Source: Dysgonomonadaceae bacterium zrk40 (GTDB lineage Bacteria > Bacteroidota > Bacteroidia > Bacteroidales > Dysgonomonadaceae). From it: a stretch of DNA of 64,000 nucleotides. Numbering within the stretch: position 1 is the stretch's first letter; each line of letters starts with the position of its first letter. Location of the stretch: contig CP070276.1 in assembly GCA_016916535.1 (NCBI GenBank), positions 1,984,001 through 2,048,000 of the forward strand, written 5' to 3'. Position numbers and translations under genes: made by a program. Positions 1 to 64,000 of this stretch are shown in pieces. Under the pieces are notes generated by a model. The model was not told the origin of the DNA. It did no database searches and saw nothing but the letters and a program-made list of their open reading frames with translations.

Positions 1-70
1 ATAAAAATGTTTAATAACCTTACGGGATTTATCTTTACAACTTCAATTGCTGTACTACCCACATCTTTAA

Positions 71-646
71 TTACTTGACTCCTTCAAATACTTCAAAATA
101 ATTGGAATTGTTCTGAATTGTAAATTTGAAAATACATGAATTCATTTTTGGATTAAATCCCCCAAAATGATTGTCATTTTGATTGTGTTGGGTATTCATG
201 TGATTGGTCCAGGCGTTCCATTGGTCAGTTCCCGCCCAGTTGCTGTTGCCCCAACCTTGATTCATATTTCCCCAGCAATTGCCATCGTTCATCCAGGCGT
301 TATTTGTCCAACCGGATTGGCGGTTTGTGCAAAAATCATAATTATTGCGATTATGTCCATATTCAGCAAAAAAATCTTGTCCGGTATAACACACCATAAT
401 GCTGTCATAGTTTTGGTATAGTTGCATTGTAAAGGTTGAATCAAAATTGTAGGACAAACAATGCATACTAACTAAGCTATCGTTTATTAGCGTTACATTT
501 AATGTCGCCAGACTGGACTGATTAGTAGCTGTACTCTTAAGAGTACCTGTATATGTGCCGATTACGCTGGAAGCTAAAGTATTATCCAAGGGTGTTTCTT
601 CTTCCTTGTTACATGAATAAAAAAGGAATCCAACTACTGCTACCAT
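71..646 (-). CDS. Putative lipoprotein, Asn/Trp/Gly-rich
   Basis: Family not recognised. From the ATG at 646 the protein starts with a short hydrophobic stretch and a lipobox (LFYSC), so it should be lipidated and exported. Residues about 95-165 are rich in Asn, Trp, Gly and His. An upstream ATG (MKNTKVIFF) would give a normal lipoprotein signal peptide that joins this frame if the T-run at about 647-655 had seven rather than eight T. The true start is therefore probably upstream and hidden by a homopolymer indel or sequence error. It is the last gene of the minus-strand metal cluster. A metal-related role is suggested only by context. Confidence 0.6.
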   Translation of the reverse strand: MVAVVGFLFYSCNKEEETPLDNTLASSVIGTYTGTLKSTATNQSSLATLNVTLINDSLVSMHCLSYNFDSTFTMQLYQNYDSIMVCYTGQDFFAEYGHNRNNYDFCTNRQSGWTNNAWMNDGNCWGNMNQGWGNSNWAGTDQWNAWTNHMNTQHNQNDNHFGGFNPKMNSCIFKFTIQNNSNYFEVFEGVK

Positions 647-718
647 TAAAAAAAATAACTTTTGTATTTTTCATGCCAGTAAATAATTTATTTCGTTTCA
701 TTTTTCTATCCTCCTATT

Positions 719-1219
719 TTATTCCAATATAAATCCTGCATTTTTAACTTTTGCCTCCAATTCGCTATACGCAATTTGTTTTGGATTGTATTCAATCAGT
801 ACCTGGTTCGATTTACGATATAACTTAAAATCTTCAACACCTTTAATTCCGTTTAACAAAGTCGTCAATTTCTCGTTATCACCTTCTTTATGCTCAACAA
901 AACAGATTACGGTTTTTCTTTCATCAATTTTAATTGTAGTGATTTTATTATTATCATTAAGTTCAGCTTCTATATAGAGGGCAAAAGGTAAATCTGTCAA
1001 TTTTGTTTCCTCCCCGTTGTATTTAACAGTCATGTTTTTGTCTATCTGAACCGGCATGCAAGCCTGTGTTCCTAAAACACATATTACAATTCCGTCGTCA
1101 CCTAATTTTTCACCACCGACTGTTCCAATAATTTTTTCTGTTTCCTGCGCATAGATGTTCGCAATTGATACACCAAAAATCAATACTGTTGCTTTGATTA
1201 CATTTAATATCTTGTTCAT
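719..1219 (-). CDS. Secreted HMA-like domain protein
   Basis: A 166-residue protein with a signal peptide ending near residue 24 (ANIYAQ). The C-terminal ~65 residues have the length and strand/helix rhythm of a heavy-metal-associated (HMA) domain (VICFVEHKEGD to VKNAGFILE), but the usual CxxC pair is reduced to one Cys. The middle part carries two further Cys (VICVLGTQACMPV). Its position downstream of the CDF carrier and P-type ATPase suggests a periplasmic metal-binding or sensing role; that is inference. The 270 bases between it and the next gene (1220-1491) hold only a small GGCAAG/CTTGCC hairpin. Confidence 0.6.
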   Translation of the reverse strand: MNKILNVIKATVLIFGVSIANIYAQETEKIIGTVGGEKLGDDGIVICVLGTQACMPVQIDKNMTVKYNGEETKLTDLPFALYIEAELNDNNKITTIKIDERKTVICFVEHKEGDNEKLTTLLNGIKGVEDFKLYRKSNQVLIEYNPKQIAYSELEAKVKNAGFILE

Positions 1220-1491
1220 TTTACTTTTTTTATAAATTTTAAGTTATTGTATGCGAATTTTTTGTTTGATTTCGCTTTTCTGAAAGCGGGCAAGTTGCCT
1301 TGCCTGCCTTCAAAAAAAGCATCTAAATCTGTTACAATCCTTTGCTATTCAGAAAGGAATTGATTTTATATGAACCACTTGACTGGTTGTATGCATGTAA
1401 GGCTGAATTTGAACTAAACAACAATTCCATTTCAGAATAAAGTGGGTCGTCAGCGGGAATAACATTATTGACTCTAAAATTACTTCCATAT

Positions 1492-2286
1492 CTATTTTCC
1501 AAGTTTTAATATCCTGAAAGCCCCCCTGACCACAATTAAAAAAACAATTGCACCAATGATTAAATCAGGATACTTTGATTGGGTCAACAAAACCAATACT
1601 CCTGCTGCGATAACACCAGTATTGATAATAATATCATTCGATGTGAATATCATCGTGGCTTTCATGTGTGCTTCTTCACTTTTTGATTTTTGTAATAAAT
1701 AAAGGCAAACGGAATTGGCAATTAATGCCAATATGGAAACAATAATCATGGTTTTGAAATCCGGCACAGCTTCGAAACTGATAAATCTGCGTATTACTTC
1801 TATAAGCCCAATCAATGCTAAAGCCAGTTGAAAATAGCCACTCAGCTTTGCCACTTTTTTCTTACGGAACACAGTTGAACCGACAGCCCAAAGGCTAAGA
1901 CCATAAACAAGTGCATCTGCCAGCATATCCAACGAATCGGCAACCAAACCCATAGATTTAGAAATAAAACCCGTGGTAATTTCAATAATAAAAAATGCAA
2001 AGTTGATAATCAAAACCGTCCAAAGGAGTTTCGATTGTACCGATGAATTGTCCTTGAATTCATCCGCTTGGACAACAATTGTTTCTTGGAGTTGCGACCC
2101 TAAATTGAGTTCTTTCAGGTGATTCTCAATTTCAGAGCTTTCTTCAGAATGAAAGACAGTAAGTTTTCGGTTTTCAATATCGAACACCAAACTTTTAATC
2201 ATGGAAAGCCCTTCGAGTTTCATCCTGATAAGGGTTTCCTCGGAAGGGCAGTCCATTTTGGAAATGTGAAATGTACTCTTTTGCAT
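1492..2286 (-). CDS. HMA-CDF family cation transporter
   Basis: This 264-residue protein begins with an HMA-like domain (residues 1-70, motif KMDCPSEE, where CPSE replaces CxxC). A cation diffusion facilitator membrane domain follows, with about five to six membrane segments and the family-type acidic motif VADSLDMLADALVYG in the second one. CDF carriers exchange Zn, Cd, Co or Fe ions for protons across the inner membrane. The gene ends up 4 bp from the P-type ATPase gene (2291), so the two are very likely co-transcribed. The usual C-terminal cytoplasmic CDF domain is short or missing, which may be compensated by the N-terminal HMA domain. Confidence 0.8.
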   Translation of the reverse strand: MQKSTFHISKMDCPSEETLIRMKLEGLSMIKSLVFDIENRKLTVFHSEESSEIENHLKELNLGSQLQETIVVQADEFKDNSSVQSKLLWTVLIINFAFFIIEITTGFISKSMGLVADSLDMLADALVYGLSLWAVGSTVFRKKKVAKLSGYFQLALALIGLIEVIRRFISFEAVPDFKTMIIVSILALIANSVCLYLLQKSKSEEAHMKATMIFTSNDIIINTGVIAAGVLVLLTQSKYPDLIIGAIVFLIVVRGAFRILKLGK

Positions 2287-2290
2287 ATAG

Positions 2291-4786
2291 TTATTTTTTG
2301 TAGGCCAACAACCTCAAGGCATTAAATACCACAACAAGGGTTGAACCTTCGTGAATAACTACGGCAAGGCCTATGCCGGCCAGCCCAAAGATGGTTGCCG
2401 GAATAAGTAAAGTAACGATACCCAGGCTAATCCAGAGGTTCTGTTTTATAATACTTGTTGCTTTTCTGCTCAGGCCGATAGCAAAGGGAAGGGTTTCCAG
2501 TTTGTCGCCCATTAGGGCAATATCAGCGGTTTCGAGTGCCACATCAGAACCGGCCGCGCCCATGGCTATGCCCACGGTGCTATTGGCCATTGCGGGGGCA
2601 TCGTTTACGCCATCGCCTACCATTGCCACCTTCGATTCCTGCTCTTGCAGTTTCTTTATGGCATCTACTTTTTCCTCTGGCAACAGGCTGCCCCATGCAT
2701 CGGTCAAGCCTATTTCTTTGGCAACGGCATCGGCCACTTTCTGGTTGTCGCCCGTGAGCATGACCATCCGTTTGATTCCGATTTTCTTTAATTGCACCAG
2801 CGTACTTTTTGCTTCTGCCCTCGGGGTGTCCATTAAGGCGATGATGCCTACATAATCGTCATTCCGGCGAATAAGCATGGTGGTGTTCCCTTCGGCTTCG
2901 AGGGCTTTTACTTCTTCTACAATGTTTTTGGAAGGTTTTTTATCATCGAGGGCTTCATACAGTTCCAGGTTGCCTATATATACTTTATCATTCCCCAGTG
3001 CTGCCTTTATGCCTTTACCCAAAACGGCTTCCAAATCTGTGGCCTCGGGAATACTATTTCCTTCCAAACGTTTTTTACCGTCCCTTACCACCGCCTTTGC
3101 CAAGGGGTGGTCGCTCAGGTTTTCCACGGCAATTGCCATTATCAGCAATTCATTCTCATCGGTATTGTTCAGCGGAACTACTTTAGTGAGTTTTGGTTTG
3201 CCTTCGGTAAGTGTCCCGGTTTTATCGAAAGCCAGGGCGGTCAAAACCCCCAGGTCTTCCAACGGTCGCCCGCCCTTGATAAGCACCCCGCTTTTTGCGG
3301 CCCTGGCCACCCCGCTCAATACCGCACTGGGCGTGGAAATGGCCAGAGCACAAGGGCTGGCGGCTACCAGGACTGCCATGGCCCTGTAAAAGCTGTCGCT
3401 AAAATTTTCGTCTATGACCAAAAAAGCACCGAGCAATACAACCACCAATCCCAAAACAGCGGGAACGAAGTATTTCTCGAATTTATCGGTAAACCGCTGG
3501 GTGGGTGATTTCTGCGTTTGAGCTTCATTTACAAGCTTTACCAAACGGGAGAGGGTAGAATCTTTAGCTTCCTTAATAACCTTAACATCTAATGTGTTGT
3601 TACCATTGATTGTGCCCGAATAAACCCTGTTTTCGTCACTGATGTTTTTTTCGTTGGAATAGTCTTTTTCGGGATCTTCAACCGGTATTTTATCCACAGG
3701 AATACTTTCGCCCGTGATGGGGGCCTGGTTCACACTGCCTTCGCCGCTAACCACGACGCCATCTGACGGGATTTTGCTGTGTGGCTTCACCACGATGATA
3801 TCGCCTATACACAGTTTTTCAACACCTACTTCTTCAATCCTCCCGTTCTTTTTTAGAAAGGCGGTTTTAGGGGCAAGTTCAGCCAAAGCAGCAATAGATT
3901 TACGGGCTTTGTTCATGGCATATTGTTCGAGGGCATGGCCCATACTGAATAAGAACAGCAGCAAAGCGCCTTCGGCCCATGCACCCAGTATAGCTGCACC
4001 AATAGCGGCAACCAGCATCAAAAAATCAATTTCAAATCCACCTTTACGTACGGCTTCGAACGCTTCTTTGGTAGTGTAGAAACCGCCAAAGAAATAAGCT
4101 CCGATGTACAACGATAGGCTTACCCATGAAGAGACTGCATCTACGAAAGAAAGGCCAAAACCAATGGTCAGCAATATTCCCGAAAGGATAGAGAAAACCA
4201 ACTCCGTATTTTTACCAAACAGGCCGCCATGGGTATGTTCATGTTCTTCTCTTTCTTTTTCTTTGTGTTCAGGCTTCTTGTCTTTCGGTGCTTTCTCTGT
4301 TTCTTTGATGCCGCGAAGATATTCCCCGGCTTTTAAGGCAGTATCAGTTATTCCGAGGTCTTCTTTTCGTAAGGCTTTAACGATTGCCGCTTCATCCATC
4401 TGGCTTGTGTCGAACTCAGCCCGTACCATTCCCGAGGCAGAAACCGATACTTCAATCATACCGTTTAAGTCGCGCAGGTTACGCTCGATGCCGCGCGCAT
4501 GGCGCGGGTGGCGGATACCTTCTACGCCGATGAGCTTGTGCCCGATTTTTTCGGTAATGGATGCCCCGGTTTGCCGGGCAATTGAACGTACGCGGTCCAT
4601 GGAAATCAGTTCCGGGTTATAGTGAAAACAGAGTTGGGGCACGCCCTTATCTGCAGCTTCTAAAACATGGACTTTTTCCAGACCCTTTTGCTCCTGAAGC
4701 AGTGAGATAAGCTCCTGAACGCATTGGTCTTTTTCGTTTGGCACTTCGGGCAAAATGAGTGGTATTTCTATTTTTAGTTTTTTCAT
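2291..4786 (-). CDS. Heavy-metal-translocating P1B-type ATPase
   Basis: An 831-residue P-type ATPase exporting a heavy-metal ion across the inner membrane at the cost of ATP. Visible in order: two degenerate HMA-like segments (about 1-140, no CxxC), a His/Glu-rich linker (about 165-188), paired membrane helices, the A-domain motif (PITGESIPV), the transmembrane metal site SPCALAIS near residue 478, the phosphorylation motif DKTGTLTEG near 519, the hinge GDGVND, and HEGST near 811. SPC combined with HEGST is the pattern of the P1B-4 group (Co/Zn/Cd/Fe) rather than CPC-type copper pumps. It sits between the PII-like and CDF genes. The metal cannot be fixed from sequence. Confidence 0.9.
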   Translation of the reverse strand: MKKLKIEIPLILPEVPNEKDQCVQELISLLQEQKGLEKVHVLEAADKGVPQLCFHYNPELISMDRVRSIARQTGASITEKIGHKLIGVEGIRHPRHARGIERNLRDLNGMIEVSVSASGMVRAEFDTSQMDEAAIVKALRKEDLGITDTALKAGEYLRGIKETEKAPKDKKPEHKEKEREEHEHTHGGLFGKNTELVFSILSGILLTIGFGLSFVDAVSSWVSLSLYIGAYFFGGFYTTKEAFEAVRKGGFEIDFLMLVAAIGAAILGAWAEGALLLFLFSMGHALEQYAMNKARKSIAALAELAPKTAFLKKNGRIEEVGVEKLCIGDIIVVKPHSKIPSDGVVVSGEGSVNQAPITGESIPVDKIPVEDPEKDYSNEKNISDENRVYSGTINGNNTLDVKVIKEAKDSTLSRLVKLVNEAQTQKSPTQRFTDKFEKYFVPAVLGLVVVLLGAFLVIDENFSDSFYRAMAVLVAASPCALAISTPSAVLSGVARAAKSGVLIKGGRPLEDLGVLTALAFDKTGTLTEGKPKLTKVVPLNNTDENELLIMAIAVENLSDHPLAKAVVRDGKKRLEGNSIPEATDLEAVLGKGIKAALGNDKVYIGNLELYEALDDKKPSKNIVEEVKALEAEGNTTMLIRRNDDYVGIIALMDTPRAEAKSTLVQLKKIGIKRMVMLTGDNQKVADAVAKEIGLTDAWGSLLPEEKVDAIKKLQEQESKVAMVGDGVNDAPAMANSTVGIAMGAAGSDVALETADIALMGDKLETLPFAIGLSRKATSIIKQNLWISLGIVTLLIPATIFGLAGIGLAVVIHEGSTLVVVFNALRLLAYKK

Positions 4787-4798
4787 ATTCTTTAAATA

Positions 4799-5131
4799 TT
4801 AAAACCCGTTTTCCAGTCCTGTTTTCACCCGATACACTTTTTCAACATCGGAGACATAAATTAATCCATCGCCTGGATTTAATGTTTTACCATATTCCGA
4901 AATGATGTTTATTACCGTATTTATCTTTTCTTTTGCTACTACCATTTCAATTTTTGCCGTTGGGCTATCGGTTATGGAGAATTTTTGGGAAACAAACGCT
5001 TTGTCATCCTGAAATTTCCCTGTCCCTTCTGCAGTAGAAATGGTCATGTTTTCAAACCCAGCATCTTTTAAATGCTGAACAATGTCGTTCACTTTATTTG
5101 GTCTTATAAATGCTTTTATTTCTTTCATCAT
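4799..5131 (-). CDS. PII-like signalling protein in a metal efflux cluster
   Basis: A 110-residue protein of the PII (GlnB-like) fold: N-terminal KEIKAFIRPNKVNDIVQHL, a T-loop region around residues 35-60, and the C-terminal family stretch GDGLIYVSDVEKVYRVKTG. The GlnB uridylylated Tyr context is absent, so it is not a classical nitrogen PII. PII-like proteins next to CusAB-type RND pumps are known in Bacteroidota and are thought to sense metals or nucleotides. The gene lies between the RND adaptor and the P1B ATPase with gaps of about 10 bp on both sides, which supports a single operon. Confidence 0.8.
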   Translation of the reverse strand: MMKEIKAFIRPNKVNDIVQHLKDAGFENMTISTAEGTGKFQDDKAFVSQKFSITDSPTAKIEMVVAKEKINTVINIISEYGKTLNPGDGLIYVSDVEKVYRVKTGLENGF

Positions 5132-5141
5132 TTCCTTATTT

Positions 5142-6383
5142 TTAATGTTCGTGTTCTGTTTCTTCCTTTTTCATATCGGCCAATAAATAGTATGCCGCAT
5201 TCATTACTACCTGTGTATTTTCGGGCAACGGATTAATCAGTCGAATTTCGGTATATCCTTCATCTTTCAGACCAGGGATAACCTCAACCATCCTGAATGC
5301 CGTTTTATTTTCTGCTGCATCATCATCGTCTTCATCTCCATGCTCGTGCCCCTCATGGTTTTCTTCTCCGACATGTTTTTCAAGAGCCTGCTTGTCCAAT
5401 ATAAAAATGAATGATTTTGTGCCTTCAGCAACAATGGCATCATTGGGAAGTGCCCGCGTATAGTTTTCATCGGTATGCAAATGGCCGTTAATGTACATAC
5501 CAGGAATAAGTCCGGATACCTTCTCATTTATTTTTGCATGAACGTGAACTGCTCTCGAATTGGCCTCAAACTCTTTTCCAATGGCAAATATGGTTGCTGT
5601 TAATTCTTCGCTCGGGCGGTTTGATACTGTGAAATGAACTTTTTGACCTTCTTTAACAAGATACACATCTTTTTCATACACCATAAAATCGGCATGGATA
5701 GCGCTGTTGTCTGAAATAGCAAAAAGCTTGTTTGTTGCGTCAACATAGGTTCCCACCTTAATATTCACTTCATTAACAAAACCGTTAATAGGAGAATTAA
5801 TGTTTATGGTATTTGAAATATTGCCCTGCATAATTTTATCGGGCGAAAGATTCAGCAATTGCAGGCGTGATTTTAATCCTTCGTATTTTGCTTTTGCCGT
5901 ATTGTATTCCGCTTTTGCCTGTTGGAAGTCTCGGCCTGCACCAACATTGTTTTCAAACAATTCTTTTTGGCGTTCAAATTCCTGTTCCAGAAATTCAAGC
6001 CTGTTGGCAACTTCGGCAAAACTTTCCTGTAAGGCAATGTAATCCGGATGTTCAAGTACTGCCAATAATTGACCCTTGCTTACCCGGTCGCCATGGAATA
6101 CTTTTATCTCTTTTACATTCCCGCCAATAACAGCTGTAATATCGGCGCTGTTTGCAGGAGGTACTTCGAGTTGCCCGTTTGACTTTACTACCGTGGTTAG
6201 GTTGCGCATTTGAAAAGACCCCAATTTTAATTTCAGGGCTTCCCGTTGGTTTTTATTTAATATCACAATGCCTTCGGGGCTATGTTCTTCGTGTTCTTCG
6301 CCTTCTCCGGCTGTTTTGTTTTTTGTGTTGCACGATATTAATGTGGCGATTGCCATCAATGCTATAATTATTTTTGTATTCAT
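5142..6383 (-). CDS. RND efflux periplasmic adaptor (CusB/CzcB type)
   Basis: A 413-residue membrane fusion protein joining the inner-membrane RND pump to the outer-membrane channel. It has a lipoprotein signal peptide (lipobox LISCNTK), a HlyD-type barrel-sandwich with biotinyl-lipoyl half motifs (NVKEIKVFHGDRVSKGQLL; INGFVNEVNIKVGTYV), an alpha-helical hairpin at about residues 120-175, and a C-terminal domain with an acidic/His stretch (NHEGHEHGDEDDDDAAE, about 340-360) that may bind metal. It is 19 bp downstream of the pump gene in the same operon. Confidence 0.9.
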   Translation of the reverse strand: MNTKIIIALMAIATLISCNTKNKTAGEGEEHEEHSPEGIVILNKNQREALKLKLGSFQMRNLTTVVKSNGQLEVPPANSADITAVIGGNVKEIKVFHGDRVSKGQLLAVLEHPDYIALQESFAEVANRLEFLEQEFERQKELFENNVGAGRDFQQAKAEYNTAKAKYEGLKSRLQLLNLSPDKIMQGNISNTININSPINGFVNEVNIKVGTYVDATNKLFAISDNSAIHADFMVYEKDVYLVKEGQKVHFTVSNRPSEELTATIFAIGKEFEANSRAVHVHAKINEKVSGLIPGMYINGHLHTDENYTRALPNDAIVAEGTKSFIFILDKQALEKHVGEENHEGHEHGDEDDDDAAENKTAFRMVEVIPGLKDEGYTEIRLINPLPENTQVVMNAAYYLLADMKKEETEHEH

Positions 6384-6402
6384 CGTTACTATATTTTGTT
6401 GA

Positions 6403-9400
6403 TTATTTACCTGTTATGAATTTTAATTGGGCAGACAATTCGAAGTATTCTGCCTGTTGCATTAAAAAGTCTTGTTTTGTCCGTATGGCTGCTTCTGTGT
6501 TCTGAATAAACTGGACATAGTCGATACTGCCTAAACGGTACGCCAGGTTGGAAGCCTGAATTTGTTCGTCGGCCAGAGGCAATGCTTCTTTTTGATAATA
6601 GTTGATAACCTGTTGCAAAGTAAGGTAACGGCTGATTTGCTCGTTGTACCCGGCTTTCAGTTCCAGTTCCTTTTGCTCGTACTGTTGGTTTGCAATTTGG
6701 AAGTCAATTTTTGAAGCTTTGGTTTTGCCCGATTGTGAAAAGAAAGCCAGCGGGACAGAAATACCTACTTCCCATCCATAAAATCCTGAATTGCCGTCAA
6801 CCGACTGCCATTTATAACCCAAGTCTAACTTTGGAAGGAAATTGGCTTTTTCCGCTTTCCATGCCGATTCTGCCACATCAATCCCGGTTGAATAATAATT
6901 CAGCAGCGGGCTTTCGCTCAATGAATCAATTTCGGAAACTATATTGAAAGCATACTGCCCCAAATCCTGTATGTTAACATCTACCGCAATCGGGTATAAT
7001 AGGTATTGATTCAGAATTTGCAAGTTTGCCAAATAGTTGCTTTCAGCTTTCTTTAAATTTACCTGCAATTCTTTGTATTTGGCCGATGCCGAAAGATATT
7101 CGATTTTTGAAGTTGCCTGTGTATTGTAACGCAACTCCGCAGCTTTCTGAAAATCGGTGTACAAGGTGTCAAGGTCTTTAAATAGTTGCCATTGCTGTTT
7201 GGCATGGACTGCATTGTACCAGGCAAGACTAACATCACGAGCCAACGAATATTCGGTAAGTTCCTGACCGGATAAAGCTTGTTTTGTACGGCTGTTTGCA
7301 AGCTTGCTTTTAGCCGGTATGCCGAACAGGTCAATGTCTGTTTGTCCAATCCCGATTTTGTTTTGAATACCCGGTGCGTTGTTGCCTACTTCTTCTTTCC
7401 CGGTATAAATCGAAGTCGTTCCCAGTTCGTATGCCGTAGCTTTTAATGCTTCCTGTTTGTCAACTTCCAATTTGGCTGCCTTAATTGCCGGATAGTTTTC
7501 TTTTGCCCTTTCAATGGCTTGTGGCAATGTTATCGTAGAATCCTGCGCATTGGCATTTCCTGAAATTCCCAAACCTGCAATCACAACAAGAACGGTAAAC
7601 ATCCCTAAAGCTGTTTTTGGCATTTTTATTTTTTTAACGCCACTTTCAACAAATTTATAGAGAATAGGTAGCACAATAAGCGTCAACAAGGTTGATGTCA
7701 ACATTCCTCCAATCACCACAGTAGCCAAAGGGCGTTGAACTTCTGCTCCTGCCGACGTGGAAACCGCCATAGGCAGAAAGCCCAGAATATCGGTTGAAGC
7801 TGTTAATAAAATTGGACGGATACGCCGGATTGAACCTTTTTTAATAATGTCGTTTATATGGAGTTTGCCTTCTTCTTTCAATTCATTAAAACCGCTAATC
7901 AACACTAAACCGTTAAGTACCGCAACGCCAAACAGGACGATAAAACCTACGCCAGCCGAAATACTAAAAGGCATATCACGCAAATAGAGCGAAAATATAC
8001 CCCCAACAGCGGCAAACGGCACAGCCACATAAATCATTAGCGTTTGTTTAAACGACTTTACAGCGAAGAAAACCAACATGAAAATTAATGCCAAAGCAAG
8101 CGGAACAACCAGCGACAAGCGTTTTGAAGCCCTTTCGAGGTTTTCGAACGCACCGCCATATCGGATATAATAGCCGGTTGGCAGTTCTAGTTTTTCATCT
8201 AAGACAGATTGGATTTCTTCTACAAGCGATTTCACATCCCTGTCGGCAACATTAATCCCCACGTAGGTTCTACGGTTGGTATTGTCGCGGCTAATTTGCA
8301 TCGGTCCTGGCTGGTAACTAATTTCGGCCACTTCTTTTAAGGGAATTTGATTACCATCGGGAAGGGTTACAAATAAATTCCTGACATCGTCAATACTTGT
8401 GCGGTGTTCCTCATCCAGTCTCACAACAAGGTCGAACATCCGCTCGCCTTCGTAAATGCTTCCGGCAACGCCACCACTAAAAGCGGACTCAACAATGGTA
8501 TTGAGTTCCTTAATCTTCAGGTTGTAGCGGCCAAGCTTGTTGCGGTCGTAATGAACGGTAATCTGTGGCAATCCTCTTGTGGCCTCTGCTTTTACACCAG
8601 CCACACCATCAATACCAGAAACCAGCCCAGCAATTTCCGTAGCTTTATCAGCCAGTAATTCCAAATCATCGCCATACAGTTTAATGGCCACATCTTCACG
8701 GATACCAGTTAACAGTTCATTGAAACGCATTTCAACAGGTTGACTGAATTCATAATTGATACCGGGTAATACGCTGATTTTTTCTCTAACTTTATCAATT
8801 AATTCTTCTTTCGATGCGGCTTTTGTCCATTGTTTCTGAGGATTTAAAATCACAAATATATCTGCAATGTCCAAAGGCATTGGGTCCATGGGTAAATCTG
8901 CCACACCAATCCTGCTTTGAATACTTTCTACTTCATCAGGAAAGTTTTCCAAGACAATTTGTTCCAGTCGGGTAGAAGTTTTTGTGACTTCGCTCAATGA
9001 AGTTCCCGGCTTTAAAAATGCCTGAAAAGCAAAATCGCCTTCATCGAGTTTTGGGTTAAATTCGGCTCCCATCCGTGTAAACAGAAAACTGCCGGAAATC
9101 AAAAGCACAAAAGCAATTGTTATTACAATCCAACTTCTTTTCAATGACCAACCGATTACGGGAGTGTAAGCATTTTCGAGTTTCCCAATTATTTTATCGC
9201 CCCAGGTTTTTTTGTCTGTTTTAGGTGGTTGGAGGAATAAGGCTGCCATCATTGGAATATAGGTAAGGCACAATATTACCACGCCCAAAACGGCAAATCC
9301 AAAAGTCATAGCCATTGGTATAAACATTTTACCTTCAACACCCTGCAAGGCTAAAACCGGGATGAAAACAATCAAAATAATCAACTGACCAAAAAATGCT

Positions 9401-10743
9401 GAGTTCATCATTTTGCTTGACGAATTATAGGCAATTTCGTTTCGTTTCGCCTGGTCGAGTTTTGTGCCGATAAGGTTTTTACGGTGCAGGTAAAAAATCA
9501 TACTTTCGACGATAATAACCGACCCATCGACCAATATCCCGAAATCGAGCGCCCCCAAACTCATCAGGTTTGCCCATACCCCAAACAGGTTCATCATGAT
9601 AAAGGCAAATAGTAATGCCAGAGGAATTGTAGATGCCACGATTAATCCGCCCCTTAAATTCCCCAGGAATATTACGAGGACAAAAATTACAATTAGCGCA
9701 CCCAACGACAGGTTTTCTGCAACCGTAGATGTGGTACTTTTAATGAGCTTACTGCGGTCAAGAAAAGGTTTAATTTCAACACCATCAGGCAGTGATTTTT
9801 GAATTAAAGCCATTCGCTCTTTTACATCCTTAATCACATCGTTTGAGTTTTCGCCCTTCAGCATCATCACGATACCGCCAACAGCTTCACCCTTACCATC
9901 TTTTGTAAAAGCGCCGAAGCGGACAAAACTTCCGTATTTCACTTCTGCTACATCCCTGATAAAAATGGGTTGCCCGTCAATGTTTGCGACCAAAGTGTTT
10001 TTAATATCATCCAACGAACGCATCAACCCTTCGCCACGGATAAAGTTGGCCTGAAAATTTTTCTCGATATATGCGCCGCCTGTGTTCTGATTGTTGTCGT
10101 CAAGTGCTTCAAAAATATCCGAAATGGCTAAACCCATACTTCTGAGTTTATCAGGATTAACAGCGACTTCGTATTGTTTACCCCTGCCCCCAAAAGAGTT
10201 TACTTCTACCACTCCGGGCAGCATAGCCATTTGTCGTTTTACAATCCATTCCTGCATGGTGCGCAGTTCCATGTCGTTATAAACGGTATCGTAACCGGGT
10301 TGCACTTCAAGCGTGTATTGATAAATTTCGCCTAATCCGGTGCTGATTGGCGCCATAAACGGTTCCCCAAATCCCTGTGGAATTTTTTCTTTCACTTCGG
10401 CTAAGGCTTCACTTACCAACTGCCGGGGAAGATATGTCCCGGCGCTTTCTTTGAAAACAATGGTTACAACCGAAAGCCCAAAACGTGACACACTTCGTAT
10501 TTCGGTCACGTCGGGCAGGTTCGCTACTGCCAATTCTACCTGATAGGTTACAAACTGTTCAATGTCTTCCGTGCCCAAATTGGGTGCGGTGGTAATTACC
10601 AAAACCTGATTGTTTGTAATGTCAGGTGTGGCGTCAAGTGGCACTTTCGTCATGGAATATATTCCGCCAATAATCAGTCCGATTGTCATCAGCCCGATAA
10701 GTGCCTTATTCTTTATTGAAAAGGATATTATACTGTTTATCAT
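6403..10743 (-). CDS. CusA/CzcA-type RND pump fused to a TolC-family channel
   Basis: A single 1446-residue frame. Residues 1 to about 1040 are a heavy-metal-efflux RND transporter: first helix, periplasmic porter loops, DFGILVDGSVIIVESM in TM4, and the second helical bundle ending VLPILYKFVESG. About residue 1050 a second signal-like hydrophobic segment ends at NANAQDS, and the remaining ~390 residues are a TolC-like outer-membrane factor with long coiled helices (LPQAIERAKENYPAI; LELKAGYNEQISRYL). Pump and channel are normally separate genes; CusA-CusC fusions of this type occur in Bacteroidota. With the adaptor downstream it should drive periplasmic metal out of the cell. Whether the chain is cleaved after the second signal cannot be told. 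Confidence 0.9.
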   Translation of the reverse strand: MINSIISFSIKNKALIGLMTIGLIIGGIYSMTKVPLDATPDITNNQVLVITTAPNLGTEDIEQFVTYQVELAVANLPDVTEIRSVSRFGLSVVTIVFKESAGTYLPRQLVSEALAEVKEKIPQGFGEPFMAPISTGLGEIYQYTLEVQPGYDTVYNDMELRTMQEWIVKRQMAMLPGVVEVNSFGGRGKQYEVAVNPDKLRSMGLAISDIFEALDDNNQNTGGAYIEKNFQANFIRGEGLMRSLDDIKNTLVANIDGQPIFIRDVAEVKYGSFVRFGAFTKDGKGEAVGGIVMMLKGENSNDVIKDVKERMALIQKSLPDGVEIKPFLDRSKLIKSTTSTVAENLSLGALIVIFVLVIFLGNLRGGLIVASTIPLALLFAFIMMNLFGVWANLMSLGALDFGILVDGSVIIVESMIFYLHRKNLIGTKLDQAKRNEIAYNSSSKMMNSAFFGQLIILIVFIPVLALQGVEGKMFIPMAMTFGFAVLGVVILCLTYIPMMAALFLQPPKTDKKTWGDKIIGKLENAYTPVIGWSLKRSWIVITIAFVLLISGSFLFTRMGAEFNPKLDEGDFAFQAFLKPGTSLSEVTKTSTRLEQIVLENFPDEVESIQSRIGVADLPMDPMPLDIADIFVILNPQKQWTKAASKEELIDKVREKISVLPGINYEFSQPVEMRFNELLTGIREDVAIKLYGDDLELLADKATEIAGLVSGIDGVAGVKAEATRGLPQITVHYDRNKLGRYNLKIKELNTIVESAFSGGVAGSIYEGERMFDLVVRLDEEHRTSIDDVRNLFVTLPDGNQIPLKEVAEISYQPGPMQISRDNTNRRTYVGINVADRDVKSLVEEIQSVLDEKLELPTGYYIRYGGAFENLERASKRLSLVVPLALALIFMLVFFAVKSFKQTLMIYVAVPFAAVGGIFSLYLRDMPFSISAGVGFIVLFGVAVLNGLVLISGFNELKEEGKLHINDIIKKGSIRRIRPILLTASTDILGFLPMAVSTSAGAEVQRPLATVVIGGMLTSTLLTLIVLPILYKFVESGVKKIKMPKTALGMFTVLVVIAGLGISGNANAQDSTITLPQAIERAKENYPAIKAAKLEVDKQEALKATAYELGTTSIYTGKEEVGNNAPGIQNKIGIGQTDIDLFGIPAKSKLANSRTKQALSGQELTEYSLARDVSLAWYNAVHAKQQWQLFKDLDTLYTDFQKAAELRYNTQATSKIEYLSASAKYKELQVNLKKAESNYLANLQILNQYLLYPIAVDVNIQDLGQYAFNIVSEIDSLSESPLLNYYSTGIDVAESAWKAEKANFLPKLDLGYKWQSVDGNSGFYGWEVGISVPLAFFSQSGKTKASKIDFQIANQQYEQKELELKAGYNEQISRYLTLQQVINYYQKEALPLADEQIQASNLAYRLGSIDYVQFIQNTEAAIRTKQDFLMQQAEYFELSAQLKFITGK

Positions 10744-10782
10744 TTCATCTAAAATTTATTTGTTTGAATCTTGATTTTATTT

Positions 10783-11250
10783 TTAATATTTCGTTTCATA
10801 ATATCTATTGAAATTTTCTTTGTTTTTGAAATAGACCACGTCCTGTTTATTCCTTGTTTTAAGTCCGATAATTGCGTCAGCTTTGTTTATTGAATCTCCC
10901 GAAAATGCATCGGCAACCATTGCCACTTCCTTGAAATGTTTTGCGAGATGATTAAAACATTGTTGGCTACAGAAATAGTAAACTTTATTCTCAAAAACTG
11001 CTTTAGTACTTTCATGAATCTGTAAATTATCCCCATTCATACATATCCAGTTTTCAGGCATGTTCTGACCATACCATACAATTTTACGCCATGCGAACCT
11101 GGTTTCGCAACGATAGGTATAGAAAATCAGAATTGACATAAGACTCAGAAGAAGGATGCTGAAACTTATCAGCATGGTCCTGTTAAATTTTTTATTATCA
11201 AGCTTTTGCTTTTCAAGAAGCTCCTGCTTGCTTAATCTCTTCTTTTTCAT
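10783..11250 (-). CDS. Membrane-anchored TRASH-like metal-binding protein
   Basis: A 155-residue protein with a basic N-terminus, one transmembrane helix at about residues 27-46, then a region with the spacing C-M-N-G ... YYFCSQQCFNHL (about residues 70-103). This resembles the Cys-containing treble-clef of TRASH/YHS-type metal-binding domains. The C-terminal half (ADAIIGLKTRNKQDVVYF) looks like a NosL-type fold, but I am not certain. It lies 40 bp upstream of the RND pump gene and is probably co-transcribed with it, so a metal chaperone or sensor role in the periplasm is plausible. Confidence 0.6.
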   Translation of the reverse strand: MKKKRLSKQELLEKQKLDNKKFNRTMLISFSILLLSLMSILIFYTYRCETRFAWRKIVWYGQNMPENWICMNGDNLQIHESTKAVFENKVYYFCSQQCFNHLAKHFKEVAMVADAFSGDSINKADAIIGLKTRNKQDVVYFKNKENFNRYYETKY

Positions 11251-11323
11251 ACTTAAAAGATTAAGTGATTAATATTGCCGATAAAAAATGTGCTATCGGA
11301 TTTATAAGAAAATCTAAAAGAAA

Positions 11324-11722
11324 TTAAACAGCGAAGGGAGGTGCCCTCAATGAATAGTTGGTGAGAAATATTTGTTTGGGAGGAGAAAAACAAAAATAAA
11401 TAATGCCAATTACCTCGTCAACATTTAATGCTATATCTGACTTTGATTCACTTCTAAAAAGGTCGAAATGTAGTTGCGTTACAAGCGGTAATTTTACATC
11501 AACATCGCCAGATTTTTCTGAAACGACAATATTTAAGGCATGGCAATGCGTTTCAGGATTTTCTCCGTGCTTTTCAGATTTTGATGTTTTACACTCCGAA
11601 CTTTCCGAATGTGATTCAACGGAATCGAAATGATGATGATGAGGAACAACAGCATGGGCAAAAATAATTATCCCTGCAATCAGCACAAGAAATTTACCCG
11701 TATGTTTTTCCAATAAACTCAA
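11324..11722 (-). CDS. Small His/Cys-rich membrane-anchored protein of unknown function
   Basis: A 132-residue protein with an N-terminal hydrophobic helix (residues 8-25) directly followed by VPHHHHFDSVESHSESSEC and THCHAL, an obvious metal-coordinating patch. The C-terminal third is less distinctive. Proteins of this shape sit in front of RND metal pumps in Bacteroidota, but I cannot name the family with certainty. It lies between the Fur-type regulator and the TRASH-like gene in the same orientation. Confidence 0.55.
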   Translation of the reverse strand: MSLLEKHTGKFLVLIAGIIIFAHAVVPHHHHFDSVESHSESSECKTSKSEKHGENPETHCHALNIVVSEKSGDVDVKLPLVTQLHFDLFRSESKSDIALNVDEVIGIIYFCFSPPKQIFLTNYSLRAPPFAV

Positions 11723-11800
11723 TCTCTTACAGTTTTAAAATGTTGATACAAAGTTATAACGACAAATATACACCAAAGTTCATGCAACCGGGTTGCAAAG

Positions 11801-12214
11801 TTATTTTTTACAATTTGAACAAACTCCTTTTACTACCATATTTGCGCTTTCGAGGGAAAAACTACTGGGGAGGTTTATAGTTGGAACAGGAATGTCGTTT
11901 AAACAAAAGGTTTGATTGCAATTTGTGCAAAGAAAATGAACATGCAGGTCTTCGGGGTCGCACTCGCAATTGTCCTGACAAAGCGCATATCTCAAAGAAC
12001 CCGAACCATCTTCTATCGAATGAATCAGTTTGTTTTCCTGAAATGTTTTTAGTGTTCTATAAAGAGTTGCTTTATCGGCTTTTTCAATTTTTTGTTCTAA
12101 TTCAGGCAAACTAATAGCCGTTTTTTGTTCTGTTAGAACTTGCAAAACCAATTGTCGCATTGCAGTTGGTTTGATGTTTTTTAAGTTGAGTTTGTTGTCT
12201 ATTTCCTTTTTCAT
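11801..12214 (-). CDS. Fur-family transcriptional regulator
   Basis: A 137-residue regulator. The winged helix is at residues 1-85 (RQLVLQVLTEQKTAISLPELEQ; KADKATLYRTLKTFQENKLI). A dimerisation part follows with HVHFLCTNCNQTFC and a C-terminal CSNCKK, giving the CxxC...CxxC structural zinc site. It could be a Zur, Fur or PerR-like repressor; the sequence does not decide between them. It is the first gene of the metal cluster and probably controls it and itself. Confidence 0.85.
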   Translation of the reverse strand: MKKEIDNKLNLKNIKPTAMRQLVLQVLTEQKTAISLPELEQKIEKADKATLYRTLKTFQENKLIHSIEDGSGSLRYALCQDNCECDPEDLHVHFLCTNCNQTFCLNDIPVPTINLPSSFSLESANMVVKGVCSNCKK

Positions 12215-12239
12215 TTTGTCGGTTCATTTCTTAATAGCT

Positions 12240-12247
12240 CAAAAGTA
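12240..12247 (-). promoter_or_regulatory. Predicted -7 box of the fur-like gene
   Basis: On the minus strand this reads TACTTTTG, an exact match to the Bacteroidota -7 consensus TAnnTTTG, about 26 bases before the start codon at 12214. No convincing -33 TTG at the usual spacing was found. Confidence 0.45.
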
Positions 12248-12275
12248 ACAATTCAGCACGAGTGTGTAGGCAAAA

Positions 12276-12625
12276 TTGCAGCTCTTTTACAAGCCTTTGG
12301 TTTGGGCGTTGGCTTGTGGGGGCTTGGAAATGTGCTGCAATGTGGGGTGGGGTTTCTTTCCTTTTTTTGCGGGGGGAGAAAAAAAACAAAATAAATTCCA
12401 TCAAATTTGCACCGACTTGTCAAAGAGCTAAATATTTTAATCTGCTTGTTTTAAACTGCACCTATCAGTCTTGAAGGTTCTCTTTTTTCGCCTTGTTGCT
12501 AACATCTGTGTATACGCCATACTATTGCATATACATTTCATATATGCTACCTGTTTGTTTTTATAATATTCATATTATAAATACTTTATGGAGACTGTCT
12601 GTTTTTTGTGCAATTGCGCATACAG
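12276..12625 (+). repeat. ~350-bp repeat element, copy 1 (hairpin plus terminal inverted repeats)
   Basis: This stretch aligns over its whole length with 40184-40526, in the same orientation and with scattered substitutions and small indels. It opens with a hairpin whose arms are at 12276-12295 and 12321-12340 (TTGCAGC...GCTGCAA and CAAGCC...GGCTTG). A G-rich then A-rich run follows (GCGGGGGGAGAAAAAAAAC), and after a less conserved middle part a second inverted-repeat unit from GTTGCTAAC (12495) to the near-reverse-complement GCAATTGCGCATACAG. It starts 62 bp upstream of the fur-like gene. No protein is encoded convincingly. The following 12626-12832 holds nothing I recognise. Confidence 0.8.
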
Positions 12626-12832
12626 TAATTTTCCCTGAGCTGATTCTTCATAGGTTATGACTTCTCTTCAATATTTACCTAGGTGAGAATGACCACTGCT
12701 CGTTTAGTTCTCAAAGGGATTTCAATGATATGAGTTAACTTTCCACCATTTCTTACTATTGGCAATTGATTCAAGCAACGAATTTACGAAAACATTTCTG
12801 CTTTACCTATCAATTCTTTTATCCAATTTGTG

Positions 12833-13042
12833 CTATTTCTCTCGATTTTCCTTTGAAGTTTCTTTAATCGCCTGGAAGAACAAGTCTGTCCTCCTATCAT
12901 GACTAATCGTTCCTTCTTCCAGATCCATCAACTCGATGGCTCTCTGATACGCTTCATCGCTTACTCCTACGTGAAATCGCAATTGATCTTCTCCCTCACC
13001 ACTTTCCAGTACGACATGGTGTGAATTTTTCTCTTCTTGCAT
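12833..13042 (-). CDS. Small acidic hypothetical protein
   Basis: About 69 residues from the ATG at 13042; a TTG directly upstream at 13045 is the alternative start. It is rich in Glu and Asp with basic patches, has no signal peptide or membrane segment, and no known motif is visible (VVLESGEGEDQLRFHVGVS, then a helical C-terminus). It stands alone in a gene-poor stretch, so expression is uncertain, but the amino-acid composition looks protein-like. Confidence 0.4.
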   Translation of the reverse strand: MQEEKNSHHVVLESGEGEDQLRFHVGVSDEAYQRAIELMDLEEGTISHDRRTDLFFQAIKETSKENREK

Positions 13043-13346
13043 CAATTCTGATTTATTTCCAGGTTATGATTCTCAATAAACAAATATAGACAAAGAACAA
13101 TTAAAAATTTGACAACCTGTGTCATTATGAAAATAAACCTCTGATAAAACTATAAGGTTTTTTCATTTCTCATTCACGCAAATCAGTTTTTTTGTCAATA
13201 TAATCCTTCACATCCTCAATATTTTCTTTTATTTTTGCATTGTTACATCGTTGGATTTTAAATATATAGTCTTTGACTACCTTTGCCAATATTGAATTCA
13301 GTTCTTTTTAAGGATAAATACGAAAGATGAAAAATGTTCTTATGCC

Positions 13347-13901
13347 ATGGATAATGTTTGCCTGGATACCTCCATTGAACAACTATCTGAGATTGAGGGT
13401 TTGAGTAATAGTACATTTAATATTTGCAAATACAACAACCTCAACAATCTCTTCCAAATACTGGATTACTATAATTCACATGGCCACTTTCATGACATTA
13501 GAAATTGTGGATTACAGACCAGTAATGAACTGGTACAAATTTCCCAAAAATATATTTCTCTCCATTCTTCAAATAAAATGGCGGATATTGAACTGCCAGA
13601 TTTAAAATCCCATACACCTCTCGTAGAACTGCCTGAACCTGAAAAATATACTCATTTGCAAAAGATGATCTTTACTAATTTCATCAACATTAAAATTATT
13701 TTACTCTCTGTTCGTTTAAAGAATACACTTAGAAAGTATTTAAATGATGATTATTCTTTCGATACCTTTGAAAGGATGATTCTCTTAACTCCTGAAGATA
13801 AATTGAGAAATATCAATGGATTGGGAGAGAAGTCATTTGTTGAATTGAGAAAACTCATAAACAGTGTAAATGAATACATCGATACTTTCATACATAGATA
13901 A
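13347..13901 (+). CDS. Protein with two RNA polymerase alpha-CTD-like helical domains
   Basis: A 184-residue protein. Both ends resemble the helix-hairpin-helix fold of the RNA polymerase alpha C-terminal domain: residues about 8-66 (QLSEIEGLSNSTFNICKYNN ... LQTSNELVQISQKY) and about 125-180 (TFERMILLTPEDKLRNINGL, then GEKSFVELRKLIN). The middle is less structured. There is no signal peptide. Such tandem alpha-CTD-like proteins are seen near mobile regions of Bacteroidota, and nucleic-acid binding is the likely property; the biological role is unknown. It is a lone plus-strand gene in a minus-strand neighbourhood and is followed by the structured non-coding region. Confidence 0.65.
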   Translation: MDNVCLDTSIEQLSEIEGLSNSTFNICKYNNLNNLFQILDYYNSHGHFHDIRNCGLQTSNELVQISQKYISLHSSNKMADIELPDLKSHTPLVELPEPEKYTHLQKMIFTNFINIKIILLSVRLKNTLRKYLNDDYSFDTFERMILLTPEDKLRNINGLGEKSFVELRKLINSVNEYIDTFIHR

Positions 13902-14288
13902 TCTTACATATTCTTTTTTCTTCATGGCTGATATAGTTGCAAAGTTAAAGCACCTGGCACATGATACTTATGGCCCCCCCCGGCAAAAACAGCTATCCCT
14001 ATTAAAGCCGTTCTCTATATTCCAAGACAGCAACAACTCTCAATTTCCTAACACCACACTTCCCTGGCTGTTTTTGCCTTACCGGTAGTGAAATCCATCT
14101 ACCAACTTATGTTCCTTGCAACATCCCCCTTCACACCGCATCTCAACAGTCTCCCAAACATTAACCGGTCTCCCCGTTTCCCATCCGAAGCCGGTTTTTC
14201 TCCGCCCCATCTCTCTCACCGCCCCACAAAGTCCAACCGGAACAGGAAATAAGGTGTTCGTCAATCGCTCGCTTAGTTCACAAAACAT

Positions 14289-14395
14289 GCCTGCAAGGGC
14301 AAGCAAGTGGCTTGAAAAAAATCTCCACCTTTTGGAGATTCGCCTCCGGCTCCTCTCTTTCAAAAGGTAGTATTTTTTTCGCCACCCTTGCAGGC
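14289..14395. other. Long nested hairpin
   Basis: Outer arms GCCTGCAAGGG (14289-14299) and CCCTTGCAGGC (14385-14395) pair perfectly. Inside, ACCTTTT (14327-14333) pairs with AAAAGGT (14362-14368), with a GGAG/CTCC helix within. The A- and T-runs at 14315 and 14374 face each other. No gene covers it. Confidence 0.6.
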
Positions 14396-14589
14396 ACCGC
14401 ATCCACACTTAGCTCTTGCGCTCCCGCTCACTCCGCTCCCGTTCCCCTCATCTGCAATGTGATTGGCATCTACAACCCAACAGCGTTCCCAATCACGGTC
14501 AATCTAAGGTCGCTTTGTTTGGTGCTCATCGCTGCGTGGCTGCTTGTTTTGTTGCACAACGCTCGCTCAATCCTCACGCGTGGCTACTC

Positions 14590-14651
14590 TTGCCCCCTTG
14601 AATCCCCAATAAGGTATTCGCTTCGCTCATACATTATTTGAAAGGGGGCAA
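14590..14651. other. Perfect 10-bp stem with inner stem and GAAGCGA-type loop
   Basis: TTGCCCCCTT (14590-14599) pairs with AAGGGGGCAA (14642-14651). An inner AATAAGGTAT/ATACATTATT stem encloses TCGCTTCGCTC, i.e. GAGCGAAGCGA on the minus strand. Confidence 0.55.
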
Positions 14652-14800
14652 CCGCCACTCCGTGTTTCTGCTCGCCTGCGGGTCGCTCAGGCTAATCGGG
14701 GTGTCACACTTTTTGTATATCTACCGTCCCCCCACATCACTGTTGTCCCTTTCTTATCCCATCGCTTTGCCATGTCCATTCCGCTCGCTCCCTCTCCGCC

Positions 14801-14941
14801 CGACCCTCATGCTTCGGGTCGGTCCGGATCCTCCTCTCGCTCCATTCACATCGCTTCGCTCTCTCGGTTTTGCACCTCCGCGTTACTGCCGTGTTCGCTA
14901 CGGCTCTCTCTGTCGGCAGCCGACCCTCATGCTTCGGGTCG
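14801..14941. repeat. Two exact copies of a 21-base hairpin, 120 bp apart
   Basis: CGACCCTCATGCTTCGGGTCG occurs, split by position, at 14801-14821 and 14921-14941. Each forms a 6-bp stem CGACCC/GGGTCG with a nine-base loop. The sequence around them is similar in composition but not identical. Confidence 0.7.
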
Positions 14942-15491
14942 ATCTCCCTCCTCCGTTCGCTTCGCTCGCACCGCAACGCTCCCCGCGTTTACCACCACCG
15001 ATCTTTCATCGGCGTGAGCTTGCTTCCGCTCCTCTTCCGTTCCATTCCGCGCTTTCACGCCAGGCGCTTTCTACCAATGGGCAAGGGATCTCAAGCTTTC
15101 TTCCCGCCCTTGCAGCCAAGTATGCTTCGCACTTCGCTGCAAGGCCGCCCTCCCCAAAGCCCCTGGCGTTTCATCGCTACATTCCACTCCTTTCGTCGCT
15201 CCACCAAGCCCACACCTTCCCGGAGGCCATATAACAAAAAGTCCGCCACCCCGGCTGTCATCAGCAGGCGTCACCAGCGCTCATGACTTCGCGCTCCCTC
15301 ATGCCACCGCCTTCGCTCCACTCGCGTCGGCTCGCGCCTCGTCACTCCGCAAGCAAAAACAGGTCGCTGCGCTCCCCCGTTTTTCCATTGCTCCGTTCCA
15401 GCTCAAGGCTGCATTTCCTGTTTGACCCAGTCCAATCACATCCTGAAAACATTTATCTTAATCTAATTACCGGGCACAGTGGAACCTTAGA

Positions 15492-15525
15492 ACACACGTC
15501 GCTTCGCGACGTGTGTTTTCTTTTT
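15492..15525 (+). terminator. Strong intrinsic-terminator-like hairpin
   Basis: An 11-bp perfect stem, ACACACGTCGC (15492-15502) and GCGACGTGTGT (15506-15516), with a three-base loop, followed by TTTCTTTTTTC on the plus strand. No plus-strand gene directly upstream needs it, unless the structured region is transcribed. Its loop on the minus strand again shows the GCGAAGCGA word. Confidence 0.6.
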
Positions 15526-15594
15526 TCGATCCAACCACATTTGCGTGATCCTTGTTCTCACAATTCCCGCTTGCAACAATTGAAACAAAATAAT

Positions 15595-15638
15595 CTGTAT
15601 AAATTGGCAGGAAAAACTGATCAGTTTTTCCGCCAATT
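15595..15638. promoter_or_regulatory. Palindrome with an SOS-box-like site upstream of umuD
   Basis: A 22-bp perfect palindrome GGAAAAACTGATCAGTTTTTCC at 15610-15631, split here only by coordinates, is extended by AATTGGC/GCCAATT arms (15602-15608 and 15632-15638) with a single bulged A. Overlapping its left edge, 15595-15610 reads CTG-N10-CAG, the spacing of the E. coli LexA box. It lies about 60 bp before the umuD start. Regulation by a LexA-like repressor is a guess from position; a terminator role is also possible. Confidence 0.4.
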
Positions 15639-15700
15639 CAATAATCATTTTTAATGAAAATCTTTCATCTCGTCCAGTGGAAAAACCCTACATTTGCTCC

Positions 15701-16135
15701 ATGCAAAAGGAACTCAACACCCAGAAAATCGAACTGATTCATCCTGAAAGCTCTGAGCAAAAATATCCCTACATCGGGGATATCCAGGCTGGGTTTCCTT
15801 CGCCGGCCGAAGATTTCTTTCACGATTACATCAGCCTGGACGAGCTGCTGATCGATCAAAAGGAGACCACATTCTTTGCCCGGGTGACCGGCAGTTCCAT
15901 GAGCAACGATTTCAACGACGGTGATCTGCTCATCATCGACAAGAGCCTGGAGTGGGAGGAAAACAAAATCGCACTCTGCTTCATCAATGGTGAGTTCACC
16001 TTGAAACGGATCAAGGTGAAAGAGAATAAATGCTTCCTGCTCCCCTCGAACCAGGATTTTCCCCTCATCGAGGTCAACTACGAACAGGGTGTGACGATCT
16101 GGGGCATTGTCAAATATTCAATTCGCAAACACTGA
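15701..16135 (+). CDS. umuD: UmuD-like SOS mutagenesis protein (LexA/S24 peptidase fold)
   Basis: A 144-residue protein from ATG 15701; an upstream GTG at 15677 would add eight residues. It shows the self-cleavage site Ala30-Gly31 (QAGFPSPA), the nucleophile Ser66 in GSSM followed by DGDLLIIDK, and the general-base Lys102 (GEFTLKRIK). In the family, damage-induced RecA filaments trigger cleavage to UmuD', which partners UmuC in DNA polymerase V. There is no helix-turn-helix, so it is not LexA. Its TGA overlaps the ATG of umuC. A TACATTTG at 15689-15696 matches the -7 box but would leave almost no leader. Confidence 0.9.
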
Positions 16136-17388
16136 TGTACGCGCTGGTCGACTGCAATAACTTTTACGCTTCCTGCGAAAGGGTTTTCAACCCTTCGCTG
16201 AACGGCAAACCTATCGTTGTTCTCTCGAACAACGACGGTTGTGTTATTGCCCGATCCAACGAAGCCAAAAGCCTCGGCATCCCCATGGGGGCGCCGGCTT
16301 TTGAGTATGAATCGGTTTTCCGTCGGAACAGTGTCAAAGTCTTCTCCGCTAACTTCCCGCTCTATGGTGACATGAGCCACAGAGTGATGAGCCTGCTTTC
16401 CAACTTCTCACCCGATCAGGAGATCTATTCCATCGACGAGTGCTTCCTGAATCTCGATGGCCTCAACGTGGACCTGCAACAGTATGGCCTGCAGATGAAG
16501 TCTCGTGTCGAGAAGGGTACCGGTATCCCGATCAGCATTGGCATCGCACCCACCAAAGCTCTTTCCAAACTGGCCAACCGCATCGCGAAGAAGTTTCCCA
16601 AGGAGACCGGTAGCAGCTACGTGATCGACAGCGAAGAGAAAAGGATCAAAGCCCTCAAATGGTTGAAGGTGGAGGATATCTGGGGTGTGGGCAGAAGGAA
16701 TTCGAAGAAACTTTATGCCATCGGTGCCAACAAGGCCATCGACTTTGTGCAGCTCCCCGAATCCTGGGTGCTGAAGAACATGACAATCGTCGGATTAAAT
16801 CTTCAAAAAGATTTGAAGGGAATCCCCACCCTCGAGATGGTACCGGTGGAAAAGAAGAAGAGCATCGCTACCACCCGCACCTTCGAGACGGATCTCCGCT
16901 CCTTCGATGAGGTGCGGGAGCGCATTACTACATTCACGGCCATGGGTGCCGAGAAGTTGAGGCAGCAGCGATCGCTCTGCAAAAAGATGATCGTTTTCCT
17001 CGAAACCAACCGTTTCAAAGAGCACGAAACGCAATACTACCCATCCATACAGATCAAACTTCCTTTCCCGACCAACTCCACGCTCGAGCTGGTGAAGTTC
17101 GCCAACATCGCTTTGAAACAGATCTACAAGCCGTATCTTTATTTCAAGCGGGGTGGGGTATGGTTCACCGATTTTGTCGATGCCAACGAGTTCCAACCCT
17201 CGCTCTTCTTCAACTCCGATCCCAAACACAAAAAACTGATGGAGGCCATCGACGGCCTAAATCACAAGTACCACAAGGAAGTGATCCGCATCGCCACCCA
17301 GGATCCCCGCAAACACAAGATGCGCCAGGAACACCTCTCCAAACACTTCACCACCGACATCAACGAAATTCTCACTGTCGGATTGTAG
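16135..17388 (+). CDS. umuC: UmuC, Y-family DNA polymerase V catalytic subunit
   Basis: A 417-residue protein from the ATG at 16135, which overlaps the umuD stop codon (TGATG). The N-terminal palm begins [18 protein letters not shown], with the metal-binding DCNNF motif and the second catalytic cluster [10 protein letters not shown] near residue 100. [19 protein letters not shown] and the helix-hairpin-helix [19 protein letters not shown] follow. The C-terminal little-finger region carries the DUF4113-type end ([16 protein letters not shown]). It performs error-prone translesion synthesis. umuDC pairs are common cargo of mobile elements. The GC-rich codon use resembles the chromosomal part rather than the AT-rich cargo. 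Confidence 0.95.
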
Positions 17389-17985
17389 TTATTGCAACCC
17401 CATAAATGAACCCCCGCAAAGATACGGTGGCTTGCGCTGTAATCTTACAAGGTCAAGCCCTTCGGGTTTCCGATGAAATCTCCAATTCCGCTTCCGCGGA
17501 AATCGTATTTCACCGGAAAACCTTGCCGATTACAAAGCCACCCTTTGCTGATCGCTATGGTTTCATTTATTCCTTCGATCTATTTCTGTTCGCGCTTATT
17601 CTAATTATCGACGATTAATTAGAATTAAAAGATTCTTATCCTATATTTTTCACTTCTATTGAAGTTCCATTTTTTTCTCTCCAAATTATTAGAGTATCGT
17701 TAGAGTATTGTTAGATTTTACCCTTTCTTTCCCCTGCAATCGAATGCTTTTACAAGCATAAAAGCGTAATCCTCACCGGTTTAATGGTGCCCTGATTTCC
17801 TGTTGTAATTTTATTTCCGGAGATGGCCCGATAGGTATCTGCTTTGGGGCAGTGAGGATTCCGGCCGGCATCGGTTTACGATTCTGTAAACCAAAAATTT
17901 CAGAGTCACCCTACCGACAAGTCAATACCAACTCCGTACCATCTCTTATTAAACCATATGTTTAACATTTTAAAATTTATCTATC
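17389..17985. other. ~600 bp intergenic region with one hairpin
   Basis: No convincing gene. ATTCTAATTA (17598-17607) pairs with TAATTAGAAT (17616-17625) around TCGACGAT, a possible terminator after umuC although no long T-run follows. The remainder, up to the DUF6266 start at 17986, is AT-rich and shows no other recognised feature. A phage or element boundary could lie here. Confidence 0.4.
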
Positions 17986-18630
17986 ATGGGTACAATTAAA
18001 CAAGGTATTTTAGGCGGATTCTCCGGCAAGGTGGGGAACATAGTCGGAGCCTCCTGGAGAGGCATCGATTACATCAGAAGCATGCCTGCCAGCGTGCACA
18101 ACCCGCGGACCGAGGCACAGGTGTCTCAGCGCACACGGTTCTCTATCATCGGCAAGATGTTGAAGACTTTCGTCCCGATCATCCGGGTGGGCTTCGCAAG
18201 CAGCGTCGGTACGGGTAAGAGTGCCTTCAGCGTGGCGATGTCCTACAACGTCAAAAACGCGGTGATCGGCATCTACCCCGACTTCGAGATCAACTTCCCG
18301 TTGGTGAAGTTGACTTCCGGAGAGCTCTATGGTGCCGGCAGTGCATCGGCGACAAGCTCTGGGGGGAGTCTCGACTTCGTGTGGGACACCGATCTGCTCA
18401 ACAACGCGGCAGCCACCGACAAGGTGATCCTGATGGCATTCAACCCGATCACCGGTGATGCATCCTACGACATGGATGCGGCTACCAGGGCCGACGGCAG
18501 CGGTTCACTGGCTGTGCCCCCCACTTGGGATGGCGAGCTGGTGGATACCTATCTGGCGCTCACCTCGGCAGATGGCAAGCTGGTCTCTAATTCGGTCTAC
18601 GCGGGCCGGGTTGAGGTCTCGATGATTTGA
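17986..18630 (+). CDS. DUF6266 family protein
   Basis: A 214-residue protein with the typical opening of the DUF6266 family: MGTIKQGILGGFSGKVGNIV, WRGIDYIRSMP, then NPRTEAQVSQRTRFSIIGKM. The second half is Gly/Ser/Thr/Asp-rich beta-structure. The family is widespread in Bacteroidota, often beside lysozyme-like genes in phage-derived clusters, and its function is not established. A strong terminator follows at 18640. The gene is GC-rich compared with the cargo modules on either side. Confidence 0.8.
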   Translation: MGTIKQGILGGFSGKVGNIVGASWRGIDYIRSMPASVHNPRTEAQVSQRTRFSIIGKMLKTFVPIIRVGFASSVGTGKSAFSVAMSYNVKNAVIGIYPDFEINFPLVKLTSGELYGAGSASATSSGGSLDFVWDTDLLNNAAATDKVILMAFNPITGDASYDMDAATRADGSGSLAVPPTWDGELVDTYLALTSADGKLVSNSVYAGRVEVSMI

Positions 18631-18639
18631 TCTTTGTTC

Positions 18640-18672
18640 GGAGCCGCCCCACGGGCGGCTCCGTTTCTCCCT
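18640..18672 (+). terminator. Intrinsic terminator after the DUF6266 gene
   Basis: GGAGCCGCCC (18640-18649) and GGGCGGCTCC (18653-18662) form a 10-bp perfect stem with a three-base loop, followed by GTTTCTCCCTC. It sits 10 bp after the stop codon. Confidence 0.8.
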
Positions 18673-18714
18673 CTGCAGGCTTCCGCGCTCACGAGAATCT
18701 AATGGATTACAACG

Positions 18715-19218
18715 ATGGTTATGTTGATGGATATACTTCCGGTGAACGGTGAATGGCTGGTCACCATGAGTTCTTTCCTGGGCGGTGGCGCCCTGGGGGG
18801 ATGGATCTCTGCGGTGGTGAACCGTAAGGAAAACAAACGAATCAAGCAAAGCGAGGCTTTCCAGTCGGAGGCTTCCGCCAAACGGGAGGATGCCCTGGCT
18901 GCGACGGAGATGATGGGTCTCCTGGAACGAACGGTGGCCCACATGGAGAAGATGAATTCCTACAACAAGTCCAATTCGGAGGAGCTGCTTAGAATCCTGA
19001 GGGAGAAGGAGGGCATCAACGAGAAGCTGAAGAAGGATCTCGCCTTGCTTCAACTGCAGATCACCGAAGATCACCGGCGTATCACCGGTCTCGAGAAAAC
19101 GGTGGAGCGGGAGATCCGCTGGCGCAAGGATGGGGATGATCACTACTGCTTGGTGGTCGATTGTCCAAACCGTTTACCACCTCGTGGTACTTTCAAACGG
19201 GTTGAGGAACAACAATAA
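18715..19218 (+). CDS. Holin-like small membrane protein with coiled coil
   Basis: A 167-residue protein; start ATG 18715, with 18721 and 18727 as alternatives. One hydrophobic segment near residues 15-36 (MSSFLGGGALGGWISAVV) is followed by a long charged coiled coil (about 40-135) and a short Cys-containing tail (CLVVDCPNRLPPRG). The layout and its place just before an endolysin-like gene suggest a phage-type membrane protein such as a holin or tape-anchor, but no family is recognised. Confidence 0.6.
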   Translation: MVMLMDILPVNGEWLVTMSSFLGGGALGGWISAVVNRKENKRIKQSEAFQSEASAKREDALAATEMMGLLERTVAHMEKMNSYNKSNSEELLRILREKEGINEKLKKDLALLQLQITEDHRRITGLEKTVEREIRWRKDGDDHYCLVVDCPNRLPPRGTFKRVEEQQ

Positions 19219-19244
19219 TCCCACAAATTCAATTTCCAAACATC

Positions 19245-19832
19245 ATGAACCGGCAACTCTTCTTTCAGGAAATCAACCGTTCACTCTTCAACGGGAAACT
19301 GAACGACCGCCAGCGGGAGGGGATCCTACACAAGCTGGCAGCGTTCGCCAAGTTCGAGGTGACTGTCGACAATTGGTGTGCTTACATGCTGGCCACATCT
19401 TATCACGAAACCGCGCATACCATGCAACCCATTGAGGAGTGGGGGAAAGGTGCGGGTAAATCCTACGGGAAGAAGATCAAACAAAATGGCCAGCCCTACA
19501 CCTGGCCGGACCAGATCTACTACGGCCGTGGGGATGTCCAACTGACATGGTATGAGAATTACGTACGGATGGGTGATCTGATGGGGCTGCCGCTCTTGGA
19601 ACAACCGGAGCTCGCGCTCGATCCCGAGATCTCCGCCCAAATCCTCGTTGAGGGAATGGTCCTGGGCAAATCCAACCGGGGCGACTTCACCGGCTACTCG
19701 CTCGAGAACTTTTTCAACCCCCAACGCGACGATCCCTTCGGTGCCCGCCGTATCATCAACGGCCTCGACAGCGCCCACACCATCGCCGGCTACCATTACA
19801 AATTCCTCGAAGCAATCCGAAAAGCATCATGA
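19245..19832 (+). CDS. GH19-like endolysin/chitinase-fold glycoside hydrolase
   Basis: A 195-residue cytoplasmic-type protein without signal peptide. GH19 features are visible: the catalytic Glu in SYHETAHTMQPIEEWG (about residue 52), and the family motif YYGRGDVQLTWYENYVRMG (about residues 96-114). GH19 enzymes in phage lysis modules cut peptidoglycan. The neighbours are a holin-like gene upstream and a coiled-coil inner-membrane/lipoprotein-type gene overlapping its stop by 4 bp, which fits a lysis cassette. Confidence 0.8.
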   Translation: MNRQLFFQEINRSLFNGKLNDRQREGILHKLAAFAKFEVTVDNWCAYMLATSYHETAHTMQPIEEWGKGAGKSYGKKIKQNGQPYTWPDQIYYGRGDVQLTWYENYVRMGDLMGLPLLEQPELALDPEISAQILVEGMVLGKSNRGDFTGYSLENFFNPQRDDPFGARRIINGLDSAHTIAGYHYKFLEAIRKAS

Positions 19833-20527
19833 ATAACTTAGTCAAACATACAGCTTCACAACACAGAATTGTTGCACAAAATGCTACACCAATCTTTGCA
19901 CCAATCTTTGCACCAGTGGTTGCACCAGTGGTTGCACCAAATAGAACAGCACCGGTTGTCCTGTTGCTCTTAGCAACCCTGCTCTTCCTGGTGGGATGCA
20001 AACCCAAACAAATCATCACAGAAAAAGTGGTGTCAACCACGGACAGCTCAGCCGTGATCTCTTTAAAGAATGAACTTCAGACAAAAGAAATCCAGATTGA
20101 AAACCTCAAAACCGATTTTAAGCGCCTCAGCGATGAGAACACCCGGTTGATGAGTGAATCTTCAAGCCACACCATAAACTACGACACCGCGGCCACTGTG
20201 GATCCACACACGGGCAAATATCCCATTGCAAGTGAAACGATCACCCAAAACAAAAGCCTGCTTGAAAAAACGATCAAAGAGTTTGAGATCCTGGAACAGG
20301 AGTATAACAATGAAATTTATAAACTAACCCGGGAGAACCAAAACCTCGAATACACCCTTGAAGCTTTAAAAGAAGAAAACCTCACTTTGAAAGAAAAAAC
20401 CACCCCAACAACCGGATTTAATTTCCGTCTATTTTTTGCAGGGATGATCTTCGGTATTGTACTTATACTTATTACAATTGCTTTTAAAAACAAAATTTTA
20501 ACCCTCAAAATACCGAGCAATTTATAA
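19829..20527 (+). CDS. Coiled-coil membrane protein, possible spanin-like
   Basis: A 232-residue protein overlapping the endolysin gene by 4 bp. The N-terminal part contains a small repeat (TPIFAPIFAPVVAPVVAP, residues about 19-36), then a hydrophobic segment ending LLFLVGCKPK, which looks like a lipobox. A long coiled coil spans about residues 75-185, and a C-terminal transmembrane helix (FFAGMIFGIVLILITIAF) is followed by a basic tail. Membrane anchors at both ends with a coiled coil between them resemble phage spanins (Rz-type), which is inference. Its stop codon abuts the inverted-repeat element in front of intron 1. Confidence 0.6.
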   Translation: MNNLVKHTASQHRIVAQNATPIFAPIFAPVVAPVVAPNRTAPVVLLLLATLLFLVGCKPKQIITEKVVSTTDSSAVISLKNELQTKEIQIENLKTDFKRLSDENTRLMSESSSHTINYDTAATVDPHTGKYPIASETITQNKSLLEKTIKEFEILEQEYNNEIYKLTRENQNLEYTLEALKEENLTLKEKTTPTTGFNFRLFFAGMIFGIVLILITIAFKNKILTLKIPSNL

Positions 20528-20648
20528 CGGTTCTCAGCTATACGCAGGCAGGGATTTTAACCACTGAACTTCCTACGAAGAACTGAACTTCAAATTTAGC
20601 ACTTTCCTGTCCTACGAAGCACGAAACCCCTGCTTGCGTATAGGTGAT
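20524..20648. repeat. attC-like inverted-repeat element A, 5' exon of intron 1
   Basis: The arms CTATACGCAGGCAGGG (20538-20553) and CCCTGCTTGCGTATAG (20628-20643) pair at 15 of 16 positions. The element starts AACGG at 20526 and contains AGCACTTTCCTGTC (20598-20611), a 14-mer shared with element B. It is cut at TGAT by the group II intron; beyond the intron the sequence resumes TGTGCC. The AAC...GTT-type ends and imperfect arms recall integron attC sites, but no integron integrase is in view. Confidence 0.6.
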
Positions 20649-22593
20649 GTGTGCGCCCTGCATGAGCAGAGCGCACCTGCTGCAAGCAACAGTAAAATTT
20701 CAAAATTACAAATAATTTTGGTTAAACAATGCTCTAAGCAGGTGTATTTTTCCAGAGGGTGTAAGTCCCTTATGCACGGGGTCGTGCCCGAAGCATTAGC
20801 AAGTCGCAAGCTGGTTGTTGGTGACGACAGCAGTGAAGGAAGCGAGACTGCAAAATCCGGTACTGACGAACAGAAACGGTATATGAGGCATAATTGTCCT
20901 GGGTAAGCAACCACATCATTGTAACGCCCAAAAGGTAGTTTGTGGACAGATATGTAGATACCGCAGGGATTGGAGGAAGGAAAAAGCTCTTACCGGGGGA
21001 GATCTCTAAGCAGTAAAATGTAATGAGAAGTCAGCCGAGGTCATAGTAATTACGGAAAACGAGCCGGCAAGTGATAGAAATCCAGAGAGTCGGAGGTCTC
21101 ACGAACGTAATGAAGGACTGAACGTTAAGAAGTTTTTAATGCGACATGGATTTTCAGCAATGAAATAGCCTGTAGCAAGCGAAACAGGGCAAGAGAAGAT
21201 GATTAAATTAGCAAACAAAAACGAAATGGAATTGATCGAGCAAGTGATTAACCGTCACAACATGATGCGTGCATTGCAACAGGTCAGGCAGAACAAAGGT
21301 TCGGCAGGAGTTGACCGGATGCCTGTAAGCGAACTATACGACCACCTGACAAAGAACAGGGAAAGTATAGGGCAATCATTGTTAAATGGCACTTACCTGC
21401 CACAACCCATTTTGGGGGTAGAGATACCCAAGGGAAATGGGAAGACACGTCTTTTAGGTGTGCCTACCGTGGTTGACCGAATGCTTCAACAAGCCGTAGG
21501 GCAAGTTTTAGCCAACCGGTTCGAAATGGAATTTGAGGATTACAGTTATGGATTTCGCCCGAATAAGAATGCCCTGCAAGCGGTACTCAAAGCATTGGAG
21601 TATATAAACAATGGTTATCAGGATATAGTAGACATTGACCTGAAGAGCTTCTTTGACGAAGTAGACCACTGCATTTTGCTGCAATTGTTGTATCGCAAGG
21701 TAAAATGCCCGCTTACGCTGCGTCTTATCCGCAAATGGCTGCGAGCGCCGATTTTAATCAACGGGAAGTTAGTCAAACGCCGAAAAGGAGTACCACAGGG
21801 CAGTCCGCTGAGCCCGATTCTCTCCAATATCATGTTAGATGAATTGGATAAAGAATTAGACAGACGTGGATTAAAGTCTGTCCGCTATGCTGACGACTTT
21901 AGCATTTATTGCAAAAGCCAATGGCAAGCCCGCAAAACAGGCAACGAGATCTTTCTCTTTCTAAAGAGTAAACTACACCTGCCTATTAATCGGGAGAAAA
22001 GTGGAATCCGTCGCCCCGTAAACTTTTCGCTATTAGGATATGGTTTTGTGCCCACTTACAAAAAGGGGGAAAAAGGCAAATACCAGCTGGTGGTAAGCGG
22101 CAAAGGATGGAAAAACCTGAAACTAAAACTCAAAGCCATCACCCGAAAAACCACACCCGCCAGTTTCGATGAGCGTATCCACAAACTGAAAGAAGTACAG
22201 CGAGGCTGGCTTCAATACTACCGCATGGCAAGTATCCAGGAAAAACTCAAAGATGTGGATGGGTGGGTGCGTAACCGGTTACGTTGCTGTATCTGGAAAC
22301 AATGGAAGAAATCCGAACGAAGACGGAAAAACCTGATACGTTTGGGCGTTGACCTTGAACACGCATACAGCCACAGCCGTAGCCGAATGGGTACATGGGC
22401 GGTCGCCTGTAGCCCTATTTTGAAAACCACCATCACGGTGGAACGTCTGCAACAACGCGGTTACGAACCTATGTTTACTTATTATCAGAAAATTGCTCCA
22501 TTTCTTAACGAACCGCTGTATACGTGAACCGTACGTACAGTGGTGTGAGAGGCTCTCCCCGTCAGCCAAGGCTGGCGGGGCAGTCTACTCGAT
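20649..22593 (+). mobile_element. Group II intron, intact copy 1
   Basis: It begins GTGTGCGCCC, the GUGYG-type 5' end of group II introns, and ends CTACTCGAT. The reverse transcriptase/maturase gene lies in domain IV. Downstream, the domain V-like stem runs from CCGCTGTATACG to GTACAGTGGTGTGAGAGG (about 22510-22552), and domain VI is CCCCGTCAGCC/GGCTGGCGGGG. Length is 1945 bp. By eye it is identical to the intron sequence of copy 2. The exact ends could shift by one base because the flanks repeat G and T. Confidence 0.85.
21199..22527 (+). CDS. ltrA: Group II intron reverse transcriptase/maturase (copy 1)
   Basis: A 442-residue intron-encoded protein. RT domains cover about residues 30-310, with the catalytic YADDFSIYC near residue 231 and QGSPLSPILSN before it. 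The maturase (GIIM) part follows with ERIHKLKEVQRGWLQYYRMA (about 325-345). There is no HNH endonuclease domain at the C-terminus, so mobility should depend on reverse splicing into single-stranded or nicked target DNA. It helps splice the intron RNA and copies it into DNA at new sites. The protein sequence is identical to that at 27508-28836. Confidence 0.95.
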   Translation: MIKLANKNEMELIEQVINRHNMMRALQQVRQNKGSAGVDRMPVSELYDHLTKNRESIGQSLLNGTYLPQPILGVEIPKGNGKTRLLGVPTVVDRMLQQAVGQVLANRFEMEFEDYSYGFRPNKNALQAVLKALEYINNGYQDIVDIDLKSFFDEVDHCILLQLLYRKVKCPLTLRLIRKWLRAPILINGKLVKRRKGVPQGSPLSPILSNIMLDELDKELDRRGLKSVRYADDFSIYCKSQWQARKTGNEIFLFLKSKLHLPINREKSGIRRPVNFSLLGYGFVPTYKKGEKGKYQLVVSGKGWKNLKLKLKAITRKTTPASFDERIHKLKEVQRGWLQYYRMASIQEKLKDVDGWVRNRLRCCIWKQWKKSERRRKNLIRLGVDLEHAYSHSRSRMGTWAVACSPILKTTITVERLQQRGYEPMFTYYQKIAPFLNEPLYT

Positions 22594-22607
22594 TGTGCCT
22601 TCGTGCT

Positions 22608-23012
22608 TTATATAGCATATGTTCTAATTGCTTGTACAATGCTTTCAGTATTCCAACGGATATCAATTTTAGACCTTGAATAAACTTCTGTCGAAATTCT
22701 TTCTTGTCCTCTGGGAATTACTCCTACAATCGGGATTCCATAAGATTGTGCAGTTTCAAGTTCCCAAATCATCCATTCGCTATGTGATGCGTAAATGCCT
22801 GCTAGTGCCAAAATGATATTGGAATTTCGAATTCTATCTCTAAGTACTGATTTCACATAAGTTGCATTCTCAGAGTTGATTGGAACTTTCTTTGACGCTT
22901 CTAGAAATTCTACATTAAAGTAGCCGCGTGCGTTAAGTAAGTTTTGTAAAGCTTCAAGGTCATCACCATGTGCCCATGAATGGCTAATGAAAATTTTAAA
23001 CTCTTTTGCCAT
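22608..23012 (-). CDS. TIR-like (ThsB/MTH538-type) effector protein
   Basis: A 134-residue single-domain protein. KIFISHSWAHGDD at residues 6-18 and SEWMIWELETAQSYGIPIVG at 78-97 are the beta-A and catalytic-Glu (Glu84) regions of the TIR-like fold found in Thoeris ThsB and MTH538 proteins. Family members act as NAD-consuming or nucleotide-signal-producing enzymes in immunity. The gene starts 1 bp after the stop of the TPR gene upstream, so the two are translationally coupled. Its stop lies 14 bp from intron 1. Function as an anti-phage effector is inferred from family and pairing. Confidence 0.8.
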   Translation of the reverse strand: MAKEFKIFISHSWAHGDDLEALQNLLNARGYFNVEFLEASKKVPINSENATYVKSVLRDRIRNSNIILALAGIYASHSEWMIWELETAQSYGIPIVGVIPRGQERISTEVYSRSKIDIRWNTESIVQAIRTYAI

Positions 23013-23013
23013 T

Positions 23014-24258
23014 TTATTTTGAATTTAATTGATTAATGTGTTTCACGGAATCTTGAAAAGTTTCCATTTCCCATGCCTCAGGGTGACAGTTTTCAAATAA
23101 GGATTTATACTTCTCAAACAGGTCAACATTGTCTTGGGCAAGATGACAATTCGCTAATGTTGCAAAAATCCATTTTAAATCACTTCTTATCTCAAAATCC
23201 TCGTCATCACTGAGTTTTTCAATAATGTTTATGATTTCTTTTCTGGTCTTTTTAGCCTCTACTTTTAAATATATTTTTTCATCTGAATCTGATGTAATTT
23301 CTGATTTGAAGTCTAGGCAAAGTGCATAGTTTTCTCCTGTATAATAATCTTGATTTATTGAGAATCCTCTTTTATAATATTCGATTGCTCTATCAAGATA
23401 TTCAATTACTTCTATGTCATTTTGCCAAAGTCGCTTATAAATAGCTCCTGTTATACCCAAAGTTTCAGGGTCTGTAGTGTTTCGGTTCTCGGGTTCTAAT
23501 CTACTTATGATAGTAAGTGCATCATTCAATGCCACTTTTGGATTGACAGTTTTGTCTTTATATGTACATAGAGCCCATTGTTGGATAAAATAAGTATCAC
23601 TTTCGACTTTCTCTGTTAGCTTTCTCCACATTTTAGACGCCTCTGCAAAGTTTCCATTTTTCATTTCTATCTTGGCTTTCTCAACAAGGGCGAAAATGCT
23701 TTTCTCTTTAGATGCTAAATCTTTTATAATTTGAACATACTCATCTTCGGGTAATGTATATGGTTCAACACCTCTAATATGGTGAAAAAGCGGGCTGTCT
23801 GTTTCTTTAGCTTTGTCTATTTCGAGAATTAAACTGCTTAAGTGTGTTACACATCTTTCAGCTTCTGATGCCCCTATGTCTTCCCCCATATGAGCGTATG
23901 TAAACGTTTTATTATGATTTATGTCAAATGGTATATTGCCATCTTTTTCTTTCATTACAATTGTAGAGTAGGGTCTTGCAGCGTGTCGAATGCCAAGTTC
24001 GTAAATTGCATTTGGGTTAAATGTAGTTATGTCTGCAATAACTAAATCTGCTCTAATAAGCAGAGCATACATGCTTTTGTCAATAATTCCCGATTCTAAA
24101 ATTTCATCACCTCTTATGCAAGTATAGCCTGCCTTTACAACCGCAGGCTTAATTATACGATGATATGTTGCGTCAAGGTCGTAGGTTTTCCCTAGTGTCG
24201 GGTCGGTCTTTTTACCATAACCCATAATCACAAAACATATTTTTTCCATTTCTTTCAA
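23014..24258 (-). CDS. TIR/deoxyribosyltransferase-like domain plus TPR sensor protein
   Basis: A 414-residue protein; an in-frame Met at 24249 is an alternative start. Residues 5-110 form a Rossmann-like domain related to TIR/nucleoside deoxyribosyltransferase proteins (ICFVIMGYGKKTD, then ADLVIADITTFNPNAIYELG with Glu88 in the active-site position). Residues about 170-410 are TPR-like helices, including a TPR-S type region (FAEASKMWRKLTEKV; YYKRGFSINQDYYTGENYAL). TPR-S proteins are predicted sensors for TIR effectors. It is the first gene of a two-gene unit with the TIR protein and starts 40 bp from element B. Confidence 0.75.
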   Translation of the reverse strand: MKEMEKICFVIMGYGKKTDPTLGKTYDLDATYHRIIKPAVVKAGYTCIRGDEILESGIIDKSMYALLIRADLVIADITTFNPNAIYELGIRHAARPYSTIVMKEKDGNIPFDINHNKTFTYAHMGEDIGASEAERCVTHLSSLILEIDKAKETDSPLFHHIRGVEPYTLPEDEYVQIIKDLASKEKSIFALVEKAKIEMKNGNFAEASKMWRKLTEKVESDTYFIQQWALCTYKDKTVNPKVALNDALTIISRLEPENRNTTDPETLGITGAIYKRLWQNDIEVIEYLDRAIEYYKRGFSINQDYYTGENYALCLDFKSEITSDSDEKIYLKVEAKKTRKEIINIIEKLSDDEDFEIRSDLKWIFATLANCHLAQDNVDLFEKYKSLFENCHPEAWEMETFQDSVKHINQLNSK

Positions 24259-24297
24259 TTTCTATTAGGTGTCTGGTTGTTTTTTAGCATGAGGCAC

Positions 24298-24417
24298 AAC
24301 GGTTACGTATATGAAACGTTTGGCATTTCGAAGCACTTTCCTGTCAAGTTACAAATACTTTTGATACGAGCCGAAACGTACTATAACTCACTGACTGCCA
24401 AATGTTTTATATATGAT
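24298..24417. repeat. attC-like inverted-repeat element B, 5' exon of intron 2
   Basis: The arms TATATGAAACGTTTGGCA (24308-24325) and TGCCAAATGTTTTATATA (24396-24413) pair at 16 of 18 positions, and both mismatches would be G-U pairs in RNA or folded DNA. It starts GCACAACGGTTACG and shares AGCACTTTCCTGTC (24332-24345) with element A. The intron is inserted after the same TGAT as in element A. The arms differ from those of A while ends and core are conserved. Confidence 0.6.
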
Positions 24418-24919
24418 GTGTGCGCCCTGCATGAGCAGAGCGCACCTGCTGCAAGCAACAGTAAAATTTCAAAATTACAAATAATTTTGGTTAAACAATG
24501 CTCTAAGCAGGTGTATTTTTCCAGAGGGTGTAAGTCCCTTATGCACGGGGTCGTGCCCGAAGCATTAGCAAGTCGCAAGCTGGTTGTTGGTGACGACAGC
24601 AGTGAAGGAAGCGAGACTGCAAAATCCGGTACTGACGAACAGAAACGGTATATGAGGCATAATTGTCCTGGGTAAGCAACCACATCATTGTAACGCCCAA
24701 AAGGTAGTTTGTGGACAGATATGTAGATACCGCAGGGATTGGAGGAAGGAAAAAGCTCTTACCGGGGGAGATCTCTAAGCAGTAAAATGTAATGAGAAGT
24801 CAGCCGAGGTCATAGTAATTACGGAAAACGAGTGTATATATTAATTAAAAAGTACCCCACATTTCAATTTAAAAGTATACCACTTACAACTATGAATGGA
24901 TTTTATCCGTTCTTAACAA

Positions 24920-26506
24920 ATGATAAGTATGTATACAAAACAGGAAATCATTATTAGCAGCTATCGTGATGGTAAAAGCCAGCGTACTATAGCCCGCGAA
25001 CTGCAGATCAGTCGTAAGACTGTCAATAAGTACATTCAGGAGTATGAAGCAACTTTAGAATCCTCTGATTGCAAAGAGACAGCCGGTGCATTATTTTTAT
25101 CCGGCAATCCAGTCTATAAGATGACTGTACCCCGCGGTAAACTAAAGCTTACAAACGATGTGCAAGAGTTTATAGATAAACTGCTTTCTAAAAACAAAGA
25201 GAAGCTTGAGCAGGGATTGCAAAAGCAGCTGATGAAAAAGAAAGACATCCATGATGCACTGCTTGATCATGGTTTTGATGTAGGATACACCACGCTGTGC
25301 AACTACATAAGGCTTAAAGAGAAGCAGCAGTCATCTAAAGAGGCATATATCCGTCAGGCTTATGCACCTGGTGATATATGTGAATTTGACTGGGGTGAGA
25401 TTAAACTTTTGATTGGTGGTAAACGCACAAGCTTACAACTTGCTGTTTTCACCAGTGCCTACAGTAACTGGCGGTATGCTTTTATCTATAATCGTCAGGA
25501 TACACTCGCGTTTATGGAAGCTCATACACGCTTCTTTGAGAAGATTGGCGGTGTATACCGTGAGATGGTTTATGATAATATGCGGGTTGCAGTAGCAAGG
25601 TTTGCAGGTAATCATGAGAAAGAGCCCACTCGCGCTTTACTGGAGCTTAGAGGTCATTATCAGTTTACTCACCGCTTTACCAACTTCTATCGCGGGAATG
25701 AGAAAGGTCACGTAGAGCGCAGCGTGGAGTACGTGCGCCGTAAAGCCTTTGCTCCCAAAGATGATTTTAACTCTGCCCATGAAGCTCAACGGTGGCTTGA
25801 TTCCACTTTAGAGAGGCTTAACGGGGTTAAACAGCAGGGTACGGGCAAGAGTGCCAATATGCTTCTGGAGGAAGAGAGAAGAGTTCTGGGCAAACATCCG
25901 GTATCAGTGATGATTTGCAGTGAACAGATCCAGCTAAGAGCAGATAAATATGCAACCGTCAGCCATCAGGGCAACCGTTACTCTGTACCCGATCATCTGG
26001 TAGGCCTGTTTGTTGATGTGAGCATCAGAAGCAGAGAGGTATATATCTTCTTTGAAAATAAACGGGTTGCCATTCATTCCCGTAGCTACAAGCCTCATGA
26101 CTGGGTAATTGATATAGAACATTACCTTGGCACATTCAAGAAAAAGCCGGGAGCTCTTGCCGGAAGCAAGGCTCTGGCAGACAATAATTATCTGAGAGAT
26201 CTTTATCTCAACTTCTTCCAGGATGAGCCTCGTGAGTTTATTGAACTGTTATCTTACTGCCGTGAACAGATGGTTAGTGAAGAGAAGCTGGAAGAATCAG
26301 TAAAGCGATTACTTGGCACCTGTGCTGACAATGTTACTGTCGAGAGGCTGCTAGCTCTTATTGGTAACAAGCATCCTGTAACACCAATAACAGAGACCAC
26401 AGATAATATAGCCATTAAAGCTAAAGAACAACTAACCTGGATTACCCAATTAATGCATCAAACAAACAACAATGGACAATATAAATCAGCAAATAGCAGA
26501 ATATAG
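24920..26506 (+). CDS. istA: IS21 transposase IstA
   Basis: A 528-residue transposase. It starts with a helix-turn-helix (SQRTIARELQISRKTVNKYI, about residues 18-37). A DDE/RNase H-like core follows (ICEFDWGEIKLLIGGKRTSL about 155-175; YDNMRVAV near 218; then a conserved Glu near GNEKGHVERSVEYVRRKAF). The C-terminal beta-barrel binds DNA (YSVPDHLVGLFVDV). It overlaps istB by 35 bp in another frame, the usual IS21 layout. An in-frame ATG at 24929 is an alternative start. The frame looks intact. Confidence 0.9.
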   Translation: MISMYTKQEIIISSYRDGKSQRTIARELQISRKTVNKYIQEYEATLESSDCKETAGALFLSGNPVYKMTVPRGKLKLTNDVQEFIDKLLSKNKEKLEQGLQKQLMKKKDIHDALLDHGFDVGYTTLCNYIRLKEKQQSSKEAYIRQAYAPGDICEFDWGEIKLLIGGKRTSLQLAVFTSAYSNWRYAFIYNRQDTLAFMEAHTRFFEKIGGVYREMVYDNMRVAVARFAGNHEKEPTRALLELRGHYQFTHRFTNFYRGNEKGHVERSVEYVRRKAFAPKDDFNSAHEAQRWLDSTLERLNGVKQQGTGKSANMLLEEERRVLGKHPVSVMICSEQIQLRADKYATVSHQGNRYSVPDHLVGLFVDVSIRSREVYIFFENKRVAIHSRSYKPHDWVIDIEHYLGTFKKKPGALAGSKALADNNYLRDLYLNFFQDEPREFIELLSYCREQMVSEEKLEESVKRLLGTCADNVTVERLLALIGNKHPVTPITETTDNIAIKAKEQLTWITQLMHQTNNNGQYKSANSRI

Positions 26507-27227
26507 CAAAGCTCTCAGACTGCCTGTTTTCAGACGAGATTACAAAGAGCTTGCAGCAGAGGCTGCTAAAGAGAGGATCGATTATGAAGAGTACCTTCTA
26601 AGACTCATGGAACGTGAGTGGGAAGTTAAGCAGGAGAACCGTAAAAAAGCTCAGATAAGGAATGCCAGGTTCCCTTCCAAAATGTATCTGACTAACCTTG
26701 AGCGAGATCAATTGCCACAGGGTGCAAAGGAAAAACTGCCTCTGCTTGAAAGACTGGATTTTATAGCATCATCACAAAATGTGATACTATCCGGTAACCC
26801 GGGTACAGGCAAAACACACATAGCGATAGGGATTGGACTTAAAGCCTGTATGCAGGGATACAAAGTATTGTTTACAACCGTACACAGACTACTGACTCAA
26901 TTACGTGAATCGCAGTCCCAAAAGACTTTAAAACAGGTTGAAAATCAATTTGAAAAGTATGATCTGGTAATATGTGATGAGTTTGGATATGTATCTTTCG
27001 ATAAGCAGGGAGCAGAGTTGCTGTTTAATCACCTCTCTTTAAGAGCAGGAAGAAAATCAACCATCATAACAACAAACCTTGGCTTTGACCGGTGGGAAGA
27101 GATCTTTGGAGACCCAGTACTTACAGCTGCTCTTGTAGACAGGCTAACCCACAAAGCACATCTTGTAAATATGAATGGTGAATCGTACAGATTAAAGGAA
27201 ACTAAAAAAATGATGAATGAAAAATGA
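26472..27227 (+). CDS. istB: IS21 helper ATPase IstB
   Basis: A 251-residue AAA+ ATPase of the DnaC/IstB family. It has Walker A GNPGTGKTHIAIGIG near residue 108, Walker B DLVICDEFGYVSF near 165, and a sensor region STIITTNLGFDRWEEIFGD. It assembles on DNA and activates IstA for target selection. The start lies within istA, implying coupled translation. A 44-bp perfect palindrome follows the stop codon. Confidence 0.9.
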   Translation: MDNINQQIAEYSKALRLPVFRRDYKELAAEAAKERIDYEEYLLRLMEREWEVKQENRKKAQIRNARFPSKMYLTNLERDQLPQGAKEKLPLLERLDFIASSQNVILSGNPGTGKTHIAIGIGLKACMQGYKVLFTTVHRLLTQLRESQSQKTLKQVENQFEKYDLVICDEFGYVSFDKQGAELLFNHLSLRAGRKSTIITTNLGFDRWEEIFGDPVLTAALVDRLTHKAHLVNMNGESYRLKETKKMMNEK

Positions 27228-27251
27228 AAATAACAGTCAGAATAAGAACGC

Positions 27252-27295
27252 CTGTTTCCCTGTTGTTGGCGGTACCGCCAACAACAGGGAAACAG
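27252..27295. terminator. 44-bp perfect palindrome downstream of istB
   Basis: Arms CTGTTTCCCTGTTGTTGGCG (27252-27271) and its exact reverse complement (27276-27295) flank GTAC. A hairpin of about 20 bp without an adjacent T-run could stop istB transcription, block readthrough into the intron, or be a small separate insertion. Confidence 0.6.
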
Positions 27296-27507
27296 ACTTG
27301 GAGATTAATTTAAAATGGTATACTTTTGGATTGAAATACCGGTATACTTTTGGGGTGAAATAAACAAACGAGCCGGCAAGTGATAGAAATCCAGAGAGTC
27401 GGAGGTCTCACGAACGTAATGAAGGACTGAACGTTAAGAAGTTTTTAATGCGACATGGATTTTCAGCAATGAAATAGCCTGTAGCAAGCGAAACAGGGCA
27501 AGAGAAG

Positions 27508-28836
27508 ATGATTAAATTAGCAAACAAAAACGAAATGGAATTGATCGAGCAAGTGATTAACCGTCACAACATGATGCGTGCATTGCAACAGGTCAGGCAG
27601 AACAAAGGTTCGGCAGGAGTTGACCGGATGCCTGTAAGCGAACTATACGACCACCTGACAAAGAACAGGGAAAGTATAGGGCAATCATTGTTAAATGGCA
27701 CTTACCTGCCACAACCCATTTTGGGGGTAGAGATACCCAAGGGAAATGGGAAGACACGTCTTTTAGGTGTGCCTACCGTGGTTGACCGAATGCTTCAACA
27801 AGCCGTAGGGCAAGTTTTAGCCAACCGGTTCGAAATGGAATTTGAGGATTACAGTTATGGATTTCGCCCGAATAAGAATGCCCTGCAAGCGGTACTCAAA
27901 GCATTGGAGTATATAAACAATGGTTATCAGGATATAGTAGACATTGACCTGAAGAGCTTCTTTGACGAAGTAGACCACTGCATTTTGCTGCAATTGTTGT
28001 ATCGCAAGGTAAAATGCCCGCTTACGCTGCGTCTTATCCGCAAATGGCTGCGAGCGCCGATTTTAATCAACGGGAAGTTAGTCAAACGCCGAAAAGGAGT
28101 ACCACAGGGCAGTCCGCTGAGCCCGATTCTCTCCAATATCATGTTAGATGAATTGGATAAAGAATTAGACAGACGTGGATTAAAGTCTGTCCGCTATGCT
28201 GACGACTTTAGCATTTATTGCAAAAGCCAATGGCAAGCCCGCAAAACAGGCAACGAGATCTTTCTCTTTCTAAAGAGTAAACTACACCTGCCTATTAATC
28301 GGGAGAAAAGTGGAATCCGTCGCCCCGTAAACTTTTCGCTATTAGGATATGGTTTTGTGCCCACTTACAAAAAGGGGGAAAAAGGCAAATACCAGCTGGT
28401 GGTAAGCGGCAAAGGATGGAAAAACCTGAAACTAAAACTCAAAGCCATCACCCGAAAAACCACACCCGCCAGTTTCGATGAGCGTATCCACAAACTGAAA
28501 GAAGTACAGCGAGGCTGGCTTCAATACTACCGCATGGCAAGTATCCAGGAAAAACTCAAAGATGTGGATGGGTGGGTGCGTAACCGGTTACGTTGCTGTA
28601 TCTGGAAACAATGGAAGAAATCCGAACGAAGACGGAAAAACCTGATACGTTTGGGCGTTGACCTTGAACACGCATACAGCCACAGCCGTAGCCGAATGGG
28701 TACATGGGCGGTCGCCTGTAGCCCTATTTTGAAAACCACCATCACGGTGGAACGTCTGCAACAACGCGGTTACGAACCTATGTTTACTTATTATCAGAAA
28801 ATTGCTCCATTTCTTAACGAACCGCTGTATACGTGA
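27508..28836 (+). CDS. ltrA: Group II intron reverse transcriptase/maturase (copy 2)
   Basis: It is identical in protein sequence (442 residues) to the maturase at 21199-22527, with the same YADDFSIYC catalytic site and GIIM region and no HNH domain. The coding region is intact, so the protein may still serve intron copy 1 in trans, but its own intron RNA is interrupted upstream by the IS21 element. Confidence 0.95.
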   Translation: MIKLANKNEMELIEQVINRHNMMRALQQVRQNKGSAGVDRMPVSELYDHLTKNRESIGQSLLNGTYLPQPILGVEIPKGNGKTRLLGVPTVVDRMLQQAVGQVLANRFEMEFEDYSYGFRPNKNALQAVLKALEYINNGYQDIVDIDLKSFFDEVDHCILLQLLYRKVKCPLTLRLIRKWLRAPILINGKLVKRRKGVPQGSPLSPILSNIMLDELDKELDRRGLKSVRYADDFSIYCKSQWQARKTGNEIFLFLKSKLHLPINREKSGIRRPVNFSLLGYGFVPTYKKGEKGKYQLVVSGKGWKNLKLKLKAITRKTTPASFDERIHKLKEVQRGWLQYYRMASIQEKLKDVDGWVRNRLRCCIWKQWKKSERRRKNLIRLGVDLEHAYSHSRSRMGTWAVACSPILKTTITVERLQQRGYEPMFTYYQKIAPFLNEPLYT

Positions 28837-28902
28837 ACCGTACGTACAGTGGTGTGAGAGGCTCTCCCCGTCAGCCAAGGCTGGCGGGGCAGTCTACTCG
28901 AT

Positions 28903-29187
28903 TGGCAACTGGTGTTCATTCATATCCATCTGTTTATTATTTATTTAGCTTTTATTTCTTGTCATTGTCAAACTGCACCAACCTTACCACGAAGCATAAA
29001 TTTATTTTGTTTTTTGTGGGTGGGCAATCCTAAAACCGCCCTCAAAGGCGGTTACTTGGGCAGGAGAGGCGGAAGCTCTTTTGCAAGCCGCTGGGTTGAG
29101 GGTTGGCTTCCCGAAAAAAATCGGGACAGGCTGTGGGGCTTGCAAATGTGCTTACGACTGTGCGTGGGCTAAAAAAGTGATTTAACA
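28903..29187 (-). repeat. Intergenic region with a related repeat (copy 3, opposite orientation)
   Basis: No gene. AAATTTATTTTGTTTTTTG (28998-29016) matches the reverse complement of the A-rich run of copies 1 and 2. It is followed by a hairpin with arms at 29073-29089 and 29137-29153 (AAGCTCTTTTGCAAGCC and GGCTTGCAAATGTGCTT), the same type as the opening hairpin of those copies. Two extra stems are nested or adjacent: AACCGCC/GGCGGTT (29034-29053) and CCCGA/TCGGG (29110-29125). The sequence lies directly after the end of the lipid module (29188). The relation is looser than between copies 1 and 2. Confidence 0.5.
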
Positions 29188-30567
29188 TTAAAAACTATAT
29201 TTCAATTTAAACATAAACATATTATTGTCCTTCAGATTCGAAAACAAATTATCTCCTTTTCCATCAAAAATGGGGATTGATACAGTGATTTCTGAATTAA
29301 TAGTGGCTTTGTATGCAATCTCAGGCATATACACAAGTGCATAATTGTCTTGAATATTATCCCAGTCGGTAACTATAAAACCGCCACCAATGGGAGTAAT
29401 TTTCAGCTTATTATTTAAAAATGTTTTTTCATATCGTAAAAAGAAATAATCGTTTAGATTTTCTCTTGCTCTTTCATGAATAAATCCGTGTAAATATTGA
29501 ACATTAAGATAAGACCCGTCAGAGAAAAAATAATCACCACCAACTACAAATTTAATGTATGGTTTTGTTTTATCTAAGACTAACGAATCCTGGGTAACAG
29601 GAACAGGCGACATTGGGTAAAATGCTGATAAATCATTAGTCATTATAATATCTTTTTCCGGAATAAATGCTGCTGCTTCAGCCCAAACCCCAAATCCTGC
29701 TATGCTTGTTACTAAATCAGCTCCAATTATATGTGTTCTTGCAAACGATAGTTGTGAATTTATATTTATTCCACCAAGCTTATCAACCGGAATAAAAGTG
29801 TTTTTTGTGGCGAAAGGCAAGCCATCATATCCCCAAACATAGCTTAAAGAAAAATTAACCCCTTTAGCAAATCCTTTGAATTTTAAACCTGCCGAAGAAC
29901 TTTCGCCAATATTATATTTTGGCATCATTAACGTATCAGAAACACTTTTTAATACCATTCCATCCGGCAGTTCCATTGTGGAATTCAGGATATTGGCAAA
30001 AATACCAACAGGCATATTTGCAGGCTGGAAAAAAGGGATAAAAACGCCCTGCAAAGAAAAGTCGTTATTAATATAGTAATTCAAGTTGATAGCATCGGAG
30101 CCTCTGCGACGGCCAAAATCAAGAATATCCTCCAAATCCAAAGGATTAAGATTGTCGGTTGGATTCAATTTGTCGGCAGTTCCCCAAACAATACGCTGAC
30201 GACCAATGGTTAAGTCTAAGTTTTTAGTTAGAAAACCATTTAATTGAACGTAAGCTTCCCTGATTTCAAGATTATAAGGGTCAATAATCCCTTTATTATA
30301 AAGGTCAGCTGATGAATTTATATCGGGCAAGCCAATATTGCGTAACCATACCTCGCTATAAAACTTAGAATTTCCAGTTACTCGTTTGTCAAGGTTTAAA
30401 GTCAGACGGTTTTCGTTCCAGGCCCAATCGTTAGGTGATTTAAGTAAAAAACGTTGGTCGGTAAAAAGTTCACCTGACAGTTTGAGGCTGTTTGCTTCCT
30501 GCGCATTGGCAATACCTGAAGTTAAAATGAGTAATACCAATAATTGAAATAGTTTTATTCTTTTCAT
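29188..30567 (-). CDS. DUF1302-like outer-membrane beta-barrel protein
   Basis: A 459-residue protein with a signal peptide (ending IANAQE, about residue 24) and alternating beta-strand pattern to a C-terminal aromatic residue (MFKLKYSF), typical of outer-membrane barrels. Residues about 105-150 contain REAYVQLNG, IGRQRIVWGTADKLNPTDNL and NPLDL, which fit the DUF1302 signature. In Proteobacteria, DUF1302 proteins pair with MMPL/RND-type transporters and LolA-like or DUF1329 proteins. It is the last gene of the lipid module and would be the outer-membrane export or deposition component; that role is inferred. Confidence 0.7.
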   Translation of the reverse strand: MKRIKLFQLLVLLILTSGIANAQEANSLKLSGELFTDQRFLLKSPNDWAWNENRLTLNLDKRVTGNSKFYSEVWLRNIGLPDINSSADLYNKGIIDPYNLEIREAYVQLNGFLTKNLDLTIGRQRIVWGTADKLNPTDNLNPLDLEDILDFGRRRGSDAINLNYYINNDFSLQGVFIPFFQPANMPVGIFANILNSTMELPDGMVLKSVSDTLMMPKYNIGESSSAGLKFKGFAKGVNFSLSYVWGYDGLPFATKNTFIPVDKLGGININSQLSFARTHIIGADLVTSIAGFGVWAEAAAFIPEKDIIMTNDLSAFYPMSPVPVTQDSLVLDKTKPYIKFVVGGDYFFSDGSYLNVQYLHGFIHERARENLNDYFFLRYEKTFLNNKLKITPIGGGFIVTDWDNIQDNYALVYMPEIAYKATINSEITVSIPIFDGKGDNLFSNLKDNNMFMFKLKYSF

Positions 30568-30596
30568 CTGATTGTAATTTAAAGTGATACGTATAT

Positions 30597-31316
30597 TTAT
30601 TGTAAAAGGTCTTTAGTTAATAAAATATTTCTTTTTGTAAAAAGCCCTATCCCAATGAGAATAAAAACAACTCCACCAATAAAAATTGGCCAGTAAAAAT
30701 TTTCGGGATAGTATTGAACAGAAAATTTTAAAATGTCTTTAGCCTGCAGCGACCAAATATCGGCAGCCGAATAATGACTGAGTATAAACCTTATGTAATC
30801 TTGGGTAAATGATATAATTATTATTACAGAGCCTGTTATTAACATTACAAGTTCATGAGCCTTTAAGTGAACCTGTTCATTGCGTGCGGAAAAATAAAGT
30901 ATTAGTAAAGCTAATAAAATCATAAGAAAAGATAGAATTAGTGGGGCTACTACAGGGCCAACCCAGGTTACAGGCAATAGGAATAGAATATCCATTGTCA
31001 TTAAAGATTCTGGCCAGTTTATTAATATTTTCAGGAAGATATAGTAGAAAATATCCCAAACGGCAAAAGAATATAAAAAGTAAGCAAACCTTGTAACAGT
31101 TGATTTGCCTACAAGGATACCAATAGAAAGAAGCATAAGCAAAGAAAAGGCTTCTCTTAGAATTTCTGTTGTTGCAAGCACCCTTTCGATAGGCTGTAAA
31201 GGGAAAGCAAATCCATTGGGATATATAATTTCCCTTAGGTAAATTACAATTGCACTTTCGAAAAAGCCCATCGAAACAGCAAAAACTGTTATCCAAATTA
31301 TTGTTTTTAGTTTCAT
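30597..31316 (-). CDS. Polytopic inner-membrane protein of unknown function
   Basis: A 239-residue protein with about seven hydrophobic segments and no recognised motif beyond MGFFESAIVIYLREIIYPNG near the N-terminus, which places charged residues inside an otherwise hydrophobic helix. It lies between the DUF1302-like gene (29 bp) and a GT2 gene (19 bp). A flippase or membrane-bound lipid enzyme would suit the context, but nothing in the sequence shows it. Confidence 0.6.
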   Translation of the reverse strand: MKLKTIIWITVFAVSMGFFESAIVIYLREIIYPNGFAFPLQPIERVLATTEILREAFSLLMLLSIGILVGKSTVTRFAYFLYSFAVWDIFYYIFLKILINWPESLMTMDILFLLPVTWVGPVVAPLILSFLMILLALLILYFSARNEQVHLKAHELVMLITGSVIIIISFTQDYIRFILSHYSAADIWSLQAKDILKFSVQYYPENFYWPIFIGGVVFILIGIGLFTKRNILLTKDLLQ

Positions 31317-31335
31317 CCTAAATAGTTTTAGCTTG

Positions 31336-32004
31336 TCATTTTCTAAAAAGATGTTTCAATATCTGATAATTTATAATCAGCGTATAAATTATTTCTTTAG
31401 CTTCAAATAGAAAATGTTTCGTTGCTTTAACAAAGGTTGTTTTTTTATATTTAATGGGATGCTTTAATCCCTCGAGATAAACTAAAGTAACTTTCTTTTT
31501 TCTCGATTTGTAGTATATGTTGATTAAGGTTTCTACCCCAAACCTGGATCCCTTCATTTTATCCAGAATAGGCAAAAGATCAAGCCTTAGTAATGCTCTT
31601 TCGCCCGTAAATGATTTGAACGGGTTTAATTTTGTATGTATTGCTGTTTCCGTTGGCTGTCCCAATACCATATCGGCCTCATTTTTGAATATTGGTGTTA
31701 TTAATTGAGCCAAATGTTCTTCCTGTAAATTTGATAAATCAGCATCAACAAAAACAATTATATCACCGCTAGCATTCTCAATGCCTTTTGCCATTGCGTA
31801 GCCTTTCCCTTTATTTTCAGGAAGGAGAACGTACTTAATATTGTGTAAGCCGAATAGTTCAGTTAAAATCGCATCCGTTCTATCGGTTGAACCGTCATTA
31901 ACAACAATAACCTCGTCAAAAAAGTAATCGCATACGGTGGTTACTACTTCTTTGATTGTTTTCTCCTCGTTGTAAACACAAATTATGGCCGAAATTTTAC
32001 TCAT
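31336..32004 (-). CDS. Family 2 glycosyltransferase, second of a tandem pair
   Basis: A 222-residue GT-A fold enzyme: nucleotide-binding start SAIICVYNEEKTIKEVV, VVNDGSTD, and the metal-binding DADLS motif near residue 92. There is no C-terminal membrane helix, unlike DPM1-type enzymes, though ENKGKGYAMAKG is typical of that group. It overlaps the preceding GT2 gene by 4 bp. The two share motif order and many blocks (for example GERAL, LPILDKMK/IPILDKMK, SRFGVETL), so they arose by duplication. The sugar and acceptor are unknown; a lipid acceptor is inferred from the operon. Confidence 0.85.
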   Translation of the reverse strand: MSKISAIICVYNEEKTIKEVVTTVCDYFFDEVIVVNDGSTDRTDAILTELFGLHNIKYVLLPENKGKGYAMAKGIENASGDIIVFVDADLSNLQEEHLAQLITPIFKNEADMVLGQPTETAIHTKLNPFKSFTGERALLRLDLLPILDKMKGSRFGVETLINIYYKSRKKKVTLVYLEGLKHPIKYKKTTFVKATKHFLFEAKEIIYTLIINYQILKHLFRK

Positions 32005-32705
32005 TGTTTCACTCTTTTAGAAATTTGTTTTTCTACAGATTTTAGTAAAAGCTCATAATTCTTAAAGGCTGTATAGGCTATTTCAAAGCCTTCGTTAATA
32101 TAGCCTGTTGTTGCCTTAAACGCCTTAAACGAAGACATTTTTTTGTACTTATCCTTATGTGTCATCCCTTTTAACCTGATAAATTTTATGGACTTGCCAA
32201 TCGATATGTAATAAAAATACAATAGAGTTTCTACACCAAAACGTGACTCCTTCATTTTATCAAGAATTGGTATAATATCTTCTTTGTATAAAGCTCTTTC
32301 ACCTGTTAATATTTTTAAAGGATTTACATCCTGGCTTAAAATATTTACAGTAGAATAGCCTAAAACCATGTCCGATTCTTCTTTTAATAAAGGGTTGGTT
32401 AATTGATTAATGTATCCCTGAATAATGTTCGACTGGTCGGCATCAACAAATAGCATAATATCAAAGGTTGAATTTTCAACTCCCACCGCCATGGCGTATC
32501 CTTTCCCTTTGTTTTCTGTAAAATGGATTGCCGTTATCTCAATCTCTTTCTGCAGCTCCTCAATTATTTTCTTAGTATTATCCGAAGACCCATCATTAAC
32601 TACAATAATCTCACTAACAATTAAAGATTCTGAAACTGAAAGGATGACATCTTTTAGCGTTTTCTCCTCGTTATATGCACATATTATTGCCGATACTTTT
32701 TTCAT
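32001..32705 (-). CDS. Family 2 glycosyltransferase, first of a tandem pair
   Basis: A 234-residue GT2 enzyme: SAIICAYNEEKTLKDVI, VVNDGSSDNT, the metal site FVDADQSN, and the GERALY/SRFGVETLLYFYYI blocks shared with the next gene. It lacks a signal peptide and clear transmembrane helices, so it should act at the cytoplasmic face of the inner membrane. It lies 15 bp after the acyltransferase gene. The C-terminal 35 residues are basic (EKQISKRVKQ), perhaps for membrane contact. Confidence 0.85.
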   Translation of the reverse strand: MKKVSAIICAYNEEKTLKDVILSVSESLIVSEIIVVNDGSSDNTKKIIEELQKEIEITAIHFTENKGKGYAMAVGVENSTFDIMLFVDADQSNIIQGYINQLTNPLLKEESDMVLGYSTVNILSQDVNPLKILTGERALYKEDIIPILDKMKESRFGVETLLYFYYISIGKSIKFIRLKGMTHKDKYKKMSSFKAFKATTGYINEGFEIAYTAFKNYELLLKSVEKQISKRVKQ

Positions 32706-32720
32706 ATTGCATTTTTTAAG

Positions 32721-33527
32721 TTATAGACCTGTTTTTTTTACAAATTGTGACCAATCGTGGTGAGACCTTGATATATCGAAGGTGCTGTATGAAATGGGCT
32801 TGCCTATTTTAACCCTGATGGTTTTATTTCGTTTGTTAAATAGTTCATGAGGCAATAGAACTAATTCCAAGGTTTTACTTATTCCAAAAGTTTTCCGGGC
32901 TATGTATATAAAATAAAAAAGAAGTGAATTTCGCCCGTAGAAATAAAATGGAACAACGTTACGCTGATACGCAACTGCTTTCTTAATAAACCCTTTTTGC
33001 CAGTCACTATCCTCAACTTTTCCTTTTTTAATCCTCGAAACAAGACCAGCGGGGAAATGAGTAATAGGGATATCAGACTTAAATTGTTTCTCCAATTCTA
33101 AAATATACTCCCTTGGATTTGTTCCAAAAACATTTACCGCAGCAATATTCTCTTTTAAATGAGGAATAAGCATAAATACGTTGTTGCCGATAGCCTTAAA
33201 ATCACCGTATTTGTTAGCAACTGTGCTTGTTAAAATTAAGCCATCAACAAATCCAAAAGGGTGATTTGCCACAAAAAAGCATTTGCCATTGTCGGGTAAA
33301 TTCTCAATTCCTTCAAGTTCTACTTTTATGTTTAGCTCCTTAATTATTTTAGGCAAAAAATCAACCCCTTCGTAATCAGCGTAAGCAGATAGAATTCTAT
33401 TTATCTCATTTTGCCTGATAATTAGCTTAATCAGGTAAATCACAAAGTCGGGCAACCGTTTAAGAAGTTTCGAATCACTTGCTTTAATGAGCTTATGAAT
33501 ATTGATATATTCTTTTGATAAATCCAT
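32721..33527 (-). CDS. PlsC-like acyltransferase (larger of two)
   Basis: A 268-residue acyltransferase of the glycerol/lysophospholipid type. The HX4D-type motif appears as NHPFGFVDG near residue 90, followed by a conserved substrate-binding region with HFPAGLVSRIKKGKVEDSDW (the FP-x-G block). It probably moves an acyl chain from ACP or CoA to a hydroxyl on a lipid or glycolipid. It is 4 bp downstream of the patatin gene (33532). Confidence 0.8.
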   Translation of the reverse strand: MDLSKEYINIHKLIKASDSKLLKRLPDFVIYLIKLIIRQNEINRILSAYADYEGVDFLPKIIKELNIKVELEGIENLPDNGKCFFVANHPFGFVDGLILTSTVANKYGDFKAIGNNVFMLIPHLKENIAAVNVFGTNPREYILELEKQFKSDIPITHFPAGLVSRIKKGKVEDSDWQKGFIKKAVAYQRNVVPFYFYGRNSLLFYFIYIARKTFGISKTLELVLLPHELFNKRNKTIRVKIGKPISYSTFDISRSHHDWSQFVKKTGL

Positions 33528-33531
33528 TCCC

Positions 33532-34389
33532 TTATAGGTTTTTATAATAATAATTTATTGCCTCTTTTGCTGCACTTTCCCCTAACTGTATCAATTCTTT
33601 TGCCTTGTAAAAATCAAAGGTATTTGCCGAATCGTATGGTATATTAATTATCATATCGGGTTTATGTTTCTCGATGCTCATTTTTGCAATCTTATGTATC
33701 ATTGCCGATGTCGTACTGCTTAAAAGTGAGTAATACCCTGTACTGTACTTGTCACCAGTTAAGATTAAGGTCGATATGGTGTTCATCAACCTATTTAAAT
33801 ATCCGTTATTAGTATTTGTTTCTTTTGGAATATCAGTTTTTTTGTCACCGTAAAGATTCACTACTATCAGCATATCTCCATTCTTACGGGACACGTATTC
33901 AATAGGAATTGGATTAAGAACGCCACCGTCAACAAGAATGGTATCAGTGTATTTTACCGGCGTAAAAACTGCCGGAATTGCAACGGATGCACGGGCAGCT
34001 TCATAAAAGCTTCCTTTTGTAAAAACCACTTCTTTTTCGTGGAGTATATCAGTAGCAACGGCAGCAAAGGGGATGGGCATATCTTCAATATTCATATCAG
34101 GGATAAAAGTTTTCATTTTATCAAAAACCCGCTCACCTTTTAATAAGCCATTTGTTGCAAGCGTAAAATCCATAAAGCCCCATACATCCCTTTTGTTAAA
34201 GGTGCTTACCCACTTGGTATATTCTGGTATTTTACCTATGGCATAAACGCCGCCAATAACCGACCCGATAGAAGAACCTGAAATAGAAGATATTTGAAAA
34301 CCCAGCCGCTCTAATTCATTTATAACGCCTATATGAGCAAGCCCCTTTGAGCCACCACTTGATAGTACTAGTGCTACATTCTGTTTCAT
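33532..34389 (-). CDS. Patatin-like phospholipase (RssA type)
   Basis: A 285-residue patatin domain: oxyanion motif SSGGSKGLAHIGV (residues 10-22), nucleophile Ser in GSSIG near residue 40, and catalytic Asp in DGGVLNPIP near 172. Such enzymes release fatty acids from lipids. In this operon it could trim or remodel the product, or act as a transacylase. It begins 3 bp after the small acyltransferase gene. No signal peptide, so it is cytoplasmic or peripheral. Confidence 0.85.
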   Translation of the reverse strand: MKQNVALVLSSGGSKGLAHIGVINELERLGFQISSISGSSIGSVIGGVYAIGKIPEYTKWVSTFNKRDVWGFMDFTLATNGLLKGERVFDKMKTFIPDMNIEDMPIPFAAVATDILHEKEVVFTKGSFYEAARASVAIPAVFTPVKYTDTILVDGGVLNPIPIEYVSRKNGDMLIVVNLYGDKKTDIPKETNTNNGYLNRLMNTISTLILTGDKYSTGYYSLLSSTTSAMIHKIAKMSIEKHKPDMIINIPYDSANTFDFYKAKELIQLGESAAKEAINYYYKNL

Positions 34390-34392
34390 ATT

Positions 34393-34935
34393 TTATACTT
34401 TTAGTTCAGGTGAAAAATTTTCAGGATATTTTGCTGAAACATCAGAATACAATTGAGCAATCTCTTTTCTTACTATACTAATATCTGTTGGGTTATAAAT
34501 CACTTTTTTAATTCCGATTTCTTTCTTCTTATAATCAATGTATCCAACAACAATGGGGACATTTGCTCGTACAGCCATATAGTAATACCCTTTTTTCCAT
34601 CGTATTGTTTTTGCCAATTGCCCTTCCGGAGACAACACGATATGAAGTTCTTGGCTAATATTAATTAATTCAGCAACATAATCAATGTACTCCTTGGTTT
34701 TACTCACGGGTATAGAACCAAAAATCTTAAAGAAATAGTTTAATGGAAATTTGAAAAATTCTTTTTTTGATAGAAATTTGTAATTTATACCTAACTGCAT
34801 TAAATATAGTTTTCCATAAAATCCATCCCAGTAGCTAGTGTGTGGGGCAAATATGATGATGCTTCTTTTGATGTTTGGAAATTCGCCTTTGATTTTCCAA
34901 CCTAATAAATATTTCAATATAAAACCAGAAATCAT
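34393..34935 (-). CDS. 1-acyl-glycerol-3-phosphate acyltransferase-like protein
   Basis: A 180-residue short PlsC-like enzyme: HTSYWDGFYGK (the HX4D catalytic motif, residues about 32-42), GSIPVSKTKEY, and SPEGQLAKTIRWKKGYYYMA, which corresponds to the FPEGTR block. This layout resembles the short 1-acyl-sn-glycerol-3-phosphate acyltransferases of bacteria. The gene sits 6 bp after the ACP-like gene, so direct use of ACP-bound acyl chains would be natural if that protein were functional. Confidence 0.8.
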   Translation of the reverse strand: MISGFILKYLLGWKIKGEFPNIKRSIIIFAPHTSYWDGFYGKLYLMQLGINYKFLSKKEFFKFPLNYFFKIFGSIPVSKTKEYIDYVAELINISQELHIVLSPEGQLAKTIRWKKGYYYMAVRANVPIVVGYIDYKKKEIGIKKVIYNPTDISIVRKEIAQLYSDVSAKYPENFSPELKV

Positions 34936-34941
34936 TATTTT

Positions 34942-35166
34942 TTAAATTAATCTTTTGATATACGAAATCAAATCACCAACAGTCTTAATTTCATGAAACA
35001 TATCATAATCAATTGTTATTTTTAGTTTATTTTCTAAATTCATAAACAATTCGGCTAAATCAAGATTGTCGAATTGTAAATCATCTTCAAACGAGTAATC
35101 AATTTTTATATCAGATACTTTGATATCGGATAAATCACTAATACTTTCAATTATTATTTTTTCCAT
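34942..35166 (-). CDS. Acyl-carrier-protein-like protein with Asn in place of the phosphopantetheine Ser
   Basis: A 74-residue acidic four-helix protein with the ACP layout. The family motif GxDSLdxvEl reads FDNLDLAEL here; the codon for residue 34 is AAT (Asn), where AGT or AGC would give the modified Ser. The helix 2 recognition region (LAELFMNLENKL) is otherwise well kept, so it should still dock to ACP partners. Unless the base is a sequencing error or the protein works non-catalytically, it cannot carry a 4'-phosphopantetheine arm. It lies between the FabH-like synthase (167 bp gap, nothing seen) and a short acyltransferase. Confidence 0.75.
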   Translation of the reverse strand: MEKIIIESISDLSDIKVSDIKIDYSFEDDLQFDNLDLAELFMNLENKLKITIDYDMFHEIKTVGDLISYIKRLI

Positions 35167-35333
35167 AAAAAAATGTGTATTCTAAAACAATACTCCGTTG
35201 ACCTTTTTTAAATGCCTGTTAGTGAGTAATTTGCACAGTGCGCAATGTTTATCACAACTCTCTGATAATAAAAACTTTGCGCCATTGCGTCTTTGCGTTT
35301 AGATTTTTTTCAACGAACTATTGCTAAAATAAA

Positions 35334-36281
35334 TTATAATTTTTTCAATAAAACGGCACCACTTGAATAACCACCACCGAAAACCGATATAACGATTGTG
35401 TCATTTTGTTTGAATCTATCCCAGTTTTGAGATAAAACAATGGGGGTACTTGCAGAACCTGTATTTCCTAAATATTCTATATTTGTTAATAGTTGAGATG
35501 GTTTTAATTTCAATTTTTCAGCAACATAATCGGTAATTCGTTTATTTGCCTGGTGTGGAATTAAGTAGTTCAATTGGCTGATAGGAATGTCATTTTTGTG
35601 TAAAATTTGCTCTGTTTCCTGTATCATATAAGTACACGCATATTGAAAAACGTCTTTTCCAAAAGGCATTTTTATACCTCCATTACCAGGTCTTAGGTAA
35701 ACGCCTTCTATACTTTTGCCAATGTTGCCTAAGCCAGTGGTATTTATATCAATCACTTCAATGTCTTCATCTGAATGTCTTTCATTTGATAAAACCACTG
35801 CTGCTGCACCATCGCCCCATAAAAAACCCGAATTCTTGTCAGAATCATCGTTATATGCACTATTGTTTTCTGAAACAATAATTAATGCTTTGCTTGCTTT
35901 ATTATTTGCAAAATAACATTCGACTATTTCAAGAGCATTTACAAATGAAGAACAGGCGGAATCAACGGTAAAACATTTAGCATTAGCAATATTGAATTGA
36001 TTTTGTACTGCATGAGCCAATGTGCCAACTGTATCATAAGGTGTGTAGGTTGCACCGATTATTAAATCAATTTCATCTAAGGATAGAGGCGATTCGAAAT
36101 AGGCCTTTTTAACGGCTTCAATCGCCATTGAATTTGTATTTTCTTCGGGACGAGTTCTTCGTCTTTGCTTAATTCCGCATTTGGAAATTATTTCTTCATC
36201 AGAAATACCATAATTATCAGTGAAAAACGCGTTAGGGACTATAATGTCCGGTTTATAAGAATTCGCATAATTGATTATCAT
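35334..36281 (-). CDS. FabH-like 3-ketoacyl-ACP synthase III
   Basis: A 315-residue thiolase-fold enzyme with the KASIII triad: Cys110 (FTVDSACSSF), His243 (YLIPHQANKRIT) and Asn273 (EYLGNTGSASTP). N-terminal KQRRRTRPEENTNSMA corresponds to the FabH substrate-entry region. It condenses an acyl thioester with malonyl-ACP or catalyses a related transfer. It is not the primary-metabolism fabH by context: it heads a minus-strand run of ACP-like, acyltransferase, patatin, glycosyltransferase and membrane genes. The promoter region between it and the terminator at 36360 is full of AT palindromes. Confidence 0.85.
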   Translation of the reverse strand: MIINYANSYKPDIIVPNAFFTDNYGISDEEIISKCGIKQRRRTRPEENTNSMAIEAVKKAYFESPLSLDEIDLIIGATYTPYDTVGTLAHAVQNQFNIANAKCFTVDSACSSFVNALEIVECYFANNKASKALIIVSENNSAYNDDSDKNSGFLWGDGAAAVVLSNERHSDEDIEVIDINTTGLGNIGKSIEGVYLRPGNGGIKMPFGKDVFQYACTYMIQETEQILHKNDIPISQLNYLIPHQANKRITDYVAEKLKLKPSQLLTNIEYLGNTGSASTPIVLSQNWDRFKQNDTIVISVFGGGYSSGAVLLKKL

Positions 36282-36306
36282 ATCATGAAGTTTATTTTTG
36301 TATTAT

Positions 36307-36353
36307 GTTATAAATTTGCGTTTTATAACATTTTTAACATATATATATGTTAA
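36307..36353. promoter_or_regulatory. Two AT-rich palindromes upstream of the fabH-like gene
   Basis: GTTATAAA/TTTATAAC arms at 36307-36314 and 36322-36329, and a 20-bp perfect palindrome TTAACATATATATATGTTAA at 36334-36353. They lie 26-72 bp before the fabH-like start, between it and the terminator of the upstream unit, so they are candidates for operators. No clear TAnnTTTG box was found. Confidence 0.4.
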
Positions 36354-36359
36354 AAAATC

Positions 36360-36387
36360 AGCACATTAACTATTAAATTAATGTGCT
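36360..36387 (-). terminator. Intrinsic terminator after the lolA-like gene
   Basis: On the minus strand AGCACATTAA and TTAATGTGCT (36378-36387 with 36360-36369) form a 10-bp perfect stem with an eight-base loop, followed by GATTTTTTAAC. It lies 12 bp beyond the lolA-like stop codon and should separate the TetR-MMPL-LolA unit from the fabH unit. Confidence 0.8.
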
Positions 36388-36398
36388 AATCAAAATTT

Positions 36399-37136
36399 TT
36401 ATTGTTTCAATTTTCTAACGGTAAAGTCATCGTCTGTTAACCCCGTGTCGTATTCCACATCCGACATTTGCATTTTAGTTTTGTGATTTTTCTTCAAGTC
36501 GGTCATTTCAATTTCTGAGGCATTCCAATAGTTGCCAATCTTTTTGAAAGTATATTTGGCTTCTTTTATTTTATTATTACCCTTGTTGTAGTATTCCATA
36601 GATTCTGGGTAATAATTTGTTTTATTAACACGTACAATTACTTTCGAATAATCCGATTTACCACTTATAGGAGTTAATTCCAAAACAAATACATTGCCTT
36701 CTGTTTTTGCTAATTTTGGGGTGTACTTTACCGAGAATGGTACAGATTCCATATCGTCATAAGAAAAATCGGTGCCTGCAAAGTTTTGATTTTTAGCGCT
36801 GGAAGCAATTCTTCTTTCTCTGCCAAAAGCCGGTAAATACAAATACATTACATCATTAGGAAGTGATAAAATGGCGATGCCTTCCTGTGATGCGGGTGCA
36901 GTAAAACGAAACATTCGTTTATCGGTTCCTTTCTGCTGAATGGTCGCTTCACGGATTTCTTTGTTGCCATTTTTATCAATCAGGATAATTGTATTTTTCC
37001 CTGTCATGTCTTTGGGGGCATACATTACATCGTCCATTTTTTCCAAAATAGTTGTTGCATCTTGTGCATTTGCAGAAATTATACTGCTTACTCCGATTAA
37101 TACAGTTAATACTGCTGTTCTAAATGTTGATTTCAT
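36399..37136 (-). CDS. LolA-like outer-membrane lipoprotein-sorting family protein (PF17131 type)
   Basis: A 245-residue secreted protein with signal peptide (ending SANAQDA). It is followed by a LolA/LppX-like half-barrel: TTILEKMDDVMYAPKDMTGK, FTAPASQEGIAILSLPNDVM, then MYLYLPAFGRERRI. Members of this group occur next to MMPL transporters and are thought to carry lipids across the periplasm. It is 18 bp after the MMPL gene, consistent with a handover partner for it. Confidence 0.85.
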   Translation of the reverse strand: MKSTFRTAVLTVLIGVSSIISANAQDATTILEKMDDVMYAPKDMTGKNTIILIDKNGNKEIREATIQQKGTDKRMFRFTAPASQEGIAILSLPNDVMYLYLPAFGRERRIASSAKNQNFAGTDFSYDDMESVPFSVKYTPKLAKTEGNVFVLELTPISGKSDYSKVIVRVNKTNYYPESMEYYNKGNNKIKEAKYTFKKIGNYWNASEIEMTDLKKNHKTKMQMSDVEYDTGLTDDDFTVRKLKQ

Positions 37137-37154
37137 AATTATAAGTTTTAAATG

Positions 37155-39413
37155 TTAATGATTATTTGCTATTATTTTATGTTTTCTGTTTGCCAGTATA
37201 AGAATAGCAGGCAGCAGTGATAGCGCACTAAACCCGGAACCAATCATACTAATGCCAATCAGTAGTCCGAAATTTTGTAAGGGTACGATTTGAGAAAACA
37301 GAAGCACTAAAAATCCTGCTAAAACCGATACTACATTAATTATTATTGCCTTGCCGCTCAATAAAATAACGCTTTCGATTGATTTTTCGGCATCTCCGTT
37401 TTCCAGCAGATGATTATTAAATCCGGTGATAATATGGATAGAATAATCAATGCCTATACCCAAAGCAATACTGCCTACCAATACGGTTGCTATATCGAGC
37501 GGAATTCCGGTTATTCCCATTATTCCTAACAGGACAATAATCGTTGCAACCACGGGAATTGCGGCAAAAACTCCTTTAGAAGCAGACCTCAAAATCGCGC
37601 TAACAATCAATATAACCAGTGCAATAGCAATTAACAAACTGTTGCGCTGGCTGTTTAATAAGCTGCTATTGAGCTTATCGTAAACGGATGGCATACCTGT
37701 AAGCTCTATTTGGCAATATTCATTTTGGTTTTCTTCAATAAAACGGTTCATTTTTTTAGTAAATGCTTCAATGTTTTTAGTATCAACTGAGGCAAATTTT
37801 GATTGAATTACTCCTTTGGTAAGGTCGTTATTAACCAGTTGCGGCATCACATCCTGTCCATCAAGCAGGAACCATAATTGCTCAATTTTTGCCTTTTCAC
37901 CGGGTATTTTTTCCCCTTCGCCCATGGCATCGTTCATTTGTTCAATAAGGTCGGCCACCGATTGGGTTATGTCAATACTTGGGTCTTCTTCCATAAAACG
38001 TTGCGTTTCAATCATCTTTTGTAGAACTTCAGGACTTTGCATATCGCCTTTAAAAACAACGAATATGGGTAATGACCCACCAAATTTTTTCTGCATTACA
38101 TCTTCTGCCACCCGGGTAGGATTATCTTTTTTAAAATAATCTGCCATGTTTACACTGGTTTCAATTTGAAAAATCCCGATAACACTTACCAGAAGAATTA
38201 ATGCCCATGCAGTAATAGTATATTTAGGATGTTTAAAAAGTGTTTTAGTTAGCGGTAATAATATTTTATGGGTTAAGACCGTTTTCTTTTCTGTATTTTC
38301 AGCAGGTTTTTTCTTTCGATACGTTGACAAAGCTGAAATCAGAGCCGGCACAAAGAATATGGACAACAACAAGGCGATGAATGTACCGACTGCTGTGAAT
38401 ATCCCAAAGTCCTTAATCATTGTAAGGTATGCGCCAAAAACGAACGAAACAAAACCTGTTGCAGTCGTGACTGCTGCCAATATGACCGGAATGATAATAT
38501 ATGCAACCCCCTTGATTAATGCTTGTATTCTGTCCTGAAGGGCCATGTGGTTAATACTGTTCAGCACATGAATGGTATAGGCACTGCCCACCGCAAGTAG
38601 TACAACCGGTATGATATTTGATATAATGGTAAGCTCATAGCCTGCAACAGACATTATTCCCAAAGTCCAGACTACAGAAATCCCGGCAACCAGCAACGGC
38701 AATAATACGCCGCGAAACGATTTAAAACTAATCCAAAGAATAATTGCTATAACAAGAAAAACAATGGGTATCAACCAAATTATATCGGATATTATTAAAT
38801 CGTTAATATCGTTCATCATCATTGGGAGCCCGCCAAAGTATAGTGTTTCCGGCAGGTCCATATTTTCAATCTTCTCCTTTATTTCTTTTGCAATAGTTTG
38901 ATTATCTGCATCCGGAAGCAGGGTGAACATGATTGCCGTCGCCTTACAGTCATCGGAAACAATTACCCCCCGGTACATGTCTTTTGACAGAACATAAGCT
39001 TTAAGGCTGTCTAAGTCAGATGGGTCTGTCGGTAATTCATATTCATCAACCAGCTTTCCTATTTCAATCCCCCAATCGGAGCTTTTAATATCAAGTATAT
39101 TCGTTAAACTTGTTACGGTAGAAACGCCTCGCGTGTATTTAATACTATCAGTAATTTGTTTAACATGTTTAATAACCTCTGCATTAAAAACATCTTTAGT
39201 TTCTAACACAATCATGCCCATATCATTTCCGGCAAATTCCGTTCCTATATCTTTATAGAGTTTGGCAGTCGGGTCATCATCGGGTAAAGAATCAATAATA
39301 TCAGGATTTATAGGCAAGTTTCTTAGTTGATAACCCAAAAAAACGGTTAATACCACAACAACTGAAATTATCAGCCATTTTAGTCTGATTATTAATTTTA
39401 CAAATTTGTTCAT
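37155..39413 (-). CDS. MMPL/RND-superfamily lipid exporter
   Basis: A 752-residue transporter built as two similar halves. TM1 is at about residues 12-30, a periplasmic loop reaches to about 200, TM2-6 span about 205-355, TM7 is near 395, a second loop follows, and TM8-12 span about 605-740. Acidic residues typical of proton relays lie in IALGIGIDYSIHIITG (second half). MMPL-type pumps move lipids, hopanoids or glycolipids. Between a TetR regulator and a LolA-like carrier, it is probably the inner-membrane exporter of the product made by the downstream genes. Confidence 0.9.
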   Translation of the reverse strand: MNKFVKLIIRLKWLIISVVVVLTVFLGYQLRNLPINPDIIDSLPDDDPTAKLYKDIGTEFAGNDMGMIVLETKDVFNAEVIKHVKQITDSIKYTRGVSTVTSLTNILDIKSSDWGIEIGKLVDEYELPTDPSDLDSLKAYVLSKDMYRGVIVSDDCKATAIMFTLLPDADNQTIAKEIKEKIENMDLPETLYFGGLPMMMNDINDLIISDIIWLIPIVFLVIAIILWISFKSFRGVLLPLLVAGISVVWTLGIMSVAGYELTIISNIIPVVLLAVGSAYTIHVLNSINHMALQDRIQALIKGVAYIIIPVILAAVTTATGFVSFVFGAYLTMIKDFGIFTAVGTFIALLLSIFFVPALISALSTYRKKKPAENTEKKTVLTHKILLPLTKTLFKHPKYTITAWALILLVSVIGIFQIETSVNMADYFKKDNPTRVAEDVMQKKFGGSLPIFVVFKGDMQSPEVLQKMIETQRFMEEDPSIDITQSVADLIEQMNDAMGEGEKIPGEKAKIEQLWFLLDGQDVMPQLVNNDLTKGVIQSKFASVDTKNIEAFTKKMNRFIEENQNEYCQIELTGMPSVYDKLNSSLLNSQRNSLLIAIALVILIVSAILRSASKGVFAAIPVVATIIVLLGIMGITGIPLDIATVLVGSIALGIGIDYSIHIITGFNNHLLENGDAEKSIESVILLSGKAIIINVVSVLAGFLVLLFSQIVPLQNFGLLIGISMIGSGFSALSLLPAILILANRKHKIIANNH

Positions 39414-39473
39414 GTTTTAATTTATTATTATTTACACTAGTATCGTTTTATAGTCAGTTTTGATTAAAAAAAA

Positions 39474-40055
39474 TCAGGTGGCTAAACCTTTATTCAATAT
39501 GTTTATTAATCCATCAAAGTAAGGTGAATATTTCTCGTACTTATTTTGTAGAAAGAATGGTATTTCAAGACCTTTCAGAACCATTAAAAACATATCCAGC
39601 AAAACGTCAATATCTGTAACTAAAGTAAACTCGCCTGTATTAACACCTTGAAGAATGATTTTCTTCAGGTTTTCTTTTTCCCAGGTATCTAAATCAGCTC
39701 TCAGGTCGTCTATAAAGTGGAAATGTTCAAAAAAATCGGCTCTTAGCGTTTCATGGTAACTTGCTGCTGAATTAAGGATTTCCATTCTTTTGACAAGATA
39801 GCTATGCAACTTTTGAGAAGCATCCAAATCAGAATTGTTAGCAATAACTCCCAACTGGCTTTTAAGGTTAGTAATTTCCTTTAAGATTACTTCTCTGAAT
39901 AAATCCTCTTTACTCGCAAAATGGTAGTATAACGAGCCTTTTGCTTTACGTGCATTTTTTGCTATTTCGTCCATAGAGGTTTTGTGAAACCCGAACCGGC
40001 TAAACAGTTGGTTTGCAACTCTCAATATTGAATCTTTAGTAGTATCTATGCTCAT
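39474..40055 (-). CDS. TetR-family regulator of the lipid module
   Basis: A 193-residue TetR-type repressor. N-terminal helix-turn-helix: ILRVANQLFSRFGFHKTSMD then EIAKNARKAKGSLYYHFASK (about residues 10-50). The C-terminal ligand-binding part is all-helical and not assignable to a ligand. It is the first gene of the minus-strand run and lies 60 bp before the MMPL gene. An inverted repeat overlaps its predicted promoter, which suggests autoregulation by a lipid-like or acyl ligand; the ligand is speculation. Confidence 0.85.
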   Translation of the reverse strand: MSIDTTKDSILRVANQLFSRFGFHKTSMDEIAKNARKAKGSLYYHFASKEDLFREVILKEITNLKSQLGVIANNSDLDASQKLHSYLVKRMEILNSAASYHETLRADFFEHFHFIDDLRADLDTWEKENLKKIILQGVNTGEFTLVTDIDVLLDMFLMVLKGLEIPFFLQNKYEKYSPYFDGLINILNKGLAT

Positions 40056-40058
40056 ATT

Positions 40059-40095
40059 CTATTTGTACTAAAATTGTTTTATGGTACAAAAATAG
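40059..40095. promoter_or_regulatory. Predicted tetR promoter and operator
   Basis: On the minus strand 40087-40094 reads TATTTTTG, matching TAnnTTTG. The surrounding sequence contains an inverted repeat, CTATTTGTAC (40059-40068) and GTACAAAAATAG (40084-40095), with a 15-bp spacer and a two-base insertion in one arm. It ends 4 bp from the start codon at 40055. Confidence 0.5.
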
Positions 40096-40183
40096 AAATA
40101 TTTTATCAATCCAAAAAATTTATTCAATCTTTTTTAACATAACATAACGAATGTATTGTCGTAGCAGTTGTGTGGTTGGGATA

Positions 40184-40526
40184 TTGCAGCTCTTTTTCAA
40201 GCCTTTGGGCAGAGCGTAGTCTCGTGTGGGCTTGGAAATGTGCTGCAATGTGGGTTGGGGTTTCCTTTTTTTGCGGGGGAAGAAAAAAACAAAATAAATT
40301 TCCATCAAATTTGCACTATCCTGTCAAAAAGCTAAATCCTTTCTTATTTTAATTTTGTCAATATCGTATCTGTCTGGTCGTCTGTTTTTACACTTGTTGC
40401 CAACGTTTGTGTATACGCCATACTATTGCGCATATATTTCATATATGCTTCCTGTTTGTTATTATAATATGCATATTATAAGCACTCTATAAAAATTGTA
40501 TGTTTTTAATGCAATTACGTATACAG
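40184..40526 (+). repeat. ~345-bp repeat element, copy 2
   Basis: It aligns with 12276-12625 in the same orientation. The opening hairpin has arms 40184-40203 and 40229-40248 (TTGCAGC...GCTGCAA, CAAGCC...GGCTTG). The G-rich/A-rich run follows (GCGGGGGAAGAAAAAAAC), and the second unit begins GTTGCCAAC at 40396 with GTATACGCC paired by the terminal CGTATAC at 40518-40524. A palindrome ATAATATGCATATTAT lies in between. It starts 129 bp upstream of the tetR gene. The 40527-40693 stretch up to the integrase gene shows no other feature. Confidence 0.8.
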
Positions 40527-40693
40527 TCTTTTTATTTGGCAGTTATTAAGGTTAGTACAACTCGGAAACATATGTTTCTCATCAGTACCAGGGTTATAGA
40601 TGCAAAACTACCAATTATTTAGATAAACAACGAAAAATATCGATAAATTCTTTCTAATGGTAAAAATACTAAGCCCTAAGTATATGCTATATG

Positions 40694-42121
40694 CTAGATT
40701 ACCCTTCCTGAATTAATCACCGCATACCTCTTCTCCGGATTCAGTAGCTTCAAATTGATCTCCAGCCTCTTTTTTGCCGTCAGGTTTACATACCCGGCCG
40801 TGACATCTTTCTTCGTACTGTGGCCGACCATTTTCCTTACTATAATCGGATTGACAAACATCTCACTCACGAGATGGGAAATGTAGCTGTTTCGGGTGTA
40901 GGAAGTTGAAATATTGGGATCCAGCTCAAGCGCTGTCGCGATCTGTTTCAAGGACGAGTTGATCGGATCCAGGGCAAAATTGATTTGACGTTTGATGTTT
41001 CTTTCATTCTGTATGGTTGGTTCAATGCCGTTCAGAAAAGGAAATATATACCCGTCCTGTTCTTTGTTCCCCTGCCGGTTGATGATCTCAACCATCGGCG
41101 GAAGCATCGGAGCATAGATGAAGGTCGGTTTCTCCCCTTTTCGCAATGTTTTCTTTCTTTGGAATACAATCTCTCCGGATGGTGCATCGATGTTTTCATA
41201 GCGCAATCGGCAGAGATCTCCAAAGTTCAAGCCATTGCAGTAGAACATGAACGCGAAGATGTCTTTTGCTAGCAACAGCTGCGGATGATCGGTCTCAAAG
41301 TCCTCAATTCTCCAGATATCCTCAATCGACAGTGCTATCTCTCTTCTGCCTCCTTCTGGGATGATGTACTTGCCCCTTTTCGTTCCAAATGGATAATGCT
41401 TCTCGCTGATATATGCTGTCTCCCCCTCTTTGTTGTTGATCAATGCCCTGATGGTCCTCATGTACAGCCCTATGGTCGAGTCGGTGATCTCTGTTTCTCT
41501 CCAGAACGTCTCACATTCGTTGAAGAAGCTGGGTGTCAATTCCTCGAATTGGATGTTGATCTGTATGTCAAGCTTGTTTTTTCCTTTCGATTTGTACTTG
41601 TTTTTCGTGCATAGTTGAATGAATTCTTCTTTTTCCTTTCTGTTCCGGAGGGTCTGGTAATATTTGAATCTTTTCAACGCATTCAGCGTTGTCCGATAGA
41701 TGGAAGCATTCCCTATGCTGTACTCCATCTCCAGCGATTCAATCTTTTTCTCAAAAGCTTCATTCACACTTATAGTAGTATGATTCTTCAAAAGTGCATC
41801 CAAAGCTTCAAAGGAGAAATCGTTTGTTTCAATCAGTTTTTCAATGTAATTTGTCAATGTAAGATTCAAAAACCGATGAAGAGTCTGTTTAATTATTTTA
41901 TGTTTTCTCAAATCTCTGTTTACAAATTCATCCCATTCAATGTCAGTAAACTCAAATCCTGAGAAATAGTGTTTTAACTTCCTGTTAAATGTTATTCGCC
42001 AGAATACTGGAGCTTTTTCTTCTGTATTTTCGCGGTATTTTCTCGTCAAGATTACAGAAACATTCCTGTTTTTGTACTTGAAGTTTTGATCACTCCTTTT
42101 TATATTACTCATACCTAACAT
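40694..42121 (-). CDS. int: Tyrosine recombinase/integrase
   Basis: A 475-residue integrase of the Bacteroidota phage-integrase type. An N-terminal Arm-DNA-like region and SAM-like core-binding domain (about residues 95-250) precede the catalytic domain. The first catalytic Arg position reads GLNFGDLCRLR, so the canonical Arg appears substituted, as in some Bacteroides element integrases. Box II is SYTRNSYISHLV, then MVGHSTKKD and the nucleophile Tyr in TAGYVNL. It lies about 170 bp from a tRNA-Gly 3' fragment, so it probably inserted this element into that tRNA gene. Confidence 0.9.
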   Translation of the reverse strand: MLGMSNIKRSDQNFKYKNRNVSVILTRKYRENTEEKAPVFWRITFNRKLKHYFSGFEFTDIEWDEFVNRDLRKHKIIKQTLHRFLNLTLTNYIEKLIETNDFSFEALDALLKNHTTISVNEAFEKKIESLEMEYSIGNASIYRTTLNALKRFKYYQTLRNRKEKEEFIQLCTKNKYKSKGKNKLDIQINIQFEELTPSFFNECETFWRETEITDSTIGLYMRTIRALINNKEGETAYISEKHYPFGTKRGKYIIPEGGRREIALSIEDIWRIEDFETDHPQLLLAKDIFAFMFYCNGLNFGDLCRLRYENIDAPSGEIVFQRKKTLRKGEKPTFIYAPMLPPMVEIINRQGNKEQDGYIFPFLNGIEPTIQNERNIKRQINFALDPINSSLKQIATALELDPNISTSYTRNSYISHLVSEMFVNPIIVRKMVGHSTKKDVTAGYVNLTAKKRLEINLKLLNPEKRYAVINSGRVI

Positions 42122-42290
42122 AAAACTGTAGATTAAATCATTCTATTTGGGTAAACAATGGGTAAACAAATGTAGATAAATATCCCAAAATATGAGCAAA
42201 TAACGATAAAATTTAACACTGTTAAACTTGTAAATAACAGATAATCAATATAAATATAAATATTGGGAAATAACGGAAGATATAGAAAAA

Positions 42291-42337
42291 AGCTTCCCAA
42301 GCTGAGGGTCGCGAGTTCGAATCTCGTTTGCCGCTCC
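42291..42337 (+). other. tRNA-Gly(CCC) 3' fragment, probable attachment site (right end of element)
   Basis: AGCTTCCCAAGCT gives an anticodon loop with CCC. It is followed by a variable loop, the T arm GCGAG-TTCGAAT-CTCGT, the acceptor 3' strand TTGCCGC and TCC. The 5' half (expected GCGGCAA start and D arm) is absent; upstream is AT-rich element DNA. This is the duplicated att core left when an element integrates into a tRNA 3' end. The intact tRNA should lie at the other end, outside the window. A normal tRNA terminator follows at 42347. Confidence 0.8.
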
Positions 42338-42346
42338 CTCAACATC

Positions 42347-42380
42347 AAGCACTTATCGGTTAATACCGGTAGGTGCTTCT
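42347..42380 (+). terminator. Native terminator of the tRNA-Gly locus
   Basis: AAGCACTTATCGGT (42347-42360) pairs with ACCGGTAGGTGCTT (42365-42378) with a few G-U or mismatch positions, followed by CTTTCTTT. It lies directly after the tRNA fragment and belongs to the chromosome side of the junction. Confidence 0.65.
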
Positions 42381-42442
42381 TTCTTTGGTGCCTTTCGCGT
42401 CACATCGGCTGGACATGGGCGCCTGCCTCTCCATAAAAATTT

Positions 42443-42497
42443 GGAGGGGCTTTGGAGGGGCTTTGGAGGGGCATGGGAGGGGCATGGGAGAGGCATA
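42443..42497. repeat. Five tandem 11-bp G-rich units
   Basis: GGAGGGGCTTT occurs twice, then GGAGGGGCATG twice, and last GGAGAGGCATA. The runs of four G could form a G-quadruplex. The repeat is in the gap between the tRNA terminator and the DUF3137 gene. No coding sense is apparent. Confidence 0.75.
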
Positions 42498-42544
42498 AGC
42501 CCTGTACCTGCGAATGAATCTTTGTCTTGACTTGAAACAGGTTC

Positions 42545-43558
42545 TCACTGTTTACTCCAGATGCGGGTGTTGAGGTTCAGTTCTGTCACGATGGCAATGG
42601 CCATCTCCAGGTCAAGGAAATACTCTGTTGTCTTATCTTCTGAGAGTATCGACGAGTAATAACGGGGTTCAAAGAGTGGTTTCCGGTAGGGAATGGCGAT
42701 ATAGAGGGAAGATTTCACAAAGGAGACCTGCATCTTCTTTCCTGTGCGTTGTTTAAAATCGAGGAGGCGCCTCATCAGACTGGCAGAAAGGATGTAGCGG
42801 GCCTCCACCTGATCTATGCCATACACCACGAACTCCTTTTCAAATTCAGGATCCTCAAGGCGGATCAGTTCACCGAAGCGGTTTTTTGAACTGTGAAATA
42901 GTTTTCCTGCCCGTCCGAACAGTTTCTCAGCCCTATCGGGTAAAACATAATATTCCCCTTTGAAATGCTTGTTGAAATCGGCTTTGAAAAACAACCCACC
43001 GAAGAGTGGGATCCATCTCTCCGATTTGCCATCTTCGTCGTCACTCACTACCGTTTTGTATTGGGCATGTATCTCGGAAAAAGCGATTTCTGTCTTATCA
43101 ATTTTGCCACTCACGCAGTCGTCTCCGCTGTAGCGGTCGGGTTTCGGATAGAACAATCCGGAAGCGATGAACTCTCGCTGGGGGACATGGTTCTCGGCTT
43201 CGTAGAGCAGACTCTCGTCAATGAACTGTACAATTGAGCTGATGATGTCGTTCTTGTAGCGGCTGACAAATTTCTTTCTGTTTGCATGAATAAGGCCAAA
43301 GTAATAGAAGAGAGAGAGAATGACAACAATTACTGTTAGAATGATTGGTACGTTGGCCTTGCTTTCGGTGAACCAGACACCGTAAATCATCCTGTTCACA
43401 ACAAACCCAATCACGAAGAGAAGAGCAAGGATAAGGATGTATAGAAGGGTGATACGGATGTTTTTGGCGCGTGTCTGGCGTCGGAACTTATTCAGATCCA
43501 ATAGTGACGGCTGAAGCGTTGTCCTGTAAAATGATCTGAATTCGTTTTCGGTTTTCAT
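42545..43558 (-). CDS. DUF3137 family membrane protein
   Basis: A 337-residue protein with two adjacent transmembrane helices at about residues 35-90, followed by a cytoplasmic DUF3137-type domain (SGLFYPKPDRYSGDDCVSG; FFKADFNKHFKGEYYVLP; DPEFEKEFVVYGIDQVEARYI). DUF3137 genes are regularly found beside lemA, as here, where the two overlap by 4 bp. Function is unknown. It is the last gene of a three-gene minus-strand operon. Confidence 0.85.
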   Translation of the reverse strand: MKTENEFRSFYRTTLQPSLLDLNKFRRQTRAKNIRITLLYILILALLFVIGFVVNRMIYGVWFTESKANVPIILTVIVVILSLFYYFGLIHANRKKFVSRYKNDIISSIVQFIDESLLYEAENHVPQREFIASGLFYPKPDRYSGDDCVSGKIDKTEIAFSEIHAQYKTVVSDDEDGKSERWIPLFGGLFFKADFNKHFKGEYYVLPDRAEKLFGRAGKLFHSSKNRFGELIRLEDPEFEKEFVVYGIDQVEARYILSASLMRRLLDFKQRTGKKMQVSFVKSSLYIAIPYRKPLFEPRYYSSILSEDKTTEYFLDLEMAIAIVTELNLNTRIWSKQ

Positions 43559-44133
43559 CGACGTGAGTTAAACAGAGAATTGACATCGATGTTGTTTCTT
43601 TCAGTATCGGGTGTTTCCAGATATGGCTTGGGGCTGACCCCCCGGATGGAGGCAATCAAACTCGACGGGAACAACTGAACGCCGTTGTTGAATGCGAGTA
43701 CTGAAGCGTTGTATGCCCGTCTGGCAGCTGAGATCTGTTCTTCCACCTCGTTGAGTGATGCCTGCAACTGTAGGATGTTCGTGTTCGATTTCAGGTCCGG
43801 ATAGTTCTCCATCGCCACGTTCACAGAACGCATGGCACGGTTCATCCTGTTGTTGATCTCGATCACCTCATCACTGCTCAAGCCGGATTTCATGGCCTCG
43901 CTCCGCAGTGCGGTGATCTCGGTAAGAACGCTTTTCTCGTGTCCCATATATTGTTGCACCGCAGCAACCAGGTTTGGAATCAGGTCGAATCGTTTTTTGA
44001 GGTAGGCATCGAGGCTTGCGAATGCATTATCGGCCTGATTACGCCGGAAAGTAAGTCTGTTGGAGAGGATGACATACAGGAGCAGCAGGAAAACAAGAGG
44101 TGCTGCAATGAGAATGATGGTGAATGTTTCCAT
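43555..44133 (-). CDS. lemA: LemA family protein
   Basis: A 192-residue protein: N-terminal membrane helix (residues 5-25), then the LemA helical bundle with RRNQADNAFASLDAYLKKRF, DLIPNLVAAVQQYMGHEKSV, and NMNRAMRSVNVAMENYPDLKSN-type helices, ending ASIRGVSPKPYLETPD. LemA proteins are widespread and poorly understood envelope proteins. It begins 30 bp after the stop of the 1170-residue secreted protein and overlaps the DUF3137 gene by 4 bp. Confidence 0.9.
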   Translation of the reverse strand: METFTIILIAAPLVFLLLLYVILSNRLTFRRNQADNAFASLDAYLKKRFDLIPNLVAAVQQYMGHEKSVLTEITALRSEAMKSGLSSDEVIEINNRMNRAMRSVNVAMENYPDLKSNTNILQLQASLNEVEEQISAARRAYNASVLAFNNGVQLFPSSLIASIRGVSPKPYLETPDTERNNIDVNSLFNSRR

Positions 44134-44163
44134 GATCGTAATAGTTGTAATTGAAAATGTTTA

Positions 44164-47100
44164 TCACATCTTAAGCTGTGTCGCTTGGTTGAAACCGAAC
44201 CGGTTTATCAGGTCGTTCACCACCTGAATCGCATCCCTGCCCCCTGTAGCGTGTGATATCTCACGGTTCAGCCGGATGATCTCACTGGGATCGTTTGTCT
44301 GTGTGCCAATATTTTTCAATTTCGCACCAAGTTCTTTCCAGTAATTGATGTCGGCTTCTGTCTGCAGGTATTCACTGCTACCCGGTTTTGCTTTTGCCAG
44401 ATCCTGTTCCAGTTTCTTCATCAGCATGTTGTCGATCTCCTTGCTCGCCTCCCTGCATTTGGCCTGCATCTTGGAGGTGTTGCTCAGCATCGGATTCTTT
44501 TCGATGGAGTTCACTTTCACATCCAGCACCTTTCCGATGCTGGCCACATCCTTGGGGGCCAGTTGCGAGAAATCCACATCTTCGTTTAACAGTTCGGGCG
44601 TGGAAAACGCTTCGGCATGCATCGATGTGGTGAGGTTCATCTCCGATTGTTTGGCGCTGATGTGAAACATCTCGAAGTAGTCCTGATTCATGGCTTGTTG
44701 TGCATCCTGCATGAACTCCCTGGCGTCAACCCTTTTCCCGTTTTTGATGAAAAAGGAGGGCTCACTTCCAGTGGTGGCTGAGACAGGTGCCAGGTCCAGG
44801 TCCATGCTCGAAGTGCCGCCGCTGGAGGCATTCCTGAACTGCCTGAACCGGATATCAGACATATCGTAGCCTTTGCTCCTCAACGACTCCGCCATCTTCG
44901 GTATCATTTCATTGTAATTTTCCTGCACACTCCGGTCGAAACTGATCCTCAGTTTTCGATCCGCCTTGTACTTGAAAAACCACTTGGCGTGATAGTCGGC
45001 ATTCATAGAGGCAGCCAGTTGGTTCAACTCATTTTTAACTGACCCAATTTGGGTTGCGTTTGCCACTTCGTCCATTTGCAGGATAATCAGTTCATCATTT
45101 AATCGGTTGAACGATTTCACGGCATCCTCCGCTTCCAGCTTGCTGCGTGTGGTTCGTATCTGGTCAGTTAATTCCCGGGACCGTTGTGCAGGGGTTTTCA
45201 CCAGGGGCCTGAAGAGGCGGCTTTCATTGCCGAAGAGAGCAGTAGCCCCTTTCGATACTACAGAGACACCCACTTCAAACACTTTCCCGACAATATATTC
45301 GGTCCCGGCGTTTTTTGCACCCACCCAGATCTGAGAGGAGGTGGTGGCACCCTTCTTTTGTCCTGCCTCGTAATAACCATTCACAAATGCGGCCACACCA
45401 CCGGTTACGGGCGACCATGCACCGGCAGCCTGTATGACACCTTCTTTGGGCCCTCCCCCAAGATAGCCCGTTACACCACCGTAGACGGCGCCCAATGCTT
45501 TTGTGCCATAAATGGTTGCCGCAGCTTCGGCACCATAAGCACCTGCCAGGGCACTCGATCCCAACCCGACGCTAATGGCACCGGCTGCAACAATCGTTGA
45601 CTGTGCCCAAAACTCGTTCTCTTCCGAGTTGACGATGGCCTCCGTCGCTACCGCATGATCATACTCCCCGTAACCCTGCAACTGCTTGTTCAAAGCCAAC
45701 GCCAGTGAACGTGCCTTCTCCACGTCACCCGATACCAATGCATCCCCGTCGATCACACTTTCTGCCAGCTTGCGGGCGGTCTCGCGCTGGTCCCAGGGGA
45801 GGCGCTTGATTTGATGGTCAACGATGTATGCCGCTCTCCGTGTGGCATCACGACGGGCTGCATCAATGTGCATGTCATGAATCATCTTGTTCCGCGCATA
45901 GTCAGCGAACATGGTGCGCGTTTGAACCAGTTCACCCGTCTGAAGGGTAGCCACAGCATCTTCTTCACTCTGCATGGTGGACTGCAGTCCCATGATCCGC
46001 ATATCGATATCGGCCATCTCTTTCCTCAGGCTTGTGGCTTCCTGTGTGTTTCTTGCCTGCGAAAGCCTTTCGGAGGCACGTTGCTTGTATTCCCGTTCGC
46101 GCTCTATCTGCTCACGGATGGAGTTGATGATTTCCCTGCGGGATGCGATGGACTCCTCCCTCGACTGCTTCTCTAGAGCCAGTGAGTCCTCCATTCTTTT
46201 GTTTCGTGTAGAGCGTTCTTCGGCTTCTTTTGCCAGTTGGTTGTTCTTCTCCTCCTCACGGCGTTCCTTTCTCGATTTCTTTTTGGCTGCCATGTCGGCC
46301 ATGATGTTCGCTCTCAGGGCTTCTTCAAAATCAACGATGGCATCGTTGGGTATCACGCCGTTTTCTGCGAAGGCATATTGGCTCCAGCGATTTTCTGCCG
46401 TCCATTCAATGGCCGTTTTAAAGAAGAAACCACTCCGCATGATGCGTGTTCCATAGTTGTTGCATGCAGCTCGGTAGGCTTCCTTGTTGGCCACCAGACC
46501 GGGGTTCTCAAGGTCGGACTCGGTCACCGCCGAATATTCGCGCAACCGGAAATAGTCGAAAGTGAGCTTTGAAATCAGCATCACCGTTACTTTTGGAAAA
46601 TAGGAGACGAAGGTCCCGTCGGAGGTGATGTCGGGCATTTGGTCATTGTTTGACGGCAGATCCAGCTGTTCCACCTTGACACTCGACAGACAAGCTTCGT
46701 CTGTCTCCATCTCCTCATCACTGCAGGGGTCCGATTCGACAAGCTGAATGGCATAGTAGGTATCTTTCCCGTTAACTTTTGTCTTGAACAGATACCGGAT
46801 CAAGGTTTCTTTCAACTCATCCAGCCCAGCTGCCTGATAGGGACTTTCGCGGGTTCCTATCCAGCTTTCCCCTAAGTCGATTTCCTCTTCTTCCTGTTGA
46901 AACACTCGCCTGTAACGGTTGTAAGCCTCACATTTGGCATCGTTGGGGTTGGGAGGATTGCCCAGCTGCTGGATGCGATCAGCCAGTACCTGCATTGCTG
47001 CATTGAGCGACTCCATACCCGTGGTGTGTAATTTCGCCTCGAAGAGCGCTGCATGAAAAGCCTCCTGGTCGTCCCAATCCACAGCCGTGGCGGCATCCAG

Positions 47101-47676
47101 CATAACCATCTGGACCGCTGCGAAGGTACGCAGGTAAGATTCACGTGCTGCCAGAAACTGGCTGATCAGGGGATTCAACCGATTCAGGTAGTCGATGATC
47201 TCCTGTGTAGGATAATTGAACAGTGGCGCCCATGTTTGCTCAAACTGCCGTCCTTCCTCTTCCGGCATCGGGCCGTATATCAGTCGCATACCCTCAAAAG
47301 CAACCGTTACGGCAGCTTTGTAGTCGAACGCAGACAAGTGGGTGATGGAGGACAACGGCTCAGGAATTATCGGTTCAACATCACCCAACGGCTTGATTAC
47401 ATCAAGGCCCGTTTCCTCCCAGGGCATCCCGCTGGTGACCAGGTTGGCTGGAGCACAGGGATTGGCAGCGGTAAATGTTACTTTGGGGATATCCTTCAGG
47501 TCATGCAAGGGAGGAGTCTTGACTGTCTCTTTTTTCCCTTTCTTCTTCTCTTTTTTTTGCAAACTGGTGTTGGGATGAACCTCCATGTTCCTGTGCTCAT
47601 TCAGACCTGCAAGCATCTCAGCAGGAAGGCTTCCTATTGCAATACTGATGAGGATAAAAAGGATTGTCTTTTTCAT
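44164..47676 (-). CDS. 1170-residue secreted protein, coiled coil plus glycine-zipper region
   Basis: Family not recognised. A signal peptide is at residues 1-23. A Lys-rich linker (QKKEKKKGKKE) leads to a globular region to about 460, where Cys pairs occur (SDPCSDEEMETDEACLSS). A highly charged coiled coil spans about 465-600. A Gly/Ala-rich hydrophobic stretch at about 690-800 (VAAGAISVGLGSSALAGAYG; VTGGVAAFVNGYYEAG) is like the membrane or translocation segment of polymorphic-toxin proteins. The C-terminal ~350 residues are helical. It heads an operon with lemA and a DUF3137 gene. A toxin or envelope-structure role is speculation. Confidence 0.7.
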   Translation of the reverse strand: MKKTILFILISIAIGSLPAEMLAGLNEHRNMEVHPNTSLQKKEKKKGKKETVKTPPLHDLKDIPKVTFTAANPCAPANLVTSGMPWEETGLDVIKPLGDVEPIIPEPLSSITHLSAFDYKAAVTVAFEGMRLIYGPMPEEEGRQFEQTWAPLFNYPTQEIIDYLNRLNPLISQFLAARESYLRTFAAVQMVMLDAATAVDWDDQEAFHAALFEAKLHTTGMESLNAAMQVLADRIQQLGNPPNPNDAKCEAYNRYRRVFQQEEEEIDLGESWIGTRESPYQAAGLDELKETLIRYLFKTKVNGKDTYYAIQLVESDPCSDEEMETDEACLSSVKVEQLDLPSNNDQMPDITSDGTFVSYFPKVTVMLISKLTFDYFRLREYSAVTESDLENPGLVANKEAYRAACNNYGTRIMRSGFFFKTAIEWTAENRWSQYAFAENGVIPNDAIVDFEEALRANIMADMAAKKKSRKERREEEKNNQLAKEAEERSTRNKRMEDSLALEKQSREESIASRREIINSIREQIEREREYKQRASERLSQARNTQEATSLRKEMADIDMRIMGLQSTMQSEEDAVATLQTGELVQTRTMFADYARNKMIHDMHIDAARRDATRRAAYIVDHQIKRLPWDQRETARKLAESVIDGDALVSGDVEKARSLALALNKQLQGYGEYDHAVATEAIVNSEENEFWAQSTIVAAGAISVGLGSSALAGAYGAEAAATIYGTKALGAVYGGVTGYLGGGPKEGVIQAAGAWSPVTGGVAAFVNGYYEAGQKKGATTSSQIWVGAKNAGTEYIVGKVFEVGVSVVSKGATALFGNESRLFRPLVKTPAQRSRELTDQIRTTRSKLEAEDAVKSFNRLNDELIILQMDEVANATQIGSVKNELNQLAASMNADYHAKWFFKYKADRKLRISFDRSVQENYNEMIPKMAESLRSKGYDMSDIRFRQFRNASSGGTSSMDLDLAPVSATTGSEPSFFIKNGKRVDAREFMQDAQQAMNQDYFEMFHISAKQSEMNLTTSMHAEAFSTPELLNEDVDFSQLAPKDVASIGKVLDVKVNSIEKNPMLSNTSKMQAKCREASKEIDNMLMKKLEQDLAKAKPGSSEYLQTEADINYWKELGAKLKNIGTQTNDPSEIIRLNREISHATGGRDAIQVVNDLINRFGFNQATQLKM

Positions 47677-47721
47677 AGTATGAATCGTTGGTGTTTTACC
47701 ATATCACATTACAACAACAGA

Positions 47722-47729
47722 CAAATGTA
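47722..47729 (-). promoter_or_regulatory. Predicted -7 box of the giant-protein/lemA operon
   Basis: On the minus strand this reads TACATTTG (TAnnTTTG), 46 bases before the start codon at 47676. Confidence 0.4.
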
Positions 47730-47810
47730 TTCACAAATATTATTAATTTTTTACTGAAACATAAAAATAAATTCACAAAACATAAATTTTTTTTTACGCG
47801 CATATAAATA

Positions 47811-47818
47811 TATCTTTG
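47811..47818 (+). promoter_or_regulatory. Predicted -7 box of the GH9 gene
   Basis: TATCTTTG matches TAnnTTTG, 63 bases upstream of the start codon at 47881. The -33 region is a T-run without a distinct TTG. Confidence 0.45.
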
Positions 47819-47880
47819 TCACCGGGTCTGATGACTCATCCATGAGATCTTACGTACCAATACAACACAAGGGATAGACC

Positions 47881-50400
47881 ATGAACAAAACAATTTTTTT
47901 CTTTCTGACAGGAATTTGCAGCCTGATGATCTTCCCCTCGCTGAGAGCGCAGGAGTTTCAATTAGGGAAATCCGGATATTTCCAAAACAAAGGGGTCGAG
48001 GTGATGGCTTACGACGATATCTACCCCGAGGGACACCAGGGTGGGGTGTCGCTCATCATGCATGGCAACCGGGTGGCTACCAACGGTGACATCCGCCTGG
48101 AGCCGACGCCGGGGCAATGGCAGCCCGTTCCCAAACAAAACAGACGGGATGCTGATATCGATGCCAACAGCATCACAGCCCATCTCACCTTTCCCGATTC
48201 TGCCCGTCATATGACAGGCTTCAATCCGATGATATATCCCGATTTCATGTTCCACTACAAGGTGAGCGTACGGGGTGACGGAGCAGCAGTAGTGGTCACC
48301 GTAGACCTGGACCGGCCTGTTCCCGAGAAGTTCCTCGGCAAGGTGGGGTTCAACCTGGAGCTCTTTCCCGGCACGCTCTTCGGGAAGCCATGGATCATGG
48401 ACGGGCAGAGCGGCTTCTTCCCCCAGCAGCCCAACGGTCCCACGCTGCAGGAACCATCAAACCATCCCCATCAGGGCGATTACAACCCCGGCGGAAAAGC
48501 TTCGGTGGCGCAGCTGAGCGGTACAGGCTACAGTCCCATCATCGCCGATGATATTGTCTCGGAGCCCTATGCCGTGGGAAAGCGATTCACGGTGCGCCCC
48601 GATGATCCCTACAACCGATTCACCATCGAGTCGAAGGGCACAAACCTGAAACTGTACGATGGTCGTATGAACCACAACAACGGCTGGTTCGTGCTCCGAA
48701 GTGAGGTCCCTGCCAGAAAGACCGATGGTGCCATTGAGTGGGTGATCACACCCAATGTGGTGGAGGAGTGGCTCTACCGACCGGTGATACAGACCTCGCA
48801 GGTGGGGTACCACCCCGCTCAGCCCAAGGTTGCAGTGATTGAGCTGGACAACAGGGAAACGAAGCGCCTCCAGGCGGTGCTCTATCGGATCACGGAAGAG
48901 GGCAGGCAGGAGGTCGCGGCTGCACCTGCCTCAGAGTGGGGCAAATTTTTGCGATACAACTACCTCAAGTTCGATTTCTCGGAAGTGAAAGAGGAGGGCC
49001 TTTATCAGGTGGGTTACGGAGATTCACGTTCTTCGGTGTTCCGCATAGCGGGTGATGTTTACGATCGAGGCGTCTGGCAGCCGGTGCTGGAGTATTTCCT
49101 GCCTGTGCAGATGTGCCACCTGCGGGTGAATGAGAAATATCGTGTGTGGCATGATTTCTGTCACATGGATGACGCCCGTATGGCTCCCGTCGACTTCAAC
49201 CACATCGACGGCTATGTGCAGGGTCCCTCTACCCTTACGAAGTTCAACCCTGGTGATCAGGTGGCGGGATTGAATGTCGGTGGCTGGCACGACGCGGGGG
49301 ACTTCGACCTGCGCGTGGAGTCGCAGGCGGGTGAGACCTATATCCTGGCATTGGCCTATGAAGCATTCGGCAAGCAGTATGATGCCACCGCCATTGACCA
49401 GAGCTCACGAGTGGTTGAGATCCATCAGCCGGATGGAAAACCTGACATGCTGCAGCAGATTGAGCATGGTGCGTTGAGTGTGGTGGGCGGATACCGCGCC
49501 CTGGGCCGATTGTATCGCGGCATCATCTGCAATGACCTCCGACAATATGTCATGCTGGGTGATGCGGGTGCGATGACCGACAACAACCCCGGGAACGGAG
49601 ACGATCGTTGGGTCTTCACAGAGGAGAACCCCACCCGTGAGTTGACCACTGCCGCTCAGCTGGCCGCCACCTCACGTGTGTTGAAAGGTTTTAACGATAC
49701 GCTGAGTGTCCAGGCTCTGGAGGTTGCCCGCGAACTGTTCGACAGGACGCCTGTGGCAGCACCATCGAAAGCATCGAAACTGCACGCCGCAACGGAACTC
49801 TACCTGACCACCGATGAAGAGCAATACAGGAACGTTCTTTTGCAGGAGCGTGAATTTATAGCGGATAACATTGAACGTGTGGGCTGGTTCGTGGGTCGTG
49901 CCGAGCAGAAGATGAACGATGCCCGGTTCTCCAAAGCGGTCCGAGATGCCCTGCTGGGCTTTCGCGATCAGCTGGAGGAACAGGGCGCAGAAACACCTTA
50001 CGGCGTTCCTTATCGGCCCAATATCTGGGGTGCCGGCTGGGATATACAGCGTTTTGGTTACAACCACTACTTCCTTCACACCGCCTATCCCGACATCTTC
50101 GGTCCGGAGTTCATCTACAACGCCCTTAACTTCATTCTGGGATGTCACCCCGGTTCCAACACTGCGTCGTTTGCCTCAGGAGTGGGTGCCCGGTCGGCCA
50201 CGGTGGGGTATGGGTTGAATCGAGCGGACTGGTCCTATATCCCCGGGGGAGTGGTTTCCGGTACGGCGCTAATCCGTCCCGACTTTCCCGAACTGCTGGA
50301 GTTCCCCTTCCTGTGGCAGCAGGTGGAATATGTGATGGGCGGAGGCTCCTCCCACTACATGTTCCTGGTGCTGGCAGCACAGCAACTATTGTCTGAATAA
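47881..50400 (+). CDS. Secreted GH9 family glycoside hydrolase (endoglucanase-like)
   Basis: An 839-residue exported enzyme with a signal peptide (ending SLRAQEF, about residue 24). Residues about 25-295 form an extra N-terminal beta-domain I do not recognise. An Ig-like CelD_N domain follows (about 298-395; RPVIQTSQVGYHPAQPKVAV). The GH9 (alpha/alpha)6 barrel shows NVGGWHDAGDFDLRVES (about 462-478), where the two Asp are the catalytic base pair of the family. GARSATVGYGLNRADW and WQQVEYVMGGGSSHYMF lie near the end, the Glu at about 816 being the likely acid. GH9 enzymes cleave beta-1,4-glucans or related chains inverting. It is a lone plus-strand gene with its own promoter box. Confidence 0.9.
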   Translation: MNKTIFFFLTGICSLMIFPSLRAQEFQLGKSGYFQNKGVEVMAYDDIYPEGHQGGVSLIMHGNRVATNGDIRLEPTPGQWQPVPKQNRRDADIDANSITAHLTFPDSARHMTGFNPMIYPDFMFHYKVSVRGDGAAVVVTVDLDRPVPEKFLGKVGFNLELFPGTLFGKPWIMDGQSGFFPQQPNGPTLQEPSNHPHQGDYNPGGKASVAQLSGTGYSPIIADDIVSEPYAVGKRFTVRPDDPYNRFTIESKGTNLKLYDGRMNHNNGWFVLRSEVPARKTDGAIEWVITPNVVEEWLYRPVIQTSQVGYHPAQPKVAVIELDNRETKRLQAVLYRITEEGRQEVAAAPASEWGKFLRYNYLKFDFSEVKEEGLYQVGYGDSRSSVFRIAGDVYDRGVWQPVLEYFLPVQMCHLRVNEKYRVWHDFCHMDDARMAPVDFNHIDGYVQGPSTLTKFNPGDQVAGLNVGGWHDAGDFDLRVESQAGETYILALAYEAFGKQYDATAIDQSSRVVEIHQPDGKPDMLQQIEHGALSVVGGYRALGRLYRGIICNDLRQYVMLGDAGAMTDNNPGNGDDRWVFTEENPTRELTTAAQLAATSRVLKGFNDTLSVQALEVARELFDRTPVAAPSKASKLHAATELYLTTDEEQYRNVLLQEREFIADNIERVGWFVGRAEQKMNDARFSKAVRDALLGFRDQLEEQGAETPYGVPYRPNIWGAGWDIQRFGYNHYFLHTAYPDIFGPEFIYNALNFILGCHPGSNTASFASGVGARSATVGYGLNRADWSYIPGGVVSGTALIRPDFPELLEFPFLWQQVEYVMGGGSSHYMFLVLAAQQLLSE

Positions 50401-50455
50401 CATTACTGAAGAGCTGTCGCTGAGTAGAGACAGCGCAGGGAATCTGTACTCCAAT

Positions 50456-51238
50456 TCAGAGTGCATAGATTTTCCCCTCTTCGGTTTTTGTCCAGGTATC
50501 AAATCCCATTTCACTCCATGGCAGGTTTATGTCAAAATTATAGGGCCAGGGGTAATGCGGCCTTTTCTCTTCCTTCGACCAGAGGTGGGTCACTTTCCCT
50601 ATGCGTATCGCAGGATTCCCTGCATGGAACTCAAAATCGGGCACATTTTTGTTGATAAGCGACTTGGCCCCGATCAGACAATGCTTCCCAATGGTCAATC
50701 CGGGTAAGATGATTGAGCCTGCAGCTATTTGTGAAAAATGACCCACGGTTGTGCCCATCAGATGATTGGAAGGGGGCAGGGGGTCATTGGTGAAAACGAC
50801 GATGGGGTAGATGAAGACGAAGCTTCCGAAGAGGCACTTGCTTGCAATCTGCACGTGACTGTTCAAACGACAATAGTCCCCAAATGTCACATCACCCTGC
50901 ACATCACTGAAGGTCCCCACCGAGCAGTGTTTCCCGAAAACCGATTTCTCTCTGATGGAAACCATGTTGCCGGTGGTGAAGTACTCCCCAAAGAGGCTCC
51001 CCGAATAGATATCTGAACCGCTTCTGATAAGCGAATAGGGGCCAATCTCTGTTCTGGGATTCACGTAGCTCTCATTTTTGTAGAAATGGACATTCGGCTC
51101 ACCAATGATACAGTTATCCCCGATGATGGCATGATCCATGATCTCAACATGATCATGAATAATGGTGTTTCTCCCTATCTGCACATGGTTTCCAATGATT
51201 GCAGATTTGCTGATAGCAATGTTCCTGTTCATACGCAC
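50456..51238 (-). CDS. Left-handed beta-helix (hexapeptide) acyltransferase
   Basis: A 260-residue protein made of isoleucine-patch hexapeptide repeats (KSAIIGNHVQIGRNTIIHDH; AAGSIILPGLTIGKHCLIGA) from the N-terminus to about residue 215, then a short C-terminal tail. It belongs to the LbH transferases that acylate sugars or amino sugars, but lacks features to name LpxA, LpxD or NeuD specifically. It closes the acp-asnB-nadE-ligase run, 8 bp after the ligase gene, and may transfer the carrier-bound group onto a sugar. A GCTGTC/GACAGC hairpin at about 50413-50434 separates it from the convergent GH9 gene. Confidence 0.75.
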   Translation of the reverse strand: MRMNRNIAISKSAIIGNHVQIGRNTIIHDHVEIMDHAIIGDNCIIGEPNVHFYKNESYVNPRTEIGPYSLIRSGSDIYSGSLFGEYFTTGNMVSIREKSVFGKHCSVGTFSDVQGDVTFGDYCRLNSHVQIASKCLFGSFVFIYPIVVFTNDPLPPSNHLMGTTVGHFSQIAAGSIILPGLTIGKHCLIGAKSLINKNVPDFEFHAGNPAIRIGKVTHLWSKEEKRPHYPWPYNFDINLPWSEMGFDTWTKTEEGKIYAL

Positions 51239-51246
51239 ATCGTTTT

Positions 51247-52788
51247 TTAAGGTCTTTGATCCCTTGTGATGGGGTGTGATGCATCATGCATCACCTTTTT
51301 ACCGATGGCATTGAGATCAAACAACAAAGAAAATTCAATTATTTTCGGCATCTTATTGCAGGCAAGTTTTTGTTTGCAGCATCTCTTTATTTTATCCCTC
51401 AGGTCATCCCGATCACAACCTTCATTAACAACTACCAATGCTCTGATAGCCTCACCCAGCAACTCATCCTCAACAGCTGTCACCGTACAGTCCACCACTT
51501 CAGGGATTGATACGATCACCTCCTCAATCTCTTTGGGACTGATGCGATGCCCCCCGATTTTCAAAATCCCTTTCTTACGGGCAGTCAGAAAGAGAAACCC
51601 ATCCTTGTCGAAATAACCCAGGTCACCGGTGTAGAGCCAGCCATCTATCAATGTTTCGCTCGTGCCGGCCGGATCGTTATAATACCTGCTCATGATGTTC
51701 TTCCCTTTTGCAATAATTTCACCTGCTTCCCCTGCTTTCGTGGGTTGGCCATGATGATCCACGATATCCAGTGTAACGCCGGGGATGGGAATACCGACAG
51801 AGCCCATTTTCTGTTTCAGCGATGCGGAAGGCAGGTAGGTCAGCCGTGCCGTTGCTTCGGTTTGTCCGTACATCACAAAAAAATCGATGTCAGGAAAAGC
51901 AGAGACAAATTCCTCGATGAATGCTTCATGCAGTTTGCCTCCTGCCTGGGTGACATAGCGCAAATGGGTGAATCGTGTGGTTTTGAAGGTGAGTGATTTC
52001 CGCAGCAACATCTGAAAATGACTTGGAACGCCTGCAAAACCGCTTAATTCATATTTTACCAAATTGTCGATTACGCTTCCCAGCAAAACAAAATTGTTGT
52101 TCAGCAGGATGGATGCTCCCACTTTGAGGTGGGTATGCAGCACCGACAATCCATAACAGTAGTAGAGAGGCAGCACCAGCAGGATGGAATCGCCTGAGTT
52201 GAGCTTTAAATAGGATAGGATCGACTCCGTGTTGGCCCGGAGGTTCAGGTGGGTCAGCATCACCCCTTTGGGCAGTCCTGTGGATCCTGAGGTAAAGAGA
52301 ATCTCGGCCAGTCTGCTTTCATCAAAAGCACTTATCTCCGAAAGGTCTCTTTTACTGTTTGCGTTGCTCCCATCCACTGATCGCAGGATCTCTTCCAGAC
52401 GCGACTCGTTGCATGTCTCACCCCTGAGAGAGAGTCTTTTCAATGACTTGTCAGACACGAATGACCAATTACAACCTGTTGCATCTGCGATGTAATCCAG
52501 GTTCTCCTGTTCTACGGAAGGGTTGAGTGGCACACACACATTACCCGACTTGATGATTGCCAGATAACAGGTGATGAAAAAGCGAGAGTTCTGACTGATC
52601 AGCAGAATTTTGTGCTCTGTGCCCAATCTTCCTGAAAGGTAGTTTGCGAGAGTCAGTGACCGTTCATAGAGATCTTTGAAAGAGAGCTCTTCACCTTCAT
52701 TCATGATGAATTTTTTATCCATCTCCTTGCTCTCGCTGAACAGATAGTCGAACAGATTCATGGCAATAACATTATCGGATGGGTTCAA
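51247..52788 (-). CDS. Class I adenylate-forming ligase (acyl-CoA/acyl-ACP synthetase-like)
   Basis: A 513-residue AMP-forming enzyme: P-loop LFTSGSTGLPKGVMLTH (about residues 165-181), VMYGQTEATARLTYLP near 305, GWLYTGDLGYFD near 395, and the C-terminal hinge and lysine region KIGGHRISPKEIEEVI with KMPKIIEF near the end. It activates a carboxylic acid as the adenylate and loads it on CoA or a carrier protein. The start overlaps the nadE-like gene by 4 bp. The partner would be the small ACP-like gene at 55816, which is frameshifted. Confidence 0.9.
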   Translation of the reverse strand: MNPSDNVIAMNLFDYLFSESKEMDKKFIMNEGEELSFKDLYERSLTLANYLSGRLGTEHKILLISQNSRFFITCYLAIIKSGNVCVPLNPSVEQENLDYIADATGCNWSFVSDKSLKRLSLRGETCNESRLEEILRSVDGSNANSKRDLSEISAFDESRLAEILFTSGSTGLPKGVMLTHLNLRANTESILSYLKLNSGDSILLVLPLYYCYGLSVLHTHLKVGASILLNNNFVLLGSVIDNLVKYELSGFAGVPSHFQMLLRKSLTFKTTRFTHLRYVTQAGGKLHEAFIEEFVSAFPDIDFFVMYGQTEATARLTYLPSASLKQKMGSVGIPIPGVTLDIVDHHGQPTKAGEAGEIIAKGKNIMSRYYNDPAGTSETLIDGWLYTGDLGYFDKDGFLFLTARKKGILKIGGHRISPKEIEEVIVSIPEVVDCTVTAVEDELLGEAIRALVVVNEGCDRDDLRDKIKRCCKQKLACNKMPKIIEFSLLFDLNAIGKKVMHDASHPITRDQRP

Positions 52789-53771
52789 AAGTAAAGTGGT
52801 CCCGATCGTAAATATGCAGTTGTCTTTCTTTTTCTTTTCAGGCTTGCAATGATATTGCCGGTCTCCTCCTCAGTTTTACCGACCGATGCAGCAATTTCCT
52901 GCACACTGTAATTGTTCTCCACCCCGTAAGTGATCAGATCCACCATGCTGTACGGCATCTGGAAGAAGAACTCTTCCTGTGTTTGTTCCGCGCTATAGGT
53001 ATCGGTTGTGGGTATCCTGTCAATGATTTCCCCTGGAACACCCAGGTGCTTGGCCAGTTGATAGACCTGTGTTTTGTAGAGATGGGCTAACGGCATCACA
53101 TCTGCTCCGCCATCTCCATGTTTAACAAAGAAACCCTGCTCCACCTCTTGCTTGTTGGGGGTATCTATCACCGCATAGTAAAGAGTTTCGGCATAATAAT
53201 AGAGCATTGACATCCTTGTACGTTGCTTGAAATTAGAGGATGCCACAATTTGCAGGTAGTCTTTCCTGGAAAGCACTTTCCTTTTCTCTTCACCGTTGGG
53301 ACTCACAACCGTCACGGAAAAGAGAGGGGGGATGTTCCTCTCCGCCGATTGGTTGATGACGATTTTGGACTTGTCAGTGAGGGGGTTGAACTCCGGAATA
53401 GCTTTTTTTATTGCCTGGTTGCGGCGTTCATAGCATCCGAAGCCCCTGAGGGCATCGGTAATGTGCTCCACAACAGCCTCTATCCCGAACCGAGCGGCCA
53501 GTCGCCTGGCCATCAATTCGCTGTCAGAACTTGATTCTGTTTCCGGCAATATTACTCCCAGCACATTTTCAGCACCAAATGCCTTCACTGACAAGGCCAG
53601 TGTTGTCGATGAATCGATGCCTCCGCTAATGCCCACGACCGCTCCCTTGCGGTTCAACTGATGCACCACGGTGTCATGCAGTTTCAATGCCATCTCGTTG
53701 CATACACGTTCGATATCTTCTATGTAAAGAAGATCAGGTGTCAATTCCTTTTTCGCATTCTCCACATTCAT
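52785..53771 (-). CDS. NAD synthase-family protein (ammonia-dependent type)
   Basis: About 329 residues from the ATG at 53771; frames from 53783 or 53807 would overlap the end of asnB. The PP-loop is GAVVGISGGIDSSTT, and further family blocks are VVEHITDALRGFG, KHGDGGADVMPLAHLYKTQV and PTTDTYSAEQTQEEFFFQ. There is no glutaminase domain. The usual reaction adenylates the carboxyl of nicotinate-adenine-dinucleotide and amidates it. In a run with asnB, an AMP ligase and an ACP gene, it may instead amidate a pathway-specific substrate. It overlaps the ligase gene by 4 bp. Confidence 0.8.
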   Translation of the reverse strand: MNVENAKKELTPDLLYIEDIERVCNEMALKLHDTVVHQLNRKGAVVGISGGIDSSTTLALSVKAFGAENVLGVILPETESSSDSELMARRLAARFGIEAVVEHITDALRGFGCYERRNQAIKKAIPEFNPLTDKSKIVINQSAERNIPPLFSVTVVSPNGEEKRKVLSRKDYLQIVASSNFKQRTRMSMLYYYAETLYYAVIDTPNKQEVEQGFFVKHGDGGADVMPLAHLYKTQVYQLAKHLGVPGEIIDRIPTTDTYSAEQTQEEFFFQMPYSMVDLITYGVENNYSVQEIAASVGKTEEETGNIIASLKRKRKTTAYLRSGPLYF

Positions 53772-53775
53772 AGCA

Positions 53776-55770
53776 TTACGCATTTTGATGTTTACCGGCA
53801 AAAACAACCCTGTTCAAGGGTACCAGCTCCGATTCCCTCAACGGGGGTACAGACCTCTCCACAAAGCAGGAATTCAAGATCTGGGTCGACAATATAGCCA
53901 GGAATGCCATGCCGTCAATTTCGGTGATGTGCTGCATCAGTTTCATCTTATCCAGCAGCATCTTCACCTTCTCATAATCGAAAATACCGGTTGCGACGAT
54001 CTTTTCTTTTGCAAGCAGCTCCTGCAAGCTGCCGGAGAGGTATGTCTGACCAAAGGAAGAGGCGACAGGAGCCCTGTAAGGCTGTTTTCTCCTGGCCACA
54101 ATCTCCCGGGGCAGCCTGTCGCTCATCAACTTTTTCAACAGATATTTCTCTTCCAGCCCCTTCAATTTGTAAGAGGGCCTCAATCGCATGCAGAAATCGA
54201 TCACCCGATGATCCATAAAAGGATATCGTCCCTCCACCGAGTGGGCCATGCCCATTCGTTCACCCTGTGAAGAGAGGAGGTATCCGGAGGTGAAGATGGT
54301 TGCTTCAAGCCATTGGGCACGTGACAAGAGATCAACCCCGCTCAGTTTGGACCTCACCTTTTCTGAAAGTTCCTCCACGGGATTGTAATCAGCAGTCTCC
54401 GCTTTTAGATTGTGCGAGAAATAATTCCTGATACGCGCTGAATTGTTCCATCGCAACAGATGAGAATAGAGTGGAGATGAGGTTTCTCCCAACTTGTATC
54501 CGAAGAACATTTTCAGTGCCATCTCGCTGCTGTCCCCCATCTGTGCCAAATAGGGGTAGAGTTTTTTCAGCAGCAGGGGCCTGTAGTTCGACGAGGGCTC
54601 TTTCGCCCAGAACTCCCTGATCATTGCCTCTTTGTAAATATTGTAGCCACCCAGGATCTCATCCGACCCTTCACCGGTAAGTACGGTCCCGAAATGGTTC
54701 TTCTCGATCAATTGAGAGAGTAAAAACATGGGTACAGGGGCACTGCGCAACAGTGCGGTTTCTGCATGCCATACCACTTCCCTGAAATGGGCAGCGATAT
54801 CAGCATCGTGACAGAGCAGGTTGTGTGGATTGGTTCGGAAGAATTCGTTTGCAATGTTTTGATAGGACGACTCATCGTAGCCCTGGTTGGCAAAGCCAAT
54901 GGAGAATGTGTCGAGTGGAATCTCCGGGTGAATCTTTTTCATGTAGGCAATGATCACGGAAGAGTCCAGTCCTCCGCTTAAACAGGCTCCGTATGTCTGA
55001 CCCGGATTTGTCCTGATGGCTACTGCATCACGCATGAGCTCATCAAACAGACCCATGGAAGTTACGAGCGAATCGGTGGAATACTCTTCCGGCATATAGA
55101 CCGGGTATTCCCAATAGGATTCAATTCTCAACCCCGCGCTACTCACTTTCAGAGTGTGTCCGGGTGAAAGCTCAGAGACTCCTTCAAAAATTGTTTTCGG
55201 GGTCAAGGTTGTCCAGAAAGTTGTAATCTGCGTGAGAGCGCTGGATGAAATTTTTGGTGTGACATGCGGATACTCAAATAGCGCTTTCATTTCGGATGCA
55301 AAAGCCAATCCCCCGACTGTAAGGCTGTAGTACAACGGACAGATGCCCACCCTGTCGCGGGCAAGTGTCAACTCCTTCTTCACGGTGTCCCAGATGGAAA
55401 ATGCAAATTGTCCGTTGATCATATGCAGGCACTTCAAACCAAACAGTTCATACAGATGAAGAACCAGTTCAGCATCTCCATCCGATTTCAGGTGATCTCC
55501 CTTATCAAACACCGTTGACCTCTATGCAGTGCGGTTAAACAATGACCCACTCCATGCAATCCATAATGACGCATCATCATTCGTGCAGGGAGAGTCTGTT
55601 GCCTGGATCACTTGTGAAGCACCCTGACATTCACCCAATCCGACACATCCTGAAACATATACTCCATTGTGGCTCGATCCCCTGTGCTTGATTCGTGTAA
55701 GCATCCGTGTAAGCACATTTAAAGGATCAACAGTTTCACATTCAGAAAAAAACCCAACCAATCCAGACAT
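53776..55770 (-). pseudogene. asnB-like glutamine-hydrolysing synthetase, Cys2 to Ser and amber-interrupted
   Basis: The frame from ATG 55770 gives an N-terminal Ntn-amidotransferase domain opening MSGLVGFF, where the catalytic Cys2 of the family (MCGIVGF) is Ser. At 55522-55524 the frame hits an in-frame TAG after NRTA. Three codons later the same frame continues from a GTG (55512) as VFDKGDHLKSDGDAELVLHL and runs to the end, including the synthetase PP-loop CLSGGLDSSVII. So one base, not a frameshift, separates the two parts. The synthetase domain looks intact and might be translated alone. The glutaminase half appears inactive twice over, unless the stop is misread or is a sequence error. 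Confidence 0.75.
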
Positions 55771-55815
55771 TTTTCTCCATATTAGTGAGAAACCTACAGC
55801 GACAGTCGCTGATCG

Positions 55816-56075
55816 TTATTCTATTTGCTCCAATTTTTTGATTACAAATGCTGCGATATTGTTGATGGATCTAAAATTGTCGTCCACCAGATCGCTGTCC
55901 TGAACCTCAATCTGAAATTCCTGCTTTAGGAAATCAATTAAAAAAGGAAGCCCATGGAATCGAGTAAACCATTGTCAAATATTAAGGTCTCCTCCCGAAT
56001 ACTATCTTTCTGAGAAAAAGATTCCCTTACAATGTACTCTTTTATACTTGCAGTTATGTCAGCTCTTTCCAACAT
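55816..56075 (-). pseudogene. Acyl carrier protein gene with a one-base deletion
   Basis: From the ATG at 56075 the translation starts MLERADITASIKEYIV and reaches the phosphopantetheine motif DNGLLDSMGFL with Ser intact. In the T6 run at 55940-55945 the frame is lost (TAA next). Adding one T restores LIDFLKQEFQIEVQDSDLVD and a normal ACP C-terminus ending KKLEQIE-stop, about 86 residues. The total length of 260 bases, one short of a multiple of three, fits a single-base deletion or a homopolymer sequencing error. It is 45 bp upstream of the asnB-like gene and clearly belongs to the same unit. Confidence 0.75.
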
Positions 56076-56344
56076 CTTAATGAATCTATTGAGGTGTTAA
56101 AGATAAAACAGAATTAACACAGTTGAGTTTTAGAATTCAGGTATTTAACATTGTTAATTTACTTTGCCAAATGGATCTCGTTTGGGATGTCTTTCTGCGG
56201 TCATTTCCAATCAGCCATCAGCCCTTGTTAAATAACTCCAAATAACATGCAATGTCGCCTGGGTGACATATTTTGCGATGGTTGGCGGATACCTTTGTGA
56301 TACAAATAAAAGGAAAAATCCCAACAACCAAAAATTAAAAAAGT
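56076..56344. other. Intergenic region between divergent genes
   Basis: About 270 AT-rich bases between the minus-strand acp cluster and the plus-strand DUF6448 remnant. It must hold promoters for both directions, but I see no clear TAnnTTTG box and no strong hairpin. Confidence 0.4.
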
Positions 56345-56572
56345 ATGAAGACAAGAATTGACATGTCACCTACAAGATTGCAGCGTTCGCTGTTCGTTTT
56401 ATCATTGATCGCCATTTTCTCATTCCTGGGCATTCAACCCGCATCGGCTCATTGCGATTCATTCGATGGACCCGCCTTGGTTGATGCCGCCAGAGCGTTG
56501 GAGACAAACAATCTGGAGTTGATAAAGAATATGTTTTTACTTGTGTTGAAACGAATATTTATGAACGCGTAA
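56345..56572 (+). pseudogene. Truncated DUF6448-like secreted protein
   Basis: 75 residues: a signal peptide ending QPASAHCD, then SFDGPALVDAARALETNNLE, which matches the N-terminal part of DUF6448 proteins (HCDSFDGP motif). The full family is roughly 150-200 residues. After LELIKN the sequence turns into an unrelated short tail, while another frame reads KEYVFTCVETNIYERVINTL and stops. A deletion or recombination seems to have joined two gene remnants. Probably not functional. The next 430 bases (56573-57002) contain no gene I can support. Confidence 0.55.
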
Positions 56573-57002
56573 TCAACACCCTACTCTCTTTTCCCTGAGC
56601 CTGTATCCCAATAGCCACATCCCGTAAAGGAACACTATCAGGATACTGGCTTTTTTGTGTCAGCATGACACTTAGCAGGGTAATCTTGTTTTTAGTTGTT
56701 AATATCTTAAGTCGCAAATCATTTTTCTCGCGTTTCTTTGTTATCAGGAATATATTGCCTATTTTTGTATAAGCATCAGGAATCCGACAGGATACCAACC
56801 GAGCAGCAAAGCCACGGTGGTTCAGCATGCGGGACAACAGTCCAAAAAAAGCAGTCTGCCAATCTTTTATGCTGCTGTCATTTTAAATATGAGCATTATG
56901 AAAGATTTTTTTTATGCCTTTTCACCGTTTCACGTATGCGTGATGCCGCTACCCGGTTTGATCCTGTCCTGTCATTTTTTAACCAACAGAAAAAAATAAG
57001 AG

Positions 57003-57512
57003 ATGGGAACAAAGAGAATCTTTTTCAGTAACCAGCGGGGAGTAGTCGTCACCGAGAGTGACTTGAAACGGAAGAATATCCCCGAAATCAAACAGGTATC
57101 CAGGTTCTACTACCAAGGGATCCCCAGGTTCGTTTTCGAAATTGAAGGAGCGCCGCAATTCAACACGATCAGGATTTACTTCTTTCATACCCTGAGGGGT
57201 GGCGGATGCATAGACTACATTGAAAGTATGGAAAGGTATACCGACAACTTGTCGCTGAAACCCTTCTCCGGTAGAGAGGATCGGGACGAGACACTGTTGA
57301 GGATTATGCATGATTTCGAACAGGTGAACCCCGATGAGGATCATCTGAAACGGTTGATCCGGAGGGCAACTGAGTCGATCGATGACCAGCACTTTAGTGA
57401 AAACATGCAGCGCATCTTAAAGTATCTCTTCATCCTGGAAAGAAGAGCTGCTACTGCATATATCGACAAGTTGATTAACAGGCATCGCTATATCGTGATA
57501 CACAAAAATTGA
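57003..57512 (+). CDS. Hypothetical protein, 169 residues
   Basis: No family recognised. The sequence is cytoplasmic-like, with a beta-rich N-terminal half (TKRIFFSNQRGVVVTESDLK; FVFEIEGAPQFNTIRIYFFH) and a helical C-terminal half ending IDKLINRHRYIVIHKN. No signal peptide or membrane segment. It precedes the phosphotransbutyrylase gene by 90 bp, in the same orientation. Composition and length suggest a real gene. Confidence 0.6.
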   Translation: MGTKRIFFSNQRGVVVTESDLKRKNIPEIKQVSRFYYQGIPRFVFEIEGAPQFNTIRIYFFHTLRGGGCIDYIESMERYTDNLSLKPFSGREDRDETLLRIMHDFEQVNPDEDHLKRLIRRATESIDDQHFSENMQRILKYLFILERRAATAYIDKLINRHRYIVIHKN

Positions 57513-57602
57513 TTTTCTTTTTGCTTAAAATAACTGTGGAATTGGGAGAAATATGCGAAAAAATTTGTTCTTTTGTAAGGACCAAGTTTCAATATTACTA
57601 TT

Positions 57603-58505
57603 ATGCCGATTCACGATTTGTCGGAACTGGTGCAACGCGCCAAAGAGAGAGGGAGATGTACCGTTGCGGTTGCAGCCGCAGAGGATGAGGATGTGCTGAT
57701 TTCCCTGTATCATGCGATGCAGGAGGGATTCGTAGCCCCCCTGCTGATTGGTGACAGTGAGAAGATTGCAGCTTCATCCCGCCATGCAGGTATTTCGACC
57801 GGAGAGATGGAGGTGCTGGACAACCGTGAGGGCGCTGCCGTTTCGGCCCAAATAGCCGTAGCGAAAGTGAGAGAGGGGCGTGCCGGCATGCTTATGAAAG
57901 GGCATGTGGGTACGGCCGATCTGCTGAAAGCGGTGCTCGACAAGGAGAAGGGTCTAAACACCGATGGATTGTTGAGTCATGTGGCCTTTTTCGAGACGCC
58001 TTACTACCACAAGGTGTTTGGCCTTACCGATGCGGCGATGAACATTGCACCAGACCTGGAAGGTAAGAGACAGATCCTGCTCAACGCCGTAAAGCTTTGT
58101 CACCGGCTGGGAATCGTCAACCCCAAGGTAGCGGTGGCCGCTGCGGTGGAGAAGGTGAACCCGAAGATGGAGGCAACGCTGCATGCTGCGGCACTGAAAG
58201 AGATGAACCGCAACGGAGAGTTGCCGGGTTGTGTGGTGGATGGTCCTTTTGCCATCGATATCGCCTTTAACCGCGAATCAGCATTGTTGAAGGGCATTGA
58301 GGGGGAGGTGGCCGGAGACGTGGACCTGATCCTCTCTCCCGATATCGAGGCGGGAAACATGTTCTACAAGGCGCTCAACTTCCTGGGAGGTGCCGTCTCA
58401 GCGGCTCTTGTGACCGGGACATCTGTGCCCATCGTGCTCACCTCGCGGTCGGACAACGACCGCAGCAAACTACTCTCCCTGGCTTTGGGAGCCGTGATCA
58501 GATAA
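57603..58505 (+). CDS. ptb: Phosphate butyryltransferase (phosphate acyltransferase family)
   Basis: A 300-residue PTA/PTB-fold enzyme catalysing acyl-CoA + Pi to acyl-phosphate + CoA. It shows the conserved C-terminal blocks VVDGPFAIDIAFNRESA, VAGDVDLILSPDIEAGNMFY and ALVTGTSVPIVLTSRSDN, and the N-terminal CTVAVAAAEDEDVLISLYHA. It lies 35 bp before the butyrate kinase gene, so the pair converts butyryl-CoA (or a branched analogue) to butyrate with ATP formation. The start ATG at 57603 follows an AT-rich leader. Confidence 0.9.
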   Translation: MPIHDLSELVQRAKERGRCTVAVAAAEDEDVLISLYHAMQEGFVAPLLIGDSEKIAASSRHAGISTGEMEVLDNREGAAVSAQIAVAKVREGRAGMLMKGHVGTADLLKAVLDKEKGLNTDGLLSHVAFFETPYYHKVFGLTDAAMNIAPDLEGKRQILLNAVKLCHRLGIVNPKVAVAAAVEKVNPKMEATLHAAALKEMNRNGELPGCVVDGPFAIDIAFNRESALLKGIEGEVAGDVDLILSPDIEAGNMFYKALNFLGGAVSAALVTGTSVPIVLTSRSDNDRSKLLSLALGAVIR

Positions 58506-58540
58506 TCATGCAAAAAATATAACCACAAAACCAGCAACTT

Positions 58541-59620
58541 ATGGCAACCAACACCCGCATCCTGGTAATCAACCCGGGATCTACTTCTACCAAGATCGCC
58601 ATCTACCAGCAGGAGAAGGTGATCTTCCTGAAAACCATCAAGCATTCACCCGACGTGTTGCGACGATTTGAAAAGATTACCGATCAGTACGAATACCGGA
58701 AGGATATCATCTATGAAGAGTTGAAGAGCGCAGATGTGCCGGTGGAATCAATCGATGCCGTAATCGGTCGCGGGGGCTTGGTGAAGCCCATCGCGTCAGG
58801 CGTCTACCGTGTGAACGATGCCATGCGCGACGATCTGCTTGCATGTAAGCGGGGCGAGCATGCGAGCAACCTGGGGGCACTGATTGCGTATGACATTGCC
58901 AAGTTGCTTCCCTCGGCAGAGGCTTTCATTGCTGATCCGGTGGTTGTGGACGAGCTGCAGCCGTTGGCCCGCTATTCCGGTCATCCTCTTTTTGAGAGAA
59001 GATCAATCTTCCATGCCTTGAACCAGAAAGCGATTGCCCGTGCACATGCCAAGTCGATCATGAAGAAATATGAAGATCTCAATCTGATCGTGGTGCACCT
59101 GGGTGGCGGAATCACCGTGGGAGCCCATCAGAAGGGGAAGGTGGTGGATGTGAACCAGGGACTGGATGGAGACGGTCCCTTCTCACCCGAACGTACCGGG
59201 TCACTGCCCGTGGGCCAGTTGCTGAAGGTGGCTTTCAGCGGCATCTACAGCTACGAAAAGATGTCGGAGATGATCGTGGGCAAAGGGGGGATGATGGCTT
59301 ACCTGGGTACCAACGATGCCTACATTGCCGAACGTGAGGCGAAGGATGGAGACAAGAAACACCGTGAAGTGTTGGAGGCGATGGCCTATCAGGTAGCGAA
59401 GGAGATCGGTGCCATGGGTACCGTGCTGAAAGGTGAGGTGGATGCGATTCTGATCACCGGCGGCATTGCCAACAGCAAGTGGTTCTGCAACCTGGTAATA
59501 GAGCGGGTCTACCGCATTGCACCGGTGCATGTTTACCCGGGACAGGATGAGATGGGTGCTCTGGCGGATAACGCCCTGCTGGCAATCAACGGGGAAATCG
59601 AGGTTAAGGAGTACCAATAG
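58541..59620 (+). CDS. buk: Butyrate kinase
   Basis: A 359-residue acetate/butyrate kinase of the ASKHA fold: N-terminal phosphate-binding RILVINPGSTSTKIAIYQQE, DAVIGRGGLVKPIASGVYRV, VVHLGGGITVGAHQKGKVVD (about residues 185-204), and ILITGGIANSKWFC near 310. It transfers phosphate from butyryl-phosphate to ADP. The order ptb-buk is the classic fermentative butyrate module and may also serve branched-chain fatty acids from amino acids. It is followed by an AGGAG site and the next gene after 4 bp. Confidence 0.95.
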   Translation: MATNTRILVINPGSTSTKIAIYQQEKVIFLKTIKHSPDVLRRFEKITDQYEYRKDIIYEELKSADVPVESIDAVIGRGGLVKPIASGVYRVNDAMRDDLLACKRGEHASNLGALIAYDIAKLLPSAEAFIADPVVVDELQPLARYSGHPLFERRSIFHALNQKAIARAHAKSIMKKYEDLNLIVVHLGGGITVGAHQKGKVVDVNQGLDGDGPFSPERTGSLPVGQLLKVAFSGIYSYEKMSEMIVGKGGMMAYLGTNDAYIAEREAKDGDKKHREVLEAMAYQVAKEIGAMGTVLKGEVDAILITGGIANSKWFCNLVIERVYRIAPVHVYPGQDEMGALADNALLAINGEIEVKEYQ

Positions 59621-59624
59621 GAGA

Positions 59625-60782
59625 ATGCATCTGTTCAATCCCGAGCACGACCTGGCGCTGGCCAACTTTTCACCCAACTACACACCGCCTGCCTCGGCTA
59701 CCCTTATGGCTGCTGAGCTGGCGTTGCTGCCGGCGTGGTACAGCGTGGGTGAACCTGTTGTCGCTGAGGGGGAGCAAAACCGCCTGCTCCTCGAAGCTGT
59801 TCGTCAGTGGCTGCCGGTCACTTCTTCACTGCTATCATCCACTGAAATCAGCAAATATCCAAACCAACCCATCCTTCCCTGGGGCTGGAACCCGGCCCTG
59901 CGAAAACGACTGATCTCCTGCGGGGTGCAGGAGGAGCGCCTGCCTTCAACCGATGAGTTGTTACGACTGCGGGAATGTTCCGACAGGCGACATGCGGTCC
60001 GGATGCTGCGGGAGCTTCAGGAAGCGGAACCGGCCTTCTGTGGCGAGTCACATCATTTCACCTCTTTGGAAGAGCTGTTGAGATATCTCTCCTCTTTACC
60101 GGGGGATAAGTTGTTAAAGATGCCGCTCTCCGGCAGCGGCAAGGGATTGATTCGTGTGCTGGGCAGGATTACCGACAAACAGACCGACTGGTGCAGGCGG
60201 GTGATCCGCGAGCAGGGGGGCGTGGTGGCAGAGCCGGTACTGAACAGGGTGAAGGACTTCGCCATGGAGTTCTACCTCGAAGAAGGGAAAGCTCGCTTTG
60301 CCGGCTTCTCACTTTTCAGGGCAGCTGTCTCAGGTGCCTACCTTGGGAACGAGTTGCTCTCCGATCACTGCATCAAGGAGAGACTCTCCGCTGATATCCC
60401 CGGAGCTCTGCTGGAACAACTGCGTGAGTCACTCACAGTAAGGCTTGCCGCCCGCTTTCCTCATTACACCGGATATGCAGGGGTCGATATGATGATTTGT
60501 GATACCATGGAGGGATATCGAATCCAGCCATGCGTGGAGATTAATATGCGGATGAACATGGGAATGGTGGCACGCATCTTTCACAACCAATTCATGGAGG
60601 AGGATAGTGAGGGAACCTTTAGGGTTGGTTATTTTAAAAAGCCGGGCAGTGCGCTGTTCCATCATCATCAGATGCTGCAAGAGCATCCTCTCAGGGTGCA
60701 ACAGGGCCACATCACCTCCGGCTACCTGGCACTCACACCGGTCACCGAGGTCACCCGCTACGAGGCGTATGTGATTGTCTGA
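59625..60782 (+). CDS. ATP-grasp-like protein of unknown function downstream of buk
   Basis: 385 residues from ATG 59625; an AGGAG lies just before it and overlaps the buk stop region. It starts MHLFNPEHDLALANFSPNYT, a conserved opening in Bacteroidales proteins of unknown role. The second half has features of an ATP-grasp fold: LLKMPLSGSGKGLIRV (nucleotide-loop-like), VVAEPVLNRVKDFAMEFYL, and the metal-ligand block RIQPCVEINMRMNMG near residue 315. A carboxylate-amine ligase is possible. Operon position with ptb-buk gives no further clue. Confidence 0.65.
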   Translation: MHLFNPEHDLALANFSPNYTPPASATLMAAELALLPAWYSVGEPVVAEGEQNRLLLEAVRQWLPVTSSLLSSTEISKYPNQPILPWGWNPALRKRLISCGVQEERLPSTDELLRLRECSDRRHAVRMLRELQEAEPAFCGESHHFTSLEELLRYLSSLPGDKLLKMPLSGSGKGLIRVLGRITDKQTDWCRRVIREQGGVVAEPVLNRVKDFAMEFYLEEGKARFAGFSLFRAAVSGAYLGNELLSDHCIKERLSADIPGALLEQLRESLTVRLAARFPHYTGYAGVDMMICDTMEGYRIQPCVEINMRMNMGMVARIFHNQFMEEDSEGTFRVGYFKKPGSALFHHHQMLQEHPLRVQQGHITSGYLALTPVTEVTRYEAYVIV

Positions 60783-60802
60783 GATTCGACAAACAGCATA
60801 TC

Positions 60803-60854
60803 AAAAAATGATTCCGCAGCCTCCTGTTATACAGGCACCGCGGAATCATTTTTT
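60803..60854. terminator. Bidirectional terminator between convergent genes
   Basis: AAAAAATGATTCCGC (60803-60817) and GCGGAATCATTTTTT (60840-60854) are exact reverse complements, enclosing a smaller CCTG/CAGG stem. It serves both the plus-strand gene ending at 60782 and the minus-strand dipeptidase ending at 60873. Confidence 0.9.
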
Positions 60855-60872
60855 TGTGAAGATACATCGTGC

Positions 60873-62246
60873 TTACTTCTTCAACTGCTCTGCAAAATGC
60901 TTGTAGAAGAGGGGTATGGTGCGGATGCCGTTGTAGAACTGCTCTAACGGGAAGTTCTCATTAGGGGAGTGGATCGCATCAGATCCCAGACCGAAGCCCA
61001 TCAGCACCGACTTGATGCCGAGGATCTCCTCAAAGGAGGCGATGATGGGGATGCTGCCGCCGGAACGGACCGGTACCGGCTCCCTGCCGTAGACTTCGCT
61101 GTATGCCTTCTCTGCCGCTTGGTAGGCCGGCAGGTCAATGGGACAGACGTAGGATGGACCTCCGTGGAGGTACTCCACCTTCACCTTGACCGACTTGGGG
61201 GCGATCGACTCAAAGTACTTCACGAAGAGCTTTGCAATCTTGTTGTGGTCCTGGTTGGGTACCAGACGAGTACTGATTTTGGCGTAGGCTTTTGACGGGA
61301 GTACCGTTTTGGCACCTTCACCGGTGTAGCCGCCCCAGATACCACAGACGTCGAAGGTAGGCCGTATACCGGTGCGCTCGTTGGTGCTGTATCCTTTCTC
61401 ACCGAACAGTTCCTTCACGTCAAGCGCTTTCTTATAGTCGCTCAATGAGAAGGGTGCCTTCGCCATCAAGTTGCGCTCTTTTTTTGATACCTCTACCACA
61501 TCGTCATAGAAACCGGGGATCAGGATGCGTCCATCGTCGTCCATCGTCTGTGCGATCATCTTTGCCAGCGCATTGATCGGGTTGGCCACGGCACCGCCGA
61601 AGAGTCCCGAGTGCAGGTCCACGTTGGGGCCTGTCACCTCTACCTGCCAGTAAGCCAGCCCACGCAGTCCCGTGGTGATGGAAGGCACGTCGGGGGCGAT
61701 CATCGAGGTGTCGGAGACCAGGATCACGTCGGCTTGCAACATCTTCTTGTGTTGCTTGCAGAACTTGGGCAGGTTGGGTGATCCCACCTCCTCTTCTCCT
61801 TCGATGAGGAACTTGACGTTGCACGCCAACGTGCCCGATTGTACGAGGTACTCGAACGCCTTGGCATGCATGAAGCCCTGTCCCTTGTCATCATCCGCAC
61901 CACGTGCCCAGATCTTGCCATCCTTCACCACCGGCTCAAATGGATTGGTCTTCCAAAGTTCAACAGGGTCCACAGGCATCACATCCATGTGGGCGTATAC
62001 CAGTACGGTGGGGGCATTCTTGTCGATGATCTTCTCTCCATAGGTCACCGGGTTGCCGTCGGTCTCCATCACCTCGGCCTTGTCGGCACCCGCAGCCAGC
62101 AGGAGCTCTTTCCATTTTTCGGCCGCACGGTACATGTCCGGTTTGTGCTCAGGAAGCGATGAGATGGATGGGATGCGGATCAATTCGAACAGTTCATCAA
62201 GGAAACGTTGTTCGTGGGTTTTTACATACTTGTCGATTTCATTCAT
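60873..62246 (-). CDS. M20 family metallodipeptidase
   Basis: A 457-residue cytosolic peptidase of the M20 (carnosine dipeptidase-like) family. Metal-binding motifs: VLVYAHMDVMPVDP (His and Asp near residue 88), GADDDKGQG with the bridging Asp near 117, and EGEEEVGSPN carrying the catalytic Glu near 150. A dimerisation insert spans about 200-385, with LHSGLFGGAVANPINALAKM. The end SIPIIASFEEILGIKSVLMG and DAIHSPNENFPLEQF hold the last ligand His. It likely trims di- or tripeptides. No signal peptide. Confidence 0.9.
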   Translation of the reverse strand: MNEIDKYVKTHEQRFLDELFELIRIPSISSLPEHKPDMYRAAEKWKELLLAAGADKAEVMETDGNPVTYGEKIIDKNAPTVLVYAHMDVMPVDPVELWKTNPFEPVVKDGKIWARGADDDKGQGFMHAKAFEYLVQSGTLACNVKFLIEGEEEVGSPNLPKFCKQHKKMLQADVILVSDTSMIAPDVPSITTGLRGLAYWQVEVTGPNVDLHSGLFGGAVANPINALAKMIAQTMDDDGRILIPGFYDDVVEVSKKERNLMAKAPFSLSDYKKALDVKELFGEKGYSTNERTGIRPTFDVCGIWGGYTGEGAKTVLPSKAYAKISTRLVPNQDHNKIAKLFVKYFESIAPKSVKVKVEYLHGGPSYVCPIDLPAYQAAEKAYSEVYGREPVPVRSGGSIPIIASFEEILGIKSVLMGFGLGSDAIHSPNENFPLEQFYNGIRTIPLFYKHFAEQLKK

Positions 62247-62345
62247 TACGGTTAATTTTATAATGATTTTTGATTGTTACAAATATAGGAAAATTACTGC
62301 TCTTTGCCTTTTCATTCTGCATTATTGGTCGATTCGTAGGAACAT

Positions 62346-63227
62346 TTATCGCACCCCTCTCGTCTTCATCTTCAGGATGTAGACCGATGTGCGGGCAGTG
62401 ATGAACAGGATGTCACGCTTTTCTCCGCCAAAACAGACGTTGGAAGGACTCTCCGGCACTTCAATCTCACTGATCAACCTCCCTTCAGGTGAGTAGACCC
62501 ACACCTTTCCCATTGTAAGGTAGATGTTTCCACCGTCGTCGATGGTCATTCCGTCCGACCCATGGGGAGCAAAGTAGGTCTTGTTCTCCAGGGAGCCGTC
62601 AGGCAGGATGTCGTATCGCCAGATTTTCCGGTCCTCGATATCGGCCACGTAGAGTGTTTTGCCATCCGGGGTGCCGATGATGCCGTTGGGTTGCTTGTAG
62701 TCGTCGATCAACCGAGTCACCTCCCCGTCGGGTGTGAGGAGGTACACCCCCCGTGCTTCCTGTATCTCGCTGTAGCCTTCGGGCCAGTAGGGACGGTGGT
62801 AGTAAGCATCTGTGAAATAGATATCACCATTGGGTGCTATCCAGAGGTCGTTGGGTCCATTGAGGTGCTTCTCTTCGTAATCCTCAAAGAGCACCTTCCG
62901 CTTATCGCGGTTCTCAAAGAGGATGATCCTGTTCTGCGCATCGGCACAAGCCACCAGCTTCCCCTCTTGGTTGAAGTACAAACCATTGGAGCGTTCGGTA
63001 CCCTCCAGCCAGAGGGAGATGCCCTCCTGTTCATCCCAGCGGTAGATGCGGTCGTTGGGCTGGTCGGTGAAGTAGACACTTCCATCTTTGGCCACAGCGG
63101 GGCCTTCGGTGAATGCGTAGCCGGTTCCCGCTTTTTGTGGAACGACTCCCTCTGCAACAATGTCGCATTCCTGGGCGGTTAGTGCTGTTGTGAGAAGGAT
63201 GCATGCAAGGGTTATGGATGGTTTCAT
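62346..63227 (-). CDS. Secreted SMP-30/gluconolactonase-like protein
   Basis: A 293-residue beta-propeller enzyme with signal peptide (ending LTAQE). Repeated blades: GYAFTEGPAVAKDGSVYFTD (metal-binding Glu), NGPNDLWIAPNGDIYFTD (Asn and Asp ligands), GIIGTPDGKTLYVAD, and GSDGMTIDDGGNIYLTMG. Members open sugar lactones in the periplasm. It is followed on the same strand by nothing close; the upstream neighbour is an oxidoreductase of the type that makes sugar lactones or keto-sugars, so they may act in one sugar pathway. Confidence 0.85.
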   Translation of the reverse strand: MKPSITLACILLTTALTAQECDIVAEGVVPQKAGTGYAFTEGPAVAKDGSVYFTDQPNDRIYRWDEQEGISLWLEGTERSNGLYFNQEGKLVACADAQNRIILFENRDKRKVLFEDYEEKHLNGPNDLWIAPNGDIYFTDAYYHRPYWPEGYSEIQEARGVYLLTPDGEVTRLIDDYKQPNGIIGTPDGKTLYVADIEDRKIWRYDILPDGSLENKTYFAPHGSDGMTIDDGGNIYLTMGKVWVYSPEGRLISEIEVPESPSNVCFGGEKRDILFITARTSVYILKMKTRGVR

Positions 63228-63254
63228 ATATGTAAAATGGTTACTCTGAATATT

Positions 63255-64000
63255 CTACGGTCGCTTGTAACCTTCACGGTAAGGTCTGGCGAGCATTGCT
63301 GCACCTGTCTCGTTGCCGGTGATGGTCTGCCGCTCCGCATCCCACTTTATACTGCTGCCGGTCTCGTAGGCGATCATAGCCAGCTGCACCGTGGCGGTGG
63401 AGCGGAAGGCATCGTCAATGGTGCAGCTGATCAGATCTCTCTTACCGGTTCTCACGGCCCTGATGAACTCAGCCACATGCTCCTCTTGCATGCGGGGAGA
63501 GGGAATCTCCATCACCTCCTGTCGGCTGTTGCGGCCCGCCGGCTTCAGCACCAGCCGGTTGTCGGCAGCAAAGAGGGTACCCTTCTCACCGTGGAAGAAG
63601 ATGCCGTTGTTGTACTGCGGATCCATCTCTCCCGTGCCCCAGAGGCGATGCTGCCAGATGAGTGGCACCTCGCCGAACTGCATCGTCGCCCTCAAGGTGT
63701 CGGGGGTGTTGGTCAGCCCCTGCAGTGCATGGATGCCTCCCTGGGCTTCAATTGATGTGGGCATGTCGTACCCAATGATGGTGCGGATGATGTCGATGTT
63801 GTGAATGCCCCAGTCCACCAGGTGACCGTTGCCATAGGCTTTCTCGAAACGCCACGACATATGTCCTTTAGAGGGACTGTAAGGCAGCAGGGGTGCCGGG
63901 CCGCACCAGGCATCCCAGTCGAGCGATGCCGGCGGATCCTGGATGGTGGTGTCATCAATATTGGGGTTGTAGTGTATCTGTGCTTCTATCTGGTGCACCT
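63255..64000 (-). CDS. Gfo/Idh/MocA family oxidoreductase, 5' end beyond the window
   Basis: The C-terminal ~248 residues are inside the window and the reading frame is open at the right edge. The sequence WRFEKAYGNGHLVDWGIHNI followed by DIIRTIIGYDMPTSIEAQGG is the conserved end of the catalytic region in this family, and the rest is the alpha/beta C-terminal domain (FFHGEKGTLFAADNRLVLKP). The NAD-binding Rossmann half is not visible. Family members oxidise or reduce sugars and inositols. Its end is 28 bp from the SMP-30-like gene, so co-transcription is likely. Confidence 0.85.
   Translation of the reverse strand, partial: VHQIEAQIHYNPNIDDTTIQDPPASLDWDAWCGPAPLLPYSPSKGHMSWRFEKAYGNGHLVDWGIHNIDIIRTIIGYDMPTSIEAQGGIHALQGLTNTPDTLRATMQFGEVPLIWQHRLWGTGEMDPQYNNGIFFHGEKGTLFAADNRLVLKPAGRNSRQEVMEIPSPRMQEEHVAEFIRAVRTGKRDLISCTIDDAFRSTATVQLAMIAYETGSSIKWDAERQTITGNETGAAMLARPYREGYKRP

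What the first reader, a model, noticed from the sequence alone, without database searches (positions are those of the whole stretch)
29188..40055. Complete-looking lipid or glycolipid synthesis and export module on an integrated element
Twelve consecutive minus-strand genes: TetR, MMPL exporter, LolA-like carrier, terminator, then FabH-like KASIII, ACP-like protein, short PlsC, patatin, second PlsC, two GT2 enzymes, a seven-helix membrane protein and a DUF1302-like outer-membrane barrel. Gaps are a few bases or 4-bp overlaps. The parts cover acyl synthesis, acyl transfer, glycosylation, inner-membrane export, periplasmic transfer and an outer-membrane end-point. MMPL, LolA-like and DUF1302 proteins are known to associate; the combination with tandem GT2 genes and an ACP-like protein is one I cannot match to a described pathway. 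The product is inferred to be an acylated glycolipid.
Basis: partly seen in the sequence, partly recalled or inferred. Interest (0 to 1): 0.85.

Follow-up and report, generated by a model that had tools for sequence, protein, structure and literature searches.

The report
Swappable lipid-making and export gene cluster
A Bacteroidales bacterium carries an acquired set of twelve genes that probably builds an unusual membrane lipid and ships it to the outer membrane; related bacteria keep the same export genes but swap the lipid-making genes, and this set includes an "acyl carrier" protein that has lost the residue it needs to carry anything.

Summary
The twelve genes are there as described. They belong to a recurring kind of locus. 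The constant part is a TetR-MMPL-LolA-outer-membrane-protein export unit: its LolA occurs in 61 of 393 Bacteroidales genomes. In the closer relatives a variable set of lipid enzymes sits inside the unit: patatin, PlsC, a GlsA-like acyltransferase, GT2, KASIII, and in one sister locus a complete-looking sphingolipid set led by serine palmitoyltransferase. Homology blocks begin and end at gene borders, at up to 95% DNA identity to other genera, so the locus is acquired and mosaic. The exact window gene order was found nowhere else; the closest relative has all but the ACP. The ACP-like protein has Asn where the phosphopantetheine Ser belongs. Close homologues (47-53% identical) occur in only three other sampled genomes, all three also lack the Ser (Tyr, Asp, Asn), and all sit in the same kind of cluster, directly before an MMPL gene. 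AcpM bound to MmpL5 is a precedent for an ACP as transporter partner. Best reading: synthesis and export of a specialised, O-acylated and probably glycosylated outer-membrane lipid; product unknown. No described cluster with this content was found in the papers searched.

The parts
39474..40055 (-). TetR-type regulator, first gene of the unit
   Evidence: PF00440 62.7 bits; first gene in most sister loci
37155..39413 (-). MMPL/HAE3-type RND transporter, 752 aa
   Evidence: two PF03176 domains 148.4 bits; best NCBIfam TIGR00921 HAE3 290 bits, below its 351.9 cut-off; nearest solved relatives HpnN and MmpL3
36399..37136 (-). LolA-like periplasmic carrier with signal peptide
   Evidence: PF17131 169.1 bits; 61/393 Bacteroidales genomes have a homologue at E<=1e-40
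36282..36398 (-). 117-nt gap with three hairpins, the first a terminator-like stem followed by a U run
   Evidence: fold z -7.6 for the gap, -6.7 for the first hairpin; about 90 nt of it absent in L029
35334..36281 (-). FabH-like KASIII; Cys, His and Asn active-site motifs present in the sequence
   Evidence: PF08541/PF08545; PRK09352 237.8 bits against cut-off 249
34942..35166 (-). ACP-like protein without the phosphopantetheine Ser (DNL instead of DSL)
   Evidence: PF00550 33 bits; alignments; four loci only, all in clusters
34932..35331 (-). about 400-nt segment carrying the ACP gene; L026, L028 and L029 have 16 nt at this place
   Evidence: blastn block map
34393..34935 (-). short PlsC-type acyltransferase (HX4D motif HTSYWD)
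   Evidence: PF01553 39.3 bits; paralogue of a core Bacteroidales enzyme
33532..34389 (-). patatin-like acyl hydrolase (GSSIG, DGG)
   Evidence: PF01734 103.2 bits; in 17 of 44 frame loci against 1 of 65 control loci
32721..33527 (-). GlsA-like O-acyltransferase
   Evidence: PF19576 168.4 bits; NF053697 260.1 vs 260; the genome has another, stronger PF19576 member at C1:1012407
32001..32705 (-). small GT2 glycosyltransferase a
   Evidence: PF00535 84.9 bits
31336..32004 (-). small GT2 glycosyltransferase b
   Evidence: PF00535 112.9 bits
30597..31316 (-). polytopic membrane protein of unassigned family, six long helices predicted, invariant charged residues
   Evidence: 63-sequence alignment; AlphaFold2 pLDDT 91
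29188..30567 (-). DUF1302-like outer-membrane protein; signal peptide and C-terminal Phe read from the sequence
   Evidence: PF06980 30.7 bits; last gene of the unit in minimal and cassette loci; structure model failed

Best explanation
The locus is a horizontally acquired, TetR-controlled unit that makes and exports a specialised outer-membrane lipid. Export frame: the MMPL transporter takes the lipid from the inner membrane, the LolA-like protein carries it across the periplasm, and the DUF1302-like protein receives it at the outer membrane. Cargo enzymes between LolA and the OMP build or tailor it: KASIII makes or extends an acyl precursor, PlsC and the GlsA-like enzyme add acyl chains, patatin trims or recycles acyl chains, two GT2 enzymes add sugars, and the membrane protein performs an unknown membrane step. 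The likely product is an O-acylated, probably glycosylated lipid of amino-acid or sphingoid type rather than an ordinary phospholipid. Shown here: gene content, recurrence, modular exchange, foreign origin, loss of the ACP Ser. Inferred: every enzymatic and transport step, and the product.
For: Domains. A frame TetR-MMPL-LolA-OMP stands alone in many Bacteroidales, and the lipid enzymes lie within it in the closer relatives: 21 of 44 frame loci carry lipid enzymes (patatin 17, GT2a 11, PlsC 9, GlsA 6), against 1 patatin hit (and 1 CDP-alcohol transferase, 1 GtrA) in 65 control loci. A sister locus, L028, has serine palmitoyltransferase, a KDSR-like reductase, a GNAT enzyme and a CDP-alcohol transferase in the same slot; its Anaerophaga SPT homologue scores 669.5 vs cut-off 640. 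The GlsA-like enzyme points to O-acylation of an amino-acid-type lipid. A LolA tree needs about 7 gains/losses of the cassette, at least 3 forced by well-supported branches. DNA blocks of high identity (up to 95%) to other genera start and end at gene borders. GC of the cluster genes is 23-38% against 43.9% for the window.
Against: No product is known. No biosynthetic gene is constant across sister loci. Minimal four-gene units export something without any cassette, so the exporter may not be specific for the cassette's product. The ACP cannot act as a normal carrier. Anaerophaga keeps synthesis genes without MMPL, LolA and OMP. Counts of PlsC and 7TM are biased because some loci were found with those queries.
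Confidence: 0.6

Rival explanations
1. The locus tailors and exports a sphingolipid whose ceramide backbone is made by the genome's own serine palmitoyltransferase elsewhere: the cluster enzymes add acyl and sugar groups and the exporter moves the finished lipid to the outer membrane.
For: The genome has an SPT at C1:1424733; sister loci L028, L025 and L026 carry SPT, KDSR-like, GNAT and CDP-alcohol transferase genes between patatin or TetR and the 7TM gene; sphingolipids reach the outer membrane in bacteria (PMC11087976, PMC8791184).
Against: The window cluster itself has no sphingolipid gene; the GlsA-type enzyme and KASIII fit other lipids as well; most sister loci have no SPT.
Confidence: 0.22
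2. The four-gene frame is an efflux system for toxic hydrophobic compounds under TetR control, and the lipid enzymes remodel membrane phospholipids in the same stress response; no new lipid is exported.
For: MMPL scores best to the hydrophobe/amphiphile efflux-3 model; TetR regulators often control efflux pumps (own knowledge); minimal units without lipid enzymes are common; patatin plus acyltransferases could remodel existing lipids.
Against: LolA-like carrier plus outer-membrane protein fit lipid transfer better than a tripartite pump; GT2, KASIII and SPT-type cassettes point to synthesis of a product; cassette genes concentrate in these loci.
Confidence: 0.15
3. It is an aryl-polyene/flexirubin-type pigment cluster, which also uses MMPL, LolA-like, GT2 and acyltransferase genes.
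For: Shared export and tailoring gene types (own knowledge of such clusters; nothing adds to it).
Against: No KASII/chain-length-factor ketosynthases, dehydratase, adenylating enzyme or ammonia lyase among the twelve genes; the only ketosynthase is FabH-like and the ACP has no carrier Ser.
Confidence: 0.03

Closest known systems
MMPL/RND lipid exporters: hopanoid transporter HpnN, sterol transporter BstA, trehalose monomycolate exporter MmpL3
   Same: inner-membrane RND transporter of the MMPL family for lipids; HpnN (6wu0, with the related 5khn) and MmpL3 are the nearest solved structures
   Different: 752 aa HAE3-like type, far below the HpnN, BstA and MmpL3 equivalog cut-offs; paired with LolA-like and DUF1302-like genes
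MmpL5-AcpM complex of mycobacteria (PMC11633376)
   Same: an acyl carrier protein bound to the cytosolic side of an MMPL transporter; acidic helix-II residues of the ACP are kept here (E39 and E45 invariant)
   Different: AcpM is a working carrier that co-purified; here the gene is in the cluster and lacks the Ser; binding not tested
Bacteroides glycine-lipid synthesis (GlsB-GlsA)
   Same: the GlsA-like O-acyltransferase just reaches the curated GlsA cut-off
   Different: no GlsB-type N-acyltransferase in the cluster; a stronger PF19576 member lies elsewhere in the genome
Bacterial sphingolipid synthesis (Spt, bCerS, CerR; Bacteroides BT0870, BT_0972, BT1522-1526)
   Same: sister clusters carry SPT, KDSR-like, GNAT and CDP-alcohol transferase genes in the same frame
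   Different: none of these is in the window cluster
Aryl-polyene/flexirubin clusters
   Same: MMPL, LolA-like, GT2 and acyltransferase genes together (own knowledge)
   Different: no polyketide-type ketosynthase set, activation or dehydration genes

Membership tests
Acyl carrier protein | PP-binding fold by sequence | tested here: met
   PF00550 33.0 bits vs cut-off 20.8; ACP structures are the best PDB hits of the four-member profile
Acyl carrier protein | Ser for 4'-phosphopantetheine in the DSL motif | tested here: not met
   Asn in the window, Tyr, Asp and Asn in the three homologues; the canonical ACPs of the same genomes keep DSL
GlsA lyso-glycine-lipid O-acyltransferase | NF053697 curated cut-off of 260 bits | tested here: met
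   260.1 bits, marginal
GlsB-GlsA glycine lipid operon | adjacent GlsB N-acyltransferase | tested here: not met
   no such gene among the twelve
FabH equivalent | curated cut-offs of TIGR00747 (292.1) and PRK09352 (249) | tested here: not met
   206.0 and 237.8 bits: FabH-like, not assigned as FabH
HAE3-type MMPL transporter | two MMPL domains; TIGR00921 cut-off of 351.9 | tested here: inconclusive
   two domains met; 290.1 bits is the best model but below the cut-off
DUF1302 outer-membrane protein | Pfam gathering score | tested here: met
   30.7 vs 23.2 bits
DUF1302 outer-membrane protein | beta-barrel fold | tested here: inconclusive
   AlphaFold2 model pLDDT 34, unusable
Bacterial sphingolipid cluster | serine palmitoyltransferase in the cluster | tested here: not met
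   absent in the window cluster, present in sister loci L025, L026, L028 and elsewhere in the genome
Aryl-polyene/flexirubin cluster | KS/chain-length-factor, dehydratase and activating enzyme | tested here: not met
   not among the Pfam hits of the cluster

The most novel reading that the evidence does not exclude
The ACP-like protein is a dedicated non-carrier: a Ser-less ACP that serves as a cytosolic docking or regulatory subunit of the MMPL exporter (or of KASIII), coupling lipid synthesis to export, in a Bacteroidales locus type with a fixed export frame and exchangeable lipid-synthesis cargo.
Probability: 0.3. Interest if true: 0.8.

Novelty: new variant of a known kind. Interest (0 to 1): 0.6.

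Why it matters
If right, Bacteroidales have a transferable system for putting different specialised lipids on their surface, with one export frame and many synthetic cargos. Bacteroidota surface lipids act on immune cells and on membrane stability, so a locus that swaps lipid chemistry by horizontal transfer would be a route to lipid diversity. The Ser-less ACP next to an MMPL gene would make a direct test possible of whether ACPs act as structural partners of MMPL transporters, which in the work read here rests on AcpM co-purifying with MmpL5.

Tried and rejected
Using the membrane-protein gene as a marker for the cluster: most of its homologues (about 38-55% identical) sit alone or beside unrelated genes, so it is a general membrane family recruited here. 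PlsC as a marker: 271 of 393 genomes carry a homologue, but only some of the top 25 or so hits are cluster-type. OMP structure: the nine-sequence alignment gave an unusable model, and no PDB sequence match at E<=1. Fold search with the membrane-protein model: no Foldseek match at E<=0.001; VIA best Z 8.2 over 94 residues, in the range of chance for helical proteins. Empty-site search through the neighbouring DUF3137 gene: only five genomes of the genus have it and the one close match lies at a contig end. Papers: searches for MMPL with LolA/DUF1302, MMPL with sphingolipid or patatin in Bacteroidetes, and Ser-less ACPs gave no described cluster or family; most subscription journals are not held, so this is not proof of absence. 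The idea that the ACP is a decaying pseudogene was considered less likely because four homologues from four families, about 50% identical, keep an open frame and 23 invariant columns.

Full report
What is there. The twelve minus-strand genes are confirmed at 29188-40055, with domain support for eleven. Gaps run from -4 to 167 nt. The last eight genes (ACP to OMP) are tightly packed; the two wide gaps flank KASIII. The gap between LolA and KASIII holds a strong terminator-like hairpin. The window lies in a 3.47 Mb genome. Genus neighbours that carry the cluster are deposited as uncultured Proteiniphilum OKU4 and Porphyromonadaceae UBA12175, so the genus is probably Proteiniphilum (inference).

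Foreign origin and mosaic structure. Only 2 of 36 other genomes of the genus gave a close match (89-92%) to the membrane-protein gene (a third gave a weak 34% match), while Anaerophaga, which belongs to another family (own knowledge), has the gene at 92%. For comparison the genome's own serine palmitoyltransferase is only 62% identical to that of Anaerophaga (this is the best genome copy against a cluster-borne copy, so a rough yardstick). Cluster genes have 23-38% GC against 43.9% for the window. Blastn blocks show two long segments with sharp ends at gene borders: TetR-MMPL-LolA (40136-36397) and membrane protein-OMP (31316-29186), at about 79-95% identity in L027-L030. Between them gene content changes from genome to genome. 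The window alone has about 400 nt with the ACP gene where L026, L028 and L029 have 16 nt.

Recurrence. The LolA-like protein has homologues at E<=1e-40 in 61 of 393 sampled Bacteroidales genomes, 41 of 207 genera, but in only 5 of 395 genomes sampled from the class. Neighbourhoods of these loci show a minimal unit TetR-MMPL-LolA-OMP, for example L183, L184, L190, L191, L196-L198 and L201-L203. In closer relatives lipid enzymes are inserted: L143 TetR-MMPL-LolA-MT-PlsC-Pat-GT2-OMP; L144 TetR-GNAT-SDR-PlsC-MMPL-LolA-Pat-GT2-OMP; L155 TetR-MMPL-LolA-ACP-KASIII-MT-PlsC-GT2-OMP; L185 TetR-MMPL-GlsA-LolA-Pat-LysE-GT2-OMP; L028 MMPL-rSAM-LolA-KASIII-PlsC-Pat-CDP-alcohol transferase-SPT-KDSR-GNAT-7TM-OMP. 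In a set of 44 frame loci, 21 carry lipid enzymes, with patatin in 17, against 1 patatin in 65 control loci of larger total length. Some of these loci were found with PlsC or 7TM queries, which biases the counts for those two genes. A LolA tree groups the cassette loci far better than shuffled labels (7 changes against 16.4) but not as one clade, so cassettes were gained or lost several times.

The ACP. The protein aligns well to ACPs but has Asn in place of the Ser that carries phosphopantetheine. A profile of this type (three sequences) separates sharply: the four members score 75-143 bits, the ordinary ACPs of the same 30 genomes 48 bits or less. Over 393 Bacteroidales genomes only four have it, from four families, and all four lie in this kind of cluster: the window (KASIII-ACP-PlsC), L254 (TetR-KASIII-ACP-MMPL-GlsA), L150 (MMPL-ACP-MMPL), L152 (ACP-MMPL-rSAM-LolA). 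At the Ser position they have Asn, Asn, Tyr and Asp. L152 has no KASIII within the 19.5 kb fetched, while an MMPL gene is present in all four loci and immediately downstream in three, so MMPL is the more constant neighbour. Ordinary ACPs with the Ser occur in other clusters, overlapping or adjoining KASIII (L032, L155). A cytosolic ACP bound to an MMPL transporter is known from MmpL5-AcpM (PMC11633376). I propose, without a binding test, that the Ser-less ACP is a docking or regulatory part. A decoy for KASIII or an acyltransferase is equally untested.

Mechanism and product. The GlsA-like enzyme just reaches the curated GlsA cut-off, while a stronger family member sits elsewhere in the genome. 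KASIII is FabH-like but below FabH cut-offs. SPT-type cassettes in the same slot of sister loci show that the frame is used with sphingolipid chemistry elsewhere. This favours a specialised O-acylated, probably glycosylated lipid, exported by MMPL, LolA-like carrier and outer-membrane protein. All enzymatic and transport steps are inferred from families. The rivals are tailoring of the host's own sphingolipids, and an efflux and membrane-remodelling response.

Other parts. The membrane protein folds confidently (pLDDT 91), has 22 invariant residues over 63 sequences including E20, R28, E51, R54, E55, D88 and D109, and no clear structural relative turned up in the PDB (a weak match list does not show that the fold is new). 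The outer-membrane protein model failed, probably for lack of sequences.

Novelty. No described cluster with this content was found in the papers searched, with the caveat that much literature is not held. I rate it a new variant of a known kind, an MMPL-type lipid export locus, with one unusual component.

Noticed in passing
window 30597-31316 and loci L025-L104: Uncharacterised membrane protein family, widespread in Bacteroidota and present in contigs binned to other phyla, with many invariant charged residues; often beside ribosomal-protein genes, DgkA-like or other small membrane protein genes rather than this cluster.
   Followed up: partly
window 20815-22524 and 24584-28836: Two group II introns with reverse transcriptases of the same length and start (442 aa); the second appears split by an IS21-type element (24920-27227) between intron domain and RT gene.
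   Followed up: partly
window 22611-24258: A small TIR-like protein (22611-23012) next to a TPR-S sensor-domain protein (23014-24258), an arrangement that recalls conflict/defence systems.
   Followed up: no
window 1495-12214: Cluster that looks like metal efflux (P-type ATPase, CusA-like RND, CusB-like, cation-diffusion-type protein, Fur-like regulator); L018 has copper efflux genes directly after its lipid cluster.
   Followed up: no
L027:6733-7413: The single GT2 gene of Proteiniphilum OKU4 looks recombinant: 92-95% identical to window GT2a over the first 120 nt, then in most later stretches closer to GT2b; the rest of the cassette is missing there.
   Followed up: partly
L025 and L026: Two Anaerophaga strains keep the sphingolipid-type cassette and membrane protein but lack MMPL, LolA and OMP; in one the TetR frame is broken and only the end of KASIII remains.
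   Followed up: no
window 35275-35298: Motif ACGCAAAGACGCAATGGCGCAAAG just upstream of the ACP gene, inside the inserted segment; the only copy in the window.
   Followed up: no
L034: GT2-membrane protein-OMP part of the cluster at 67-73% identity in a contig binned as Candidatus Neomarinimicrobiota; cross-phylum transfer or misbinning.
   Followed up: no
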